Source: Thermodesulfobacteriota bacterium (lineage in GTDB: Bacteria; Desulfobacterota; Desulfobacteria; Desulfobacterales; Desulfosudaceae). From it: 64,000 bases of DNA. Made by a program: the position numbers and the translations under genes. Shown in pieces: positions 1 to 64,000 of the stretch. Below the pieces are notes generated by a model. The model was not told where the DNA came from and ran no database searches. It saw only the letters and a program-made list of their open reading frames with translations. Location: positions 1 to 64,000 of the forward strand of contig JBFMDX010000023.1 of assembly GCA_040753795.1 (NCBI GenBank). The letters run 5' to 3'. Every line of letters starts with the position of its first letter. The first letter of the stretch is position 1.

Positions 1-56
1 TGATTAAGTGATTAAGTGTTAAGTGTTAAGTTTTAAGTGATTAAGTTTTAAGTTTT
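1..56. repeat. TTAAGT short-unit array (left edge)
   Basis: About seven head-to-tail copies of a 7-8 bp unit, (G/GA/T/GG)TTAAGT, begin at or before the window edge and end just before a run of ten G. The same unit recurs near 5.6, 12.5, 23.3, 26.3-26.5 and 43.6 kb. No coding frame explains it. Function unknown. Confidence 0.85.
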
Positions 57-78
57 CGGGGGGGGGCGCAAAAAAATA

Positions 79-107
79 TTGAATAAGTTTTATTTTTTAA
101 ATATAAT
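79..107 (+). promoter_or_regulatory. sigma70-type promoter of the FecR-domain gene
   Basis: TTGAAT (79-84) and a perfect TATAAT (102-107) are separated by exactly 17 bases in AT-rich DNA. Transcription would begin near 114, giving a leader of about 40 nt that contains AGGAGG (144-149) ahead of the ATG at 156. Confidence 0.7.
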
Positions 108-155
108 CATAATTTCCATATATTAGATTTACAAAAGACGGATAGGAGGCAATGC

Positions 156-1049
156 ATGAATCGATCAATTTTTAAAACCACGGTCCTGGTGCTGGCGGGT
201 GTGTTGATGCTCGCGGGCCTGGTTATTTTTCCGTCAACCCCGGTGGGTGCTGAAGTGAAAAAAATCGTCAGGGATACGGCGGTCAGTGATGTATACCTTC
301 CCGGGACAGGAACGCCCATCGGCAAGGTCAGTTCCGTTTCCGGTGACGTTTTGATCATGCACGCCGATATGGGCACTGTTTTTTACGCCCGCAAGGATTA
401 TCCGGTGTATACCGGCGACACCCTCACCTCAAAAGACAAGGGCAAGATCGCCATTGTTTTAAAGGATGACAGTGTGCTGACCCTGGCGCCGGGCACCACG
501 CTGGTGCTGAACGAAGCCGTGTTTGATCCGCAGGAAAAGAAACGCTCTGCCATGATCAGTCTCATCACCGGCAAGGCCCGATTTCTTGTGAAAAAATTCG
601 CGGATTTCCAGAATTCCACCTTTGCCGTCAAGACCAAAACATCCGTGGCCGCGGTGCGGGGATCGGATTTTATCATTGAACAGCGGGGCGATCAGACCAT
701 TATTACCACCATGGGAATGACGGTTCTGTCGGTGACCAATACCTCCAATCCGCTGGCGGAACCCATCACTGTCACCTCCATGCAGCAATTAATATTGACG
801 CTGGCGCAGTTGGAAGGATCTCCGTTTAATGTTACCGAGGAACAGTTAATCCAGATTCTGGAAGGCCTGGGGATTCCCACGGATGAGGGCGGCGATGAAG
901 GTGGTGAAGGTGAAGGTGGTGAAGGAGATGAGGGCGACGAAGGTGAAGAGGGCGATGAAGGAGATGCCGGCGATTTCGGTATCGGTACCGGGGGCAGTGG
1001 GTCCTTCAGCGATCAGCCGATTTCACCCTATAGCCCCGCAACGGAATAA
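156..1049 (+). CDS. Secreted FecR-domain protein with acidic Gly/Glu/Asp tail
   Basis: A 297-residue exported protein. Residues 1-32 form a signal peptide (basic start, long hydrophobic core, cleavage near VGA-E). Residues about 70-180 fit a FecR domain, the periplasmic domain first described in iron-dicitrate signalling but also common in standalone secreted proteins. Residues about 245-275 are an almost pure G/E/D tract, which could bind divalent cations or surface glycan; that is inference. AGGAGG lies 6 nt before the ATG and a good promoter lies upstream. The next gene encodes an outer-membrane barrel, followed by polysaccharide export genes, so a cell-surface role tied to exopolysaccharide is likely. 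No sigma factor or FecA neighbour is present, which argues against classical FecR signalling. Confidence 0.8.
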   Translation: MNRSIFKTTVLVLAGVLMLAGLVIFPSTPVGAEVKKIVRDTAVSDVYLPGTGTPIGKVSSVSGDVLIMHADMGTVFYARKDYPVYTGDTLTSKDKGKIAIVLKDDSVLTLAPGTTLVLNEAVFDPQEKKRSAMISLITGKARFLVKKFADFQNSTFAVKTKTSVAAVRGSDFIIEQRGDQTIITTMGMTVLSVTNTSNPLAEPITVTSMQQLILTLAQLEGSPFNVTEEQLIQILEGLGIPTDEGGDEGGEGEGGEGDEGDEGEEGDEGDAGDFGIGTGGSGSFSDQPISPYSPATE

Positions 1050-1097
1050 TGGATAATATCAGAGGATATAATAGAAAACACTTGAACAGGGGAAGAC

Positions 1098-2372
1098 ATG
1101 AAACAACTTGTTAAAATCGGACTGGGGGTTTTCTTATTAATAGGACTGGGGAGCCTGACGGTGTTTGCGGCGGTGGAGTCCATTTCCGATGAAGGCATCG
1201 AAGGTGATATCTTTGGTAAAAAGAGCGGAATCATCCATCCCTTTCTGGGCGTTTCCGGAACCTACACCGACAACATGACCAACGCCAATGAAAACGAAGA
1301 ATCCGACTACTACACGATCATCTCTCCTGGCGTAATGCTGGCTCTGCCCGGCACCGGCGCCACCGACGTGAGCATGAGCTCCGCTACCGGTGCCCCGGGC
1401 GGACTGGCCCAGTCCCGGCGGTCGTTGTCCACCAGCCGCCGGTTTCAGGGGATAGCCGTTTACAACCCGGAATTCAAAAAGTACAGCGACAACTCCGACG
1501 AGGATTTCACGTCCCAGCGGGTGGCCGGTGAGTTCCAGTACAACGCGCCCGTCGGCCTGTCCATAGACATTGCCGCCAAACATCAATATGCCCAGGAAAT
1601 GTGGAATGAGACCCCGGACAGTATTGATCACGCCAAATACCAGGACAATGTCACCAGCGCCATTGTCGATTTTGCCCTATCGCCCAAATTCAGCCTGACC
1701 GCCGGAGGAAGTTATTACACCCTGGCCTACAAACAGGATGAATTTGAATACCGGGACCGTGATGACCGGGGCTTTTTCGGGGCCGTCAATTTTCATATCC
1801 AGCCCAAGACAAAACTCTTCTGCCAGTATGATCGGATCGACATCCGCTACGATAATGACGCTTCCGAAGACCAGGACAACGCCGAGGACACGGTGTCCGT
1901 GGGCGTTGACTGGCGGATAACCAGCAAGTCTTTCGGGCGATGCAGTGTCGGCTTCGTCGACAAAGACTATGATGACTCCGACAAGGATGATGAGTCCACC
2001 TGGAACGGGGAGGTGTCCCTCAGCCATATGTTCACCACCCGGACCATGGTGACGGCCACCGCTGTCAGGGGGTACTATGAGTCCAACCTGGCTTCCTCCG
2101 ACTTTTACACGACCAACCGGGTGAGTTTAGGTTATACCCAGGCGTTTACCCACAAGCTGTTCGCCAACATGATGCTGAGCTATCAGAATGACGATTACGA
2201 CAACGTTTCCGTTGAAAACGATACCTGGACTTTTTCACCGGGCGTTGGTTTTTCGCCCTACCGGTGGCTGACCTGCCGACTGTCCTGGAATCACAGTGAC
2301 CGTGATTCGGACCAGGAAGACTGGGAATACACCACCAACGAGTATACCCTTTCCCTGACAGCCAGTTTCTAA
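1098..2372 (+). CDS. Outer-membrane beta-barrel protein of the exopolysaccharide cluster
   Basis: A 424-residue protein with an N-terminal signal peptide (residues 1-24, ending VFA). It has many alternating polar/hydrophobic segments rich in Tyr, Asp and Phe, and ends in LTASF, the terminal-Phe signature recognised by the BAM machinery. It resembles the outer-membrane barrel proteins that accompany Wza/Wzc genes in many Gram-negative polysaccharide clusters. Those proteins may form an export pore or help assembly, but the exact role is not known. It starts 48 nt after the FecR gene and is probably co-transcribed with it. A strong 17-bp inverted repeat follows it. No enzymatic motif is visible. 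Confidence 0.75.
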   Translation: MKQLVKIGLGVFLLIGLGSLTVFAAVESISDEGIEGDIFGKKSGIIHPFLGVSGTYTDNMTNANENEESDYYTIISPGVMLALPGTGATDVSMSSATGAPGGLAQSRRSLSTSRRFQGIAVYNPEFKKYSDNSDEDFTSQRVAGEFQYNAPVGLSIDIAAKHQYAQEMWNETPDSIDHAKYQDNVTSAIVDFALSPKFSLTAGGSYYTLAYKQDEFEYRDRDDRGFFGAVNFHIQPKTKLFCQYDRIDIRYDNDASEDQDNAEDTVSVGVDWRITSKSFGRCSVGFVDKDYDDSDKDDESTWNGEVSLSHMFTTRTMVTATAVRGYYESNLASSDFYTTNRVSLGYTQAFTHKLFANMMLSYQNDDYDNVSVENDTWTFSPGVGFSPYRWLTCRLSWNHSDRDSDQEDWEYTTNEYTLSLTASF

Positions 2373-2402
2373 ACAGCGCGTTTTTTTGTTATTAACGAAA
2401 TC

Positions 2403-2446
2403 CATGTGGCCGGGCGGGATGACTCCATGTCCCGCCCGGCCACATG
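2403..2446 (+). terminator. Strong hairpin after the barrel gene
   Basis: A perfect 17-bp inverted repeat (2403-2419 with 2430-2446; GC-rich core GGCCGGGCGGGA) has a 10-nt loop, 30 nt after the stop codon. No T-run follows, so it is either an mRNA 3' end stabiliser or a non-canonical terminator. It separates the FecR/barrel pair from the independently promoted export genes. Confidence 0.6.
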
Positions 2447-2511
2447 ATGTCGTAATAGCTTGTTTTGTCTCCCGGGCTTGACCGGAGGATGCAGTATAAA
2501 ATGCTTTTTAT

Positions 2512-2540
2512 TTGACGAAACAAAAGGCGGATACTAATAT
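2512..2540 (+). promoter_or_regulatory. sigma70-type promoter of the export/kinase operon
   Basis: TTGACG (2512-2517), a 17-nt spacer and TAATAT (2535-2540) form a near-consensus promoter 40 nt before the start of the Wza-like gene. GGGGAGG (2571-2577) supplies the ribosome binding site. Confidence 0.7.
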
Positions 2541-2580
2541 AGTATGTTCCGGTTAAATACAGACGATCACGGGGAGGCAC

Positions 2581-3402
2581 ATGTTGGTGAATAAGTTCCG
2601 CCGTTACTGTCTTGTGGCGCTGGCCGCGGTTTTTCTGTTTTCAGCCGCCACCGGTTTCTGCGATGACTACACCATCGGTCCGGGCGACCGGCTCAACGTC
2701 ACCGTGTATGAAAATCCGGACCTGACCCGCACGGTCCAGGTCAGCGGGGACGGCAACATCGTTTTGCCGCTGATCGGTGAGTTCCGGGCAAAAGGGCTGA
2801 CCGCCACCCGGCTGTCCCAGGTCATTACCGGCAAACTGGCTTCCGGGTACCTGGTCAACCCCCAGGTAACCGTGGTGGTGGAAGAGTACCGGAGCTTGAA
2901 CGCCACCATTCTCGGCAAGGTCAACAAACCGGCCCTTTATGATCTTCGGGGAAAGACCACCCTGCTGGAGCTGATTTCCACTGCCGGCGGTCTGGCTCCC
3001 GATGCCGGACAGTATGCCTATGTTACCCGCGTTGCCTCCGACAAAAACCAGCCGGACGCCGGCCGCAAGGAAGTGATTCGGATCGATCTGAAAAAACTGG
3101 TGGAGGAAGGGGATACCACCCAGAATATTCTCATCAACGACGGGGACAGCATTTTTATCTCCAAAATGGAAAAAATTTATGTCACCGGTCAGGTCAAGTC
3201 CGCCGGATCATACTCCTATGAAGAGGGCCTGACCGTCATCAAGGCGGTGACCAAGGCCGGGGGATTTACAGACCTGGCCTCGACCAGCGGCATTAAAATT
3301 GTGCGCAAAGGCAACGGTGAGGAGCAGATTCTGAGCAAGGTGAAAATGGATGACCTGGTGGAACCGGAAGACGTGATCGTGGTGCCGGAAAGCTTCTTCT
3401 GA
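2581..3402 (+). CDS. Wza-like polysaccharide export protein (Poly_export + SLBB)
   Basis: A 273-residue periplasmic/outer-membrane export protein. A signal peptide (residues 1-27, ending GFC) is followed by the Poly_export domain (YTIGPGDRLNVTVYENPDL, VSGDGNIVLPLIGEF) and then two SLBB-like segments (residues about 105-190 and 195-265; LGKVNKPALYDL and VTGQVKSAGSYSY). Family members form the outer-membrane channel that exports capsule or exopolysaccharide in partnership with a Wzc-type co-polymerase, which is encoded 12 nt downstream. It is shorter than E. coli Wza (about 380) and lacks an obvious C-terminal helix for membrane insertion. It may therefore use the upstream barrel protein as its outer-membrane partner (inference). 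It has its own promoter. Confidence 0.9.
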   Translation: MLVNKFRRYCLVALAAVFLFSAATGFCDDYTIGPGDRLNVTVYENPDLTRTVQVSGDGNIVLPLIGEFRAKGLTATRLSQVITGKLASGYLVNPQVTVVVEEYRSLNATILGKVNKPALYDLRGKTTLLELISTAGGLAPDAGQYAYVTRVASDKNQPDAGRKEVIRIDLKKLVEEGDTTQNILINDGDSIFISKMEKIYVTGQVKSAGSYSYEEGLTVIKAVTKAGGFTDLASTSGIKIVRKGNGEEQILSKVKMDDLVEPEDVIVVPESFF

Positions 3403-3414
3403 TGGATAATCGAT

Positions 3415-5559
3415 ATGCCGTTTGACCTGCCGAATCAGAATGAAGATGAAATTCATCTGCGCGAGTATGTAACGATCATATTAAAACGGAAACGGATCGT
3501 TATCGCCATTTTTGTGGCCGCCCTGGTGATCGGCCTGCTGGTTTCTTTAAGCGCCTCTCCCATGTACACGGCCGTCACCAGGGTCAAGGTGGAGCAGAAG
3601 GCCGGCAATCCCCTCGAGGACCTGTACGGAATTTCCCGGCAGGATCCCGCCTTTTTCAATTCCCAGATCCAGATTATTTCCAGCCTGGCCGTGATGGAAA
3701 AAGTGGTCAACATCATGAAGCTGACCGAGACCTACGCTTCTCTGTTTCCCGATAAAAAGAACAAGAAAGAGGACAAAAAACCGGCGGAGGCAAACGCGGC
3801 AACCGGCGCGCCGGAAGAAAAGCCCGTTACGGAAAAACTGGCCGCAACCCTGCTGCCCGGGTTGAAGGTCGAGCGGGTCCGCGACAGCCAGATTCTTTCC
3901 CTGTCCTATACTTCCCACAACCCGGCTTTTTCCGCCCTGGTCTGCAACACCATGCCGCGGGCTTATATCGAGCAGTTGCTTGAAATGAAGATGACCAATA
4001 CGGAATATACCATCGACTGGATGGAGAAAAAGGCGGTCACGGAACGGGAAAAACTGGAGGAGGCAGAACACGCGCTGCAGAATTATCTGGTTGCCCAGGA
4101 TATCGTTACCATTGAAAACCGCATTACCATCATTCCGGAGCGGCTGTCCCAGATCAACACCGAGTTGAGTCAGGCCGAATCCAAACAGCGGGAACTGAAG
4201 ACGATTATGGCGCAGATCGACCGCACGTCGGTGGATTCCCTGGATACCATTCCGACCATCGCGGCCGAAACCTCTCTGCAGACGATTCGCGGCCTGATCC
4301 GCGAGGCCGAACAGAATATGATTACCTTAAGCCAGAAGTACGGAGAAAAACATCCCCTTCGTATTCAGGCCCGGGATACCCTCAACGAACTGCAGGCGAA
4401 AAAAGAGGCGGAAACCCGCAACATCGTTCAGCGCATACGAAATGAAATGCAACTGGCCGCGACCAACCAGGAGAGCCTGAACCGGCAGCTTGACGATATC
4501 AAGGCCGAGGCGGCCAGGCTGAACGAAAAATCCATCCAGTACAACATTTTAAAGCGAGAGATTGAAACCCGGCGGCAGCTCTATGATGCCCTGGTGTCCC
4601 GGATCAAGGAACAGTCCATGACCAAGCAGATCCGGGATGTGGACGTGTATGTGGTGGAGCCGGCCCGCACCCCGGCGTCGCCTTCCAACCAGAACCTGCC
4701 CCGGAACCTGCTCATCGCCCTGGTCATCGGTTGTGTCGGCGGTATCGGCGCCGCCTTTTTTCTGGAATACATGGACAACACTATTTCCCTGTGCGAAGAC
4801 GCCGAGGAAAAAACCGGGGTCAAGGCGATTGTTTCCATCCCTTACATCAGCGGCGAGGACGGCAAAAACCCGGAAACTATCGTCAGCCAGCATCCCGCCT
4901 CCTCGGAAGCGGAGAGTTACAAGACCGTCAGAACCGCGCTTTCCCTGTCCACTCCGACGGGCTTTCCTAAAACCATGATGGTGACCAGCGTTTATCCCAG
5001 CGACGGCAAGACCATCACCTGCGCTAATCTGGCCATCGCCATTGCCCAGGCCGATCGGTCGGTGCTGGTGGTCGATTGCGATATGCGGCGGCCGACCCTT
5101 CACCGGGTTTTTGGCAAGAGCAGCCGGAACGGGTTCGCGGAAATTCTGACCGGGCAAATCAAGAAAGACGCGGCGATCCAGGAAACCGACATACCCAACT
5201 TGCACCTGATTCCCGCGGGCACGATCCCGCCCAACCCGTCGGACCTGCTCGCCTCGGAACAGACGGTTAAGATCATCAAGGACCTTGGCAAGAATTACGA
5301 TATCGTGATATTCGACACCCCGCCCATGGCCAGCGTTTCCGACGGCAGTGTCCTGGCCGGTTATGTGGAAAAAATCGTTCTGGTCACCCGTTCGGGAGTG
5401 ACGCGTTACGAGGATGTCGTCCGCGTCGTCAATAACCTGGGCGCTACCTCCGCTAAAATTGTGGGGCAGGTGGTCAATGCCGTGGATATGAGCCGGCAGC
5501 GGTATTACTATCCGTATTATTATAAATACACCCAGTATTATTATGCGAGGGAAGAATAG
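3415..5559 (+). CDS. Wzc-like polysaccharide co-polymerase / bacterial tyrosine autokinase
   Basis: A 714-residue inner-membrane protein controlling polysaccharide chain length and export. A Wzz domain has TM1 at residues about 27-47 and a long coiled-coil periplasmic section with many Glu/Lys heptads. TM2 is at about 430-450, followed by a cytoplasmic BY-kinase domain. Walker A is PSDGKT (Lys about 532), Walker A' is VVDCDMRRP (about 552-560) and Walker B is IFDTPP (about 632-637). The C-terminal 20 residues hold ten tyrosines, the autophosphorylation cluster of this family. The SDGKT Walker A replaces the usual GEGKT. No clear Shine-Dalgarno precedes the ATG, so translation may be coupled to the export gene, whose stop lies 12 nt upstream. 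The matching phosphatase is encoded convergently just downstream. Confidence 0.93.
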   Translation: MPFDLPNQNEDEIHLREYVTIILKRKRIVIAIFVAALVIGLLVSLSASPMYTAVTRVKVEQKAGNPLEDLYGISRQDPAFFNSQIQIISSLAVMEKVVNIMKLTETYASLFPDKKNKKEDKKPAEANAATGAPEEKPVTEKLAATLLPGLKVERVRDSQILSLSYTSHNPAFSALVCNTMPRAYIEQLLEMKMTNTEYTIDWMEKKAVTEREKLEEAEHALQNYLVAQDIVTIENRITIIPERLSQINTELSQAESKQRELKTIMAQIDRTSVDSLDTIPTIAAETSLQTIRGLIREAEQNMITLSQKYGEKHPLRIQARDTLNELQAKKEAETRNIVQRIRNEMQLAATNQESLNRQLDDIKAEAARLNEKSIQYNILKREIETRRQLYDALVSRIKEQSMTKQIRDVDVYVVEPARTPASPSNQNLPRNLLIALVIGCVGGIGAAFFLEYMDNTISLCEDAEEKTGVKAIVSIPYISGEDGKNPETIVSQHPASSEAESYKTVRTALSLSTPTGFPKTMMVTSVYPSDGKTITCANLAIAIAQADRSVLVVDCDMRRPTLHRVFGKSSRNGFAEILTGQIKKDAAIQETDIPNLHLIPAGTIPPNPSDLLASEQTVKIIKDLGKNYDIVIFDTPPMASVSDGSVLAGYVEKIVLVTRSGVTRYEDVVRVVNNLGATSAKIVGQVVNAVDMSRQRYYYPYYYKYTQYYYAREE

Positions 5560-5575
5560 CGACGCGGGTATAGCG

Positions 5576-5591
5576 CCGCGGAGCGGCGCAG
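5576..5591. repeat. GC-rich hairpin before the TTAAGT array
   Basis: GCGCCGC-GGA-GCGGCGC forms a perfect 7-bp stem right after the kinase gene and directly abuts the long TTAAGT array. A second GC hairpin (GGCGCG...CGCGCC, about 5754-5772) lies at the other end of the array. They may act as terminators between the two convergent operons. Confidence 0.5.
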
Positions 5592-5754
5592 TGTTAAGTT
5601 TTAAGTGGTTAAGTGGTTAAGTATTAAGTGGTTAAGTATTAAGTTTTAAGTGGTTAAGTTTTAAGTGGTTAAGTTTTAAGTTTTAAGTTTTAAGTGGTTA
5701 AGTGTTAAGTGTTAAGTGTTAAGTTTTAAGTGGTTAAGTGTTAAGTTTTAAGTG
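5591..5754. repeat. TTAAGT short-unit array, longest copy
   Basis: About 164 bp made almost entirely of 7- and 8-bp units (GTTAAGT, TTTAAGT, GGTTAAGT), some twenty in a row. It lies between the 3' ends of the convergent Wzc-like and tyrosine-phosphatase genes. It has no spacer structure like CRISPR and no open frame of interest. It is AT-rich against a GC-rich background. Confidence 0.9.
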
Positions 5755-5819
5755 GCGCGGCGATGTCGCGCCTTTGGTGTTTTTTGGGGGATGGGTTTTG
5801 ACGCCGCGAGGGATAGGTG

Positions 5820-6512
5820 TCAGGACGCGGCGGAGAGAATCTTCCGGGGGTTATCGTCTACCAGGCGGATGGCCTGCTGCTTCAGATATTTCTCAGCGGC
5901 TTTGACGCCCGCCGATAATTCCGGCCGTCGGTCATAAACGTTGTGTCCGTCCGATGCCATGAAAGTCACCACCTGCTTTTTCAACAGATACCGGGTCAGG
6001 GACAGCACTTCTTTTCCCATTTTGCCGTTCAGGCTGTCGGCCGTGATCTGCAGCATGACGCCGGGACTCAACAGGTCCAGCAGCCATTCCGGATTTTTGA
6101 TGACAGTGGGGCATCGCTCCGGATGGGCAATGATGATCCTGTAGCCGAGCCCCGTCAAAAAGCTGAAGATGTCAGAAGAAAAAGGCAGCATGCCGGTCAG
6201 TGGAAATTCCGTCAGCAGATAGCGGGTCCCGGCCAGACCGATCCGGCAGGTGTCGTTGTCCAGCATGTAAACCGGTATTTCCGCTCCCGGGTACACGCGC
6301 ACATCGATCTTCGCTTCTTTCAAACAGGCGTTCAACGCCGCCGTCCGGTCTTCGATTTCGGCCCGGTCCAGGCCCGTTCCCGGCAGATGGGGCGTGGCGA
6401 TGATATGACGAATGCCGTCACGCGCCGCGATGGCGGCCATCTGGATGGCCTCGTCCATGTCGGCCGCGCCGTCGTCTACTCCCGGAAGAATATGGTTGTG
6501 AATATCAATCAT
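5820..6512 (-). CDS. PHP-type tyrosine-protein phosphatase (CpsB/YwqE-like)
   Basis: A 230-residue PHP-superfamily metallophosphatase. The N-terminal DIHNHILPGVDDGA carries the HxH metal ligands and the GVDDGA signature of the CpsB/CapC/YwqE family. Further likely ligands are in ATPHLPG, IIAHPERCP and MASDGHN. These enzymes dephosphorylate the C-terminal tyrosines of BY-kinases and so control polysaccharide polymerisation; the partner would be the Wzc-like protein encoded convergently at 3415-5559. The start ATG lies 4 nt after the stop of the O-antigen ligase gene, so the two are translationally linked. PHP phosphatases are typical of Gram-positive capsule loci, whereas many proteobacteria use low-molecular-weight Wzb enzymes. 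Confidence 0.92.
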   Translation of the reverse strand: MIDIHNHILPGVDDGAADMDEAIQMAAIAARDGIRHIIATPHLPGTGLDRAEIEDRTAALNACLKEAKIDVRVYPGAEIPVYMLDNDTCRIGLAGTRYLLTEFPLTGMLPFSSDIFSFLTGLGYRIIIAHPERCPTVIKNPEWLLDLLSPGVMLQITADSLNGKMGKEVLSLTRYLLKKQVVTFMASDGHNVYDRRPELSAGVKAAEKYLKQQAIRLVDDNPRKILSAAS

Positions 6513-6516
6513 GAAG

Positions 6517-8937
6517 TTACGGGTTCCCCTTTACCGGTTTGCCGCTTTTCACCGGGTTCTCCAGCCGGGAGCGGGCGCTTTTATGCCCGGGATTGAGCAG
6601 CAGGATTTTTTTATAAAGCTCGACGGCCTTGTACGTGATCTGAAGCCGGTCAAAAATAGTCGCCAGTTCATACATCAAACCGACCTGGTCGGGAAGTTTG
6701 GCGATGCCTCTTTCAAGCACCGCGATGGCCTCTTCATCGTTCTTTTCCTTGACGCAGAACGCGGCCAGGGTGGAATAGACGCGCGGTGACGGGGTTTCCT
6801 CCCGGTCGGCGGCATTGACCGCCTTCAGCAGAATTTCCTTTTTCATGAAATCATAATCGGTTTTTTCAATATAAGCGGCGAACCTGGCCCAGGCATAAGA
6901 ACGATCGGCCATGGCGATATACATTTCCGCCGGCGTCATTTTAGCGTCCCGCATGACGTTGAAGAACATCTCGATGGTGTTCGGGCCCAGCAGCAGCCCT
7001 TTCCGGATGACATCCCTGGCTTCGGAATCTTTATCCGTTTTCAGGAGAAAGGCCGCGTACCGGGCGTAAAATTCCGGCCGCGACGGATAAAAATCAATAC
7101 CGGCCGCCATCAGGGTGTCGGCCAGGCCGGCCTGGTTGCTGTAATAGGCCGCCGCGCCGGCTCTTTGAAGAAATTCGGAACGGGTGGGCGCCAGTAGAAT
7201 GGCCTTTTGAAAAGCGGTCAGGGCATGGGAGAAATCACCGGAGGCCATGGCGATATCACCGGTCATGACCCGGTATATCGCTTCCAGCGGATCGACCAGG
7301 GATGCCCGTTGAGTGGCTGTTGACATGGCTTCCCGCACCGCCTGATCTTTTTTCGCCTCGGCGGTCAGCCGTTTGAACGGCGCCGCGTAATGCGTTCCGG
7401 CCCATTGTCCGGCCGATAAGACCAGCAGCGGTATCCATATAATGATGAAAACGATCATCATGGCCAGAGAGGTGCCCGGGCCGCATGGCGTCAGATAGGT
7501 GCCGGATTTTAAATGATCCCGGAAACGGGTGTGGGCGGCGGAAACCATCAGCGCGCCCAGAAAGGCGGCATACAGGGCGTTGGCGTTGATGTGAAGATTG
7601 AAATCCACCAGGCTGTGGAGCAGGATCGCGACCAGCCCCGCCATGGCCCCCAGGCAGATCAGCACGGCGTAAGGCTCGACCCTTTTTTTCAGAAAACGAA
7701 GCGTGGCCAGGAAAAGACAGAGGAAGACCGCGAAAGAGAGCAGGGCTCCGATCAGCCCGCCTTCAATTATTAACTCCAGGTAATCGTTATGAGCGTGGTC
7801 CACCACATGAAACGGGTCATGGTCCATATACCGGGGAAAGACATTCCGGAAACTGCCGAAACCCGAACCGGTCAGAGGAAAGTCCCTGATCGTGTTCAGG
7901 CCGGTTTTCGCTATCTGGTACCGGGACGCCGGTGAAGTGGACTCGACTTCCGCGCCCACACTGTCAAACTCGTGAAACACGTTTTCCCAGCCGAACCAGT
8001 TCATCGCCGCGACCAGCGCGACAATCAGCACGGCCGTCATCACCGCCAAACCGGCCAGCGGCGAACCCCGGCCGGTGCGGGCCGTACGGAAAACAGCCAT
8101 GACAAAGAAGATCAGGGACAGGCACAGGCTGATCATGCCGCCCCGGCTGAGGCTCATGGCCACCGACAGGGCCATGGCGACGGCGCCCAGGCCGAGCAGA
8201 AGAAACCGCAGGAAGTCTTCATCGTCAAGGAAACCGAGAATTTTTTCACGCCAGGAGCCGAACTGCCGCGACGGACGAAGGGCAAAGGCCAGGGCCAGCG
8301 CAACCGGGAAGAGCATGCCCATCAGCCCGGCGTAGTGATTGCTGTTCACGTAAGGGCCGAACGGATTCAGGCGGGCGGCCAGCGGCCGGAACCAGAGCAG
8401 ACGGTCAACGGTAAATATCGCCTGCAAGATGGAAGAAAGGGCCAGCAGTCCGCCGAAAAAGGCAATGGTCAACGTGACGCGCTTGAACATATTTCCGTCG
8501 GACAGGAGCTGAATCGCCAGGACATAAAACCCGCAGCAGACGAGGAAGCGCGACAGCTCGACCACGCCGCCCCGGATATCCAGGGAGACCGGATATAAAA
8601 TGCCGCTGGCGAAAAGCCCGGCGGATTTCTGCCAGGACGATAACGACCGGGGCGAAATGACGCCCAGCATCGAAGCCGGCAGCGGAGTCAACTGAAACAC
8701 CAGGTACACCCCCACCAGAAGCAGCGGGATAAGGCAGGGCACCTGGTACAGGGGCTGGCCGGTCTGAAGACGGTCGGTCAGATAAAACAGCAGGGAAAGA
8801 CCGGTCAGCAGAACAAGAATGAAAAAGGCCCAGGGCTCGACACTGCCGAAGGCCAGCGGGGCGAACAGAAGCAGCAGGATGAAGGTCGCGCGGCTGGCCC
8901 GCAGCATGGGTGTGGTTGACTGGCGCGAGATGGTCAT
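6517..8937 (-). CDS. O-antigen ligase/polymerase family membrane protein with C-terminal TPRs
   Basis: An 806-residue protein. Roughly residues 15-520 contain about a dozen hydrophobic segments with a Wzy_C/O-antigen-ligase centre (SRGGMISLCLSLIFFV, then the large loop ending in DHAHNDYLELIIEGGLIGA, which holds the family HxxxxD/E-type motif). Residues about 555-790 form tetratricopeptide-like helices (GDFSHALTAFQKAILLAPT, EEAIAVLERGIAKLPDQVG, AVELYKKILLLNPGHKSAR). Such proteins polymerise lipid-linked glycan repeats or ligate them to acceptors, and the TPR region suggests a scaffold on the periplasmic face. GGGAGG lies 8 nt before the ATG. The stop codon is followed at once by the phosphatase gene, placing the two in one operon for surface polysaccharide. 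Confidence 0.88.
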   Translation of the reverse strand: MTISRQSTTPMLRASRATFILLLLFAPLAFGSVEPWAFFILVLLTGLSLLFYLTDRLQTGQPLYQVPCLIPLLLVGVYLVFQLTPLPASMLGVISPRSLSSWQKSAGLFASGILYPVSLDIRGGVVELSRFLVCCGFYVLAIQLLSDGNMFKRVTLTIAFFGGLLALSSILQAIFTVDRLLWFRPLAARLNPFGPYVNSNHYAGLMGMLFPVALALAFALRPSRQFGSWREKILGFLDDEDFLRFLLLGLGAVAMALSVAMSLSRGGMISLCLSLIFFVMAVFRTARTGRGSPLAGLAVMTAVLIVALVAAMNWFGWENVFHEFDSVGAEVESTSPASRYQIAKTGLNTIRDFPLTGSGFGSFRNVFPRYMDHDPFHVVDHAHNDYLELIIEGGLIGALLSFAVFLCLFLATLRFLKKRVEPYAVLICLGAMAGLVAILLHSLVDFNLHINANALYAAFLGALMVSAAHTRFRDHLKSGTYLTPCGPGTSLAMMIVFIIIWIPLLVLSAGQWAGTHYAAPFKRLTAEAKKDQAVREAMSTATQRASLVDPLEAIYRVMTGDIAMASGDFSHALTAFQKAILLAPTRSEFLQRAGAAAYYSNQAGLADTLMAAGIDFYPSRPEFYARYAAFLLKTDKDSEARDVIRKGLLLGPNTIEMFFNVMRDAKMTPAEMYIAMADRSYAWARFAAYIEKTDYDFMKKEILLKAVNAADREETPSPRVYSTLAAFCVKEKNDEEAIAVLERGIAKLPDQVGLMYELATIFDRLQITYKAVELYKKILLLNPGHKSARSRLENPVKSGKPVKGNP

Positions 8938-8964
8938 CGTCGTATCCTCCCGTCTTTTATCCCG

Positions 8965-9702
8965 TCATTCCATTTCGTATGGTTTACCCCAGTCCGATTC
9001 ATCCAGTCCGCCCGCGATCCGCGGGAAGAACGCCGGTATTTCCGTATTGAAACGCATGCGCTCACCGGTCTGGGGATGGTTAAAGGCAAGGGACTTGGCA
9101 TGCAGGGCCAGCCGTTCGTATGGCTTGTCCGGCCGCCCGTATTTGCGGTCGCCGATCACCGGATACCCTTTTTCGGCAAAATGAACCCGGATCTGGTTTT
9201 TGCGGCCGGTATACAGTTTGATTTTGACGATACTCATTAAACGGGTCTGCTTGATGACGCGGTATCCGGTTCGCGCCGGTCGTCCTTTTGATGGGTCATC
9301 GGTGGAGGAGACAAACTGGTCTTTATCTTCGGTTAGATTGCTTTCAATGATGCCCGACGCCGGATTGACGTGACCATGCACGGCCGCCAGGTAAAGCTTT
9401 TCCGTTTTGTCCCAGTTTTTTTTCAGGCGCTGCTGGAGGAGATAGGTTTTGGCGAAGACCATCAAACCGGAGCTGTCCCGGTCCAGCCGGTGGACCACGA
9501 ACACGCGGTTCTTCGAGCGGCTGCAGCCTTTGCGGACATAGTCGGTGAGAATCCGCTCGACGGTGTTGTTCTGGTCCCGGTGAAAGCTCATGGAAAGAAT
9601 CCCCGTTTCCTTGCTGATGACCAGAATGTATCGGTCATCGTAAAGAATTTCAAGCCCCCTGGGGCGATGTCGGGACGGAGGACGTCGGGTTGATTCTGCC
9701 AT
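8965..9702 (-). CDS. RluA-family RNA pseudouridine synthase
   Basis: A 245-residue pseudouridine synthase. The catalytic Asp lies in HRLDRDSSGLMVF, the RluA-family motif II. The N-terminal EILYDDRYILVISKETGILS and C-terminal KNQIRVHFAEKGYPVIGD are also characteristic. It converts specific uridines in rRNA or tRNA to pseudouridine; which position cannot be told from sequence. No S4 domain is present, so it is closer to RluA/RluC-like short members. The stop lies 27 nt before the O-antigen ligase start on the same strand, so read-through into the polysaccharide pair is possible. Only a weak ribosome binding site (ACGAGA) is seen. Confidence 0.92.
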   Translation of the reverse strand: MAESTRRPPSRHRPRGLEILYDDRYILVISKETGILSMSFHRDQNNTVERILTDYVRKGCSRSKNRVFVVHRLDRDSSGLMVFAKTYLLQQRLKKNWDKTEKLYLAAVHGHVNPASGIIESNLTEDKDQFVSSTDDPSKGRPARTGYRVIKQTRLMSIVKIKLYTGRKNQIRVHFAEKGYPVIGDRKYGRPDKPYERLALHAKSLAFNHPQTGERMRFNTEIPAFFPRIAGGLDESDWGKPYEME

Positions 9703-9741
9703 TTCTCGTTTGATCCGATTTTATCTTTTTACACCTTCATC

Positions 9742-9788
9742 AAAAAAAACAGGGTGGCAAAAACTTAATTGTTCGTTGCCACCCTGTC
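9742..9788 (-). terminator. Rho-independent terminator of the histone H1-like gene
   Basis: On the minus strand the 12-bp stem ACAGGGTGGCAA/TTGCCACCCTGT is followed by a run of eight T. It lies 37 nt after the stop codon of the Lys/Ala-rich gene and before the pseudouridine synthase gene. Confidence 0.85.
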
Positions 9789-9824
9789 TTTGTAAAACGG
9801 TAAATCTTGTGTGCCGGTACCTTG

Positions 9825-10010
9825 CTACTTTTTTGTGGTCTTCTTGGCAGTAGCTTTTTTTGCCGCGGGTTTTTTGGCGGCAGCTTTTTTTGCTGCGGGT
9901 TTTTTTGCGGCAGGTTTCTTGGCCGCGGGTTTTTTCGCAGCAGGTTTTTTGGCCGCGGTTTTCTTCTTCGCGGCCGTCTTCTTGGTTGCTGCCTTCTTTG
10001 CTGGTGCCAT
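9825..10010 (-). CDS. Lys/Ala/Pro-rich histone H1-like DNA-binding protein
   Basis: A 61-residue protein built almost only from Lys, Ala, Thr and Pro. It contains seven tandem KKPA/KKAA-type pentapeptides of the form AAKKP and has no Asp, Glu or aromatic residue. This composition matches the C-terminal tails of eukaryotic histone H1 and bacterial H1-like proteins (chlamydial Hc1, AlgP, Bordetella BpH1), which bind and compact DNA without sequence specificity. The start is firmly set by AAGGAGG 5-6 nt before the ATG. It has its own promoter and a strong terminator, so it is expressed as a single gene, probably highly. The repeated codons make length variation between strains likely. The glycine/phenylalanine-rich frames on the other strand are shadows. 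Confidence 0.85.
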   Translation of the reverse strand: MAPAKKAATKKTAAKKKTAAKKPAAKKPAAKKPAAKKPAAKKAAAKKPAAKKATAKKTTKK

Positions 10011-10042
10011 GAGCCCCTCCTTTTCCTTTCTGGTTAATTAAC

Positions 10043-10065
10043 CAACCTCGTTCCCTTAACGAGGT
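10043..10065. promoter_or_regulatory. Hairpin in the leader of the histone H1-like gene
   Basis: AACCTCGTT/AACGAGGTT forms a 9-bp stem with a 5-nt loop in the 5' untranslated region, next to the 12-bp palindrome GGTTAATTAACC (10031-10042). Together they could be an operator plus an mRNA-stabilising stem; the function is inferred. Confidence 0.5.
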
Positions 10066-10108
10066 TTCACGGTGCGGTAAGAACCGCATGAGGTTGTGTT
10101 AATTTTTT

Positions 10109-10135
10109 TTTATAATACTATATATAGTGTGTCAA
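10109..10135 (-). promoter_or_regulatory. Promoter of the histone H1-like gene
   Basis: On the minus strand TTGACA (10135-10130) is followed 15 nt later by TATAAA (10114-10109), or 17 nt later by TAAAAA. The spacer contains the palindrome ATACTATATATAGTAT. The surrounding 140 bp is extremely AT-rich. Confidence 0.6.
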
Positions 10136-10241
10136 TATTTTTTTATTTTTTTGTTGAATTTTTTTCATTTTTTTTTTCGTATCCGGATAATCGTCGACAA
10201 CATCAACCGTGGTCAGCCGATCTCATTTCGATGGCCGTTGG

Positions 10242-12413
10242 TTATGATAAAGCGTTTGTTCCATCGGCATCCGTTTTGTTAATTCTGACGGGAACTCCTG
10301 ACAAGGCCGCGTTGCCGCTGATATCCAGCCGGCTGCTGTCGGTGATGTCGTTAATGCTGACGCCGGGATACCCGGCGGCCACACGCAGCCGCGCGCCCTC
10401 GCGATCATGACCCCAGCCATGGGGAATGCTGATGACGCCCGGCATGATGTGATCGGTTACTTCGGCTTCAATGACAATGCTGCCGACTCGTGATGCGACG
10501 CGGATAAAATCACCGGACGCGATCGATCTTGTTTCCGCGTCACCGGTGTTAATCAAAGCGGTGCAGCGATTGGTTTGATTCCGCATGCTCCGGCAGTTGT
10601 GCAGCCAGGTGTTGTTGGACATGAGGTTGCGGCGGCTGATCAGAAGCAGATCGAACGTTCCGGTCTCTTCGGCGATCGGACCGGTGGCGGCGTCCGCGTC
10701 TAATTTTTTAAGCGCGGCAACCAGCATTTCCGGAGCCAGATGGATTCGTTTGTCTGTTGTGAACAGACGATCCGGAAGACGGGGTGCCAGCGGGCCCAGA
10801 TCCAGGCCGTGCTCGGCCTGTTTGACTTTCGACAGCGTCAGGCCGGAGCCGAATATATTCAGACCCGAACCGTAGGGCCCGAAGCGCAGCATCAGATCGA
10901 GCAGCAGTTCCGGTCTGGCCAGTTTAAGCGCCAGGCGGAGCAGCGGATTTGCAATGAAGCAGGCCGTCAGTTCGGAAAGGATCTGCCAGTTATGGCGCGT
11001 GTCCGGAGCGGGCCTGATTACGGGTTGCGAGTACGCGGCGAAATTGCGGACTCCGGCCAGATTGGTCATGGTGCCGAAGTTGTGGTGTTCCAGGATACCG
11101 GTGGGCGGCAGGATAATGTGCGCGTGGCGTGAGGATTCGGTGACGTACCAGTCCATGGCCACCATGAAGTCCAGTGTTCCAAGGGCCTGATCGATGAGCC
11201 TGCCGTCGGGCGCGGAGAGAACCGGGTTGCCGGCGATGGTGATCAACGCTTTGATTTGCCCATCGCCCGGCGTAAGAATTTCTTCCGCCATTACCGCGGT
11301 GGGAAATTCACCGGCAAAGTCCGGCAGTCCGCTGACCCGGCTGTGATGTCTGGCGATATAACCTTTCTCATTGCTTCGGGCCAGAAAGTCGACAAAATCC
11401 AGAGCCGGTGTCGGAAACATGAGACCGCCGGGCCGGTCCATCTTCCCGGTGATGATATTGAAGACCATGATCAGCCAGGAGGTCAGCGTGCCGTATTCCT
11501 GAACACACGTGCCCATGCGGCCGTAGCAGACGGCCTTTTCCGCCCGGCAGAATTCCATGGCCAGCCGACGAATCTCTTCCGCTTTGATGCCGGTGAAGCC
11601 GGCCGCTTTCTCCGCCGTGAAGTTTTTGACGGCGGCTTTGATCGTGTCAATACCGTCCGTGAACGAAGCCAGTCTTCCCGGATCGGCCAGTCCTTCTTCA
11701 AAGACCGTGTTCACCAGGGCGGCCATGAGAAAAACATCCGTGCCCGGCCGGATAAACAGATGCCGATCGGCCAGAGAAGCGGTCCGGGTAAGGACCGGAT
11801 CGATCACCACTACTTTGCCATGGCGCTGCTGAATGTCTTTGACGCGCCGCGGCATGCCGGAGGCGGTCATGATGCTGCCGCCGGATACGGCCGGATTGGC
11901 GCCGATAATGAGAAAATAATCCGTCCGGTCGATATCCGGAACGGGAAACAGGAATTGGTGACCGAACAGCAGGTAACAGACCATCATCAGCGGCAGCTGG
12001 TCCAGCGAACTGGCCGAATAACGGTTATGGGTATTCATCGCCCGCAGCAGAAAGCCGAGGTAAATCATGTTGCCGTGGTAATGGGCGTTGGGGTTCCCGA
12101 CATACAGCGCCACGGCATGGCGGCCATATCGACGGCGGATGTCCCTGATCCGTTTTTCGATTTCAGCAAAGGCTTCCCGCCAGCCGATTCGTTCCCATTT
12201 TTTTCCATTCCTGCGGACAGGGTGCCTGAGGCGGTCCGGGTCCTGGGTCAACTCACTGATCGCCAGAGACTTGGGGCAGGTGAACCCTTTCGAGAAAACG
12301 TTTTCCCGGTCGCCGCGGATGGATTCGATCATGCCGTCGCGGGTAATGATTTCAAGCCCGCATTCGGCTTCGCAGATGGGACAGATGTAGTGATGCGTTT
12401 GTGTCGTGGACAT
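10242..12413 (-). CDS. Molybdopterin-dependent oxidoreductase, catalytic subunit
   Basis: A 723-residue member of the DMSO-reductase superfamily. CPICEAEC followed by FTCPKS (residues about 10-50) supplies four Cys for an N-terminal [4Fe-4S] cluster. Molybdopterin-binding signatures are YFLIIGANPAVSGG, VVIDPVLTRTA, HLFIRPGTDVFL and, at the C-terminus, SGDFIRVASRVGSI and ISIPHGWGHDR. The substrate is unknown. No signal peptide or twin-Arg motif is visible, so it is probably cytoplasmic. It has no adjacent iron-sulfur or membrane subunit and appears to be an orphan. A longer upstream start is possible, but GGAG sits 9 nt before the ATG at 12413, which is preferred. It is transcribed away from the downstream aminopeptidase. 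Confidence 0.88.
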   Translation of the reverse strand: MSTTQTHHYICPICEAECGLEIITRDGMIESIRGDRENVFSKGFTCPKSLAISELTQDPDRLRHPVRRNGKKWERIGWREAFAEIEKRIRDIRRRYGRHAVALYVGNPNAHYHGNMIYLGFLLRAMNTHNRYSASSLDQLPLMMVCYLLFGHQFLFPVPDIDRTDYFLIIGANPAVSGGSIMTASGMPRRVKDIQQRHGKVVVIDPVLTRTASLADRHLFIRPGTDVFLMAALVNTVFEEGLADPGRLASFTDGIDTIKAAVKNFTAEKAAGFTGIKAEEIRRLAMEFCRAEKAVCYGRMGTCVQEYGTLTSWLIMVFNIITGKMDRPGGLMFPTPALDFVDFLARSNEKGYIARHHSRVSGLPDFAGEFPTAVMAEEILTPGDGQIKALITIAGNPVLSAPDGRLIDQALGTLDFMVAMDWYVTESSRHAHIILPPTGILEHHNFGTMTNLAGVRNFAAYSQPVIRPAPDTRHNWQILSELTACFIANPLLRLALKLARPELLLDLMLRFGPYGSGLNIFGSGLTLSKVKQAEHGLDLGPLAPRLPDRLFTTDKRIHLAPEMLVAALKKLDADAATGPIAEETGTFDLLLISRRNLMSNNTWLHNCRSMRNQTNRCTALINTGDAETRSIASGDFIRVASRVGSIVIEAEVTDHIMPGVISIPHGWGHDREGARLRVAAGYPGVSINDITDSSRLDISGNAALSGVPVRINKTDADGTNALS

Positions 12414-12487
12414 ATTTTTATTCTCCATGGTTTGAAAGAATATAATAGATAAGGGGGGAAGGGGCAAGGCTTGAGGTACAGGGGGAA

Positions 12488-12552
12488 AGTTTTAAGGGTT
12501 AAGTGTTAAGTTTTAAGTGTTAAGTGTTAAGTGTTAAGTTTTAAGTTTTAAG
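12488..12552. repeat. TTAAGT short-unit array
   Basis: About eight units of GTTAAGT/TTTAAGT in the upstream region of the molybdopterin oxidoreductase gene. The array is followed directly by a GTAGAGGCACGG palindrome. Confidence 0.85.
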
Positions 12553-12563
12553 GGTTCAGGGAT

Positions 12564-12587
12564 GTAGAGGCACGGCGTGCCGTGCCC
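12564..12587. repeat. Dispersed palindrome GGCACGGCGTGCCGTGCC, copy 1
   Basis: A nearly perfect GC-rich palindrome flanked by GTAG. A second copy with the same core is at 30631-30657. Both lie between genes next to low-complexity repeats. Confidence 0.75.
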
Positions 12588-12816
12588 TTGAGCGGTCGTT
12601 GGGGATGGCGGGTGTGATGATGAAAGTGCAGGAGAAGGATTTAGCCTTCCAGTCCTCCGCGACCCCGATATGATTTTTAGTGGTTTTGTGATAGTCTCCG
12701 TTTTAAATCGTCGTCTTTTAATCGTTTTGGGTTAATTCCTCGCAGCTTGCGGCGGGGGCATTTAATATGGATACTAATCGCGACCCGCGAGTACAACTGA
12801 CGGGAGGCAACCTGTT

Positions 12817-13935
12817 TTGAAAAGCCAGTTTGATGATCGTATCGCAAGAGCCCGTGCGGAATTAGATAATGAAGACATCGATGCCCTGCTGGTGACCACG
12901 GCGGAGAACCGCCGGTACCTGAGCGGTTTTACCGGTGAGGACGGCGGCGTTAACGAGTCGGCCGGCGCGCTGCTGATCACGCGTGACCGGCTGCTGCTGC
13001 TGACTGATTCCCGTTTCACGCTTCAGGCCCGGGAGGAAGCCGTCGGGTATGATATTCACCAGGTCAGGCAGGGATTTGCAAAAGAGCTTCCGCCGATGTT
13101 AAAACAACTCAACGCCCGCTGCCTGGGATTTGAAGCCGAGCGTATGCCCCACGCGGAGTATCTTAAAATCATGGACCAGCTCGCGGCCGATTACGTCGGC
13201 GTCACCCTGAAACCGGTAGACGCGCGCCTGGCGGATGTGCGGATAAAAAAAGAGAAGAAAGAGATTGAAACCATGCGGCGCGCCCTGGAGATTTCCGAGG
13301 CGGCCTTTGAGGCGTTTATCTCACATGATTTAAAGAATGGCATTACGGAAACGCGGGCCGCCTGGCTGCTGGAAAAAAGACTGCGGGAAGCCGGCGCCGA
13401 GGCCATGGCCTTTCCGATCATCGCGGCTTTTGGAGAAAACAGCGCCCGGCCGCACGCGGTCTGCGGCGACCGGACGCTTTCCGATGGGCTGCCGGTACTG
13501 TTCGACTGGGGAGCGCGGCTGAACGGATATTGCGCCGATATCTCCCGCAGTTTCATGAAAGGCCGCGGCGATGACACCTACCGGAAGGTTCACCGGACGG
13601 TTTACGAAGCCCAGCAACTGGCGATTGAGGCGGTCAGGCCGGGCATATCCGCCAGAGAGGTTGATGCCGTGGCCCGGCAACACATCGAACGAGCCGGATA
13701 TCAGGACCGGTTCGGCCACGGCCTGGGGCACGGAGTGGGGCTGGCGGTTCATGAATCGCCCCGGGTCAGTCCCTTATCCACGGGAACTCTGGAAGAGGGC
13801 ATGGTCTTTACCGTCGAGCCCGGTATTTATCTTGCCGGATGGGGCGGGGTCAGAATCGAGAATATGGTGGTGGTCCGCGCCGACGGCGCCGAGGTTCTGA
13901 ATCAAAGCGACGGCCAGGTTCCGGAAAGAATCTGA
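12817..13935 (+). CDS. M24-family Xaa-Pro aminopeptidase
   Basis: A 372-residue pita-bread metallopeptidase with a creatinase-like N-terminal domain (residues 1-130) and an M24 catalytic domain (135-372). Metal ligands are visible in FDWGARLNGYCADISRSF (two Asp), GLGHGVGLAVHE (His), FTVEPGIYL (Glu) and GVRIENMVV (Glu). It removes N-terminal residues preceding proline from peptides or hydrolyses X-Pro dipeptides, in the cytoplasm. The start is TTG, supported by GGGAGG 9 nt upstream; no better ATG exists nearby. Its TGA overlaps the ATG of xerD (TGATG), implying translational coupling, an arrangement that links peptide turnover and chromosome resolution only by transcription. Confidence 0.92.
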   Translation: MKSQFDDRIARARAELDNEDIDALLVTTAENRRYLSGFTGEDGGVNESAGALLITRDRLLLLTDSRFTLQAREEAVGYDIHQVRQGFAKELPPMLKQLNARCLGFEAERMPHAEYLKIMDQLAADYVGVTLKPVDARLADVRIKKEKKEIETMRRALEISEAAFEAFISHDLKNGITETRAAWLLEKRLREAGAEAMAFPIIAAFGENSARPHAVCGDRTLSDGLPVLFDWGARLNGYCADISRSFMKGRGDDTYRKVHRTVYEAQQLAIEAVRPGISAREVDAVARQHIERAGYQDRFGHGLGHGVGLAVHESPRVSPLSTGTLEEGMVFTVEPGIYLAGWGGVRIENMVVVRADGAEVLNQSDGQVPERI

Positions 13936-14840
13936 TGGACAACCTCCATGAACATGTCGACCAGTATTTAAATTACCTCCTGGTCGAGAAGGGCCTGTCA
14001 AAAAACACCCTGGCCGCTTACGGCAGCGATCTGGCACGGTACGTCGATTTTCTGAAAAACAATCAGATTGAAAATGTTTCCGCCGATGACATGCCGGTCG
14101 TGCTCAAATACCTGATTGACATGAGAAGCAGCGGCCTGGACAAACGTTCCCGGGCCCGTCACCTGGTGGCCCTGCGGGGATTTTACAAGTATCTGACCCA
14201 GGAAAAAATTATCCGGCACAACCCGGTGACGGTAGTTGACATGCCCAAGATCGGCCTGAAACTGCCTGATGTCCTGTCGGTTTCGGAAGTGGCCGCGCTG
14301 CTGGACGCGCCCGATACCGGCAACGCCAAAGGCAAGCGGGACGCGGCCATGCTGGAATTGCTTTACGCCGCCGGCCTGCGGGTGTCGGAACTGGTCAATA
14401 TAACGGTGCAGAACGTGAACACGGAAGTCTCCTTTGTCCGGGTCTTCGGGAAAGGCGCCAAGGAACGGGTCGTGCCCATCGGCAGTATTGCCGCCGGAAA
14501 ACTGGAGGACTACATCAGAAATATCCGTCCCCTGCTGTTAAAAAACCAGACCAGCCGCTACCTGTTTATCGCCTGGCGCGGGAACCCCATGACGCGGCAG
14601 GGATTCTGGAAACTGCTCAAAAAATACGCCCGGGCCGCCGGCATCGAAAAACGGGTCACGCCCCACTCGCTGCGGCATTCCTTTGCCAGCCATCTGCTGG
14701 AAGGCGGCGCGGATCTGCGCTCGGTGCAGATGATGCTGGGGCATACCGATATCGCCACCACTCAAATCTACACCCATGTGGCCTTCGGCCATCTCAAAGA
14801 CGTGCATTCCCGCTATCATCCGCGATTTCAAGCGCGATAA
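13935..14840 (+). CDS. xerD: Site-specific tyrosine recombinase XerD
   Basis: A 301-residue tyrosine recombinase with an N-terminal SAM-like core-binding domain (YLNYLLVEKGLSKNTLAAY) and a catalytic domain. The catalytic set is complete: Arg in GLRVSELV, Lys in FGKGAKERVVP, His and Arg in HSLRHSFASHLL, His in MLGHTDIATT and the nucleophile Tyr in QIYTHV. XerC/XerD pairs resolve chromosome dimers at dif. Length and motifs fit XerC/D better than a phage integrase, and no att-like repeats or phage genes are nearby. The start ATG overlaps the stop codon of the peptidase gene (TGATG), so a longer upstream in-frame extension is rejected. Confidence 0.92.
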   Translation: MDNLHEHVDQYLNYLLVEKGLSKNTLAAYGSDLARYVDFLKNNQIENVSADDMPVVLKYLIDMRSSGLDKRSRARHLVALRGFYKYLTQEKIIRHNPVTVVDMPKIGLKLPDVLSVSEVAALLDAPDTGNAKGKRDAAMLELLYAAGLRVSELVNITVQNVNTEVSFVRVFGKGAKERVVPIGSIAAGKLEDYIRNIRPLLLKNQTSRYLFIAWRGNPMTRQGFWKLLKKYARAAGIEKRVTPHSLRHSFASHLLEGGADLRSVQMMLGHTDIATTQIYTHVAFGHLKDVHSRYHPRFQAR

Positions 14841-14855
14841 GCGAAAACTAATTGC

Positions 14856-14883
14856 TTGACAATATTGGTAGGAATTCTAAAAA
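14856..14883 (+). promoter_or_regulatory. Possible promoter of the pfaD-pfaA operon
   Basis: A perfect TTGACA (14856-14861) is followed 16 nt later by TAAAAA (14878-14883) in the 155-bp gap after xerD. The -10 match is only moderate. Transcription from here would give a leader of about 105 nt. Confidence 0.45.
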
Positions 14884-14996
14884 TTAACAGGTTATGGGCA
14901 AGCCGGGGTTTTCCGGTGGATTCGATGAAGCCGCCGTCATGTTTCAGCGGATGAGACGGCCGTAAACGTTCACCATGCAGACGCGAAGGGGTGGGA

Positions 14997-16664
14997 ATGA
15001 GTTCTGATCCAATGGAGACTGGTCCAGGCGGGGCAGTCAATGGAATCTGGTACGGCGATGGAGAAGTGACGCCGGAATCCGGTGAGGACGCCATCCGGCG
15101 GGCGCTGTTTTCCGTTTCCCGGCCTCTGTTTCTGGTGAAGATGAATAACGCCGTTGGCGCGTCCGTCGGCGGCAGCGCCAGGTTGACGGCGGCAAGGCAA
15201 CCGGCCGCGGATGGCGGCCTTCCCCTGATCGGCTACGCGCCGCCGCTGCCGCCGGAGCAGTTCGGCGATCCTGAATTTAAAAAGATGATCGGCCTCCGTT
15301 ATGCCTATGTCGCCGGGGCCATGGCCAACGGCATCACCTCCGTTAAAATGGTCCAGGCCATGGCCCGGGCCGGCATGGTGGGGTTTTTCGGGGCGGCCGG
15401 TCTGCCGCCGTCTAAAGTAGAGGCGGCCATCAGCGAACTGCAGGCCTCCCTGGGCGATCTTCCCTTCGGCGTCAATCTGATCCATTCACCGGTGGAATCG
15501 TCCCTGGAAAAAGCCATTGTCGATCTGTACCTGAAGAAAGGCGTTAACCTGATCAGCGCCTCGGCCTTCATGCGGTTGACGCCTTACATTGTCCTGTACC
15601 GGGTCAGGGGGATTCATCGTGACCATCACGGTAATATTATCGTCCCCAACCGGATCGTGGCCAAGGTGTCCCGAACGGAAGTGGCCGCCCGGTTTTTCTC
15701 TCCGCCGCCGGAAAAGATCTTAACCGGTCTGGTAGAGCAGGGGCTGATTACCGCCGAAGAAGCCGCCCTGGCCGAGAAAATTCCCATGGCCGACGCCCTG
15801 ACGGCGGAAGCCGACTCCGGCGGGCATACCGATAACCGGCCGGCCCTGGCGCTGCTGCCGACCATGATGACCCTGCGCGACGAGTTGTGCGCCCGATACC
15901 ATTATCCCCGAAACATTCCGGTGGGCCTGGGCGGCGGTATCGCCACGCCCGTGTCCGCCGCCGCCGCCTTTGCCATGGGCGCCGCCTATGTGCTGACCGG
16001 CTCCGTGAACCAGTCCTGCGTCGAAGCCGGCGTCACCCCATTGGTCCGCGACATGCTGGTGGCCGCGGAACAGGCCGATGTCACCATGGCGCCCGCGGCG
16101 GATATGTTCGAGATGGGCGGAAAAGTGCAGGTGCTCAAACGCGGCACCATGTTTCCCATGCGGGCCGCCAAGCTTTACGACCTGTATGTGCGGTATAAGG
16201 ATTATACCGAGCTGCCCGCCAAGGAGCGGGAGAATATCGAAAAAAACCTGCTGCGGCGGGGTTTTGATGAAGAGTGGCGGGACACCCGCCGGTTTTTCGA
16301 AGAGCGGGACCCGAAGCAGATCGAACGGGCGGAAAAAGATCCCCGGCACAAGATGGCCCTGGTTTTCCGGTCCTACCTGGGACGGTCTTCCATGTGGGGC
16401 ATCACCGGCGAGGAGGACCGCAAGGTCGATTATCAGATCTGGTGCGGCCCGGCCATGGGCGCTTTCAATGAATGGGTCCGGGGCAGTTTTCTGGAAAAAG
16501 CGGAGAACCGCGACGTGACGACCGTGGCCATGAACCTGCTTTTCGGCGCCGCGGTGATCACCCGCTTCGGCTGGCTGCAAAATCAGGGCGGTCTGCTGCC
16601 GGTATCGGCGGGCAAGGTAACGCCGCTGCCCCTTGAAAAAATTTCCGAATGGATCAATCAATAA
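14997..16664 (+). CDS. pfaD: PfaD-family enoyl reductase of a polyunsaturated-fatty-acid-type synthase
   Basis: A 555-residue FMN-dependent TIM-barrel protein of the 2-nitropropane-dioxygenase/PfaD family. Distinctive segments are GVNLIHSPVESSLEKA, LISASAFMRLTPYIV, VGLGGGIATPVSAAAAFAMG and the C-terminal LGRSSMWGI and WLQNQGGLLPVSAGKV. PfaD proteins act in trans as the enoyl reductase of Pfa (PUFA or secondary-lipid) synthases. The ATG at 14997 has AAGGGG about 5 nt upstream; a GTG at 14991 is the alternative. The megasynthase gene begins 18 nt after the stop, a clear operon. The length is typical of the family and no key segment is missing. Confidence 0.92.
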   Translation: MSSDPMETGPGGAVNGIWYGDGEVTPESGEDAIRRALFSVSRPLFLVKMNNAVGASVGGSARLTAARQPAADGGLPLIGYAPPLPPEQFGDPEFKKMIGLRYAYVAGAMANGITSVKMVQAMARAGMVGFFGAAGLPPSKVEAAISELQASLGDLPFGVNLIHSPVESSLEKAIVDLYLKKGVNLISASAFMRLTPYIVLYRVRGIHRDHHGNIIVPNRIVAKVSRTEVAARFFSPPPEKILTGLVEQGLITAEEAALAEKIPMADALTAEADSGGHTDNRPALALLPTMMTLRDELCARYHYPRNIPVGLGGGIATPVSAAAAFAMGAAYVLTGSVNQSCVEAGVTPLVRDMLVAAEQADVTMAPAADMFEMGGKVQVLKRGTMFPMRAAKLYDLYVRYKDYTELPAKERENIEKNLLRRGFDEEWRDTRRFFEERDPKQIERAEKDPRHKMALVFRSYLGRSSMWGITGEEDRKVDYQIWCGPAMGAFNEWVRGSFLEKAENRDVTTVAMNLLFGAAVITRFGWLQNQGGLLPVSAGKVTPLPLEKISEWINQ

Positions 16665-16682
16665 TCCAAGAAGGTGGTCGAA

Positions 16683-19600
16683 TTGAAGCTGTTGCGCAGT
16701 CAGAAAGATCAGAGCATCGCGATCGTGGGAATCGGCAGTCTGTTCCCGAAATCATCCAGTCTAAAAGAGTACTGGCGCCTGCTGACCCGGGGCGAGGACG
16801 CCATTACCGACGTCCCGGCCACGCACTGGTCGGCCGTTGATTATTACCGCCAGGATCCTTCCGGCGGTGATTTCGTTTATTGTAAACGGGGCGGTTACCT
16901 TTCCCCGGTATCGTTTGATCCCACCGAATTCAATATTCCGCCCAGCATCCTGGAAGCCACCGACAGTTCTCAACTGCTGGGGCTGGTGGTCACCCGCATG
17001 GCCCTGGAAGACGCCGGATACGGGCAGGGCGGCAGGCCCTGGGACCGGGATGCCACCGGCGTGGTCATCGGCGTGACCGGAACCCAGGAACTGGTGATCC
17101 CGTTGAGTTCACGGCTGGGATTTCCCATCTGGAAAAAGGCGCTGGAAGACGCCGGTGTCTCCCGGGATCAGGCGGAACAGGTGGTGGAGCGGATCGCCGA
17201 CGCTTATGTCTCCTGGCAGGAGAACTCTTTCCCCGGACTTCTGGGTAACGTGGTGGCCGGGAGAATCGCCAACCGTTTCGACCTGGGCGGGACCAACTGC
17301 GCGGTGGACGCCGCCTGCGCCAGTTCCCTGGCGGCCGTCAACCTGGCCGTGCTGGAACTGATGTCCGGCCGCAGCGACATGATGATCGCCGGCGGCATCG
17401 ACACCTTGAACGATATTTTCATGCACATGTGCTTTTCCAAGACGTCGGTCCTGTCCTTTTCCGGAGACGCCCGGCCGTTTTCAAAAGATGCCGACGGCAC
17501 CGTGCTGGGCGAGGGGCTGGGCGTTTTTCTGCTCAAGCGCCTGGAGGACGCGGAAAGAGACAAAGACAAGATTTATGCCGTCATCAGGTCCGTGGGCACA
17601 TCCAGCGATGGCCGGTCGGCGGGCATTTACGCGCCGGTGGCGGAAGGCCAGTTAAAAGCCCTGCGGCGGGCATATGAATACGCGGATATTTCACCGGCCA
17701 CCGTTGAAATGGCCGAAGCCCACGGCACCGGCACCCGGGTCGGCGACGCCGTTGAATTTGAAGCGCTGTCCCGGTTATACAGGGAAGCCGGCGCCGGACA
17801 GGGACAGTGCGCCCTGGGATCGGTAAAGTCCATCATCGGCCATACCAAGGCGGCGGCGGGCGCGGCCAGCCTGGCCAAAACCGCCCTGGCCCTCTATCAC
17901 AAGGCCATTCTCCCCACCCTGAAGATCGGCGAGCCCGATCCCAAGCTGAACATGGACCAGTCCCCGTTTTATATCAGCACCCTGCTGCGGCCCTGGCTTT
18001 CCAACCGGAAACATCCCCGGCGGGCGGCCATGAGTTCCTTTGGCTTCGGCGGCAGCAACTACCATATGGTCCTGGAGGAATATGCCGCCGAAAAAACGGT
18101 CACCGCCTGGGACAACACCGTGGAAATCGCCGCCTTTTCCGGATCGACGAAAGCGGAGGTACTGCGGAAGATGTCCGAATTCCGGGACGCGGCCGTGGCG
18201 GCCGCTTCCGGTGCCGGGGTGTTTTCGGAAATCGTCGGCCGGCACGCGGCTGAATCGCGAAACGCTTTTCGTCATACCGACAAGCACCGGGCCCTGGTGG
18301 TTATCGATCTGTCCCGGGACAAGGCGGCCGAAACGCTTCAAGCCGCCCTGGACACCGTGGAAAAGGCGGAGCACGCCTTTACTTCCACGGAGAACGTGTT
18401 TTACGGAACGTCGGATCATCCGGACGGACCGGTCGGCAAAACCGCTTTTATTTTTCCGGGACAGGGCAGTCAGTATACTTACATGGCTCGTGACCTGGCG
18501 GTCATTTTCCCGGAAGCTCACCGCGTTTTTGAAACCGCCAACCGGCAGTTTGAGAATTTTCATGACGCCGCGGAAAAGCGGCTGTCCGATTATATTTTCC
18601 CGGCCGGTTTAACCGAAGACGTGAAAAAACAGGCCGAGGAAGCGCTGCGGAGCACGGATATCGCCCAGCCGGCCATCGGCGCCGCCAGCCTGGCCATGGC
18701 CCGGATTCTGGCCCGGTTCGGCCTGGCCGCCGACATGACCTGCGGTCACAGTTTCGGCGAACTCACCGCCCTCTGCCAGGCCGGGTGGATGGACGAGGAG
18801 ACCTTTCTCGCTCTGGCGGCCGCCCGCGGCAAATACATGGCCGCGGCGGGCCGGGAACCCGGGGCCATGATGGCCGTCAAGGAGGACCTGGCCCGGATCG
18901 AAGCCCTGGTCGCGGAAAACAGCCTGGACCTGGTGCTGGCCAACCGCAATAGTTACGATCAGGGGGTATTGTCCGGCCGGGAGGCCGAGATCGAACGGGC
19001 CCTGGCCATCTGCAAGCAGAACAAGATCAGGGCCACGCGTCTGCCGGTATCGGCCGCTTTTCACACCCCGCTGGTTCAGGACGCGGCCAAACCTTTCCGT
19101 GATTATCTGCGCAAAAAAGAAATCGCCGCCACCGCCATCCCGGTTTATTCCAACACCACCGCGGCCCTGTATCCGACGGATGACAATGAGATCAGGCAAG
19201 TGCTGGGCAGACAGATTTTGAACCCGGTGAGTTTTGTTGACGAGATCGAACGGATGTACGCGGACGGCGCCCGGATCTTCATGGAAATCGGTCCCAAATC
19301 CGTGCTGACCGGACTGGTCCGGTCCATTCTCAAGGGCAAAGAGTTTCATGCCCTGGCCCTGGATGCTTCCGGCGGCCGTAAATCCGGCCTGGAGGACCTG
19401 GCCCGGACCCTGTGTTTCTTCGCCGCCGTCGGTCATGCCGTGAACCTGGAAAAATGGGAAGACCCGCCCGTCCCGGTCGTCCGTGAACAGAAGATGTCGG
19501 TTCCCATTCTCGGCGCCAATTACCGCAGGGAAAAGCCGCCGCGGCCGAAAAAGGCCGTCGCCGCTGTTCCCCCGCCGGTCCGCCAAGAGCCGCCGGCAGA

Positions 19601-22600
19601 GCGCAAGGACGCTCCGCCGGTTCACGCGCCGGAACGGGCGCCGGTGACGCCGGCCCCGGTTTCGGCGGCATCCGACAGCGGCGTGCTGCGGGATGCCCTG
19701 AAGGTGGTCTCGGAAAGCCTCAAATCCATGCAGTCCCTTCAGCAGCAGACCGCCCTGGCGCACCAGAAGTTTCTGGAAACACAAACCGAAGCAGGCCGGG
19801 CCCTGGGCGTTGTCATGGAAAAAACCCGGCATTTGAGCGCCTTTGTCATGGACGGCAGCGCCATCCCGGTTGAAACCACTCCACGGCCGGTCCGGCCGCC
19901 ATCCGTCATGCCCGTGGTTGAACCGGTCCGGCCCGCGCCTTTGCCGGAACCGGTGACGACCGCGGCCGAAACGCCGCCGCCGGCTGGCCCGGCCGCTCCG
20001 GCGGTGGATGCCGCCATGATTCAACGGGCCATGCTCGACATCGTCAGCCGGGTGACCGGCTATCCGGTGGAGATGCTGGGCCTGGAGATGGATATCGAGA
20101 ACGACCTGGGCATCGACTCCATCAAGCGGGTGGAGATCCTGTCCGTCTTTGAAGAGGAACATCCGGACGTGCCCTCGGCCGCGCCCGAGGACCTGGCCGA
20201 GATGCGGACCCTGGGCGAGATCTGCGATCACCTGCTGTCCCTGGCCGGAGCTGTCGTCACGGCCGGAGCGCACACCGCCGTGATAACGGAAAAGGCGGCT
20301 GCCGGCATATCGGCGGCGGAGATTCAAAGCGCCATGCTCGACATCGTCAGCCGGGTGACCGGCTATCCGGTGGAGATGCTGGGCCTGGAGATGGATATCG
20401 AGAACGACCTGGGTATCGACTCCATCAAGCGGGTGGAAATCCTGTCCGTTTTTGAAGAAGAGCATCCGGACATCCCCTCGGCCGCGCCCGAGGACCTGGC
20501 CGAGATGCGGACCCTGGGCGAGATCTGCGATCACCTGCTGTCCCTGGCCGGCGCGCACACCGCCGTGACAACGGGAAATACGGCGGCGGCCGGTGTATCG
20601 GCGGCCCTGATCCAGAGCGCCATGCTGGATATCGTCAGCCGGGTGACGGGATACCCTCCGGAGATGCTGGACCTGCAAATGGATATCGAGAACGACCTGG
20701 GCATCGACTCCATCAAGCGAGTGGAGATCCTGTCGGTCTTTGAAGAGGAACATCCGGACATCCCCTCGGCCGCGCCTGAGGACCTGGCCGAGATGCGGAC
20801 CCTGGGCCAGATCTGCGATCACCTGCTCTCCCTGGCCGGCGCTTCGATAAAACCGGCGACGACTTCCGGGCAGGAAACCGCGTCCATTGAGCCGACACCG
20901 GCCATAACCGAACCGGCGACGGTTCGAGTCCCGCGACGGCGGATCGAATTACGTGACATGCCGTTGACGGACCGACGGCCGGTGACAATCGCCGACGGTC
21001 TGATGATTTTTGTGACCGGCAATGATCCGGACCTGGGACAGGCCATCTGCGACCGGATGATATCTTCCGGCGTCCGGTCCTGTTTTTTAAATACCATTGA
21101 CTCCGGCCAAGATTTTTCAAAAGCCGGCGGACTGGTGATCGTTTCCAGGATCGAGGTCGGGGTTGACACGCTCTGGTCCGCTGCCGATGAAGCTTACGTA
21201 AAGGACGTGTTCGCACTGGCGGCCAAGGCCGGTCCGGCACTGGTGAAAAATTCGGAAGGTGGAAAGGACACGGTTTTCGCGGCCATTACCCGCCTGGACG
21301 GCGCCATGGGCTTTGGCGATAAGGCCGATTTCAACCCCCTGCAGGGAGCCCTGGCCGGCCTGGTCAAAACCGCCGCCATTGAATGGCCGACAGTGGCCTG
21401 CCGGGCCGTTGACGCGGATCCCGGCTGGACGGACACCGACGCCGTGGCGGCGGCCGTTACGGCGGAGATCCTGAACCAGACGGGCCCGGTCGAGGTGGGC
21501 CTGACCAGAGGATCCAGGCGGGTGATCGCGCTGGTTGAAGCTGCCTGTCCGGAAGGTGATATCCGGCTGGAAGCGGGGGACGTGATCGTCGTTTCCGGCG
21601 GCGCCAGGGGCGTGACGGCACAGTGCGTCAAGGCCCTGGCCGGACGCGCGCCCGCCGCCATCGCGCTGCTGGGCCGATCCCCTCTGCCGGCGGCCGAACC
21701 CGAATGGCTGGGCGGCGTCAACGGAGAAGCGGAGATCAAGAAGAAGATCATGGAAAACGAGTTTTCCGGCCGCAAGATCTCTCCCATGGAACTGGAGGCA
21801 TCTTATAAGAAATATATAGCCAACCGTGAAGTGTCCGATACCATCGCTTATGTCCGGGGCCTGGGCCGGAAGGTCGTTTATTACCCGGTGGACATCCGTG
21901 ATCCGGAGGCCGTTAAAAAAACGATTGACGTCATCCGCCGGGACCAGGGCACCATCCGTTGTCTCATTCACGGCGCCGGCGTCCTGGAAGACCGGTTTAT
22001 CGTCGAAAAAACCCGGCCGCAGTTTGACCGCGTCTTTGATACCAAGGTGGCGGGCGCCCGGGCGCTTTTGTCCGCCGTTGATCCGGCGGACTTGCGCTAT
22101 GTTGTCTTTTTCTCTTCGGTCAGCGCCCGCATGGGCAACAGAGGGCAGGTGGATTATGCCATGGCCAACGAGGTGCTGAACAAAACCGCCCGTAAGCTTT
22201 CCTTTCGCCTGCCGGAATGCCGGGTCATCGCCATCAACTGGGGGCCATGGGACGGCGGCATGGTGACGCCGTCTTTGAAACGGGAATTTGAAAAGAACGG
22301 GCTGGCCCTGATTCCTCTGGAAGCGGGCGCTCAATGCCTGCTGGCCGAAATGGGCGGCCGCGACCGGGACGAGAACGAGATTGTGATCGGCGCCGGATTT
22401 TCCGACCTGATTCCGGGAACTGCCTCTCCGGCTGACGCGGGCCATGCGAACAAAGAACCGGATGTGTCCGTCAATAACAGCGACCTGTCCGTGGCCTTTG
22501 AACGCGAGGTCAGCCTGTCGACTTTTCCGGTGTTAAAGGCGCACATGCTGGGCGGCAAGGCGGTGGTGCCTTTTGCCCTGGCCGCGGAATGGGTCGGCAG

Positions 22601-23324
22601 CGGCGCGCTTCACGCCAACCCCGGCCTGCTGTTGACCGGTATCGATGACATGCGGGTCCTTTCCGGTATCGTTCTGGACGGCGCTTCGGAAAACGTGGCG
22701 GTGATGACGGGAAAGCCGAAGAAAAACGGTTCGGTGTTCGAGGTCGAGGTCCAGGTCAGTGCCGGGAAAGATGCCGCCGGCAAACGCCTGAAGTATGCCG
22801 CCCGGGCCGTGCTTTGCGCCGACTACGAAACACCGCCGGCTTTTCGTGAACCCGCTTCCCTGGCCTCGGGCGGTTACGCCAGGCCGGTCCGGGAAGTCTA
22901 TGAGAAAATTTTGTTCCACGGCCGGGAACTGGCCGGAATCCGTGAAATACCCGCCTGCACTCCGGACGGGATCAAGGCCCTGGTGGCCTGCGCGCCGCCG
23001 CCGCGTCAATGGATCTCCCAGCCCCTGCGAAACACCTGGCTGGCCGATCCCCTGGTGCTGGACACCGCTTTCCAGCTGGGCATTGTCTGGTGCTACGAAA
23101 ACGCCGGCATGGTCTGCCTGCCGGTTTCCTTTAAAACGTTCCGGCAGTACCGGCCGTCTTTCCCGGCGGACGGCGTGATCACGGTTCTGGAAGTGAACCA
23201 GCGGTCCGGTCACCGCATCGGCGGTGATTTTACCTTCCTGGACGCGGACGGCATTGTCGTGGCCCGCATGACCGGCTACGAAGCGGTCATGGACAAGTCG
23301 CTGGAGAAGGCGTTTAAGTTTTAA
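16683..23324 (+). CDS. pfaA: PfaA-like multidomain fatty-acid/polyketide synthase (KS-AT-ACPx3-KR-DH)
   Basis: A 2213-residue iterative type I synthase. KS: residues 10-460, with Cys about 212 in VDAACASS, then EAHGTGT and GHTKAAAG. AT: about 600-900, FPGQGSQY and the nucleophile Ser about 690 in GHSFGE. A Pro/Ala-rich linker is followed by three ACPs whose phosphopantetheine Ser lie in LGIDSIKR at about 1146, 1247 and 1343. KR: about 1480-1910, VSGGARGV and Tyr about 1825 in VDYAMANE. C-terminal hot-dog dehydratase: HxxxGxxxxP motif at His 1954 (HMLGGKAVVP) and DTAFQ at Asp 2127. Domain order matches PfaA. The start is TTG with AGAAGG 8 nt upstream; a GTG at 16674 overlaps that site. No PfaB, PfaC or phosphopantetheinyl transferase is nearby. 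The last codons, AAG TTT TAA, belong to a TTAAGT array. Confidence 0.93.
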   Translation: MKLLRSQKDQSIAIVGIGSLFPKSSSLKEYWRLLTRGEDAITDVPATHWSAVDYYRQDPSGGDFVYCKRGGYLSPVSFDPTEFNIPPSILEATDSSQLLGLVVTRMALEDAGYGQGGRPWDRDATGVVIGVTGTQELVIPLSSRLGFPIWKKALEDAGVSRDQAEQVVERIADAYVSWQENSFPGLLGNVVAGRIANRFDLGGTNCAVDAACASSLAAVNLAVLELMSGRSDMMIAGGIDTLNDIFMHMCFSKTSVLSFSGDARPFSKDADGTVLGEGLGVFLLKRLEDAERDKDKIYAVIRSVGTSSDGRSAGIYAPVAEGQLKALRRAYEYADISPATVEMAEAHGTGTRVGDAVEFEALSRLYREAGAGQGQCALGSVKSIIGHTKAAAGAASLAKTALALYHKAILPTLKIGEPDPKLNMDQSPFYISTLLRPWLSNRKHPRRAAMSSFGFGGSNYHMVLEEYAAEKTVTAWDNTVEIAAFSGSTKAEVLRKMSEFRDAAVAAASGAGVFSEIVGRHAAESRNAFRHTDKHRALVVIDLSRDKAAETLQAALDTVEKAEHAFTSTENVFYGTSDHPDGPVGKTAFIFPGQGSQYTYMARDLAVIFPEAHRVFETANRQFENFHDAAEKRLSDYIFPAGLTEDVKKQAEEALRSTDIAQPAIGAASLAMARILARFGLAADMTCGHSFGELTALCQAGWMDEETFLALAAARGKYMAAAGREPGAMMAVKEDLARIEALVAENSLDLVLANRNSYDQGVLSGREAEIERALAICKQNKIRATRLPVSAAFHTPLVQDAAKPFRDYLRKKEIAATAIPVYSNTTAALYPTDDNEIRQVLGRQILNPVSFVDEIERMYADGARIFMEIGPKSVLTGLVRSILKGKEFHALALDASGGRKSGLEDLARTLCFFAAVGHAVNLEKWEDPPVPVVREQKMSVPILGANYRREKPPRPKKAVAAVPPPVRQEPPAERKDAPPVHAPERAPVTPAPVSAASDSGVLRDALKVVSESLKSMQSLQQQTALAHQKFLETQTEAGRALGVVMEKTRHLSAFVMDGSAIPVETTPRPVRPPSVMPVVEPVRPAPLPEPVTTAAETPPPAGPAAPAVDAAMIQRAMLDIVSRVTGYPVEMLGLEMDIENDLGIDSIKRVEILSVFEEEHPDVPSAAPEDLAEMRTLGEICDHLLSLAGAVVTAGAHTAVITEKAAAGISAAEIQSAMLDIVSRVTGYPVEMLGLEMDIENDLGIDSIKRVEILSVFEEEHPDIPSAAPEDLAEMRTLGEICDHLLSLAGAHTAVTTGNTAAAGVSAALIQSAMLDIVSRVTGYPPEMLDLQMDIENDLGIDSIKRVEILSVFEEEHPDIPSAAPEDLAEMRTLGQICDHLLSLAGASIKPATTSGQETASIEPTPAITEPATVRVPRRRIELRDMPLTDRRPVTIADGLMIFVTGNDPDLGQAICDRMISSGVRSCFLNTIDSGQDFSKAGGLVIVSRIEVGVDTLWSAADEAYVKDVFALAAKAGPALVKNSEGGKDTVFAAITRLDGAMGFGDKADFNPLQGALAGLVKTAAIEWPTVACRAVDADPGWTDTDAVAAAVTAEILNQTGPVEVGLTRGSRRVIALVEAACPEGDIRLEAGDVIVVSGGARGVTAQCVKALAGRAPAAIALLGRSPLPAAEPEWLGGVNGEAEIKKKIMENEFSGRKISPMELEASYKKYIANREVSDTIAYVRGLGRKVVYYPVDIRDPEAVKKTIDVIRRDQGTIRCLIHGAGVLEDRFIVEKTRPQFDRVFDTKVAGARALLSAVDPADLRYVVFFSSVSARMGNRGQVDYAMANEVLNKTARKLSFRLPECRVIAINWGPWDGGMVTPSLKREFEKNGLALIPLEAGAQCLLAEMGGRDRDENEIVIGAGFSDLIPGTASPADAGHANKEPDVSVNNSDLSVAFEREVSLSTFPVLKAHMLGGKAVVPFALAAEWVGSGALHANPGLLLTGIDDMRVLSGIVLDGASENVAVMTGKPKKNGSVFEVEVQVSAGKDAAGKRLKYAARAVLCADYETPPAFREPASLASGGYARPVREVYEKILFHGRELAGIREIPACTPDGIKALVACAPPPRQWISQPLRNTWLADPLVLDTAFQLGIVWCYENAGMVCLPVSFKTFRQYRPSFPADGVITVLEVNQRSGHRIGGDFTFLDADGIVVARMTGYEAVMDKSLEKAFKF
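20028..20249 (+). repeat. Tandem ACP unit 1
   Basis: First of three tandem acyl-carrier-protein coding units within pfaA. It is nearly identical in DNA to unit 2, with only a few, mostly silent, differences across 220 bp. The attachment Ser codon is at 20118. Confidence 0.9.
20331..20552 (+). repeat. Tandem ACP unit 2
   Basis: Second ACP coding unit, with the attachment Ser codon at 20421. Its close DNA identity to unit 1 indicates recent duplication or gene conversion. Confidence 0.9.
20619..20839 (+). repeat. Tandem ACP unit 3
   Basis: Third ACP coding unit, with the attachment Ser codon at 20709. It is more diverged in its first third (PPEMLDLQMD instead of PVEMLGLEMD) but identical in the LGIDSIKRVEILS core. 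Confidence 0.9.
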
Positions 23325-23367
23325 GTGTTAAGTGTTAAGTTTTAAGTGTTAAGTTTTAAGTTTTAAG
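23316..23367. repeat. TTAAGT array overlapping the pfaA stop codon
   Basis: About seven units that start inside the last codons of pfaA (TTTAAGTTTTAAGTG supplies Lys-Phe-stop). The array ends at a solo AT-rich element terminus (23369-23385). Confidence 0.85.
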
Positions 23368-23368
23368 G

Positions 23369-23385
23369 TGATTTTTAGAGGTGGC
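23369..23385. repeat. Solo terminus of the TCTCTAAAAATT element
   Basis: ATTTTTAGAGGTGGCCA matches the right end of the hairpin element found intact at 53, 57 and 61 kb. No partner end is present, so it is a remnant. It abuts the stop codon of the LamG gene on the minus strand. Confidence 0.6.
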
Positions 23386-23387
23386 CA

Positions 23388-25760
23388 TCAGTTCGTGTCG
23401 GCCCCCGTATGCGCCCCGTTCAAACCGGTCAGCGAATGGATGTTGCCGGAATCATCACCAAAGGACGTCGCGCCGGCCGCCTCATCAAAATGCCACAGGC
23501 CCACGGTATCGGCATCAGTGGTAAAGTTTCCGGCCGGTGGAGAAAAGTCCGCCGTATAGCGGACGCTATCTGAAACCCTGACCTCGTCGATTCTGCCGGA
23601 GAAGGGACCGGTGAAATCATATGAATTGAGGCCGACGGCGAATTTCTGGCTCGAGGATGTATAGAAGCCGCTGTAACTGAAGTCGGACGGAGGGTACAAC
23701 ACGCCGTTTATGGAAAGCGTTATCTGGTTTGTCGAGGCATCGAACATGCCGGCGACATGATTCCACTGGTTGAGCGCGACGGACTCGAACACCGTCTGAC
23801 CGTCCCATCCGCTTCCGCTTTCTCCCCAGACATAAAAGCCTATTCCCAGGCCGTTGTTGGAATAGGCGGCATTATAATCTACAAAGAAATCATAGGCGTC
23901 ATCCGACAGGATATAGCTTCTCTGGCCGGCCGTGGGGTAAATCCATGCCTCGACGGTAAAGTCCGCCGGAGTGCCGGAAGCGGGGAAGATGGTCGTGCCT
24001 GCCTGGGCGTAGCTGTTGTTGCTTTCCAGCAGGAGAACATTGCCCGACGGTCCGCTGCCGCCCGATCCATCATCGGATGAGATCCGCTCCCAGTAGGTTT
24101 TTACCTTAAACCCCGAGAGATCTTCTTCCTCCAGGATCAGGGTGTCATCGGAAATGCTGTATTGAACCGTTTCACAACCCTCCCCGGCGAGGCATCCGGT
24201 AATTTCATTGCCGCTGACGGTGTAGGTGCCGCTGACGCTTTCCCCGTCGGATGTGTATACGACCGATCCGTCGGTGTTGAACCGGGATGTCTCCTCCCCG
24301 CAGGTAACGTCAAACCCAACGCAGGTCGTGCTTCCGGGGCAGGAAACCGAACAACCGAAACCCTCGTTATCTTCCATCCGGGTCAGCCGCCATTCGCCGA
24401 TGAGCGGATCGTCGCCATTGCCGTCATCGTCTCCTCCTCCGTTATCGAGGGATTCTCCGGCCAGGGCCGGCAGTCCGTCCAGCATCTTGCCGTCGGAAGA
24501 GCCGTTGAGCTGGAAGCCCACGACATCTTTATCGGAGACATAAGTGATGAAGGTGGCACTGGCAATGCTCTGGGGCGAGAAGATGTTTTCCGGCCTGTCG
24601 ACCACCTTGGCATGGCCGTTGACGGTGATGGTGTCGGTGGCGACGACCGAGCCGGTATTGTTGTAGGCGGTCAGGGTGACGGACGCCGCATCGTCCTCGG
24701 TGTTGACAAAGGCGATGCCCGTCCAGCCGCTTTGCTCGATCTTGGCGAATACGCCCTGTTTCGATCCGCCGCCGTTCTGTTCGGCGTAAGCCGCCAGCAC
24801 CTTTCCGTCCAGCGTGCCGAAGAGCTCAAACCCGGACAGGGGCTGGGTGGCGTCTATCCTGAACCAGGCCGTCTGAGCGGGAAGGTCCAGGTTTTTCACC
24901 ACGCCGACATACTTTTCCTTTCCGCCGATATTCAGGATGGAAGGGGCAAGCGCCGTACCTGTTTCGCTGTAGGGGGTGATGGTGATGTCACAGGCCGTAT
25001 CCGACGGATTGTAGGCCACAATACCGGTCCACCACTTGGTCATGTCGGCCACATGGGGGTAATAGATAGTGGCGGCCGTATCGTCCGTGAGCAACAGGCC
25101 GTCGAGCTGGGTATCGTTACCGAACAGCTCCACACCGATGACGCCGGCGGCGCCGGTGATCACGCCGGACTTCATGTCCGGCCGTTCCTGGCCGCCGAAC
25201 AGGGTGGAACTGCTGATGACTTTATGCTGCCCGGCGGCGAGGGTGGTGTGATAATTCATGGCGCCGTCGTTGAAGCTGAAACGCACGTTTATCGGCGCGT
25301 CGTTTGTGTTCAGCAGGCTGATGCCGGTCCAGAAGGTGTCGTTCGAGGCGATGTGAGGGATATAGATATCGCCGGTGTTGATCTCGGTTACCGCGGGAAT
25401 GGCCGTCCGGAATTTCCCGTTCTGGTAGAACTTGGTGTATCCCTGGAGTCCGGTGCCGTCGGTATCAAATATGATGTAGCCGATATTGTCGGAGTCCGCG
25501 AATTCGGTCTCGACAGTGATTTGCCGGCGGCCGAGCGGAGGAAGAGAGATAACGATGGTGTCAAGAATCAGGCCGGCATCGCTGTAGCCGTTCAATGTCC
25601 CGGTGACGGTCTGGTCGCCGGTGTTGATAACGGCGATTTCCGTCTGCCAGAGGGACTTGGTTGAAACATGCGGAAAGTAAAGGTCCGCGGAACAAATCAG
25701 CGGCACGCAAAAGAACAGAAAACCCACTCCTGAAATCAGCCTGGCCATTGTTTTCATCAT
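23388..25760 (-). CDS. Secreted protein with N-terminal WTG repeats and a C-terminal LamG domain
   Basis: A 790-residue exported protein with a signal peptide (residues 1-25, ending CSA). About residues 26-440 contain four related units of about 100 residues, each opening like YFPHV...WQTEIAVINT, YIPHI...FWTGISLLNT, YYPHV...WWTGIVAYNP or FAKIEQSGWTGIAFVNT. A Gly/Asp linker leads to a Cys-containing lipocalin-like segment (about 455-565, GEWRLTRMEDNEG) and then a concanavalin/LamG fold (about 590-785; FTVEAWIYPTAG, NQWNHVAGMFD, GRIDEVRVSD). LamG-type modules commonly bind glycans or glycoproteins, so a surface or extracellular adhesion role is likely (inference). No enzymatic motif or sorting signal is visible. 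It is transcribed towards pfaA. Confidence 0.82.
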   Translation of the reverse strand: MMKTMARLISGVGFLFFCVPLICSADLYFPHVSTKSLWQTEIAVINTGDQTVTGTLNGYSDAGLILDTIVISLPPLGRRQITVETEFADSDNIGYIIFDTDGTGLQGYTKFYQNGKFRTAIPAVTEINTGDIYIPHIASNDTFWTGISLLNTNDAPINVRFSFNDGAMNYHTTLAAGQHKVISSSTLFGGQERPDMKSGVITGAAGVIGVELFGNDTQLDGLLLTDDTAATIYYPHVADMTKWWTGIVAYNPSDTACDITITPYSETGTALAPSILNIGGKEKYVGVVKNLDLPAQTAWFRIDATQPLSGFELFGTLDGKVLAAYAEQNGGGSKQGVFAKIEQSGWTGIAFVNTEDDAASVTLTAYNNTGSVVATDTITVNGHAKVVDRPENIFSPQSIASATFITYVSDKDVVGFQLNGSSDGKMLDGLPALAGESLDNGGGDDDGNGDDPLIGEWRLTRMEDNEGFGCSVSCPGSTTCVGFDVTCGEETSRFNTDGSVVYTSDGESVSGTYTVSGNEITGCLAGEGCETVQYSISDDTLILEEEDLSGFKVKTYWERISSDDGSGGSGPSGNVLLLESNNSYAQAGTTIFPASGTPADFTVEAWIYPTAGQRSYILSDDAYDFFVDYNAAYSNNGLGIGFYVWGESGSGWDGQTVFESVALNQWNHVAGMFDASTNQITLSINGVLYPPSDFSYSGFYTSSSQKFAVGLNSYDFTGPFSGRIDEVRVSDSVRYTADFSPPAGNFTTDADTVGLWHFDEAAGATSFGDDSGNIHSLTGLNGAHTGADTN

Positions 25761-25836
25761 GTTGATGCTTCCTCATGTGCTTGGATTAATCTTTATCCGG
25801 TTTGCTTTCGAATTTATAATTTTACACAAGATAAGG

Positions 25837-26265
25837 TCAAAGGTCCAGCGGCGGACGATGGGCGCGCCGGCGGATCCGGTTAATAGATTTGATCACCGGC
25901 CTGTGCCTGACGATCCACTGCTCCAGTCTGTATTTCCCGGGAAAATCCATCAGCAGAATACCGATCCCGATAGTCAGAAGACCCTGGCCGGGAATAAACA
26001 GCATGATCAGTCCGGCGACGATCAGGAATAATCCCAGTGCATTTTTGGAAATGCGGATCATGAGCCTGACGGCGGGATGCTTTAGTTCCTGTCGGGCTTC
26101 CCGGCGGGAACGATGAGAAAAATAGTCGGCGGGCAGTCGGACGATCAGCCAGGGAACGATGACGAGGGTACCCGCGAATAAAATAATCGATACCAGGGTC
26201 ATTCCTCCGATATATTCACCGTGGGTCTTGAAAAATTCGATCTGGGTCGGAATGATTTCCGTCAT
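25837..26265 (-). CDS. Small integral membrane protein, PGPGW-like family
   Basis: A 142-residue membrane protein with two clear hydrophobic helices near residues 20-45 and 75-105. The second contains LFIPGQGLLTIGIGILLMDF, which resembles the PGPGW motif of a widespread family of unknown function. The C-terminus is strongly basic (RHRPVIKSINRIRRRAHR), putting it in the cytoplasm by the positive-inside rule. The role is unknown. It follows the DUF4105 gene on the same strand after a 45-bp inverted repeat, so it is probably transcribed separately. It precedes the LamG gene by 76 nt. Confidence 0.7.
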   Translation of the reverse strand: MTEIIPTQIEFFKTHGEYIGGMTLVSIILFAGTLVIVPWLIVRLPADYFSHRSRREARQELKHPAVRLMIRISKNALGLFLIVAGLIMLFIPGQGLLTIGIGILLMDFPGKYRLEQWIVRHRPVIKSINRIRRRAHRPPLDL

Positions 26266-26284
26266 CGGTTAACCGTTTAAAAGT

Positions 26285-26396
26285 TTTAAGTGATTAAGTG
26301 GTTAAGTTTTAAGTGTGAAGGGTTCAGGGCCCACGAGCCCTGGACCTTAAACCCTAAACCCTTAACACTTAAAACTTAACCACTTAATCACTTAAA
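26285..26396. repeat. 45-bp inverted repeat built from TTAAGT units
   Basis: The left arm (26285-26329) and right arm (26352-26396) are reverse complements over 45 bases with two mismatches, separated by 22 nt. The arms are TTAAGT array units plus an AAGGGTTYAGGG end. In RNA this would form a very long hairpin between the DUF4105 gene and the small membrane-protein gene. Confidence 0.85.
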
Positions 26397-26436
26397 GCTA
26401 ACAAGACCGCAAGTAATTGTCAGTTATCGGTTTGGT

Positions 26437-26500
26437 CCCGGGCCGCGCCCGGCTGGGACGCTTAAAACTTAACCACTTAACACTTAACACTTATAACTTA
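26437..26500. repeat. CCGGGC hairpin plus inverted TTAAGT array
   Basis: CCGGGCCGCGCCCGG, a 6-bp GC stem, is followed by units in the opposite orientation (ACTTAA, 26461-26500) up to the end of the DUF4105 gene. A similar CCGGGC hairpin precedes the array at 43.6 kb. Confidence 0.7.
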
Positions 26501-28405
26501 TCAGAAAAAAACATGCCATACACCCGAAGCTTCTATTCCTGCCCACTGCCGGACGTGCGACCATTTCAATTCTACTGCCAGGTGGTTGTTTTTCGAAACC
26601 TTCAGGTTGTTTGAGAAGGCCAGAGCCTGTTCCGTATGCGTATCTCCCAGGGCGAATCCTTTGATTTCCCCATAAAGATGCATTTTTACCTCAGGGGTTA
26701 TTGTTTTGATCAGTCCGCAGGTTGCGCCCGGCCCCATGGCGTAATTCTTTTCCATCGCCCCGGAAACATCCGCTTCCGCCGTTACCATGGCATAGGTTAT
26801 CCCGGAAACGGGGAGTTCGGCGGCCAGTCCGGTTCCGCCGTTAAGCCGGTAATAAAGGGATTCATCTCCGTCGGCCATGGGTTTGCGATGGAAACCGGTA
26901 TCCACTTTCCAGGAGAGGGGCTTGAAAAAGTCATCCCGGCCGGGGATGGAAATGATATCGATGATATCCATCTGCTGGAGCTTCAACCGACCTGAAGCGG
27001 CGAAATATCTGAGCCTGGCGTCGATGAATTCAATCTGAGCGCCCTGGTTCTGGAAATGATCCATATCCAGCACATCGGTAAAAGCCGGCCGGTAGCGCAC
27101 CTCACCGAAGACGTCGCCGCCGCTTTCCCCGCCGGCCAGACTGATCCGGCCGGAGTCATGGCCGGTATCCGGCCGGGGCGGAGGTGGAATTTCCTCATCA
27201 TCCGTGCCGTTCATTATGCCCAGTTTGCTGCGCGCCTTCAGTGTCTGCAGGAATCTTTCCTGGTAAGTCTCCCGGTCGATGTCTTTTTTAACCAGAAGGT
27301 ATTGCAACTGTTCGGCGGCCAGGTCCAGCACGCCGGCCTGTCGGTCGGCAGCAAGCGAGGGAAGGGCAGTGCCGACTTCCGCCGGTGCCATCCGGCCGTT
27401 GATAACGTCAAGGGCCGATTCGACAGACACGGGATCGAGGGTTTCCATGGCGTGACGGATGCGGGTGGCTTTTGACGGCCGGAAAACCGCGTCGGCGATC
27501 AGGCCGGCCCTGCCGATCTCCCGGACGGTGTCCAGGGGAAGAACCGCCGGCCCATCGAATCGCGAAACCAGGTCGACCGACGGCCGGGCCGCTTCCATAA
27601 GAAAAAGCAGGTTGTAGGAGCAGTTTTCGTCAAAGAAAAAGTAGTCGGTATAGACGCCTTTGTCGAATTCCTTGACGTGTCGGATCAGGCGCCTGATTTC
27701 ATCCGGAGTGAGGTTGAGGGGATATTCCCAGATATCCCGCTGATTGATATCGCCGTACTCCTGGATTTTTTTATAATAGGGATCCACTGAATAATATCCC
27801 TGGAAGAGGCCGAACAGACCGTTAAAGGCAAAGGCCAGATCGCTGGTGGTGTCGACCCTGGCCGCGTAATTCACGGCATAGGCCAGGCGCCTGTTTTCAT
27901 ATTCGGTGTTGATGGCCAGGAGCGTATGACCGAACATGGAGGCCGGGTTGTTCAGGTAGCTGGATGGGAACACCAGCGTTGCCGTCACCGGATCAATGCG
28001 GTCGATCTCCGGGCACATCCGGTCGGCAAAAGCATCGGCAGGGATGGCCAGGGTTTCCCTGAGCCACATGTACCGGCCGTAAAATCGGCACACATAGGAC
28101 GCGGCCGCTCCGTCGTCCGGCTGGAACAGGGCGGTGATGGAAGATTCCAGTTCGGCCCGGGGATTGGTTTTACCGTCGGGCGCCAGAAAATAACGCGGGT
28201 CATCCACCTGGCTCCTGAAACCGAAAAGCGTTTTCCGGTAATGCATCAGGATATGCCAGTAACGGTCTTCCGACAGGTTTTTCTCGCGGGAGAGGGCGAT
28301 CAGCCCATCCACGTCCGGCTGTCCGGCGCGGGCCCGGGCGGGATAAAATGAGGCCAGCAGAAAGACGAATATGAAAAAAAAAGGCACATGGCAAAAAGAA
28401 GCCAT
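26501..28405 (-). CDS. DUF4105 (Lnb-like) exported protein
   Basis: A protein of about 634 residues with an N-terminal signal peptide (MASFCHVP, then a hydrophobic core FFFIFVFLLASF, then ARARA-G). The region around residues 120-290 (VFPSSYLNNPASMFGHTLL, DFFFDENCSYNLLFLMEA) is diagnostic of the DUF4105/Lnb N-terminal periplasmic family, with conserved His and Cys that suggest a thiol-hydrolase fold. The last 200 residues are rich in beta-type alternation and end in VWHVFF, suggesting an outer-membrane barrel. The frame stays open to a TTG at 28441, but that would translate straight through a terminator-like hairpin (28376-28417). The ATG at 28405 lies inside that hairpin and has only a weak AAAGGG site. 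The start is therefore uncertain. Confidence 0.8.
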   Translation of the reverse strand: MASFCHVPFFFIFVFLLASFYPARARAGQPDVDGLIALSREKNLSEDRYWHILMHYRKTLFGFRSQVDDPRYFLAPDGKTNPRAELESSITALFQPDDGAAASYVCRFYGRYMWLRETLAIPADAFADRMCPEIDRIDPVTATLVFPSSYLNNPASMFGHTLLAINTEYENRRLAYAVNYAARVDTTSDLAFAFNGLFGLFQGYYSVDPYYKKIQEYGDINQRDIWEYPLNLTPDEIRRLIRHVKEFDKGVYTDYFFFDENCSYNLLFLMEAARPSVDLVSRFDGPAVLPLDTVREIGRAGLIADAVFRPSKATRIRHAMETLDPVSVESALDVINGRMAPAEVGTALPSLAADRQAGVLDLAAEQLQYLLVKKDIDRETYQERFLQTLKARSKLGIMNGTDDEEIPPPPRPDTGHDSGRISLAGGESGGDVFGEVRYRPAFTDVLDMDHFQNQGAQIEFIDARLRYFAASGRLKLQQMDIIDIISIPGRDDFFKPLSWKVDTGFHRKPMADGDESLYYRLNGGTGLAAELPVSGITYAMVTAEADVSGAMEKNYAMGPGATCGLIKTITPEVKMHLYGEIKGFALGDTHTEQALAFSNNLKVSKNNHLAVELKWSHVRQWAGIEASGVWHVFF

Positions 28406-28417
28406 GCGCCCTTTTTT
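28376..28417. terminator. Bidirectional terminator-like hairpin over the DUF4105 start
   Basis: A-run, GGCACATGGC, an 8-nt loop, GCCATGCGCC, then a T-run, symmetrical on both strands. It follows the DUF3015 gene on the minus strand by about 30 nt, where it would stop transcription. It also contains the best ATG of the DUF4105 gene (28405). Confidence 0.75.
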
Positions 28418-28447
28418 TATATTTGCGAGGTGAACCATCAAGAACGG

Positions 28448-28921
28448 TTAGATGGTCTGCATGATCCGGGAGATCTGATCGACGACTTCGGTGGAAGAAA
28501 CCTGGGCCGAAGGATAGATCGTGTCGAAGTTGTTCTGAAGCGCGGCGTACAGGGTCGGTCTTTCAGTGGCCGGCACTTCGGCGATCTCGGCCAGGGCGTC
28601 CAGGGATTCACCCTGTCCCTGGGCGATGTCGACGGCCAGGACATCCATGTTGTCGGCGACAAAAACCTTCATCTTGTCGTTGGTCGCGAACTTCTTCGGC
28701 GCGCCGCAGTCCAGGGTGCCGGTAGACATGGCAAAGGTCTGGTTCCCGCACAATCCGTTCAGAAATGTACCGACCATGTTCCAGAGAAAGCCTTCCTTGT
28801 CGGCCAGAGCCATTCCGCCCAGTCCGCAACCGCAATCCTGGCGAACGGTATTGGCGCCGGCGATACCGGCCATACTGATCATGACGAGACATAACACAAC
28901 TGCAAGAATCTTCTTTTTCAT
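28448..28921 (-). CDS. DUF3015 family exported protein
   Basis: A protein of about 157 residues with a signal peptide (MKKKILAVVLCLVMISMAGIAGA). The mature part carries CGCGLGGMAL, GLCGNQTFAMSTGTLDCG and repeated conserved Cys, the hallmark of DUF3015, a small periplasmic or outer-membrane family of unknown function in proteobacteria. AAGGAGG is only 2 nt before the ATG at 28927 but 8 nt before the ATG at 28921, so the latter is chosen. A good promoter (TTGACA, 17 nt, TAAATT) lies upstream, and a strong terminator-like hairpin follows, suggesting a single, well-expressed gene. Confidence 0.85.
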   Translation of the reverse strand: MKKKILAVVLCLVMISMAGIAGANTVRQDCGCGLGGMALADKEGFLWNMVGTFLNGLCGNQTFAMSTGTLDCGAPKKFATNDKMKVFVADNMDVLAVDIAQGQGESLDALAEIAEVPATERPTLYAALQNNFDTIYPSAQVSSTEVVDQISRIMQTI

Positions 28922-29026
28922 CCTCATGTCCTCCTTTTTGGTTGATTGCAGGCCTTTTAGAAACGACTGTTCGACAGAACGGTGACCCCTGCCTCTGGGG
29001 TCTGTTTTTGTTTGATCGTAATAAAA

Positions 29027-29055
29027 AATTTACACATCCGTCGTTTGTTTGTCAA
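29027..29055 (-). promoter_or_regulatory. Promoter of the DUF3015 gene
   Basis: On the minus strand TTGACA (29055-29050), a 17-nt spacer ending TGTG and TAAATT (29032-29027) resemble a sigma70 promoter with an extended -10 element. The leader would be about 100 nt. Confidence 0.6.
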
Positions 29056-29210
29056 TTACAATATTCTAACCGGATCTTTGCCTTGTATTAAAATATTGAC
29101 AGCACGGATTTCTTTGGCCATGATAATCAAAATTAACGGGAATGGGGCATCATCATTACTTCTTATATGATGTGCAGAAGGTAATTTTCAACCAACAACG
29201 GGAGGAGAAA

Positions 29211-30569
29211 ATGAAAAAAGGATTACTGGTTTTAATGATGCTGTTATTGACCGTGCCGGCTTTTGCCGTGCAATTGACGGTCGCGGAGGGGGAGGCGACA
29301 AGCGGGGTGAAACTGGATCTGGGCGGCGACATCCGTTTCCGGGGGTATGATTTTAATAACTTCTGGAATTTTGCCGACAGCGGCGTGGATCCGGTTACGG
29401 GCAAATCCTATGACGGCGATGATTATGAAACCTATCGCCTGCGCTCCAGAATTTTTGCCAAGGTGGGCGTGGCGGAGAACGTGTCCGGTTATATTCGTTT
29501 TGCTAACCAGACTTATGGTGAAAACGTGGGTACCGGTGTCAACACCGATGAGAACGTGTTTGCCGACAACGCTTATATCGACCTGACCAATTTATTCGGC
29601 GCGCCCCTGGATCTGCGTATGGGCCGTCAGGACCTGTTTTACGGCACCGGGTTCGTGGTCGCCGACGGCGAATCGGATGCAGCGTCCACTGCTTTTTATT
29701 TTGACGGTATCAAGGCGACCCTGCGGATGTCCAAAACCGCCAAGATCGACGCTTTTTACCTGAAGGACGAAGAGAACAACCGGGCGGAAATCAGCGGCGG
29801 CGATGATGTCAATTTAATGGGCGCTTATTTGACCGGCGAATGCCCGGTCATGGGCGGCAAGCAGGAAGTTTACGCCCTGAACCGGACGGATGACGGAATC
29901 GACAAGGATATCTGGATGGGCGGTTTCCGTTTGTCCCGTACCTTTGACTCCGGATTGAACTACTCGGCTGAAGCCGCCTATCAGTGGGGTGATGCCTACC
30001 GGGACGCGGCAACCGACGATGTGCTGGATCAGCAGGCCCTGGGCTACAAGCTGGAACTCGGCTATGCCGTTCCGGTAGATTCCGTCAAGCTGCGGCCCTT
30101 TGTCGGCTATACTTCCATGAGCGGTGATCAGGATGCCGGCGATGATGATTTTGAAGGCTGGGATGCGTTCTACGGCGGCTGGCCCCAGTTCGGCGACCTG
30201 CTCTCCTGGGTGTTTATTAACGGGCCGGCCCAGTTTTCCACCGGCTATCCTCAATCCACCTCGGTTGCCGGTGAAGTTAACTATTCTAACCTGAACCTGG
30301 CCAGCGTGGGTACCGATGTTACCATCGGCAAAGTCAAAACGACTCTTTCCTATACCAAATTGATCATCGATGACATTTCCACCACCAGCGCCAATTTCGA
30401 GCATGATAATGATTACGGTGATTATTATCAGGCGATCGTAACCTTTCCTTACAACAAATACCTGTCCTTCGCTATTGACGCCAGCATGATTGATCCGGGT
30501 GACGCTTTCCCCGACACCAATGATGACATGGCCCATGAGGTTTTTGTGGAAACCAACCTGAAGTTCTAA
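29211..30569 (+). CDS. Outer-membrane porin, alginate-export-like barrel
   Basis: A 452-residue outer-membrane protein with a signal peptide (MKKGLLVLMMLLLTVPAFA) followed by a continuous beta-barrel pattern. Early strands LDLGGDIRFRGYDFNNFW and the middle MGRQDLFYGTGFVVADG resemble the alginate-export/OprE-like porin group, and the protein ends in FVETNLKF with a terminal Phe. It probably forms a diffusion channel for an unknown solute. GGGAGGAG lies 5-8 nt before the ATG at 29211, so an upstream in-frame start at 29142 is rejected. A TTGACA at 29096 may be part of its promoter. A bidirectional terminator follows, and a second porin converges from the other side. Confidence 0.85.
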   Translation: MKKGLLVLMMLLLTVPAFAVQLTVAEGEATSGVKLDLGGDIRFRGYDFNNFWNFADSGVDPVTGKSYDGDDYETYRLRSRIFAKVGVAENVSGYIRFANQTYGENVGTGVNTDENVFADNAYIDLTNLFGAPLDLRMGRQDLFYGTGFVVADGESDAASTAFYFDGIKATLRMSKTAKIDAFYLKDEENNRAEISGGDDVNLMGAYLTGECPVMGGKQEVYALNRTDDGIDKDIWMGGFRLSRTFDSGLNYSAEAAYQWGDAYRDAATDDVLDQQALGYKLELGYAVPVDSVKLRPFVGYTSMSGDQDAGDDDFEGWDAFYGGWPQFGDLLSWVFINGPAQFSTGYPQSTSVAGEVNYSNLNLASVGTDVTIGKVKTTLSYTKLIIDDISTTSANFEHDNDYGDYYQAIVTFPYNKYLSFAIDASMIDPGDAFPDTNDDMAHEVFVETNLKF

Positions 30570-30586
30570 GCATTCTTGAATTCAAT

Positions 30587-30627
30587 AAAAAAAGCGGGAC
30601 GGCCTGACGGTCGTCCCGCTTTTTTTT
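30587..30627. terminator. Bidirectional terminator between convergent porin genes
   Basis: A-run, GCGGGACG, a 10-nt loop, CGTCCCGC and a run of eight T. It works on either strand and separates the porin genes ending at 30569 (+) and 30717 (-). Confidence 0.92.
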
Positions 30628-30630
30628 ATT

Positions 30631-30657
30631 GTAGGGGCACGGCGTGCCGTGCCCCTA
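30631..30657. repeat. Dispersed palindrome GGCACGGCGTGCCGTGCC, copy 2
   Basis: The same 18-bp core as at 12564-12587, here extended to a perfect palindrome by TAGGG/CCCTA. It is followed by a tract of ACCTTACACC-like 7-bp units (30663-30715). Confidence 0.75.
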
Positions 30658-30662
30658 TATTG

Positions 30663-30715
30663 CCCCTTACACCTTACACCTCAAACCTCACACCTTATAC
30701 CTTGAACCCTGCACC
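30663..30715. repeat. ACCTTAYACC-type short-unit tract
   Basis: Seven or eight imperfect units such as CCTTACA, CCTCAAA and CCTTATA run to the end of the second porin gene. On the other strand this is AAGGTNTRAGGT, a motif also found at 35107, 57148 and 58529. Confidence 0.65.
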
Positions 30716-30716
30716 T

Positions 30717-32024
30717 TTAGAATTTTAATATCGCGTCCAGTTGCAGCCGGTCTTCATCCTTCTGGCCGTCCTTGTCTTCGTCTTCGCGCTCGGTCATGTA
30801 ACCCGCGGCCGCCAGGGAGACATTGTCCGTCACGCAATAAACGACATCCAGCTTGTGGCCTTTGCAGTTGGTGCCGCCACCGTGGAAATCCGAATCCACG
30901 AATACCGCCGGAAAGGCGTAATCTTCCAGTTCCTGATAGAGGTACTGGAAGTAAATATCGCCTTTTTTCTTCTTGCTGCCGGCGTCAAAACCGACCTGCC
31001 AGCCCGCGTCACGGTCATCACCGCCGTAGGCCAGCAGTTTGGCCGGGTCGCTGTCACCGGGGTTGACGCCGTCTTCGACCAGGTCATCGATATCCTGCTC
31101 AAGGTTGGTGATATAGGAAGCGAACAGGGAAACGGGAACAGGCAGGACCTTTTTCATCTTGAGCCTGGTCCCGATTTCCACGCAACCGAATTCATTCAGG
31201 AGATTGCCGTCGGCGTCGAATATCATCTGCTGGCCGAGGCTCTTGTTGCCGCCCAGAAATGTTTCATCGTCTCCCAGAACGCCATCGCCCCAGGCCAGGT
31301 CATCCAGATGCGTGAAATCGTAATAGGTGGCGGCTACCGTCAGGCCGATATCTTCGGCCAGGTTGAATTCTCCGCCGGCCTGCCAGGCGGTCATCATGGG
31401 ATCGGTGTTGAACTCCTTGCTGTTCAGTTCCTCCACCACCCACTGCCCCAGGTTGATAAACATTTTGGCGTTTTCGGTCATTTCAAAATTAAATGACTCG
31501 GACAATCCTTCCGGGTTCACGTCCGAATCCCATACGATCGAAGAGGTGAACAGGGGATTGGCCTGTTTCCCGCCGGTTACTTTGAGATAATCCGTAGCGT
31601 CCCAGGCGGCATAGGCCTGATCGATCCAGATTTCCTTTCCCCGGGCATGATCGTCAAAACTGGCGTTGGTGGAGTTCTGCTCGCCTGAACCGGAGGCCAG
31701 TTTCACAACCACCTTGGTGGTATCGGACGTTTTGGCATCCAATCCAAGCCGAAGACGGAAGCGTTCCCGGTGCCGGTCATAATCATGATCCCCTTCTTCC
31801 CGCCACTGGGTATCATGACGCAGCCGCAGGTCGCCGCTCAGCTTGATTTTTTCGACCCAGGAGGGAACCACCTGGATGCTTTTGGCTTCTTCCGCCGTCA
31901 GGACGTTTTTTTCCACCAGCTTGTCGAGCAACTTGGTGCTTTCACCTGCTGTCGCCATATTCACGCAAGTGAACCCCAGCGCCAGCGTCAACGAACCCAT
32001 CCACATCAATAACGCTTTCTTCAT
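30717..32024 (-). CDS. Putative porin (Porin_5-like)
   Basis: A 435-residue outer-membrane protein with a signal peptide (residues 1-27, ending ATA). A short periplasmic helix (LLDKLVEKNVLTAEEAKSI) leads into a barrel beginning EKIKLSGDLRLRHDTQ and continuing with RFRLRLGLDAK and WIDQAYAAWDATDYLKV. This layout fits the putative porin family PF16930. It ends LQLDAILKF. The ATG at 32024 has GGGAGGA 8-10 nt upstream and heads a clean signal peptide; the frame stays open to 32081 but that region lacks one. It is rich in Asp/Glu loops, hinting at cation preference (inference). It is divergent from the kinase-like gene at 32351. Confidence 0.85.
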   Translation of the reverse strand: MKKALLMWMGSLTLALGFTCVNMATAGESTKLLDKLVEKNVLTAEEAKSIQVVPSWVEKIKLSGDLRLRHDTQWREEGDHDYDRHRERFRLRLGLDAKTSDTTKVVVKLASGSGEQNSTNASFDDHARGKEIWIDQAYAAWDATDYLKVTGGKQANPLFTSSIVWDSDVNPEGLSESFNFEMTENAKMFINLGQWVVEELNSKEFNTDPMMTAWQAGGEFNLAEDIGLTVAATYYDFTHLDDLAWGDGVLGDDETFLGGNKSLGQQMIFDADGNLLNEFGCVEIGTRLKMKKVLPVPVSLFASYITNLEQDIDDLVEDGVNPGDSDPAKLLAYGGDDRDAGWQVGFDAGSKKKKGDIYFQYLYQELEDYAFPAVFVDSDFHGGGTNCKGHKLDVVYCVTDNVSLAAAGYMTEREDEDKDGQKDEDRLQLDAILKF

Positions 32025-32350
32025 TTCTTTCCTCCCTGCTTGGTTTTGGTTTGTTTTCCACTTTAACATTGTTATTCTCAACTTGTCTTTTTTGCGGTGT
32101 CCTTCTGGTTTTATGTTTTCTACTGCCAGAAAATTAAATCTGAAATATTAAGGGATTGTTAGGGAATGATAAAAACCGTGTGAAATATGGTACAGGTACA
32201 AGGTTAAGGGGTGAAGGTGCCGGGGGGAAATATTTTATTGATATATTTACGGGTGTTGGATAAATAAGGAAAGTTTTTATAAACGGATATTTATGAACAA
32301 TTTTAATGCGGTCGTAGTATGGTTGATACGAATGCAAGGAAGATAAAGCC
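32025..32350. other. Divergent intergenic region
   Basis: 326 bp between the porin (-) and kinase-like (+) starts, AT-rich. It must contain promoters for both, but no close match to a -35/-10 pair was found. No repeat or RNA gene is evident apart from a few AAGGTTAAGGGG-like bases near 32200. Confidence 0.5.
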
Positions 32351-32980
32351 GTGATTCTCAGGCAGGCGACATCCACCCGGCCGTTGATCCGGGTGGAAGA
32401 GGAAGACGGGGGCCCGGCCATTGTCAAGGATTTCAGCGCCAACGGATTTTTGTTCCGAAATATTGTCGGGCGTTTTTTAATCTGGCGTGAGGTCAAAGCC
32501 TACCGGAAACTGGAAGGTGTCAGGGGCGTGCCGCGTCTGCTGCGGATTGACGCCGGTCCGTCTCTGGTGGTGGAAGCGATAACCGGCATGGATTTAAAGC
32601 AGGCCATCAGGCAGCGGAAAGTCGGTTCTGCTTTTTTCGACGCCCTTAAGGCCCTGGTCGACCGGATTCATGAAAGAGGCATGGCCCATTGTGATTTAAA
32701 GGCCTCAGGGAACATCCTGGTCGGACAGGATGGTAATCCTTATATCATTGACTGGGGCGCGTCTATCTCCGCCGGTGAGTTCCGCTGGCCCGTACTCAAC
32801 AGAATTTACGGCCGTTTCCTGGTCGATGACTGCCGGGCGATCACCAAGCACAAGCTGCGCTGCTGCCCTGATGCCGTGGGACCGGAAGAAAAAGAACAAT
32901 ATGATTACCGCAGCCGGGCGGAAAAGAGCATCCGGGCAATACGTGACCGGTTGCGGTCATTCATACAGGCGATTTTTTAG
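32351..32980 (+). CDS. Small protein-kinase-like (RIO/Kdo-kinase-type) protein
   Basis: A 209-residue protein with a compact kinase fold. AIVKDFSANG contains the likely ATP-binding Lys, HCDLKASGNILV is the catalytic loop (HxD with Asn) and IIDWGAS replaces the usual DFG. The C-terminus is basic. The closest types are RIO-like and Kdo/lipopolysaccharide kinases; the substrate is unknown. It starts with GTG, preceded by AAGGAAG about 10 nt upstream. Its own stop TAG falls inside ATTTTTTAGAGATACC, a solo terminus of the TCTCTAAAAATT element, so the last residues may be reshaped by an old insertion. It has no operon partner. Confidence 0.8.
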   Translation: MILRQATSTRPLIRVEEEDGGPAIVKDFSANGFLFRNIVGRFLIWREVKAYRKLEGVRGVPRLLRIDAGPSLVVEAITGMDLKQAIRQRKVGSAFFDALKALVDRIHERGMAHCDLKASGNILVGQDGNPYIIDWGASISAGEFRWPVLNRIYGRFLVDDCRAITKHKLRCCPDAVGPEEKEQYDYRSRAEKSIRAIRDRLRSFIQAIF

Positions 32981-32992
32981 AGATACCTTAAA
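32972..32992. repeat. Solo terminus of the TCTCTAAAAATT element
   Basis: ATTTTTTAGAGATACCTTAA resembles the right terminus of the hairpin element and contains the kinase-like gene's stop codon. No other terminus was found near it. Confidence 0.5.
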
Positions 32993-33011
32993 GATCCTCT
33001 GAACACACCCG

Positions 33012-33470
33012 TTAGGGCTGATTGCCGGCCGGTGTGGTTTTGATTTTTTGATCGAGGTGCTGTCGCAGCGCCTGGTGCAGGGTTTCGGCGGCGATGTAGG
33101 CGCAGTGCTCGTTTTCCTCGGGAAGTCCCCCGATCACCTTCAGGATAACGTCACCGCTGATCGCCTTCAGTTCTTCAGGATTTTTACCGATCGCCAGTTC
33201 CGCCGCGAAAGAACCGCAGACCTGGCTGGGCCCGCAGCCGTCCGTCATGAAGGCGGCGGCGGTGACCCGGTCATCCTTGAATTTTAAAAAAATTTCCATG
33301 GTATCGCCGCAGTCTCCCTTGATTTTTCCGTACCCGTCGGGCAGATCCATGCGTCCCATGTATTTCGGGTTGCGCCAGCGGTTATAGACCGTCTCGCCGA
33401 ACTCCGCCCGGGTTTCTTCGTAAATCTGATTCTGGAGCTGCTCCACAAATTGATCCAACGGGTCCGTCAT
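33012..33470 (-). CDS. NifU/IscU-like iron-sulfur cluster scaffold protein
   Basis: A 152-residue protein of the NifU N-terminal/IscU fold. Three conserved Cys sit in KGDCGDTM, TDGCGPSQ and NEHCAY, the standard cluster-assembly ligands, and the Asp of GDCGD, typical of scaffolds, is present. It would assemble [2Fe-2S]/[4Fe-4S] clusters from a Cys desulfurase, but no iscS, iscA or hscA is nearby. Its N-terminal extension (LDQFVEQLQNQIYEETRAEF) is longer than in E. coli IscU and is predicted helical. It converges on the kinase-like gene with only about 30 nt between the stops. Confidence 0.88.
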   Translation of the reverse strand: MTDPLDQFVEQLQNQIYEETRAEFGETVYNRWRNPKYMGRMDLPDGYGKIKGDCGDTMEIFLKFKDDRVTAAAFMTDGCGPSQVCGSFAAELAIGKNPEELKAISGDVILKVIGGLPEENEHCAYIAAETLHQALRQHLDQKIKTTPAGNQP

Positions 33471-33512
33471 GATTTGCTTTCCTTATTTTTCCGTACCTTG
33501 CACGCTGAGGCG

Positions 33513-33536
33513 CTGGAAGGCTAAAGCCTTCCGCTA
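33513..33536. repeat. Palindrome CTGGAAGGCT/AGCCTTCC, copy 1
   Basis: A 24-bp palindromic repeat CTGGAAGGC...GCCTTCCGCTA. The reverse complement matches 43694-43717 with one mismatch, and half of it recurs at 35156-35171. Confidence 0.7.
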
Positions 33537-33719
33537 CGTTTCATCCTGCACCCTGCACCCGAACCTTATATATATCTTATCCCTAATGTCAACCATCGGG
33601 CTTGAGAAACAGGCTTGATTTGTGATAACAAGAATATATTCAACGGTGTTCATTATATATGGCGATTCGTCTGGTTTATAATGGTTATTAATTTACAACG
33701 TTACCAGCGGAGCAAAGGC

Positions 33720-35099
33720 ATGAGCAGAATGCGGTGCGTATGGTTGTTTACGGCAGTTTGTCTGGCTCTCTCTTTTCCGGTCTATTCGGAAACACCTCAT
33801 CCGGAGGCGATCCGGTTGAGCCTGGCAGAGGCCATGAAGAACGCGGCAGCCGAGAATCCGGAGATCCTGGCCGCCGGATTTCGGGTGGACAAGGCGTCGG
33901 CAGGTCTGGGACAGGCTCGTTCCGGATTCATGCCCCAGGTCGATTTCATGGAAATGTTCAACCGGACCACTACCCCCATGTGGGTGTTCGGCGCCAAAAT
34001 GAATCAGGAAAACATTGCCTTAACGGATTTTGACCCGACGGTGTTGAATGATCCGGGAGAACTCAACAACTTCTCATCGGTGTTGGCCCTGTCCTGGCCG
34101 GTATTTGCCGGAGGGAAAATTTATAATGGTTTCAAGCAGGCCGAAAAGAATCTGGAAGCGGACACGCTCGTTTATAACCGCACCCGGCAGGAAATTATTG
34201 CCAGGGCTGCCGTCGCCTATGTCGGCATGATGCTGTCCCAGGAAAAATTGAAGGTCGTGACCCAGTCCATCGAATCCGCCAACGCCAACCTGAAAATGGT
34301 TCAATCCGGGTTTGACAGCGGACTGGCCGTGAAAAGCGATCTGTTGCGCGCCCAGGTGACCCTTGCCGATCTGGAACAGCAGCGTCTTCAGGCCGAAAGT
34401 CAGGTCAGAACGGCCCAGGCCGCGTTGAACGCCACCATGGGGAAACCGGTGGACACGCCCCTGGTCTTAACGTCTCCTTTTGAAAAATGCTGCCAGCTTT
34501 CAGGGGATGTCGACCATTGGATCGGGGTCGCGCTGGCCAACCGGCACGATCTGAAGAGGCTTAATTGCCTGGAAGAGATGGCCCGGCGGAATGTGACTGT
34601 TTCCAAGGCCGGACATTTGCCAAGCGTAAGGCTGGTCGGATCTTATGACATCAACACCGAGGATTTTCATGACACGGCCGACAGCTATACGGTCGGGGCC
34701 GTGATGAACCTGAACCTGTTTAACGGGTTCAACACGACATCCGGTATTCGCGGGGCCAGGGCGGACGTGAGCCAGATCCGTCAGATGATCAGAAGCATGG
34801 AACTCGCCATACGGGTGCAGGTCCAGAGCGCCTTTCTCGAGGCCCAAAGCGCATCGCAGCGGATTGAAGTGGCCCGGTCGGCGCTGAATCAGGCCGATGA
34901 AGGATTGCGGATCGTCAAGAACCGTTATCAGAACGGACTGCTGAACATCGTCAGCCTGCTGGACGCGGAGCTGGCCAACCAGCAGGCGAAAATGAGTTAC
35001 TGTGCGGCCCTGCATGATTTCAAGGCAGCCATGGCCGGGTTGGAACTGGCCGCGGGAACCATCAGCGAGAATTCGGCTTACGATAAGGACGGGGAATAG
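33720..35099 (+). CDS. TolC-family outer-membrane efflux protein
   Basis: A 459-residue outer-membrane channel with a signal peptide (MSRMRCVWLFTAVCLALSFPVYS) and two OEP repeats of coiled-coil helices and beta strands. Typical pieces are LSLAEAMKNAAAENPEIL near the N-terminus, WPVFAGGKIYNGF and LNLFNGFNTTSGIRGA as the paired strands, and NRYQNGLLNIVSLLDAELA near the end. TolC-type trimers link an inner-membrane pump to the outside. It is followed by adaptor and RND pump genes, giving a complete tripartite efflux set. The start at 33720 is chosen for its signal peptide; the frame stays open to 33615 but that stretch is not a leader peptide. Confidence 0.92.
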   Translation: MSRMRCVWLFTAVCLALSFPVYSETPHPEAIRLSLAEAMKNAAAENPEILAAGFRVDKASAGLGQARSGFMPQVDFMEMFNRTTTPMWVFGAKMNQENIALTDFDPTVLNDPGELNNFSSVLALSWPVFAGGKIYNGFKQAEKNLEADTLVYNRTRQEIIARAAVAYVGMMLSQEKLKVVTQSIESANANLKMVQSGFDSGLAVKSDLLRAQVTLADLEQQRLQAESQVRTAQAALNATMGKPVDTPLVLTSPFEKCCQLSGDVDHWIGVALANRHDLKRLNCLEEMARRNVTVSKAGHLPSVRLVGSYDINTEDFHDTADSYTVGAVMNLNLFNGFNTTSGIRGARADVSQIRQMIRSMELAIRVQVQSAFLEAQSASQRIEVARSALNQADEGLRIVKNRYQNGLLNIVSLLDAELANQQAKMSYCAALHDFKAAMAGLELAAGTISENSAYDKDGE

Positions 35100-35106
35100 G
35101 GGCAGG

Positions 35107-35150
35107 GTATAAGGTTTGAGGTTTGAGGTTTAAGGTTCAGGGTTTAAGAT
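35107..35150. repeat. AAGGTTTGAGG-type short-unit tract
   Basis: Five or six 7-bp units (AAGGTTT, GAGGTTT, AAGGTTC) directly after the TolC-family gene. Confidence 0.6.
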
Positions 35151-35197
35151 GAAATGTAGCGGAAGGCTTCACAGGCTGTCCAATAAACCAAAACATT

Positions 35198-35300
35198 CGT
35201 CATTCCGGCCTCCGAGCCGGAATCCAGAAAAATGAATAAAATTAATATGTATACTGGATCCCGGCTCACGTTTCGCTTCGCTCCACGGGCCGGGATGACG
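35198..35300. repeat. Inverted-repeat element with CGTCATTCCGG ends
   Basis: A 103-bp element. CGTCATTCCGG at the left pairs with CCGGGATGACG at the right. Inner halves CGGAATCCAG and CTGGATCCCGG also pair. Elements of this CGTCATTCC...GGATGACG type are common dispersed palindromes in many bacteria; no coding frame is present. Confidence 0.8.
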
Positions 35301-35381
35301 ACGGGGCGATTATTCTCATATCGGATGATGGACGGATAAGCGTTAGTGATGACATTATTTATAAGTTGTCAGGAGGGATGA

Positions 35382-36548
35382 ATGGCACAGAGAATTTTTT
35401 CATATGGTTTGTGTCTTGCGTTTGTTTTTCTGGGATTCGGCTGCGGGGACAAGATAGAACCCGGCGCCACCAGGAGTGAATCCGGGAAAACCGTCAGGGC
35501 GCAGGTGGCCGTGGCTTCCATGAACGCCGGCCAGTCTTTTTACGAGGCCGTCGGAACCGTCCAGGCCCGAACCTCCAGCACCATTGCCAGCAAAATGATG
35601 GGGGCGGTCAAGGCGGTTCATGTCCGGGAAGGGGACACGGTGGAAAAGAACGCCCTGCTCATGGAGCTGGACGACCGGCAGGCCGCCTCTCAATCGCGCG
35701 GATCCCGGGCATCCCTGGATGAGGCCCGGAGATCCCTGGCTTCGGCGCAAGCCGCCCGGGACGCGGCCAGGGCCGGCGCGGATCTGGCCCGTGCCACTTA
35801 TGACCGTTATAAAAAGCTGCTTCAGGAAGAATCGGTCAGCCGGCAGGAGTTCGACGAGATAGAGGCCCGCAACCGGCAGGCCTCCGCCGCTCTGGCCCAG
35901 GCCGAGGCCATGGTGGCGGCCGCCGCCAACCGGGTGCAGCAGGCCGAAGCCGGAACGGAATCCGCTGATACCACCCTGACCGACGCCATCATCCGGGCGC
36001 CCTACAAGGGGACCATCACGGCCAAGCTGATCGACGTGGGGGCCATGGCCTCGCCCGGCACGCCGCTTCTCACCATGGAAATGGAGGGCATCTTCTGCGT
36101 CCTGCTGGAGGTGCCGGAAATCCATATCGGAACCGTCTCCCTCGGCCAGAAGCTGGATGTCACCATTCCCTCCATGGAGAACCTGGTGGTCCAGGGAACG
36201 GTCGGCCGGATTGATCCGGCGGCGGATCAGCAGAGTCGTTCTTTTCATGTCCGGGTGGCCTTGCCCGAGGGCCATGATTTCCGGTCCGGGATTTTCGCCC
36301 GGGTGGCCCTGCCCGTGGGCCAGGCCGGCATGATGATGATCCCCGGGTCGGCGATCGTGCGGCGGGGTCAGTTGACCGGATTTTATCTGGTGGATGATCA
36401 GAATATCGCGCGGTTCCGCCTGCTCCGGACCGGACGGGAATCAGGACCGTCGGTGGAAGTCATTTCCGGAATGAAGGACGGCGACCGGTACCTGCCGGCT
36501 CCGCCGCCGGACATGGAAGACGGTGTAAAAGTGGAGGTCGTTTCATGA
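35382..36548 (+). CDS. RND efflux periplasmic adaptor (membrane fusion protein), likely lipoprotein
   Basis: A 388-residue HlyD/AcrA-type adaptor. The signal peptide ends FLGFGC with a plausible lipobox Cys at residue 21, so it is probably anchored to the inner membrane by lipid. A lipoyl/barrel-sandwich half ([20 protein letters not shown]) is followed by a long Ala/Arg-rich coiled coil (residues about 100-180), the second lipoyl half ([20 protein letters not shown]) and a beta-barrel domain ([18 protein letters not shown]). It bridges the RND pump and the TolC-type channel. Its stop overlaps the pump start by 4 bp (ATGA), so the two are translationally coupled. Confidence 0.92.
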
Positions 36549-39500
36549 GCAGGAAAGGAATTGCCGGCGCTCTGGCCGAGTATTTCATCGACTCCAAGCT
36601 GACGCCCCTGGTCATCATCGCTTCCATTCTTCTGGGCATCGCGGCCGTCATCGCGCTTCCCCGGGAAGAGGAGCCCCAGATCATCGTTCCCATGGTGGAC
36701 ATTTTTGTGAAGATGCCGGGCGCCGACGCGAAAGAGGTGGAACAGCGGATCACGTCTCCCATGGAAAAACTGCTCTGGGAGATCCCCGGCGTGGAATATG
36801 TCTATTCCACCTCAAGCCCGGGCATGTCCATGGCTATTGTCCGGTTCCTGGTGGGACAGGATGAGGAAAAGGCCATCGTCCGTCTGCAGTCCAAGCTGAT
36901 GGCCCATTATGACCGGATCCCCTGGGCCGCGTCTCCGCCCCTGATCAAGCCCCGCTACATTGATGACGTTCCGATTCTGGCCCTGACCTTCTGGGGAGAG
37001 CATTTTGACCACCATGAACTCCGCCGGGCCGCCGCGGAGATGGAAAACCTGATCAAGCGGGAAGACAACGTCTCCCTCACCACCCTGATCGGCGGCGAAC
37101 CCCGGAAAGTCCAGGTTCACATCGATCCGGTCCGTCTGGCCGCCTATGGTCTGGACCTGGATCGGGTGGCGATGATGCTTCAGGCAGCCAACCAGGAGAC
37201 TGACGCCGGCACGGTCCCCACGACCGAAGGCCAGGTGCTGATCCATTCCGGCGGTTTTCTCAAGGACCGCCAGGAGGTGGAAGCGGTGGTGGTCGGCGTA
37301 TCCGGCAACCGGCCGGTTTACCTGCGTGACGTGGCCACGGTCACGGACGGTCCCGGCGAACCGAACCAGTATGTGTTTTTCGGGGCAGGTCCGGCCGCGG
37401 ACGAGAAAGGGCTTGACCGGAAAAAAATCAGCGGCGTCCATCCGGCCGTGACCCTGACCGTGGCCAAGCGGAAAGGGGCCAACGCCATCAGCGTGGCGGA
37501 AAAAATTTTAAAGCGGGTGGAAGACGCCCGGGGTAAAGTCATTCCCGACAATCTGAACGTCACCGTTACCCGTCATTACGGTGAGACGGCCAAGGAAAAA
37601 TCAGACGAACTGCTGTATCATATGATGATCGCCATTGTTTCGGTCACCCTGCTGATCGGGTTCACCCTCGGCCGCCGGGAATCGGGCGTGGTGGCCCTGG
37701 CCATCCCGGTCACCCTGGCCCTGACCCTGGCCGTGTTCTATTTATACGGGTATACCTTAAACCGCATCACCCTGTTCGCGCTGATTTTTTCCATCGGCAT
37801 CCTGGTGGATGACGCCATCGTCATCGTGGAAAACGTGGTCCGCCATTTCCGGCTTCCCGAAAACCAGGGACGGCCCCGGGCCCAGGTGGCGGTGGAAGCC
37901 GTGGGCGAGGTCGGTAATCCCACCATTCTGGCAACGCTGACGGTGATCTTCGCCATTCTTCCCATGGCTTTCGTGGGCGGCCTCATGGGCCCCTACATGC
38001 GGCCCATTCCCGTGGGCGCCTCGGCCGCCATGATTTTTTCCCTGCTGGTGGCGTTTGTCATCACGCCCTGGGCCTCCATCCGCCTGATCAAGCATGACCA
38101 GAGCGGGTCCGGTCATGAAATGAGCCATGAGAGCGAAGACTGGAGCACGCGACTTTACCGTCGCGCCATGGATCCCCTGATTCATCATCCGAAAACACGC
38201 TGGCTGTTCTTTGCCGGGGTTTTCGGGCTGCTGCTGATATCCTGCGCCCTGGTGGGGGTTGGGCTGGTCCGCGTCAAGATGCTGCCTTTTGACAACAAGA
38301 GCGAATTCCAGGTGATCATTGACCTGCCGGAATCGGCCACCCTGGAGGAGACGGCCGCGGCCGCCATGGAAATGGGAGATTATATCGCCGCGGTGAATGA
38401 AGTGACGGATTACCAGATTTACACCGGCACTTCCGGTCCGTTTAATTTCAACGGGCTGGTCCGTCATTATTATCTGCGGCAGGGACCGAACATGGCCGAT
38501 ATCCAGGTCAACCTGGTTGGAAAAGGCCGCCGGGAGCAGCAGAGCCATGCCATTGCCAAACGGGTCCGGCCCGGCCTGGAGGAGATCGCGAAAAAGTATA
38601 ACGCCCGGATCAAGGTGGCCGAAGTGCCGCCCGGGCCGCCGGTTCTGTCCACCCTGGTGGCGGAAATTTACGGTCCGGACTACGACCGGCAGCGGGAGAT
38701 CGCCCGTCAGGTCATGACGATATTTAAACAGACACCGGACGTGGTGGACGTGGACTGGTACATGGAAGACGATCAGCCGCGATACGATTTTGTCATCGAC
38801 AGGGAAAGGGCCGCGCTGAACGGCATCGATACCGCCAGGATCGCCCGGACCCTGGAACTGGCCGTCAGCGGTCGGCAGGTCGGCCTGCTGCATCAGCCCC
38901 TGGAAAGAGAGGATATCCCGGTTGTCCTGCAACTGCCCCTGGCGTCCCGGGCGAGCGTAAAACAGCTGGAAAGCATTAAAGTCGCCGCGGCCGACGGCAC
39001 GCTGGTGCCCCTGTCGACCCTGGTGACCCCGGTCCGGACGATCAATGAAAAGAGTATTTACCACAAGAACCTGATGCCGGTGGTGTATGTCATCGGCGAC
39101 GTGGCCGGTGAAAGGGAGAGCCCGGTTTACGCCATCCTGGAGATGAAAAAGAAGATCGACGCCCTCCGCCTGCCGGAAGGATATGGCATCCGGCAGCACA
39201 CGGCCGGCCTGCCGGACAGCGATCGTCAATTTTCCATGAAATGGGACGGGGAATGGCACATTACCTACGAGGTCTTCCGCGACATGGGCATTGCCTTCGC
39301 GGTGGTGCTGGTGCTGATTTTCGTGCTGGTGGTGGGCTGGTTCCATTCCTTTACCACGCCCCTGACGATCATGGTGGCCATTCCGTTTTCGCTCATCGGC
39401 ATTCTGCCGGCCCACTGGCTGGCCGGGGCATTTTTCACCGCCACTTCCATGATCGGATTTATCGCCGGGGCCGGCATTGTCGTCCGCAACTCCATCATCC

Positions 39501-39772
39501 TGGTGGATTTCATCGAACTGCGGGTAAAGGAAGGGGTGCCCCTGGACCAGGCGGTGATTGACGCCGGCGCCATCCGCTTCCGACCCATGATGCTGACGGC
39601 GGCGGCGGTGGTGGTGGGCGCTTCGGTGATCCTGTTTGATCCGATTTTTCAGGGCCTGGCCATTTCCCTGATGGCCGGTGAAGTGGCGTCCCTGCTGTTC
39701 TCCCGCATGACCGTGCCGGTGCTCTATTATCTGGAGAAAAGATGGGAATTTGCCCACGGGGGACATTTATAA
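36545..39772 (+). CDS. RND-family multidrug/metabolite efflux permease
   Basis: A 1075-residue AcrB/MdtB-like inner-membrane pump with two six-TM halves and large periplasmic loops. TM4 carries [18 protein letters not shown] with the paired Asp of the proton relay. Repeats of the RND fold are recognisable in [35 protein letters not shown] and [20 protein letters not shown]. It exports small hydrophobic compounds or metabolites from periplasm or inner leaflet through the TolC-family channel; the substrate is not predictable. The start overlaps the adaptor stop. A putative sulfate-exporter gene follows 24 nt later, which may point to a shared physiological theme. Confidence 0.93.
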
Positions 39773-39796
39773 ATATTTTTCTCAGGAGGGCGTGAA

Positions 39797-41248
39797 ATGG
39801 AAAGCGAAAAGGAGGGGTTGTTCCAAAGCGAAGACTGGTGGTCGGTCTGGATCGGTCTGTTTATTTTCATCCTTTCCCTGGGGACCATGGCGGGTACCGA
39901 TCTGCTCGGCTGGGGGTTTAAAGTCAACCTGTGGACCGATATCACCAAGCTGCTGTCACCGGTATCTAAAAACTACGCGGCCCTGTCGGGGTGGCTGTCG
40001 CTGGTGCTGACCTACCTGGCGTTCATGGCCATCCTCAGCATCGGCATCAAAGCCCTGGGCGGTGAACTGAAAAAATTCTTCTATGGGTTCACCGTTATTT
40101 TCTGGCTGACCTTTCTCTGCTATGCTCTCGGCCACCAGGCCAACATCGCCGCCAACAACCCGGCCGATATGACCAAATTCGGTTTGAGCTGGTCGCTGAA
40201 ACTGACCGGTGAGGCGGGCCTTATTTTCGCGCTGCTCGGCGGACTGGTGATCGGCAACTTCTTCCCGGCTTTTGCCGAAACCCTGAAAGAAGCCACCCGG
40301 CCGGAGTGGTACATCAAAACCGCCATCGTCATTCTCGGCGCCCTGGTCGGCGTCAAGGCGGCCGGCGCTCTGGGTCTGGCTTCCGCCGTCATGTTCCGGG
40401 GGCTGTGCGCCATTGTGGAGGCTTACCTTATATATTGGGCCCTGGTCTATCTGGTAGCCCGTAAATACTTCCGATTCAGCAGGGAATGGGCCGCGCCCCT
40501 GGCGTCGGGCATATCCATCTGCGGGGTGTCCGCCGCCATCGCCACCGGCGGGGCCATCCGGGCCAGGCCCGTTGTTCCCATCATGGTATCTTCGCTGGTG
40601 GTGATTTTCGCCGTGGTGGAACTGCTGTTTCTGCCGTTTCTGGCCCAGTCCTTCCTCTACCGGGAACCCATGGTGGCCGGCGCCTGGATGGGGCTGGCGG
40701 TGAAAACCGACGGGGCCGCCGTGGCCAGCGGCCAGATCGTCGATTCCCTGATCCGGGCCAAGGCCCTGGCCGTGGACGGCATCGCCTACGAATCGGACTG
40801 GATCATGAACACGGCCGCCACGGTCAAGATCTTCATCGACGTGTTCATCGGTGTCTGGGCGTTTGTGCTGGCCTGGATCTGGTGCGCCAAGATTGAATGC
40901 AAGCCCGGCGAAAAGATCGGTGCCGGGGAAATCTGGCGGCGGTTTCCCAAGTTCGTCATCGGCTATGTCCTGACCTTTGCCCTCATGCTGACGCTTCTGC
41001 TCAACATTCCTTCTCTCAAGGACGCGGCCAAAACCGCCACCGGCGAAGCGGACGTCTTCCGGTCCTTTTTCTTCGCCCTGACCTTTTTTTCCATCGGCCT
41101 GGTTTCCAATTTCAAGAAACTCTGGGAAGAGGGGATCGGCCGCCTGGCCGCCGTATATGTCATATCATTGTTCGGATTCATTATCTGGATCGGACTGGCC
41201 ATTTCGTGGCTTTTTTTCCATGGCGTCAAACCGCCTGTCATTTCATAA
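39797..41248 (+). CDS. YeiH-like putative sulfate/sulfonate exporter family membrane protein
   Basis: A 483-residue protein with about eleven hydrophobic helices. Signature segments are LGGLVIGNFFP, AIVILGALVGVKAAG, GISICGVSAAIATGGAI, AWMGLAVKTDGAAVASGQI and WIMNTAATVKIFIDVFIGVWAF. These match the YeiH/PF03601 family, some members of which export sulfate during sulfonate breakdown. It is longer than the usual 330-350 residues because of an extra N-terminal membrane region (residues 15-110) and a C-terminal helix pair. CAGGAGGGC lies before the ATG. It is probably co-transcribed with the RND pump and the two small genes behind it. The function as a sulfur-oxyanion exporter is inference. Confidence 0.82.
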   Translation: MESEKEGLFQSEDWWSVWIGLFIFILSLGTMAGTDLLGWGFKVNLWTDITKLLSPVSKNYAALSGWLSLVLTYLAFMAILSIGIKALGGELKKFFYGFTVIFWLTFLCYALGHQANIAANNPADMTKFGLSWSLKLTGEAGLIFALLGGLVIGNFFPAFAETLKEATRPEWYIKTAIVILGALVGVKAAGALGLASAVMFRGLCAIVEAYLIYWALVYLVARKYFRFSREWAAPLASGISICGVSAAIATGGAIRARPVVPIMVSSLVVIFAVVELLFLPFLAQSFLYREPMVAGAWMGLAVKTDGAAVASGQIVDSLIRAKALAVDGIAYESDWIMNTAATVKIFIDVFIGVWAFVLAWIWCAKIECKPGEKIGAGEIWRRFPKFVIGYVLTFALMLTLLLNIPSLKDAAKTATGEADVFRSFFFALTFFSIGLVSNFKKLWEEGIGRLAAVYVISLFGFIIWIGLAISWLFFHGVKPPVIS

Positions 41249-41264
41249 GTTCGGGGAGGATACC

Positions 41265-41438
41265 ATGTCAGCGTCAGAAAAACCGAAACTGTCGGAAGAG
41301 ATCGCCAGAATGGCGGAAGAGTATGAACCCCTGATGCCGGTGGAGAAAAAGCTCATCGCCTACAGCCTGATCCTGGGGACCGCGTTGCTCGGCATTTTGT
41401 TGCTTGTCAGCTATACCTTTTTCCCGGGCGGGCACTGA
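41265..41438 (+). CDS. Small single-TM protein following the YeiH-like gene
   Basis: A 57-residue protein. Residues 1-30 are soluble and acidic (SEEIARMAEEYEPLMPVEKK); residues 31-52 form one transmembrane helix (LIAYSLILGTALLGILLLVSY). GGGGAGG lies 5-6 nt before the ATG, a better start than the upstream in-frame codons. It starts 16 nt after the YeiH-like stop, so it is probably an accessory subunit of that transporter. No homologue recognised. Confidence 0.75.
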   Translation: MSASEKPKLSEEIARMAEEYEPLMPVEKKLIAYSLILGTALLGILLLVSYTFFPGGH

Positions 41439-41446
41439 TATTTTTT

Positions 41447-41698
41447 ATGGAATACGACGAGATCAGGATTACCACCCGGCGGGAAATCGGCATCTGCCGG
41501 GACGCCATCCGGAAGCTGGAAAATGTCATCCGCCTTCTTGAGGAAAAATATCCGCACGCCGGTGATGTTTTCAATGATCAATTGAACCCGGCTGCCCCCG
41601 TTCCATCCGGCGATCAGACCCGGTGGCAAGACAGTCGCCTGGCGCTTGAGCGCTGGCGAGAGAGGCTCCGCGAGCATCTCCGTATAATGGAAATGTAA
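41447..41698 (+). CDS. Hypothetical charged helical protein
   Basis: An 83-residue soluble protein rich in Arg and Glu, predicted largely helical (REIGICRDAIRKLENVIRLL and LALERWRERLREHLRIMEM) with a loop containing PAAPVPSGDQ. It is not recognised. It begins 8 nt after the small membrane protein gene with no strong ribosome binding site, so translation may be coupled. It is the likely last gene of the pump/YeiH operon. Confidence 0.6.
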   Translation: MEYDEIRITTRREIGICRDAIRKLENVIRLLEEKYPHAGDVFNDQLNPAAPVPSGDQTRWQDSRLALERWRERLREHLRIMEM

Positions 41699-41907
41699 CG
41701 GCGGGGATGTTCTTTGTTTATTTTTGTAATCCATTGAAGGTTGTCCCTTTTCGTTTTTTCCCGTAAACGTTTTTTCTCCGCAAGATATTTCTGGATAATT
41801 ATCTTTTTCTGGTATATTATTAATAGATTTTATAACAAATAAGAGGTGTTGCCTGAAAAGGCATGGTTTTAAGGTGGTCTAAAGTCTTAACCAGAAGTGA
41901 TTGTGAC

Positions 41908-43587
41908 ATGTGGCGTTCATTAAGTATTTCCAAAAAGATTTATATCGGCCTCGGTATCCTGCTGACGGGTTATTTTGTTTCCATGCTGTTCGGGTTTGTA
42001 AAAGCGGTCGATACGGAAAAACGGCTTCGATCCGTTCATGCTTATCTTTCCCCCGCGGCGCATCAGAGTCAGGCCGCTCTGGCGGCTTTCAAAGGGCAGA
42101 TAAAAGCGTTTGAGGACATTTTTCTGACCGGTGACGAGACCCTCGTTGAAGAAGCCGACAGGGAGTCCGCCATCCTTCTTCAGTCTCTTCAGGACATCAG
42201 CCGTCTGGCCTTGCAGTACGAGGGGGAAAACGGAGATATTGATAACCTGATAAAAAAGGTTACCGTCTTTTCCGATTCCGCCCGTCGGACCTACCTGGCT
42301 TTTATTGTCAAAACGGATGGTGATCAGGCTGCCGGCAACGGGGGGCAGAATCAGATGAGTACGCTGGCGGAAGAAACCAGGATCCTTGAAAAAAGACTGC
42401 AGGAGCTGCAGACCGGATACAGTGACAGGCTGAAAAAGGACTTGTCCGGAATTATCGTATACAGCCAGAGGCAGCGCTACCTGAATCTCCTGGCCTTCTG
42501 TCTGATCGCTGCTATATCGACGGTTTTCGTCAGTCTGATTTTACGCCGCTCCGTCATTCTGCCCCTGCGGAGCGCCGCGGACATGGTCAAAAGCATCGCC
42601 AAAGGCAAAGGAGACCTGACCAGACGACTGGCCATCCGGAATGAAGACGAAGTAGGAGATCTTTCCCGCTGGTTTAATACGTTTGTTGAAAACATGCAGG
42701 AAATGACTCGTTCCATTATAACCGATGTCGGCACCCTCAAGGACGCTTCCACGGCTTTGTCCGGCATGTCCGACGTGATGAGCGGAACTTCCGATAAAAT
42801 GGTCGGGAAAACCAACTCCGTGTCCGCGGCCATGGAACAGATGGACGCCGGCATGAGAACCATCGCCGTTTCCATGGAGGAAGCCACCTCCAGTACGGAT
42901 CAGGTGGCCGGTTTTGCCGAAGAAATGACCGCGACCATCAATGAAATCGCCATGAGTTCCCACAATGCGGCTGAAGTAACCCGCAAGGCCGTGGAGAAAT
43001 CTCATCAGGCGTCGCAACGGGTGGGTGAACTGGGGGCCGCGGCCGATGAGATCGGCAAGGTTACCGAAATGATCAACGAGATATCGGAACAGACCAACCT
43101 GCTGGCCTTGAATGCCACCATCGAAGCCGCCCGGGCCGGAGAGGCCGGCAAGGGCTTCGCGGTGGTGGCGGATGAAATCAAGGTTCTGGCCCGTCAGACG
43201 GCGGAAGCGACACTGGACATCAAAGAAAGAATTTCCGGGATCCAGGCGACCACTTCCTGGACGGTCCGGGATATTAAGGAAATAGGCGATATCATCGACA
43301 AGGTCAATGAAACGGTGACGATTATCGCCTCCTCCGTGGAACAGCAGTCCGCTTCCACCAAGGAAATCGCCATCAACGTGTCGGAAATCTCCAAGGCCAT
43401 CGGCGACGTCAACGACAGCGTTTCGCAAAGTTCGAATTTCACCACCCAGGTGGCGGAGGACCTTGCCGGCGTCACCCAGAGCGCGATTGATGTTTCGGAG
43501 AACAGTTCGCGTCTGAAGGAAAACGCGGCCGGCCTCTCCCGACTGGCCGATCAGCTCCATCGGCTGGTGGGGCAGTTCAAGGTTTAA
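41908..43587 (+). CDS. Methyl-accepting chemotaxis protein
   Basis: A 559-residue chemoreceptor with TM1 at about residues 9-30, a helical periplasmic sensor of about 150 residues, TM2 near 195-215 and HAMP at about 215-270 ([20 protein letters not shown]). The signalling hairpin includes [20 protein letters not shown], the near-invariant tip, and ends in [15 protein letters not shown]. It senses an unknown periplasmic signal and controls CheA. No other chemotaxis gene is in the window, so it is an orphan receptor. The ATG at 41908 puts the signal anchor at the N-terminus; the frame is open to 41863 without benefit. Ribosome binding site weak (AGAAGTG). Confidence 0.92.
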
Positions 43588-43597
43588 GCGTCACAAC

Positions 43598-43691
43598 CGG
43601 GCGCGGCCCGGAATTAAAACTATAAGTTTTAAGTTTTAAGTTTTAAGTGTTAAGTTTTAAGTGTTAAGTTTTAAGTTGGAAGTGATTAAGG
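43598..43691. repeat. CCGGGC hairpin followed by TTAAGT array
   Basis: CCGGGC-GCG-GCCCGG (43598-43612) right after the MCP gene, then about nine TTTAAGT/GTTAAGT units (43622-43691). This is the same pairing as at 26.4 kb, in the opposite orientation. Confidence 0.8.
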
Positions 43692-43693
43692 TT

Positions 43694-43717
43694 TAGCGGA
43701 AGGCTTCAGCCTTCCAG
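43694..43717. repeat. Palindrome TAGCGGAAGGCTTC/GCCTTCCAG, copy 2
   Basis: A 24-bp palindrome matching the reverse complement of 33513-33536 with one mismatch. It directly follows a TTAAGT array. Confidence 0.7.
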
Positions 43718-43797
43718 AGTCGCAGGGTGCGAGGACCGAGGACGCAGGATCGAGGGGGAATCGTAATTCCGGGCACTGGAGAAAATAAGAACAGGGC

Positions 43798-44973
43798 ATG
43801 ATCAAGCATATCTTCTCTTGCGTCCTGATCGCGGGTGCCGCCACGCTTGTTTATCTCAGCGATGATTTTGATTTTGTAAAAAATTTTCTGAAACTTTCTC
43901 CTCATCTGGTCTGGGTTTTTGCCGGTCTGACCCTGGCTGTCTGCCTGCGGTTCAATAAAAGCCGGCTGTCGTTTCTGCTGGCCCTGCTTCTCCTCCTGTT
44001 TTTCAAAGGCAACATCCCTTTTGTTTCCGCCATCCCCCAACAAGAATTCATGACCTTTTTTTGCCTGAATGTTCTTTTTCTGGCCGGTTTTCGCGAACGG
44101 GGCGTCTTTACCGTGCACGGGCTGAACAAGGCCGTTTTCATCCTGGTCCAGGTCGGCCTGCTTTTCTATGTTACGGTTTACGACCATTCCCTGTATCTGA
44201 AGCCCGACCATCGCGCCGTGCGCGCGATTTATGCCGCGGTGAACCTGCCGTTTCCGGTGCTGCCGTTCATTCTTCTTTTTGCGGCGGCTGTCCGTCATGT
44301 TTTCCGGGACAGAAGCCATGACATTTCCGTTGCCCTGGGGATCATGATCGGTTTTACCGCTTTGGCCGCCCGGGGAATAAAACCAACCGAACTTCACATG
44401 GTGTCCGCTTTTTTTCTGATGTTCATCGGGGCGCTTTCTTCCATTTATATTATTTCATATATGGATGAACTGACGGGCCTGCCGGGACGGCGGTCATACA
44501 ATGAATTCACGGCGACGCTCGGGGCCAAATACGCCATTGCCATGGCGGATATCGATCATTTCAAAAAGTTTAACGACAAATTCGGCCATGATACCGGCGA
44601 CGAGGTTTTGAAACTGGTCGCCGGAATATTGTCCTCGGTCGGGGGCGGCGGGAAGACGTTCCGTCTCGGCGGCGAGGAGTTCGTTATCGTTTTCAGCGGA
44701 AAAAGCAGGGAGACGGCGGCCGAACATCTTGAAACCCTCAGGAGAAAAATCGCGCAGACACCGTTTATCGTCAGAAATAAAAAAAGCCGTGAGAATTATC
44801 GGAAGACCGGCGTAAAGACCAAACCAGCGGAACCCAAAACGATAAAAATTACCCTGAGTTTCGGGGCAAGCGATTCATGGGGCGGGAAAAAACTGATCAG
44901 GGTGATGAAAGAGGCTGACATCGCCCTTTATAAATCCAAGAAAAAAGGCCGGAACCGGGTCACCATCAGTTGA
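43798..44973 (+). CDS. Membrane-bound diguanylate cyclase (GGDEF)
   Basis: A 391-residue protein with seven or eight hydrophobic segments (residues 1-220) and a GGDEF domain (about 222-391). MDELTGLPGRRSYNEF opens the domain, MADIDHFKKFNDKFGHDTGDEVLK holds the metal and substrate residues, and RLGGEEFVIVFSG is the active loop with GGEEF. It would make cyclic di-GMP from GTP at the inner membrane. The inhibitory I-site RxxD, normally five residues before the GG[D/E]EF loop, is replaced by GGGG, so product inhibition is probably lost. A basic insertion (RNKKSRENYRKTGVKTKP) follows. It overlaps the 3' end of the convergent GT39-like gene by 8 bp. Confidence 0.9.
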   Translation: MIKHIFSCVLIAGAATLVYLSDDFDFVKNFLKLSPHLVWVFAGLTLAVCLRFNKSRLSFLLALLLLLFFKGNIPFVSAIPQQEFMTFFCLNVLFLAGFRERGVFTVHGLNKAVFILVQVGLLFYVTVYDHSLYLKPDHRAVRAIYAAVNLPFPVLPFILLFAAAVRHVFRDRSHDISVALGIMIGFTALAARGIKPTELHMVSAFFLMFIGALSSIYIISYMDELTGLPGRRSYNEFTATLGAKYAIAMADIDHFKKFNDKFGHDTGDEVLKLVAGILSSVGGGGKTFRLGGEEFVIVFSGKSRETAAEHLETLRRKIAQTPFIVRNKKSRENYRKTGVKTKPAEPKTIKITLSFGASDSWGGKKLIRVMKEADIALYKSKKKGRNRVTIS

Positions 44974-46603
44974 TTCCTTTGACCGCTATTCCGGAGGCGT
45001 CATCAAAATATTCAAAAAAACGTCCCCTGAATCGTCCCGCGGCTTCGGCCTTTTCCGGTGAACGGTCCAGCCTGAAAACCGACACGATTTTAGCGCCCTT
45101 GACCTTGACGGAAAACACTTCATTATCCAGATCGTAAGGCGTTTTCCGCCAGCGGTAGTTGGTGATAAAATAGTCCGCCTCCCGCGGATCGATGACATAC
45201 CAGAGCCGCTTTCGCTCCTTTTCCGGAAGGATGAAGGAGTTGATCACGCCCGGATCGTTGGCGGCAAACACGGTGATCTCCTCCCGCCGGTCGGTTTTGA
45301 GAATGGTTTCCAGCGCCTGCCTGTAGGCCAGCCCCCAGTAATCCATTTCAAAACGGTTTTTAATCCCGTCATAGTTTTTTCCGGCCAGGATATTAAAATA
45401 GACATTACCGTGGGGATGATTTTTGATCATGAACCAGAGAACCAAGACCATTTGAACCGTCAGGCAGGAAATCAGGCCGGCCCGGAGGATGGGTTTTAAT
45501 CGGCCGCCCCATCGGGACGTTATTTTCAGTATCGATTTCAAGCCTTTTGCGCTTAGCAGCACAAAAGCCGGGTAGATGAAGAACACCTGACGCCAGGCGT
45601 CGTAAAGGGTCGATCCCAGAACAACGACCAGGATGACCGGCCCGAAAAACCAGGCCATGACCAGCAGATCTTCCGTTTTTCCCGCCGGATCTGATTTTGC
45701 CCCGCGGATGAGACCGGCCAGAATGCCCGACGCGCCCGTCACAAAAAAAAAGGTATACACCGGAGGGATAGTGATGGCCATCCATACCGGCAGGTAATGC
45801 CAGGGCAGGGCGTCGGTCATAAGGGTTTTCCCGCGGTAGAGCGTTTCAACTGCATTCGGATAGCGGCTCATGTGAATAAACGCGTCCGTGAAGTTTCCGA
45901 GGGGGGCAGGCCAGAGATAGGGCCAGAGCAGGGTGGTGAGGCCCGCATAGGCGACCAGGTAAAGCAATGTCCGCTTGATCATGACAACGGTTCGGCCGGT
46001 GCCGGCGGTTTGGAACAGTACCCAGGCAATCGTCAAGAACGGCACCATGATGCCCATGACCCGGATATCGGTCAGATAAGCGGAGGCGGCGGCATGCAGC
46101 AGGGCGCTGCCGGCGCTCATTTTTTCCAGAAAAATCATCATGGTGTAGACGGCGATGATAAACATCCCCATGAAAACAATGTCTTTGGAGTTGTAAAAGG
46201 CGTCGGCGAATATCCGTGGACTGATGGCCAGCAGTCCGACGGCGGTAAAGGCCAGCGGAATGCTGTTCAGCATCCGTTTTGATAAAAAATAGAAGATCAG
46301 GCAGGAACAATAGAAAAAAAGGAAGGTGGCGTAATGCCGCATAAGGAAAATATGGCGGAACGTTCGCAGCCCCAGGAGTTTTTCAGCGACAATAAGGGGA
46401 AGGTCAAAGGCCACGCCATAATACCGGTCCTGGTAGTTGAAAAGGGAATAGTCATCGTTGACCAGATAGTTGTAAGAGAAAAAACCGTTAATCCGGTTTC
46501 GGTATTCATCCCACGAAATGCCGTAGTCATCCACCACGGCCAGGCCCGTTATCAGCAGGGTAATGAAGAGCAGCATGAATAAAAAAATTTCTTTTATTTT
46601 CAT
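44966..46603 (-). CDS. GT39/ArnT-like multi-pass membrane protein
   Basis: A 545-residue protein with about ten transmembrane helices. The first extracellular loop has DDYGISWDEYRN, the acidic site typical of GT-C lipid-phosphosugar-dependent glycosyltransferases (PMT/ArnT types). The C-terminal third is soluble (KTDRREEITVFAANDPGVIN). It probably transfers a sugar from a polyprenyl phosphate to a protein, lipid or glycan in the periplasm; donor and acceptor are unknown. The ATG at 46603 begins a canonical signal-anchor helix (MKIKEIFLFMLLFITLLITG), so the upstream open region to 46663 is left out. The stop overlaps that of the diguanylate cyclase gene. Confidence 0.8.
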   Translation of the reverse strand: MKIKEIFLFMLLFITLLITGLAVVDDYGISWDEYRNRINGFFSYNYLVNDDYSLFNYQDRYYGVAFDLPLIVAEKLLGLRTFRHIFLMRHYATFLFFYCSCLIFYFLSKRMLNSIPLAFTAVGLLAISPRIFADAFYNSKDIVFMGMFIIAVYTMMIFLEKMSAGSALLHAAASAYLTDIRVMGIMVPFLTIAWVLFQTAGTGRTVVMIKRTLLYLVAYAGLTTLLWPYLWPAPLGNFTDAFIHMSRYPNAVETLYRGKTLMTDALPWHYLPVWMAITIPPVYTFFFVTGASGILAGLIRGAKSDPAGKTEDLLVMAWFFGPVILVVVLGSTLYDAWRQVFFIYPAFVLLSAKGLKSILKITSRWGGRLKPILRAGLISCLTVQMVLVLWFMIKNHPHGNVYFNILAGKNYDGIKNRFEMDYWGLAYRQALETILKTDRREEITVFAANDPGVINSFILPEKERKRLWYVIDPREADYFITNYRWRKTPYDLDNEVFSVKVKGAKIVSVFRLDRSPEKAEAAGRFRGRFFEYFDDASGIAVKGIN

Positions 46604-46710
46604 GATGTTATCCTGTGATTCGTGGGCCTGAAAATAGCGGCATGAAAGCTCCGGACAGCGCAACCATGGTCAGGGATAAATATGGTGATGATCGGTAATT
46701 CGGGGATATT

Positions 46711-47913
46711 TTAAAAAGCAAAGTCCAGGCGAACGGCCAGTTCATCAATGCCATCCGGCAGCAGGCTCAACTCTCTATTGCCGAGCGAAGAGAAGGTATC
46801 TGTTTCTTCCATGCCGAATCTTCCGGTTCCGAACAGGGAGAATTTCCAGGTATCCGAAATCCGGTAACGGCACCCGAAAAACAGATCCATGTCACGCCAG
46901 TCCGTGTCCCACAGATAAGACCGTTCGGTTTGAAGAGAGTATTGGGAGGGTTGGGCGGCGAAGGAGAATGACCACCGCAGATCCGGATGGACGATTTCGG
47001 CGCTCAAGCCCATGTTCGTCATGTCCGAGGACCGTTCCAGCGCCGGATCGCTGTCAATGACATAAGTCCAGTAGGGCGCCAGTTGAAGCCAGGTAAAAGG
47101 CGTCCAGCCCGTGGACAGTCGGACCCCGTGGCGGAGGGAGAATTGTTCCATATTACCGATGAATTTTCCTTCAGTTGGCGGGTCCAGAAGGCCTGACTGG
47201 AAGGGCTGCAGATCCTGCATCAGAAAGAAAGTTTCCATTTTCAGATCGACAAAGGAATCCAACAGGACATCACTGGACATTCCCGATCCTGTGTCCGACT
47301 GAAGCGTAGCCATGCTCCATCGAAAATGATTTCCCGGCGACCCCTGATTGTCCGCGTCGCAATAGGTTTCGGATTCATTGAGTTCAATCCCGGGAATACG
47401 TCCGGAGCAGACGAACCGTTTCCGCCAGTAGGGGTCGGAAAGCCTGGAAATGGTTACTCCGCTTTTTCTGGAGGCATGAATAAATTTTCCGTCGGACAGG
47501 TAGGCGCCGATATGATTAATCCTGCCGTTTTTGGAGCCGAAGAACACCAGATCGCCTGCTTTTAATTCCTGCTGCGGCACTTTCTGGGTAAATTTCTTTT
47601 GCGCCGCCGCATTGTGGGGAAGATCGAGGCTGAAAAGGTCACCGTAAATCTGCCGGATCAGACCGGAACAATCGGTTCCTTTTCGTGTACTTCCGCCTAT
47701 CCGGTAGGGAATTCCCAGGTATTTACTTGTTTCTTTTAGAAAATCTTTTTCACGCACATCCGTATTCAACTTGTAGTATGATTCTTCAAGGGCGAGTACG
47801 GAACTGGCAGAAAGGTTGATCAACAGGAAAAAGATGAGGCAGAGGGAAAGGCAAAATCGCGTCGGTCGGGTAGGGTGCTGCTTGTTTTTTAGATTCAAAG
47901 GAATCACAATCAA
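46711..47913 (-). CDS. NlpC/P60 peptidase fused to an outer-membrane barrel-like domain
   Basis: A 400-residue exported protein with a signal peptide (residues about 20-42, ending VLA) and then an NlpC/P60 domain (residues 55-175). The catalytic Cys is in RKGTDCSGLI, the His in RINHIGAYLSDG and the third residue in GKFIHAS; LKAGDLVFFG is also typical. Residues about 195-400 contain repeated amphipathic beta segments (FSLRHGVRLSTGWTPFTWLQ, LRWSFSFAAQPSQY, WKFSLFGTGRF) and end in RLDFAF with a terminal Phe, like an integral outer-membrane barrel. NlpC/P60 enzymes cut peptidoglycan stem peptides. The start may be TTG (47913) or GTG (47907); neither has a strong ribosome binding site. Confidence 0.8.
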   Translation of the reverse strand: MIVIPLNLKNKQHPTRPTRFCLSLCLIFFLLINLSASSVLALEESYYKLNTDVREKDFLKETSKYLGIPYRIGGSTRKGTDCSGLIRQIYGDLFSLDLPHNAAAQKKFTQKVPQQELKAGDLVFFGSKNGRINHIGAYLSDGKFIHASRKSGVTISRLSDPYWRKRFVCSGRIPGIELNESETYCDADNQGSPGNHFRWSMATLQSDTGSGMSSDVLLDSFVDLKMETFFLMQDLQPFQSGLLDPPTEGKFIGNMEQFSLRHGVRLSTGWTPFTWLQLAPYWTYVIDSDPALERSSDMTNMGLSAEIVHPDLRWSFSFAAQPSQYSLQTERSYLWDTDWRDMDLFFGCRYRISDTWKFSLFGTGRFGMEETDTFSSLGNRELSLLPDGIDELAVRLDFAF

Positions 47914-48153
47914 TTCTCTGTAAAAAGTCAGTCGGGATTGAGAGTTATCCGCTTTTTTGATTTTGGCCTCTTTAATTCAAGGTTACTTAAAGTTAGGGAA
48001 TGTATACCGGCTGACTCCCTGGTTGTCAAACAAAATTTTCAAAAAACCAAAGAAAATTGATTATATTAAAACTCGAGATTACAAATAGATACCATTTGCC
48101 TTTCGCGATTATCCTGGTCCGGCGGGTTGTCGATGATAATTTTAATAGTATAT

Positions 48154-48924
48154 TCATTGTGTTGAAGATAACTGCGGCGACACTTCCGACTCGATTTCCC
48201 GCCAGTTCCAGGGGGGGGCTTCACCGCCAGAGGGTATTTTCGGCCAGGGCCATTTCCGGGGCAGGGGGGCGGAAAAGGTCAGTTCCCGGCCGAGGGTGGG
48301 ATGGGTTACGGTGAGGCTGGCGGCAAAAAGGGCAATCTGCTTTTCCGGCAGGGGACCGGAGGCGCCATATCGTAAGTCTCCCAGAACCGGATGACCGATG
48401 TGGGCGAACTGGAGTCGGATCTGGTGGTGCCGGCCGGTTTCAAGGTCGATCTCAACCAGGCTTGAATCGCCGGCGGTGTCCAGAAGCCGGAAGGAAAGCC
48501 GGGCTTCATCGCTGGTTGACGTCGCCCGCGTCACCACCCGACCGGAGTTACCCCGGCGTTCCAGATGGTTAACCAGCCGTCCGGATTGATCTTTTAATTT
48601 TCCTTCCAGCACGGCCATATACTTTTTCCGCGTCTGACCGGACCGGAACTGTTCGCTGACGCGACCGGCGGCCTTGGAGGTGCGGCAGAAAAGCACCACC
48701 CCGGCCACCGGCCGGTCAAGGCGATGCACCATTCCCAGGAAAACGTTCCCCGGTTTGTGATATTGCCGCTTCACCCACTCCCGGCCCATAGCGATTAACG
48801 TAGCGTCTCCGGTACGATCCCCTTGAACCAGAAGCCCGGCTGGTTTATAAAGGGCCAGAAGGTGGTTATCGGAAAAGAGAACCGGCCATGACGGTATATA
48901 AAAATTGAGAACCTGATCATTCAT
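48154..48924 (-). CDS. RluA-family pseudouridine synthase (second copy)
   Basis: A 256-residue enzyme with NHLLALYKPAGLLVQGD, VHRLDRPVAGVVLFCRTSKAA (catalytic Asp) and ETGRHHQIRLQFAHIGHPVLGD. It differs from the copy at 8965-9702 in sequence and context. It probably modifies a different uridine in rRNA or tRNA. The ATG at 48924 lies within 10 bp of the first possible start of the divergent methyltransferase gene, so the promoters of the two must overlap coding sequence. The first 12 codons of the longer open frame are rejected because they would overlap the other gene's 5' end. Confidence 0.9.
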   Translation of the reverse strand: MNDQVLNFYIPSWPVLFSDNHLLALYKPAGLLVQGDRTGDATLIAMGREWVKRQYHKPGNVFLGMVHRLDRPVAGVVLFCRTSKAAGRVSEQFRSGQTRKKYMAVLEGKLKDQSGRLVNHLERRGNSGRVVTRATSTSDEARLSFRLLDTAGDSSLVEIDLETGRHHQIRLQFAHIGHPVLGDLRYGASGPLPEKQIALFAASLTVTHPTLGRELTFSAPLPRKWPWPKIPSGGEAPPWNWREIESEVSPQLSSTQ

Positions 48925-49005
48925 TATAATAGTATGAAACCCGCAAAGCCTGATCACCGGAAAAAACCGGCTTCACCGCGCGATGAAAACTACCGGTCAA
49001 ACGAC

Positions 49006-50418
49006 ATGGCGGAACTTCTGCGCCGGTCCGGCATCGTTCTTACTTCAGGTCAACTGGAACAGCTCTGGATATACCATACCCTGATTCGCCGGCACAATGC
49101 GGAATTGAATCTGACCCGCATCCATAATTTTTCCAATATGGTCCTGAAACTTTATGCGGACTCTATCTTACCTGGCCGGCTCATGCGCCTTCCGGATTCG
49201 CTTCTTGACCTGGGCACCGGTCCCGGCATGCCGGGCATACCGCTTAAAATCGTTAATCCCCAGCTGAAAATAATCCTGGCGGAGAGCCGCGGCAAGCGTG
49301 TGGACTTTCTGAAAATGGCGGTGGAACGGCTGAAGCTGGACAACGTTACCGTAGTCGGCAGAAGCATTACCGCTGATTTTGAAACCCCGGTCCGGGGGGT
49401 GATCACCCGGGCCGTGGAAGAGATCGGCGTCACCCTGGGCCGGATCAGTGGCTGCCTTTCGTCCGGAGGCCTGGCCATCTTTATGAAAGGCCCGGAATGT
49501 GATGCCGAAGTTGCCGAAGCCGTTGAACAATTTCCTTCACGGTTTCGTTTGTCGCAGAATATCGACTACCAGATACCCCATACGCCCCACGCCAGGCGGC
49601 TGATCGTGTTTGAGCGGACGGATGAACCCGTCCGGGAAAGAAGGTCCACGGCCATGAACCGGCATGTGTTTCGTCGCGTCGAGAGCGATCAGAACAGTTT
49701 TTTTAAAGAGTTAAAACGCCTCCAGTCCGGTCGGGGAATTAAAAAGGAAGGGCTGGCCCTGATCTCCGGATCCAAACAGGTGAAAGAAACGCTTCGGGAT
49801 TTTCCCGGGCAATGCCGGGCCTGGATCAGCGCCGAACACCACCTGCCGCCTCCGGCGGACCTGCCGGCGCCTGTCGTCTGGTATCAACTGGCCGGCGCAT
49901 TATTTAAGGAAATCGATACCATCGGAACGGACGCGCCCCTCCTGATGGTGACCACCCCTCCTGTTCGGCGCTGGGAACCGTCCGAAGGCCTCCCAGCGGG
50001 CTGTTCCCTGCTGGTACCGTTTCAGGACCCGGAGAATGTCGGAGCCGTTATCCGGTCGGCAATGGCCTTTGGCGTCGACCACATTATTCTCCTGTCGGAA
50101 AGCGCCCATCCTTATCATCCCAGGGCGCTGAGGGCATCCGGCGGTGCCGTCCTGAAAGCGGACCTGATGGAGGGGCCGGCCCTGAAAGACATCCCCGGCG
50201 ATCTGCCGGTCATCGCTCTTTCCGCTGAAGGGGAGGATATTTCAACCGTAACATTCCCCCGGACCTTCGCTTTTCTGCCGGGGATGGAAGGGCAGGGGTT
50301 GCCGCTTCATTTCCGGAAGCGGGCGGTGGCTATTCCCATTGACAAAGCGGTGGAATCCCTGAACGCCGCCACCGCTGTTGCGATCGCGTTTTATGCCTGG
50401 AAACAAAAGAGGGGTTAG
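49006..50418 (+). CDS. rsmG: RsmG (16S rRNA m7G527 methyltransferase) fused to a SpoU/TrmH-type RNA methyltransferase
   Basis: A 470-residue two-domain protein. Residues 1-210 match RsmG: IYHTLIRRHNAELNLTRI, LLDLGTGPGMPGIPLKI (SAM site), ILAESRGKRVDFLKM and VITRAVEEIGVTLG. Residues about 235-470 form a SPOUT methyltransferase with an L30-like start (LISGSKQVKETL), motif 1 VPFQDPENVGAVIRSAMAFG, motif 2 FLPGMEGQGLP and motif 3 IPIDKAVESLNAATAVAIAFY. RsmG makes m7G527; the SpoU half would 2'-O-methylate an rRNA or tRNA ribose. The frame is open to an ATG at 48934, but a TATAAT (48925-48930) would put transcription start near 48937. The ATG at 49006, which aligns with RsmG starts, is therefore preferred. 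Fusion of the two is unusual. Confidence 0.88.
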   Translation: MAELLRRSGIVLTSGQLEQLWIYHTLIRRHNAELNLTRIHNFSNMVLKLYADSILPGRLMRLPDSLLDLGTGPGMPGIPLKIVNPQLKIILAESRGKRVDFLKMAVERLKLDNVTVVGRSITADFETPVRGVITRAVEEIGVTLGRISGCLSSGGLAIFMKGPECDAEVAEAVEQFPSRFRLSQNIDYQIPHTPHARRLIVFERTDEPVRERRSTAMNRHVFRRVESDQNSFFKELKRLQSGRGIKKEGLALISGSKQVKETLRDFPGQCRAWISAEHHLPPPADLPAPVVWYQLAGALFKEIDTIGTDAPLLMVTTPPVRRWEPSEGLPAGCSLLVPFQDPENVGAVIRSAMAFGVDHIILLSESAHPYHPRALRASGGAVLKADLMEGPALKDIPGDLPVIALSAEGEDISTVTFPRTFAFLPGMEGQGLPLHFRKRAVAIPIDKAVESLNAATAVAIAFYAWKQKRG

Positions 50419-50774
50419 CGATCCTGTTCCACCAGCCAGTCCAGCGCGTCATCAAGAGTAGCGGAAAAATGAACGTCCCGGTAAATCAATTGTGCCAGAA
50501 TTTTGGCCGGGCCCTTCATGCCGGCAGCCGCCAGGGCTTTGACATATTTTTGCGTCGCCTCCCGCTGTTCCCTGGCTTTCCGGCGGATTCCTTCGGTAAT
50601 TTTTCCGGAATCAATGATGGCCACGCATAGAACGGAGTTTTCCGGTTCCTGTTCCAGAATCAGGCGGGCTTCATCCGCTGTCCGGCAATATTCCTCTTCG
50701 TTAAGACCGGAATAATTGGTGCAAAAGATGCGCTTGTTTTTATGGCGGATCCATTTGAAGTTTTTATTCATCAT
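50415..50774 (-). CDS. STAS/SpoIIAA-like small protein
   Basis: A 119-residue soluble protein with the alpha/beta pattern of a STAS/SEC14-like domain (IFCTNYSGLNEEEYCRTADE, NSVLCVAIIDSG, VKALAAAGMKGPAKILAQ, VHFSATLDDALDWL). The order of strands and helices suits the family, but no diagnostic phosphorylatable Ser is obvious. Such proteins often act in signalling or membrane-associated regulation. The stop overlaps that of the methyltransferase fusion by 4 bp. AAGGG precedes the ATG pair. Its function is unknown. Confidence 0.6.
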   Translation of the reverse strand: MMNKNFKWIRHKNKRIFCTNYSGLNEEEYCRTADEARLILEQEPENSVLCVAIIDSGKITEGIRRKAREQREATQKYVKALAAAGMKGPAKILAQLIYRDVHFSATLDDALDWLVEQDR

Positions 50775-51193
50775 GCCAAACCCTTCCGAAAATATATTGT
50801 GGTCCGGTAAAACCTGATTCTTTATAGCCTTTATTAGACCGCTCAGTCAAGAAAAAAAATTAAACAATATTTTATCGTTGTTAATTATTGGGAAGTAACT
50901 GTGAAGATCATTTCTTGTGGACAAGACCGTCCGCATTTCGGTTGGCCGGTATTTATTCATGAACATCGGGAAGACCTTAAATCAAAACGGATGTTGGCAG
51001 CGGCCGGTAAAGAGAAGACAACTTAAAGATTGAGGCCGGGCGTTTCTTCCTATATTGTTTACCAAAAAAGGAAATATGCGTTTTACGAATTTTCAGTTAC
51101 AGGATATATTCAGGGCCTTTATTCCTAAAGGGTATTTCTGAAAAGGCAATTTTTAGAGATGCCCTTAACACAGGTATGGAAAGGAGAGAGAAA
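50775..51193. other. Intergenic region with element remnant
   Basis: About 420 bp upstream of the flavin reductase gene, AT-rich, with one degenerate element (51126-51169). No clear promoter, RNA gene or reading frame was found in the rest. Confidence 0.5.
51126..51169. repeat. Deletion remnant of the TCTCTAAAAATT element
   Basis: AAAGGGTATTTCTGAAAA joins directly to AGGCAATTTTTAGAGATG and CCCTTA, so both termini are present but the middle of about 100 bp is missing. It lies just upstream of the flavin reductase ribosome binding site. Confidence 0.65.
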
Positions 51194-51715
51194 ATGCCGG
51201 ATCTGGACAAGAGAGTCTTTAAGGATTTGAGCTATGGGTTGTATATCGTCACAGCATGTGATGGCGAGCGGCTGAACGGTCAACTGGTGAACACGGTCAT
51301 TCAGGTCACATCGGACCCGCCCCGCATCGGCGTGATCATCAATAAAAAGAACCTGACCCATGAATTTATCATGAAGAGCCGGGTTTTTGCCGCCTGCGTC
51401 GTGGAAGAGAACGTTTCCCTGCAGTTTCTCGGGCCTTTCGGGTTCCGATCAGGGCGCGACATTGATAAATTCAAGGGCCTTGCCTTCAGCACCGGAAAAA
51501 ACGGATGCCCGATTCTAAACGATCATATTCTGTCGTGGGCCGAGGCCAGCGTGATCAACGACGTGGATGTCGGCACGCATACCATTTTCATCGGTGACGT
51601 GGTCAACACCGGATTCTTCAAGGAGGGGAACCCCCTGACCTACACCTATTATCATCACTACCTGAAAGGGAAAACGTCCGCTAACGCGCCGACTTACAAT
51701 TCCGTGACGAAGTGA
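51194..51715 (+). CDS. Flavin reductase-like FMN-binding split-barrel protein
   Basis: A 173-residue member of the flavin-reductase/HpaC-like split-barrel family. YGLYIVTACDGERLNGQLVNTVIQVTSDPP is the FMN-binding signature, followed by GVIINKKNLTHEFIMKS. GTHTIFIGDVVNTG closes the domain. It reduces flavin with NAD(P)H or serves as an electron carrier to another enzyme. Members in anaerobes are often linked to rubredoxin or flavodiiron proteins, but neither is adjacent here. GGAGAG sits 6-9 nt before the ATG at 51194, making the ATG at 51176 less likely. It probably uses a promoter near the element remnant. Confidence 0.88.
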   Translation: MPDLDKRVFKDLSYGLYIVTACDGERLNGQLVNTVIQVTSDPPRIGVIINKKNLTHEFIMKSRVFAACVVEENVSLQFLGPFGFRSGRDIDKFKGLAFSTGKNGCPILNDHILSWAEASVINDVDVGTHTIFIGDVVNTGFFKEGNPLTYTYYHHYLKGKTSANAPTYNSVTK

Positions 51716-51769
51716 TGCATACCCGTCTTATCAGCTGAAAAGGCTGGTTTTCCGCGGCGTCTGCACGGA

Positions 51770-52969
51770 TCAGGGGAATATGACATTCACGGTCGTCGTT
51801 CTCCCCGGTATCAGTACGATCGCATCTTCCACCTGGGTCGTTCTCCCCGGTGAACCGGCTACCAGCTTATAGGTGTCCACGGGCAGGGTCAGGTCGTATT
51901 CACCGGCGGCGATATTGTTCCCGTTATTCATTCCGTTTGAAACATTGACCGCGTCGACTTCCATCTCCCGGAGCCCTTCACCGCACTGACGCTCCATTCG
52001 GAAGCTGAGGGTGGCGCCGGCGTATTGATCTCCGCCGGTTATCAGCACAGTCCCCGCAATAATTCCAGTCGAGGCGGCCTGGAGCACGAAATTCTGCGTG
52101 TAGGCGGACCCGGCCTCTGCCCGGAAGGTATCGCATGCCGGGGAATAACCCGGGGCGTAAGCCACGACGGTATATTCTTCACCCTCTTCCAGATACATGG
52201 AATAGCGCCCGTCTTCATCAGTGAGCGTGGAGGCGGCGATCTGAACCCGGTCTTTATCATCTGTCGCCGCCGGATGAAATGTCTGGGCCGAAACCCTTAT
52301 GCCCTCGGTGTTGTTCGGGCCGGTTACCGTCCCGCTGACGATGGCGTTGCCGGCGGTGTCAACGATTTTGATGACGGGTTTGAGAATGTACTGATCGCTC
52401 TGGCCGGCTTTGAAAACCGAAGCGGAGGCGTCAAAATCCAGGATCAGTTCAATCGTTCGGCCGGACAAGACTTCAAATTCGTGCACCAGTTTTATGCCGG
52501 ACTGATAGGCGCTGGGCACTTTCAGTTCGTGCACCTCGTTATCATCCGTGTCGATCACGTAATTGGCGAAGGGATGGGAACCGTTGAGGATGTTCCGGCC
52601 GGTGTCCGGGGTATCCCCCAGATAGAGGCGGACCTGGGTGTAGACCCCGGCCGGGAGGTTCGTCAGGCCGAGCTGTTCCATGACGCCGTTGACCAGTTCC
52701 AGCAGGTTGTAAGTTGTTTCCGGGACCGCCACGGTGGTCCACTCGCCGCCTTCGTCGGCTTCTCCATCCGCGTCTCCCTGGTGGACCTGGACTTCATCGA
52801 TGGTGACATAAACAGCGCTGTATTCCTCGGTAGCGGCATCGGTAAGATATAAGGACATGGTCCCGATCCCGCCATCGGACGATCCGCCGCCACCGCCGCC
52901 GCAGGCGGACAGCAGCAGGCACAGGAACAGTACGGGGAGAATCCGGAAATAATGGTAATGGTTTTTCAT
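51770..52969 (-). CDS. DUF4382 surface lipoprotein with carboxypeptidase-regulatory-like domains
   Basis: A 399-residue lipoprotein. A signal peptide ends LLLSAC, and the lipid-linked Cys is followed by [11 protein letters not shown], a flexible tether. Residues about 35-180 form DUF4382 ([44 protein letters not shown]), a domain of unknown function in surface proteins. Two carboxypeptidase-regulatory-like beta-sandwich modules follow ([19 protein letters not shown] and [14 protein letters not shown]). It probably sits on the outer membrane. GGGAGG lies 6-9 nt before the ATG at 52969, so the longer open frame to 53002 is not used. A hairpin element starts about 40 bp upstream of the start. 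Confidence 0.82.
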
Positions 52970-53010
52970 GACGACCTCCCTTTTTAAATTCAATGAACCC
53001 ATCCTTTATA

Positions 53011-53160
53011 TATAGGGTATCTCTAAAAATTAGAATTTTGGTTCGAGGTCAAGGCGCGCGAAAATTTTAACCGGAGGAATACATTGAAGTATTTCGAGGA
53101 TTAAAATTTGAGCGCAACGCCGAGATCGAGCCAAAAAGCAATTTTTAGAGGTGCCCTATA
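53011..53160. repeat. MITE-like hairpin element, copy 1
   Basis: A 150-bp element with inverted ends TATAGGGTATCTCTAAAAATT and AATTTTTAGAGGTGCCCTATA. Two half-sequences from GGTTCGAGGTC to GGATCGAGCC also pair, so the whole element folds into one long imperfect hairpin with the loop near ACATTGAAG. It has no transposase. It lies directly upstream of the DUF4382 gene. Confidence 0.85.
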
Positions 53161-53384
53161 ATATCAGACCGGATTCGGGAGTCAACTTTTTCCGGATATC
53201 CCCTCATCCGGGGCGATAGGAATAATGTGCTTCGACCACGGCCTTTGACCTGAACGACCGGGCCCGTCATCTGGGGTCATGGCACCCCCGAAAGAAGAGG
53301 GTTTGTTGTTGAGCGGGGGCCGTTCTCATGGTAATTTTTTGATATATCCGGAAAGAACATCCTCGCCGGATAACGAAAGCAAAA
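53161..53384. other. Spacer between two element copies
   Basis: About 224 bp of mixed composition with one short inverted feature (GGGTCATGGCACCCC). No gene or clear promoter was found. The neighbouring elements may supply promoters to the genes on both sides. Confidence 0.4.
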
Positions 53385-53526
53385 GGCCATCTCTAAAAAT
53401 TAGAATTTTGGTTCGAGGTCAAGGCGCGCGAAAATTTTAACCGGAGGAATACATTGAAGTATTTCGAGGATTAAAATTTGAGCGCAACGCCGAAATCGAG
53501 CCAAAAGGCAATTTTTAGAGGTGGCC
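53385..53526. repeat. MITE-like hairpin element, copy 2
   Basis: The same orientation and nearly the same sequence as copy 1, with ends GGCCATCTCTAAAAATT and AATTTTTAGAGGTGGCC. It ends 35 bp before the radical SAM start. An open frame running through it would wrongly extend that protein upstream. Confidence 0.85.
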
Positions 53527-53561
53527 AAAAAGTTAAAAACGCGTTTGAAAGGCTATCAAGT

Positions 53562-55112
53562 TTGAAAGCAGTCGTTCTTATCCCGCCGGTATACGATTTT
53601 TACTTCACCCCCCATCGCTCCGCCGGTCTGGGCGCGGAAATCCTGTGTAAACTTCTGCAAGCCAAAGGCTGGCAGACCCGGTTGTTGAATTTCCCGCTGG
53701 AATCGAAAAAAGGCGTAAACCAGGATCTCCCTTCCGCCCTGGGTTATCTGAAACCCTATCTGATGGAAGGCGAGACCGGCCAGCTCTCGTTTTTTACCCG
53801 CTATCAACGATTCGGTCCCGCGCCTGAAGACTGCGTCAGGCAGGTACTGGCTGATGCCCCTGATCTGATATTGATTTCCTGTTTTGCCTTCTGTTACGCC
53901 AGCGCCGCCGTCGATCTCGCCGCCAAATTGCGAAAGGCCGATCCGCGCCCTGTGATTGCCTGCGGCGGCGCCGGGGTCAGTGCCCATCCTGAATATTTTA
54001 TCCGTCATCCGGCTGTTGATTACGCCTTTACCGGAGAAGCGGAAGTCTTTCTGCCGGACTTTCTGGAAACCATTGCCTCAGGTTCGCGTGACTTCAGCCG
54101 GATTGCCAATCTGTTTTGGAAAAACAGCGACGGGCTGATCACCGCCCCGTCCGGTACCCGACAGACGCTTCCGGGAGAAATCGCCTTTACTCTCAAAAAG
54201 ACGATGGAAACCACCGCCGCGGTTTACTTTTCAACAACCCTCAGCCGGGGATGCCCCAAAAAATGCCGCTTCTGTTCCAACTTCATTTCTCACGGCAGGC
54301 AGTTTCGTACCATCCCGCCGGCAACCATCGAGGCGACCCTGGCCGGAATGAAAATTGCCCGGGAGACACGCGGGAAACCGGTTTATATCAACTTTGAAGA
54401 TGATAATTTCCTCTGCGATCCCGCGTATTTTTTTTCGGTGCTGGACCGTTTCAGGGCCGTGTTCCCGGAGGCCGGTTTTCTGGCTGAAAACGGCATTGAC
54501 TATACGCTGATCACACCCGACCTGCTGGACCGGTTGATCCGGTCCGGCTTCAGACAGTTCAACCTTTCCATGGTCAGCACCGACGAAAAACTGCTTGATC
54601 GTGAAAACAGGTCGGCCAGTCGGCAGCTTTACGAGACCATTACCGCCACCCTGAAGCGCAACAACCTTCCCTGTATCACCTACTTTATCTGCGGTTTGAA
54701 AAACGACACCCGGGAGAAGGTGGCGGCGACTCTGGCGTACCTTGCCGGGCAGGAGACCCGGGTGGGGATCTCCCTGTTTTATCCCGTTCCGGGCATCCCG
54801 GATTATCAGGACAAATCTTTTTTTGACGGAATTGATCCCTGCCGGTGCGCGGGATCATCCGCCTATCCCTGGAACGGATCCCTGACCACCCGGGAACTGG
54901 TCACGGCCTTCCGGCTGAGCCGCCTGGTCAATCTGATGAAATCGGAACGGCGGACCGACGCGGACCGGACGCTGATCGCGAAATCAATTCGCGAACGGCG
55001 GTTGTACACGGAATCGCGGAATCGCGGCGGCAGGGAAATAGTGCCGGTCCCGGATATGGATGAGGAGCTGCTGGATCTTTTTTTCGGTAAGCTGCAATCG
55101 GGCGCCGTTTAA
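53562..55112 (+). CDS. B12-binding-like radical SAM protein
   Basis: A 516-residue radical SAM enzyme. The N-terminal 160 residues have a B12-binding Rossmann pattern (PDLILISCFAFCYASAAVDLAA, VIACGGAGVSAHPEYFIRHP). The cluster motif CxxxCxxC is CPKKCRFC, followed by SNFISHGRQFRTI and INFEDDNFL. The canonical cobalamin-ligating DxHxxG is not seen in the first domain (instead DFYFTPHRSAGLG), so B12 use is uncertain. It may be a radical SAM methyltransferase or tailoring enzyme; the substrate is unknown. TTG at 53562 is preferred, with GAAAGG about 10 nt upstream; the open frame to 53478 crosses the hairpin element. A histidine kinase gene converges on it. Confidence 0.85.
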   Translation: MKAVVLIPPVYDFYFTPHRSAGLGAEILCKLLQAKGWQTRLLNFPLESKKGVNQDLPSALGYLKPYLMEGETGQLSFFTRYQRFGPAPEDCVRQVLADAPDLILISCFAFCYASAAVDLAAKLRKADPRPVIACGGAGVSAHPEYFIRHPAVDYAFTGEAEVFLPDFLETIASGSRDFSRIANLFWKNSDGLITAPSGTRQTLPGEIAFTLKKTMETTAAVYFSTTLSRGCPKKCRFCSNFISHGRQFRTIPPATIEATLAGMKIARETRGKPVYINFEDDNFLCDPAYFFSVLDRFRAVFPEAGFLAENGIDYTLITPDLLDRLIRSGFRQFNLSMVSTDEKLLDRENRSASRQLYETITATLKRNNLPCITYFICGLKNDTREKVAATLAYLAGQETRVGISLFYPVPGIPDYQDKSFFDGIDPCRCAGSSAYPWNGSLTTRELVTAFRLSRLVNLMKSERRTDADRTLIAKSIRERRLYTESRNRGGREIVPVPDMDEELLDLFFGKLQSGAV

Positions 55113-56908
55113 CCCAGCGCCTCCCTGACTTTTTCCGCCAGCTCCCGGATGGTAAACGGCTTGGATAAAAAGCCGGTCCCTTTTTCCGTCAGTTCCGCTT
55201 TACCCAGTACATCGGCTGTATATCCGGAAATGTAAAGGCAGCTGATGCCCGGCATCATTTCCCGGATGCGCTGCGCCAGTTCACGGCCGTTCATCCCGGG
55301 CATGATCACGTCGGTCAGCAGCAGATCGATGGAATGTTCTCCGGATTGTATCAGATCAAGCGCCTTTTCCGGAAAGGAAGCGGCCAGCACGGTATATCCC
55401 AGTTGTTCCAGAACGGTGGTGCCGAACTTGAGAATGGCCTGGTCATCCTCGACCATCAGGATGGTTTCGTGCCCCTTGGGAATAATAGCGCTGGATTCAT
55501 TGTTCAGTTTTTCGGGGATTTCCCGGCTTTCGACCACCGGAAAATAGATTTTAAAGGTCGTCCCCAGCCCGGGCTCGCTGTAAACCGTGATGATGCCGCT
55601 GTTCTGGCGGACGATCCCGTAGACCGTGGCCAGCCCCAGTCCGGTGCCCATTCCTTTTTTGGTGGAAAAGAAAGGTTCGAAAATCTGCTCGCAGACCTCC
55701 TGGCTCATGCCGCAGCCGGTGTCGCTGATGGTCAACAGGACATAAAGACCGGGTTTGATGTCATCCGGGAATGTGTCGTCATATGGCTGATCCAGGACGA
55801 TGTTCCGGGTTTCAATGGTCACCCGGCCGACGTTGCCGATGGCATCCCGGGCATTGACCAGCAGGTTCGTCAGGACCTGGTCGATCTGGGACGGGTCAAT
55901 CATGATATAGCCGATGTTCTCTCCGGGCATCCATTGCAGGGTAATGTTTTCCCCGATGAGCGGATAGAGCATGGGCAGCATATCGGAAACGGTTTCATTG
56001 ATGTCGAGCGTTTCCGGTACGACGGTCTGTCTTCTGGCAAAGGCCAGCAATTGCCGTATCAGCCTGGCGGACCGGGTGACGGTGTTGCGGATGGTGCTCA
56101 ATTGTTCTCTGGCCTCATCATCCAGCGGCTGTTTCATCAGGACCAGTTCCGTGTTGCCGATGACGACCGACAGCATATTGTTAAAATCATGGGCCACGCC
56201 GCCCGCCAGCTGGCCGATGGCCTCCATCTTCTGGGCCTGATGGAGCTGGGCTTCGAGCCGGGCCCTGATTTCCTCCCCCTGTTTGCGCTCTTCAATTTCC
56301 GCTTTGGCCCGCTTGATGGCCTGGTCGTTAATGGAGAAAACCGCGGAAGCGACACAGCAGGCGATAATTAACGCCAGGGAATTGTCGGACAGAAAGTCAA
56401 CAACGGCATAATCCGGAATCGGTAATTCCTGCCGGAAGAAATAGATAAACCCGAAAAGAAAACCGATATTGATCAGCCCGTAGAATATAATGACGGATTT
56501 CTTCCTGTGGATGATCAGCGGCATCAGCCCCATGAGGCAGACAATAAAGATAAAAGAGTTTAACCGGACGACGGGAACACCCGGATCGAAAATAATCACC
56601 AGCCAGACCGCAATAATAATGATGATCACAAACAGATGCGTGGCAAGAAAAAAACGGCCGCGTATTAACAGAAAAATGCAGACGGAAACGCCGATAAAAC
56701 TCGCCATCGTGGCCAGGGTGACGGGAGTAAGAACATACCCCATTATCTGACGCTGAATAACCGCGACAACAACAGCCAGGACAACAATCACGGCCAGTAT
56801 GGACAGGCACAGCGTTAAGAAAAACCGGGCCTTCAACTGGCGGTCGAGGTCTGATCCGGCATAAGCCGTCAGTGCCTGGCTGTACCACTTTTCCAGAAAA
56901 TTTTTCAT
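55109..56908 (-). CDS. Hybrid sensor histidine kinase/response regulator
   Basis: A 599-residue two-component protein with six hydrophobic helices (residues 28-205; no periplasmic domain evident), then a HisKA domain with GGVAHDFNNMLSVVIGNTEL (phospho-His) and a HATPase domain (residues about 330-455, GTGLGLATVYGIVRQNSG). A receiver domain (about 475-599) has MVEDDQAILKFG and LLTDVIMPGMNG, whose Asp accepts phosphate. The signal and output are unknown. It lacks a separate partner regulator in the window, so it may phosphorylate another regulator by relay. It overlaps the 3' end of the radical SAM gene by 4 bp. The gap upstream holds an element copy. Confidence 0.9.
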   Translation of the reverse strand: MKNFLEKWYSQALTAYAGSDLDRQLKARFFLTLCLSILAVIVVLAVVVAVIQRQIMGYVLTPVTLATMASFIGVSVCIFLLIRGRFFLATHLFVIIIIIAVWLVIIFDPGVPVVRLNSFIFIVCLMGLMPLIIHRKKSVIIFYGLINIGFLFGFIYFFRQELPIPDYAVVDFLSDNSLALIIACCVASAVFSINDQAIKRAKAEIEERKQGEEIRARLEAQLHQAQKMEAIGQLAGGVAHDFNNMLSVVIGNTELVLMKQPLDDEAREQLSTIRNTVTRSARLIRQLLAFARRQTVVPETLDINETVSDMLPMLYPLIGENITLQWMPGENIGYIMIDPSQIDQVLTNLLVNARDAIGNVGRVTIETRNIVLDQPYDDTFPDDIKPGLYVLLTISDTGCGMSQEVCEQIFEPFFSTKKGMGTGLGLATVYGIVRQNSGIITVYSEPGLGTTFKIYFPVVESREIPEKLNNESSAIIPKGHETILMVEDDQAILKFGTTVLEQLGYTVLAASFPEKALDLIQSGEHSIDLLLTDVIMPGMNGRELAQRIREMMPGISCLYISGYTADVLGKAELTEKGTGFLSKPFTIRELAEKVREALG

Positions 56909-57001
56909 GCCATGTCACTTGATTGAAAAAAGAACCCGAAAAAAACTCCCCCTGTTCGTTTACTTATCTTAAAGGGGAGGATAAGTCAATGTTTGTAAGG
57001 T

Positions 57002-57151
57002 TTAAGGCCACCTCTAAAAATTGCCTTTTGGCCCGATTTCTGTGTTGCGCTCAAATTTTAATCCTCGAAATACTTCCATGTATTCCTGCGGTTAAAATTT
57101 TCGCGCGCCTTGAACTCGAACCAAAATTCTAATTTTTAGAGGTGGCCTTAA
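57002..57151. repeat. MITE-like hairpin element, copy 3 (inverted)
   Basis: 150 bp with ends TTAAGGCCACCTCTAAAAATT and AATTTTTAGAGGTGGCCTTAA, in the opposite orientation to copies 1 and 2. It lies upstream of the DUF362-ferredoxin gene and of the histidine kinase gene. Confidence 0.85.
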
Positions 57152-57212
57152 GGTTCAAGGTTTAAGGTGCAGGGTATAAGGTGCAGGGTTTAAGGTGTAA
57201 GGTTCAGGGCGC
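57152..57212. repeat. AAGGTTYAGGGT short-unit tract
   Basis: About eight units such as AAGGTTC, AAGGTTT and AAGGTGCAGGG between the hairpin element and the DUF362 gene. Confidence 0.65.
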
Positions 57213-57344
57213 GATAATGATTGAATTTTAAAAAGATGACGTGGTATGGTGCGCGGAAAAGGCGGTATCCGAAACCGTCTGTATTACCGCCTTCACCATT
57301 CTGATTTTCCGGGATCATGCTCATCAAAAAAAAGGAGGGAGACC

Positions 57345-58526
57345 ATGGGGTACAAGACCATTGTGGCAGTTGTCCGGACCGATGACTATACCGGTATTGA
57401 CGAGGCGGTTGCCGCCGCCTTGACCCTGATCAAAGCCGAAGCATACATCACGCCTGATGACCGGATCCTGATCAAACCCAACCTGCTGATGAAAATAAAG
57501 AATGCCTGTACCGAAGGCGATTTCCTGGCGGCAGTGGTGCGGTATGTCAAACAGCGTAACACCAACCTGCATCTGGGCGATTCGCCGGGACAGTTCCGGC
57601 ACCGGGCCAGAAGCGTCATGCAGGCGGTCGGGCTGGATTCCGTGATGGAAGCCGAAGGCCTCGCCTACGCGGAATTTGAAGCCGGCGGCGTTCTGGTTGA
57701 GAATAAAAACGCTCAGCTCATGAAAAAATCCCATATCGCTCGGCCGGTGACGGAGGCCGACTGCGTCGTCAATCTCTGCCGTCCGAAATCCCATGTGGAA
57801 GCCGGATATACCGGCGCGGTCAAGAACTACTGGGGCATCATTCCCGGCGGGGAAAAAGCCCGGTGCCATCTGTACGGCCGTAATCCGTCCGAGTTCGGCG
57901 CCGTGCTGGCCGACAATTATCAGACCTTTCTCAGCCTGGGGAAAAAACGGCTGGTGGTCATGGACGCCCGCAAATTCATGGAAGGGCCGGGCGGGCCCGC
58001 CAACGGGTTCATGCGTAAAACCAACCTGGTCCTGGCCGGTTATGACGAGGCTGCCGTGGACATGGTCATGCTGGCCATCGGACGAATTGACGGGGTCAGG
58101 GCCGTTCCGCATCTGCGGTCATGCCATGAGCGATCACTGGGCGTCACCCGGCTGGAGGATATCGAAATCGTCGGCAGGTCCATTGACGAAGTCCGCTTCA
58201 AACGCAAGGCGGGGATCATTTCCACCACCACGGCCAGCCTGCTGAATAATTTTCTGGTCCGCACCCTGGCTTACAAGTACATGCGCCGAATGCCGGCTTT
58301 TGCCGACCGGGAAAAGTGCGTCATGTGCGGCGACTGTTTCAATATCTGCCCCAATCATGCCATATCCTGGCAAAAGAAGGAGACACCGGTCTTTCATCCG
58401 GAAAAGTGCGTCAGTTGCCTGTGCTGCGTGGAGTGCTGCCCGCAGCAGGCGTTGAAAGCCACATCGGCCGGATTTTCCGGTCTTTTCCTCAAGTACCCTG
58501 ATATAGAACTTCCTGGGCATGATTAA
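57345..58526 (+). CDS. DUF362 protein with C-terminal 2[4Fe-4S] ferredoxin domain
   Basis: A 393-residue cytoplasmic iron-sulfur protein. Residues 1-310 belong to DUF362 (DRILIKPNLLMKI, LHLGDSPGQ, CVVNLCRPKSHVEAGYTGAVKNYWGIIPG). Residues about 325-385 contain two Cys sets, CVMCGDCFNICP and CVSCLCCVECCP, for two [4Fe-4S] clusters. DUF362 proteins are frequent in strict anaerobes, including sulfate reducers, and are thought to act in electron transfer or as flavin-like redox enzymes, but no reaction is proven. GGAGGGAGACC lies before the ATG at 57345. It has no neighbouring redox partner. Confidence 0.88.
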   Translation: MGYKTIVAVVRTDDYTGIDEAVAAALTLIKAEAYITPDDRILIKPNLLMKIKNACTEGDFLAAVVRYVKQRNTNLHLGDSPGQFRHRARSVMQAVGLDSVMEAEGLAYAEFEAGGVLVENKNAQLMKKSHIARPVTEADCVVNLCRPKSHVEAGYTGAVKNYWGIIPGGEKARCHLYGRNPSEFGAVLADNYQTFLSLGKKRLVVMDARKFMEGPGGPANGFMRKTNLVLAGYDEAAVDMVMLAIGRIDGVRAVPHLRSCHERSLGVTRLEDIEIVGRSIDEVRFKRKAGIISTTTASLLNNFLVRTLAYKYMRRMPAFADREKCVMCGDCFNICPNHAISWQKKETPVFHPEKCVSCLCCVECCPQQALKATSAGFSGLFLKYPDIELPGHD

Positions 58527-58528
58527 AA

Positions 58529-58588
58529 AAGGTTCAAGGTGAATGGTGAATGGTGAAGGGTGAAGGGTGAAGGGTGAAGGGTGAAGGG
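58529..58588. repeat. GTGAAGG short-unit tract
   Basis: Seven or eight imperfect copies of GTGAAGG/GTGAATG directly after the DUF362 gene. Confidence 0.7.
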
Positions 58589-58725
58589 CGGCGTTGAGCG
58601 CGTTGAGAAGTTGAGATGTATTGGGGGGATGGTTTAGTTCTTCTGTCCGCATTGTCTTTGCGCTGACGATTATAACGCTGTCGAGAATGCCTGTTTTTGT
58701 TTTGACTAACCGCAGGATGGACATG

Positions 58726-58765
58726 AAAAAGGGTAACCCGTCAACAGCAGGGTTACCCTTTTTTT
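58726..58765. terminator. Bidirectional terminator
   Basis: A-run, GGGTAACCC, a 10-nt loop, GGGTTACCC and a T-run between two convergent genes (DUF362 and penicillin acylase-like). Confidence 0.9.
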
Positions 58766-58801
58766 CAGAAAACGGCTTCTTGGGACTGTTAAAAATTTTT
58801 A

Positions 58802-61357
58802 TCAGTTGCCCTGGCAGGGCTCCGGCGTCAGCAGCAGGGTTTTGGTGTACTGCTTTTCAATGTTCTTCTCCTGGAAGGGAAAATTCTGATATTCGCCCTT
58901 CATCCAGGCGAAGATCCCGTCGTCATAGTGGGGGCTGGCGGGGTTGTCCGACTGCCCTGAACTGTTGATCCCGACCATGGGCTCCTCGCTGCCGAAATCG
59001 ACAATGATGCGCATGGCCGGGATAAGCCAGGTGTCGAAATCTCTGCCGGGATGGTAGCCGGAGACATTCAGGGTGGTATGGTCGCCGGGGGCCGGGAAAG
59101 GGCCGCGGTCAATATATCCGGACATGATTTTCATCCCCAGTCTATCCAGAAAGCCCATGTGGGGCGCGAGCCGGGAGGCGTCCGTCAGCCATTCGTAATG
59201 GTGCATCTTTCCCCATTGCCAGTATTCAGGTTCCGGGCCGCATTTTTCTTCCAGCAGGTCAATCGCGTCCAGTACCGTCCTGGCCAGGATTTCATGGCGC
59301 TGCTCCACCACGGTGGTGGTGACATCATCCCAGAAGGGACTGGTCTGGCATCGGCCGGACAAGTGGTCATGATGGGCCGAATAGGCCATGAGGAAGATTT
59401 CCGCCAGGGATTTCCAGGCCAGGGTGTCGGTCCCGCCGCATTCATCGGCGAACAGGTTTTTGCTCAAACAGGACATGAAGGCGCCGCAGAAGGCCGCGCC
59501 GGCGGAATCAACGTTCATAAAGCCGTTGAATTCCCGGAGTACCTTCAGGCCGGCTTCCGCCCTGGTTTTATCTTTCTCACCGCTCCAGGCGGATTTCATC
59601 TTCTCCAGGGTGGTTTCATCCAGGAGTGCCTGCTTGATATACCCGACAAAGGGCGAAAACGTATCCGCCTGCATGGCCCGCGCGGTTTCAGCGGTAAATT
59701 CCGTGCCGCTTTTTTCGATCAACTGACGAATTCGTCCGGCCCGGTCCGGGTAATACCATGAGGAGGACAGGGTATAGGTAAAGTCCGCCGGGACGGTCCG
59801 GTTGTTGGCGGTGCCGATAAAGCCTTCTTCCGGGTTTTTCACGACCGGGTGAAGCGAGGGGTTGAGAAATCCCTCCCAGTCATACTCGCCCGTCCATCCC
59901 GGTGAGGGGCACAGCCCCCGGCCGCCCTTTCTGACCGGGAACCGGCCCGTAACCTGCCAGGCGATATCTTTTTCGTCGGCCATGACCAGGTTCAGGGGGA
60001 TGATGGTCCGGCTGGAAGCGGTCCAGGTGAGGATGCCGTCGACGGATGTGGCCCGCATGATATTGAAAAACACGTCCATGGTCCGGTCCGGTTCAAAAGC
60101 CGCCCAGCTCACGGCGATGCCCAGGGCCTGATCCGTCGGCATGGGCACCAGCAGGTGCCGGGGGTCTTTGGCCAGTATCCGGTTCATGAGGGGCCCGTGA
60201 ACGGTTTCATGGACCGTGACGGAAACGTCTTTGCCGCCTTTGACCTTGATGACTTCATCGCGGGTCGCTGTTTTGATCCAGTCGCCTTTATAAAGGTAAT
60301 AGAGCCCGTCGTCTTTCTGCTGGAGTTTTTCCAGAAACACGTCCTGGTTGTCAGCCATGACCATGGTCATGCCGGCCGCGATATGGCCGTTGTACCCGGC
60401 GATGATCCCCGGCACGCCGGCCAGGGCAACGCCGGCGCCTTCCAGCGTCGGGCAGCGGAGCTTCATCAGGTGCCAGAAAGAGGGCATGACCAGCGGCAGA
60501 TGGGTGTCATTGGCCAGGATGGGTTTGCCCGATTTGGTGAGTCTGCCCGACACCACCCAGTTGTTGGAAGCGGCCGCCGCCGGCACCACCAGTTTGTTGG
60601 TCCGGCAGATCACCGAGAAGATGTTCTCAAGATCCGCGGCCGCGGTGGTCAGGTCAAGTCCTTCCAGTTTTTTCATTTCCGTAAAGGGAAGGGGTTCGTC
60701 GGGATAGATGGGGGTCAGCCAGGCCAGTTTTTCCGGGCTGATTTTCTGCGCCAGGTTTAAAATGCCGATTTCTTCATGGAGGTTCTGGGCCAGGCCCAGG
60801 GTCAGGACGAGAAACACGGAGATGGAATCAATCGGTTCCCACTTCTCCGGCTTGTGGCCGGTAACCCGGACCATCATGGGCAGGGGGTTGTTGTCCAGAT
60901 AGGCGTTGACGCCGTCGCTGTAAAGCTTAAGAAAATGGCGGAGATCCGCGGAGGCCGAATTTAAAATGATCTCCGCCGCCTTGTTGACGCCCATGGCCCG
61001 CAGATAAATGTCCATTTCCACGGCGGCCTGACCGGCCATTTCCGACAGGCGGCCCTGGCCTACCAGCCGGAACCCTTCCATCTGGGCGAAACGGTCGCAG
61101 GCGCTGATGTAGCCCATGGCCACGATCAGATCCTCCAGACTGGCCGCGTCGATAAAAGGGACGCCCATGTTGTCTCTTTTTACGGTCACTTTTTCCGCAA
61201 TGCCCGGAATCTTCTGAACGCCCTCATCCGGCGGCAGGGTTTTCCCGAACAGGCTGTCCAGGGACGATGTGCAGCCGCACAGCAAACAGAGGAAGGTCGC
61301 AACGATAACGAGCGAGGGAAAAGCAAACGAACCGTGACCGCGAAAATGACGCCGCAT
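58802..61357 (-). CDS. Penicillin-acylase-family (Ntn-hydrolase) lipoprotein
   Basis: An 851-residue protein of the penicillin/acyl-homoserine-lactone acylase family. A lipoprotein signal ends LLCGC-TSS. Residues about 40-260 form the alpha-chain-like region (VTVKRDNMGVPFIDAAS, GYISACDRFAQMEGFRL). The autocleavage site lies at ASNNWVVSGRLTKSGKP, where the Ser becomes the N-terminal nucleophile of the beta subunit. NDTHL and PGIIAGYNGHIAAGMT also fit. It would cleave amide bonds of an acylated substrate in the periplasm, perhaps acyl-homoserine lactones or a cell-made N-acyl product. AAGGAG precedes the ATG at 61357, so the longer open frame to 61417 is not used. An element copy sits just upstream. 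Confidence 0.88.
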   Translation of the reverse strand: MRRHFRGHGSFAFPSLVIVATFLCLLCGCTSSLDSLFGKTLPPDEGVQKIPGIAEKVTVKRDNMGVPFIDAASLEDLIVAMGYISACDRFAQMEGFRLVGQGRLSEMAGQAAVEMDIYLRAMGVNKAAEIILNSASADLRHFLKLYSDGVNAYLDNNPLPMMVRVTGHKPEKWEPIDSISVFLVLTLGLAQNLHEEIGILNLAQKISPEKLAWLTPIYPDEPLPFTEMKKLEGLDLTTAAADLENIFSVICRTNKLVVPAAAASNNWVVSGRLTKSGKPILANDTHLPLVMPSFWHLMKLRCPTLEGAGVALAGVPGIIAGYNGHIAAGMTMVMADNQDVFLEKLQQKDDGLYYLYKGDWIKTATRDEVIKVKGGKDVSVTVHETVHGPLMNRILAKDPRHLLVPMPTDQALGIAVSWAAFEPDRTMDVFFNIMRATSVDGILTWTASSRTIIPLNLVMADEKDIAWQVTGRFPVRKGGRGLCPSPGWTGEYDWEGFLNPSLHPVVKNPEEGFIGTANNRTVPADFTYTLSSSWYYPDRAGRIRQLIEKSGTEFTAETARAMQADTFSPFVGYIKQALLDETTLEKMKSAWSGEKDKTRAEAGLKVLREFNGFMNVDSAGAAFCGAFMSCLSKNLFADECGGTDTLAWKSLAEIFLMAYSAHHDHLSGRCQTSPFWDDVTTTVVEQRHEILARTVLDAIDLLEEKCGPEPEYWQWGKMHHYEWLTDASRLAPHMGFLDRLGMKIMSGYIDRGPFPAPGDHTTLNVSGYHPGRDFDTWLIPAMRIIVDFGSEEPMVGINSSGQSDNPASPHYDDGIFAWMKGEYQNFPFQEKNIEKQYTKTLLLTPEPCQGN

Positions 61358-61410
61358 GATGTTCTCCTTGGCATGAGGTGGATATGAAAATAAAATGCCC
61401 TGATGATTAT

Positions 61411-61554
61411 AGGCCACCTCTAAAAATTGCCTTTTGGCTCGATTTCGGCGTTGCGCTCAAATTTTAATCCTCGAAATACTGTTAAGTATTCCTCCGGTTA
61501 ACATTTTCGCGCGCCTTGAACTCAAGCCAAAATTCGAATTTTTAGAGGTGACCT
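61411..61554. repeat. MITE-like hairpin element, copy 4 (inverted)
   Basis: 144 bp with ends AGGCCACCTCTAAAAATT and AATTTTTAGAGGTGACCT, in the same orientation as copy 3. It lies between the divergent penicillin-acylase-like gene and the Cys-cluster gene, where both promoters must be. Confidence 0.85.
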
Positions 61555-61713
61555 TTAATTTTTAACAAGGCGCCCGGGATGTGTCAATTCTTTTCTGGCC
61601 ACCGGAAACGGCCTCACAGAAACCTTCCCTTGACTTTGAAACCGGCGGGCAGGTAATGTCGTGGCGGTCTGTGATGATGATCATGACGGACCGTAACCGG
61701 AAGGAAGAGCGGC

Positions 61714-62349
61714 ATGAACGCCTATCAGATCGAACAACTGGAATCATTGCAATCGATCCGGCGGCAGCTCGAAACGATGAGCACCGCGACAAAAGACGCT
61801 ATTGTCGGGGAAACGGCGGATTATCTAACGTTCCGCCGGGAAGTAGCGGAATTCCATTCCAGGCATTTTGCCGGCGTCTGCACGGAGAAATGCTATCAGA
61901 GCCGCCTGTCCGCCTGCTGCTCCCGTGACGGCATCATCACCTTCTTTGCCGATATGGTTATCCATATGCTGGTTTCCGATTCCGCGGAAATCGACCTTAT
62001 GGAACAGGCCGTCCGTCATCCGGAATTTGATTTCAAATGCATCTATCTGACCCAAACCGGTTGCCTGTGGAAAATCAAACCCGTTGTCTGCGAATTTTTT
62101 CTCTGCGACGAAGCGGAAAACAAGGTTTTTAATACCCGGCCGGAAGCACTGGCCCGGTGGAAGGATTTTGAGGAATCGAAAAAGCGATTCACCTGGCCTG
62201 ACCGGCCGGTTCTTTTTGAGACCCTGGAAAAATTTTTCATGGACCGGGGGTGCGATTCTCCCCTGATGTATCTGCATAAAAGCCCCGGACTCGTCAGTCT
62301 GAGAAAAAAACGAGACGCGAGTCAGTCCTCCTCCCCTTTTATCTCTTGA
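61714..62349 (+). CDS. Cysteine-cluster protein (YkgJ-like)
   Basis: A 211-residue protein with a Cys pattern VCTEKCYQSRLSACCSRDG, then FKCIYLTQTGCLWK, PVVCEFFLCDEA and GCDS. These resemble the YkgJ/UPF0153-type iron or zinc-binding cluster family, whose function is unknown. The Cys set is probably an iron-sulfur or zinc site. GGAAGAG precedes the ATG. The C-terminal half is charged and helical. No partner gene is evident; it stands alone between the element and a long gap. Confidence 0.7.
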   Translation: MNAYQIEQLESLQSIRRQLETMSTATKDAIVGETADYLTFRREVAEFHSRHFAGVCTEKCYQSRLSACCSRDGIITFFADMVIHMLVSDSAEIDLMEQAVRHPEFDFKCIYLTQTGCLWKIKPVVCEFFLCDEAENKVFNTRPEALARWKDFEESKKRFTWPDRPVLFETLEKFFMDRGCDSPLMYLHKSPGLVSLRKKRDASQSSSPFIS

Positions 62350-62869
62350 TCATCGGATGGATTTGTTTCATAATAAGCCCAATCAGTCGGTATCCGTCCA
62401 ACTCACTGAATAAAAATCATTTCCCGGGAAGATCGGCCATCGTTACCGTCTGATCCGTCAAAAGGTAATCGTTTTTTATCTTGATATTAATAATATGAAA
62501 ATAATTGAGCGGTTGAATGTGATCGTTCATGGACCGATCGGGGTGCTTTTGTTTCCGTAACAGGGTCGCGCGAATGGCGGGGCGCTAACAGGTTGTAAAA
62601 ATTTTCAGCACGATTTCCGTCTTCCGGTCCGGCGCCGCGTTTTTCCCATGGAAGTAAAAAAGTAATTATTTGTTATTGTTATGTTATTTGCTGGAATGCC
62701 GGTCAGTTGGCATGGCATCATATTTGCTCATTATGAGAAGATACCCCGTGGCGACAGTTAATCCGCCGCGGGGATAAGTTGATCCGGTCCGGGGGCGACG
62801 ATAGTCGCGCCGGTCGGTTTCAATCGGGGGGATGTTCAATCTTTTTACTGGAAAGATCAGGAGGGCATC
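62350..62869. other. 520-bp intergenic region with leader hairpins
   Basis: Most of the gap shows no gene. Two stems lie just upstream of the CBM48 gene: CCCCGTGGCG...CGCCGCGGGG (62746-62775) and GGCGAC-GATA-GTCGCGCC (62793-62815). The AT-rich stretch 62470-62530 may contain a promoter, but no clear match was found. Confidence 0.5.
62746..62815 (+). promoter_or_regulatory. Two tandem hairpins in the leader of the CBM48-glgP pair
   Basis: A 10-bp stem with one G-T pair is followed by a second stem around GATA. No T-run follows, so they look like a structured leader rather than terminators. No known riboswitch consensus was recognised. Confidence 0.45.
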
Positions 62870-63178
62870 ATGAGCATGAAAAAGAAGTACAATAAGAACA
62901 AAACGTTGTGCAAGGTGACATTTCAGGTTCCCAGGGAAGCGGCCATGGGGGCCACATCCATCAGCATTGTCGGCGATTTCAACCACTGGAGCATCAAGGA
63001 TCACCCCATGAAGCGGAATAAAGCCGGTGCGTTTTCCGTTACGCTTGAGCTAAAAACCGGTCGGGAATATCAGTTCCGCTACCTGATGGATGAAAAAGTA
63101 TGGGAAAATGACTGGGAAGCTGATAAATATGTCAGAAGTGAATACGGAAATTGCGAAAATTCCGTTGTGATCGTTTAA
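62870..63178 (+). CDS. Standalone CBM48/isoamylase-N-type glycogen-binding protein
   Basis: A 102-residue protein that is essentially one CBM48/AMPK-type beta-sandwich: VTFQVPREAAMGATSISIVGDFNHWS, MKRNKAGAFSVTLELKTGREYQFRYLMD and WENDWEADKYV. The GDFNHW core and the Trp residues suit glycogen or starch binding. The N-terminus is basic. AGGAGGG precedes the ATG. A glucan phosphorylase gene starts 60 nt downstream, so this may target or regulate that enzyme on glycogen. Confidence 0.85.
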   Translation: MSMKKKYNKNKTLCKVTFQVPREAAMGATSISIVGDFNHWSIKDHPMKRNKAGAFSVTLELKTGREYQFRYLMDEKVWENDWEADKYVRSEYGNCENSVVIV

Positions 63179-63238
63179 ACCGGATCTTTCAGGGACGATA
63201 AATCATCCGGGTAAGAACTGGTTTGAAGGTGTGGACTT

Positions 63239-64000
63239 ATGAGTTTTTTGCAGACATTTCAGGTTTTTCCGGATGTGCCGCCGTCTTTGAAGTTTCTGGA
63301 GGTTCTGGCGCGGAACCTGTGGTGGTGCTGGAACATGGATGCTATCGATCTTTTCCGCCGGATCGATCCCAGAAAATGGGACGCCTCCGGCCGCAACCCG
63401 ATCATTTTTTCCACCTTGATCAGCCGGGAGCGAATGCGCGAACTGGCCGAGGATGAGGGATTTCTGGCCCACCTGAACAGAATCCGGGAGCAGTATCAGG
63501 AACAGGTGCTGGACCCGGTGGATGAAAACCGCTCCGAAGCCGATCGCCTGGAGAACGACGCCGTCGCTTATTTTTCCATGGAATTCGGCATCCATGAAAG
63601 CATTCCCCAGTTTGCCGGCGGGCTGGGTATCCTGGCCGGAGACCACCTGAAAGCCGCCTCGGACATGAAACTGCCCATTGTCGGTATCGGTCTTTTTTAC
63701 CGCAGCGGTTATTTCAACCAGTATCTCAACCACGATGGGTGGCAGCAGGAGAGTTTTCCCGAGATCGATATCTTTCATCTGCCCATGAAACGGGCGACCG
63801 ACAAGGAAGGCAGGGAGGTCCGGTTATCCATTCCCGGCCCGGACGGTGACATCAAGCTGACCGTCTGGAAGATCAAGGTCGGCCGGGTTCCCCTGTATCT
63901 GCTGGATACCAATCTGATTGAAAACAGCCAGTATATCCGGGATGTCAACTCCCGTCTTTATCGCTCCGACGGCCGGGTCCGTCTGGCCCAGGAAGTCGTG
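63239..64000 (+). CDS. glgP: Alpha-glucan (glycogen) phosphorylase, 5' part
   Basis: The first 254 codons of a glycogen phosphorylase that runs off the right edge. The N-terminus MSFLQTFQVFPDVPP and LARNLWWCWNMDAI, and later AVAYFSMEFGIHESIPQFAGGLGILAGDHLKAASDM and LPIVGIGLFYRSGYFNQYL, match the DUF3417-containing alpha-glucan phosphorylases. The enzyme releases glucose-1-phosphate from storage glucan using pyridoxal phosphate; the PLP-binding Lys lies beyond the window. The ATG at 63239 has GAAGG 8-12 nt upstream. It follows a CBM48 gene and is probably in the same transcript. Confidence 0.9.
   Translation, partial: MSFLQTFQVFPDVPPSLKFLEVLARNLWWCWNMDAIDLFRRIDPRKWDASGRNPIIFSTLISRERMRELAEDEGFLAHLNRIREQYQEQVLDPVDENRSEADRLENDAVAYFSMEFGIHESIPQFAGGLGILAGDHLKAASDMKLPIVGIGLFYRSGYFNQYLNHDGWQQESFPEIDIFHLPMKRATDKEGREVRLSIPGPDGDIKLTVWKIKVGRVPLYLLDTNLIENSQYIRDVNSRLYRSDGRVRLAQEVV

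Follow-up and report, generated by a model that had tools for sequence, protein, structure and literature searches.

Arrays in the window

The DNA analyzed here (the window) spans bases 1 to 64,000 of a contig with 65,800 bp, which belongs to a draft genome of 4.75 Mb in 41 contigs. Eight tandem arrays of a TTAAGTN unit, with 3 to 22 units each, were detected in it by Tandem Repeats Finder and by a scan for TTAAGT, at the same places where the first-pass annotation had described runs of such units. Between the TTAAGT hexamers, T, G, A, GG and GA predominate as spacers, others or longer ones being few, and therefore the unit measures 7 or 8 bp.

The first array (1..57, plus strand; 4-53 in the scan) has seven full units, is cut by the contig end and is followed by a gene that starts at 156. 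The longest one of the window, with 22 units (5590..5754, plus strand; scan 5594-5753), lies between convergent genes, with 34 bp separating its 5' edge from the end of gene 3415-5559. A GC-rich hairpin, GCGCCGC...GCGGCGC (5573..5589), occupies the place between the end of the Wzc-like gene and this array, and on the other side a GGCGCGGCGATGTCGCGCC hairpin that precedes a T-rich run (5754..5786, plus strand) has a sequence resembling that of a terminator. The array at 12484..12556 (plus strand; scan 12499-12546) is placed between divergent genes, and that at 23311..23367 (plus strand; scan 23314-23361) overlaps the final 11 bp of a polyketide synthase gene, the stop codon of which sits within the array.

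A head-to-head pair follows, with a left arm (26280..26316, plus strand; scan 26286-26314) containing the spacers GA, GG and T, an inner part of degraded heptamers and the tip of a GC-rich hairpin (26317..26362), and a right arm (26363..26396, minus strand; scan 26367-26395) that mirrors the left one including the variable spacers. A second minus-strand array (26461..26500; scan 26467-26487) extends up to the stop codon side of gene 26501-28387. The last TTAAGTN array (43623..43695, plus strand; scan 43629-43676) is found after an MCP gene with its stop at 43587, a CCGGGCGCGGCCCGG hairpin being located before the array. GC-rich hairpins had been pointed out earlier as neighbors of several arrays, and they were indeed seen at 5.6, 26.4 and 43.6 kb, the last two belonging to a different dispersed repeat.

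Four arrays of related units are also present in the window (starting at 30665, 35106, 57148 and 58538). A degenerate array of the CCTTACA type (30665..30717, minus strand) reaches the end of gene 30717-32024, and another of the AGGTTTG type (35106..35145, plus strand) comes after a gene end at 35099; both have the same polarity as the TTAAGTN arrays (see below), as does a GGTGAAG array (58538..58588, plus strand) after a gene end at 58526. The fourth, degenerate and of the AAGGTTC type (57148..57206, plus strand), adjoins a dispersed element of about 150 bp.

Genome-wide count, position and polarity

A pattern of three consecutive units (TTAAGTNTTAAGTNTTAAGT) has 136 exact matches in the whole genome and its reversed control pattern has none, a count beyond chance that confirms the family suspected from the window. 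For the analysis of position, the window was combined with 20 genomic stretches (19 at the places of listed matches and one extending the contig of the window), a set which covers 131 of the 136 matches and amounts to 50 arrays. Genes were predicted with a home-made, simple codon-model gene finder and are not a curated annotation.

None of the 50 arrays lies within a predicted gene and five share 4-18 bp with the edge of one, in agreement with the earlier observation that the arrays are found almost only between genes. With respect to the TTAAGT strand, the gene on the 5' side is the nearer one in 41/47 arrays (p=2e-7; three of the 50 did not have a neighbor on each side and were left out of the count). 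This holds for 23/24 arrays beside a stop and for 18/23 beside a start, and the median distance to the gene is 27.5 bp from the 5' edge of the array and 201 bp from its 3' edge. Thus, the TTAAGT strand begins at a gene edge and runs into the gap, regardless of the direction of the gene. That the arrays occur in both orientations was correctly described in the first-pass annotation; this description was incomplete, as orientation obeys a polarity rule which had been missed.

Among gaps with a single array, 18/21 fit the polarity. Several arrays are present in 12 gaps, 11 of which hold both strands, the twelfth having two minus-strand arrays, and in all gaps with both strands (11/11) the arrangement is head-to-head with the plus array on the left. 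A strong inverted partner was detected on the 3' side of 24/48 arrays and on the 5' side of none. Motifs related to the unit are likewise commoner on the 3' side (2.26 vs 0.57 per 60 bp, with a background of 0.28). The array edges start with AAGT in 18/48 cases. Gaps with arrays are longer than those without them (median 290 vs 175 bp, p=0.001) and show no preference for a gene layout (tandem/convergent/divergent 24/5/4 with arrays vs 60/11/18 without, p=0.57).

A decay of the units inwards from the array edge was also considered as a general law. With a more stringent test, in which the first 8 bp were disregarded, it was significant only in one relative, G047 (p=0.003), with p=0.21 in the genome under study, p=0.72 in the relative G012 and p=0.98 in the cross-phylum set, and it was therefore dropped. 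Arrays near contig ends were left out of this test as well as of those on edge starts and inverted partners.

Paired arrays, insertion sites and length variation

In two operons the gaps of this genome were compared with those of relatives. The korB-korG gap measures 238 bp and contains two facing arrays. korB was matched in 49/58 genomes (the genome under study included), and in the closest 15 loci compared, 14 of which have both genes, the gap is of -8 to 36 bp in 12 and longer in two (693 and 866 bp). The glpA-glpB gap measures 161 bp, also with two facing arrays, and at the four loci of relatives compared the genes overlap in all three that were measurable, one of them from the same family. 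Since the spacer is absent from most of the relatives compared, it would be new as a whole at both sites. Target-site duplications were not seen by eye in several array pairs; the empty sites of the two operons come from other genera.

Within 12 elements, the two arms resemble each other more than arms of different elements do (permutation p=0.014), with the own right arm being the best match for only 3/12 left arms. In the pair at 26283-26396 the TTAAGT arms are an exact mirror, spacers included, and the gap that holds it (26266-26500) folds far better than shuffled sequences (z=-9.4). The largest solo array (5560-5800) folds modestly (z=-2.45), 4/200 shuffles being equally good. A core common to the elements of this genome was not found, the inner pieces reaching an average score of 12.0 vs 8.8 when shuffled; the sole high score fits another repeat that is common to two gaps of one stretch (L023).

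Exact duplications of several units occur within arrays, among them a block of eight spacers present twice at L025:4642-4787, which indicates that length changes in multi-unit steps. These duplications support a change of array length by slippage or unequal exchange, slippage and recombination having been among the proposals made for the window.

Related arrays in the order and in other phyla

TTAAGTN is an uncommon unit in the order, as a three-unit match was detected in 9/58 genomes searched (the one under study included) and in neither of the two same-family genomes among these 58. Other units were observed in some relatives: TTAAGT followed by TTAAGGG in G047, TTGAATG in G026, TGAATTN in G008, G012, G042 and G050, TTAGCTN facing AGCTAAN in G051 and CTGAAGN in G012. 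The latter is represented by 209 matches, with none for the control, and shows the same polarity, the nearer gene being the 5' one for 48/63 arrays (p=4e-5). Several CTGAAGN arrays are present in 22 gaps of G012, both strands occur in 19 of these, and all 19 are of the facing type.

In this single-contig genome a compact element, (CTGAAGR)n - 34-nt core - (CTTCAGY)n, was identified at many gaps (loci L184-L202). Of the pairs separated by at most 70 bp, to the exclusion of wider ones, 14 were taken; the inner pieces are of 33-35 nt in 11 of them and align as one core, and the 14 pieces align far better than when shuffled (mean score 4.7 vs -3.7). A profile built from these pieces recovered 16 copies in the stretches of G012, 12 with both arms, a result that is partly so by construction, and no copies in the stretches of other genomes. 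The compact element of G012 is thus a good model to trace how such elements move.

Other sets are less uniform. In G047 the polarity holds for 12/14 arrays and an inverted partner was detected for 0/14. The TGAATT arrays of G012 have no polarity (7/13), one more being inside a gene, and in G008 the one scorable array per unit goes against the rule for both units. Random stretches of relatives carried little information on polarity (1/4 or 2/5 depending on the threshold), with a gene finder that was weak on G051 and G005. A sample of 504 kb was also drawn from 15 genomes, namely the window plus randomly chosen stretches of 14 relatives. In it, period 7 accounts for eight intergenic arrays and no genic ones, the most of any period, five of the eight coming from the window; outside the window it counts three vs at most two for other periods (7 vs 5 with looser settings).

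Beyond the order, a scan of named genomes for five units of TTAAGTN returned at least 117 stretches in many phyla, of which 80, among the matches listed, were examined; Desulfonema magnum 4be13, a species of Desulfobacterales, is one of the carriers. In this survey the longest ORFs served as genes, several loci share one draft genome, and the genome under study may be absent. Among the matches listed, no array lies in an ORF (0/83) and the gene on the 5' side is the nearer one for 39/56 scorable arrays, 27/83 having been left out as they did not have a neighbor on each side. By group, again among the matches listed, the polarity was observed in 20/27 arrays of Bacteroidota and Ignavibacteria, in 6/8 of Desulfobacterota, a set too small when taken alone (p=0.29), in 9/10 of others and in 4/11 of Gammaproteobacteria, and on account of this last figure the rule fails in the gammaproteobacterial TTAAGT set. 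A strong inverted partner is found on the 3' side of 11/72 arrays and on the 5' side of 1/72, with at least 60/72 arrays having no strong partner, and the edges start with AGT in 24/76, likewise among the matches listed. From the sets tested, TTAAGTN is one member of a kind of repeat in which the unit varies by lineage and the 7-bp period and, mostly, the polarity are constant.

Comparison with known repeats

Cyanobacteria contain short tandemly repeated repetitive sequences with 7-bp units located between genes. In the literature searched, which covered few papers from subscription journals, no report was found that deals with arrays of TTAAGT or, for Desulfobacterales, with arrays of this type. 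The closest precedents are the heptamer arrays GGGAATC of Xanthomonas and GGGGA(C/T)T of Nostoc, which are mostly intergenic and can form quadruplexes, the subject of the study that describes them (PMC4692102). In Xanthomonas they are located on average 28 nt from the ORF on their 5' side and 160 nt from that on the 3' side, irrespective of ORF direction, and two genomes contain 70 and 75 close pairs of convergent orientation; in Nostoc the pattern of distances is similar and pairs are few, and the authors did not find a regulatory role (PMC4692102). The TTAAGTN arrays resemble both in the tandem 7-bp unit (with 8-bp variants here), in their intergenic location (0/50 in genes) and in the nearness of the 5' gene (41/47), and they share with those of Xanthomonas the convergent pairs (11/11 gaps with both strands here) (PMC4692102). 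They differ from the latter repeats in the unit and the phylum and, having at most GG between hexamers, would not form quadruplexes. The TTAAGTN unit contains no run of G and shows the same polarity and facing pairs, as does a second unit in a relative, and quadruplex formation can thus be discarded as a general explanation of the polarity. The polarity had been published for the quadruplex-forming heptamers of Xanthomonas and Nostoc and the facing pairs for those of Xanthomonas, TTAAGTN being a variant of this kind of repeat. Of the two findings that, according to the first-pass annotation, would speak against its view, a location inside genes was not observed (0/50), and an explanation by a known element applies in part, as this type of repeat is on record with other units (PMC4692102).

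Direct repeats of TAACTGA, intergenic and near gene edges, are described for Beggiatoaceae, cyanobacteria and Bacteroidetes in PMC4679880, which also quotes a survey where heptanucleotides are the most abundant long simple repeats in most of the genomes covered. In Flexibacter, 12/14 sets of TAACTGA read toward a start and one follows a stop in reversed orientation. This arrangement agrees with the polarity of TTAAGTN, whereas the Microcystis sample given there (6 forward and 8 reverse to the start) does not; in the main genome of that study the repeats are mostly just upstream of starts, in contrast to TTAAGTN arrays, about half of which follow stops (PMC4679880). Dispersed elements made of heptanucleotides in tandem are reported for Geobacter metallireducens, a host formerly placed in the same delta-proteobacteria; unlike the TTAAGTN arrays, they have different units and a fixed number of four or five copies, and one family is also genic (PMC2700814). 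The BrickBuilt MITE of Porphyromonas gingivalis is likewise intergenic and contains a tandem array and has small inverted-repeat ends; it differs from TTAAGTN in a 23-bp unit placed in the middle of the element and in a defined leader and tail (PMC4596501).

Candidate classes and machinery

Various known classes were examined and discarded. The arrays are not CRISPR, as the first-pass annotation had already stated, since they combine a 6-bp repeat with 1-2-bp spacers vs the longer repeats and unique spacers of those loci. The arrays of this genome do not match a MITE in that no sequence shared between the inverted ends was found here, in contrast to G012 with its common core. A Chi-like site was discarded as well, TTAAGT occurring 8 times in sense and 4 times in antisense in 212 kb of coding sequence vs an average of 20 for hexamers of identical composition. 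Searches against Rfam gave no matches in the window at the gathering score.

As to the machinery, the Y1 transposase expected beside REP/BIME elements of the RAYT type has two matches in this genome, and the 16-kb stretch around the one examined contains no array. Reverse-transcriptase templating was rejected as a general need, as RVT_1, with one gene in this genome, was not found in the array-bearing G012 and G020 (the latter 85% complete) among 10 genomes searched, and Ku-dependent end joining as Ku was not found in 57/58 genomes searched, the one under study included, only G045 having it. In the genome G051, Y1 transposase genes are densely clustered (G051:C1:3845001-3885000, loci L237-L238); it has 32 matches to them genome-wide and 50 to reverse transcriptases, many with identical scores.

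Origin of the arrays

The arrays look like orderly inserted DNA and not like random stutter. According to the explanation that we favor, and that in our judgment has about an even chance of being correct, the TTAAGTN arrays would derive from small palindromic insertions that act as spacers, of which they would be the outer arms or the only arm left, resized by slippage. Each arm would be a run of heptamers with the G-bearing strand going from the gene edge into the gap, and since paired arms face each other, an element with both arms would be able to form an extended hairpin. Copies may have spread through the genome as palindromic elements, the arms would then grow or shrink in 7-bp steps via slippage or unequal exchange, and the arrays would persist as the gaps tolerate them rather than for a function in the host. 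This explanation draws on the polarity, the head-to-head pairing, the absence from genes and the insertion at two sites, along with a likeness between arms of one element, somewhat greater than between different elements, that is demonstrated in part. The view derived from the window was sustained in part, namely for a change in length by slippage or unequal exchange; an origin by insertion is supported at two sites, and the polarity and the head-to-head rule had been overlooked.

Several results go against the palindromic elements. Among solo arrays 18/21 are polar with no partner, as are 12/14 in G047 with partners in 0/14; no transposase could be linked to them and no target-site duplication was seen; and no polarity exists in the gammaproteobacterial TTAAGT arrays (4/11, among the matches listed) or in the TGAATT arrays of G012 (7/13). 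Besides, support for a single dispersed element is restricted to G012; the genome under study yielded no common core, and its elements could be of greater age or have arisen in another manner.

If the arrays were plain hot spots of replication slippage, heptamers would grow in place from local seeds, 7 bp suiting the polymerase, and selection would spare the genes. Such a scenario is consistent with the block duplications within arrays, with period-7 arrays being only intergenic in the 504-kb sample and with TTAAGTN arrays occurring in many phyla, and it is a published hypothesis for the abundance of heptamers, quoted in PMC4692102 and PMC4679880. However, slippage by itself yields neither the polarity, nor 30/30 head-to-head gaps (this genome plus G012), nor one unit in 50 arrays of a single genome, and we consider this explanation unlikely. 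The location at gene edges and the fixed orientation would also suit a protein that binds the arrays as a boundary or nucleoid mark, a proposal made quite improbable by their neutrality to gene direction and layout, by a number of units that is not fixed (3 to 22) and by the presence of other units in other families. A comparably small probability is assigned to an element acting at the RNA level, in which arrays neighboring stop and start codons would form intercistronic hairpins with each other and thereby influence translation or the stability of the mRNA. The folding of gap 26266-26500 (z=-9.4) and the location of the G strand after stops and of the C strand before starts speak for it; yet solo arrays have no partner, the largest of them folding modestly (z=-2.45), and arrays are also carried by convergent and divergent gaps.

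Facing arrays with the G strand inward would likewise result if repeats were added to broken DNA ends, in a telomere-like healing, and the ends were then joined. This geometry recurs in several units and several phyla, and the array edges often start with AAGT here (18/48) and with AGT in the cross-phylum set (24/76, among the matches listed). Nevertheless, Ku is missing from 57/58 genomes searched, this one included, RVT_1 was not found in the array-bearing G012 and G020, and the core shared in G012 points to the copying of a ready-made element, so that healing of this type appears highly improbable. We know of no enzyme that adds heptamers at broken ends. A variant would be that one undescribed process, needing neither Ku nor reverse transcriptase, adds 7-nt repeats to 3' DNA ends and joins them afterwards; hardly probable as it is, it would, if true, make the shared polarity of unrelated heptamers in unrelated phyla, with the G-bearing strand outward from the gene edge, the product of that one process. 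Whether by palindromic insertion, as we favor, or by another route, any mechanism must account for a sharp rule, the gammaproteobacterial set excepted, that is testable in any genome, and the interest of these arrays rests on this rule spanning different units and several phyla.

Other repeats beside the arrays

Other repeats were observed in the window and in the additional stretches. The dispersed element of about 150 bp is MITE-like, with inverted ends GGCCACCTCTAAAAATTGCC...TTTTTAGAGGTGGCC, is sometimes found within heptamer arrays and is present at 57005-57147, in the gaps 52970-53561 and 61358-61713 and in L010, L016 and L027. A second dispersed element, a GC-rich palindrome of the GCGTCCCAACCGGGCGCGGCCCGG type, adjoins several arrays (26397-26460 and 43587-43620; L018, L020 and L023), and the gap that holds the piece at 26397..26460 matches four other gaps. 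A further dispersed repeat, GTCATTCCGGC...GGATCCCGGCTCACG...CCGGGATGAC, is found in many gaps (35180-35300; L009, L020, L022, L023 and L025).

Within genes, a 288-bp tandem duplication (88% matches) is located at 20261-20842 in the polyketide synthase gene (16674-23324), the protein of which has three carrier-domain stretches. On the minus strand, the region 9721-10089 contains a small ORF with 15-bp repeats that perhaps encodes a lysine/alanine-rich tail similar to that of histone H1.
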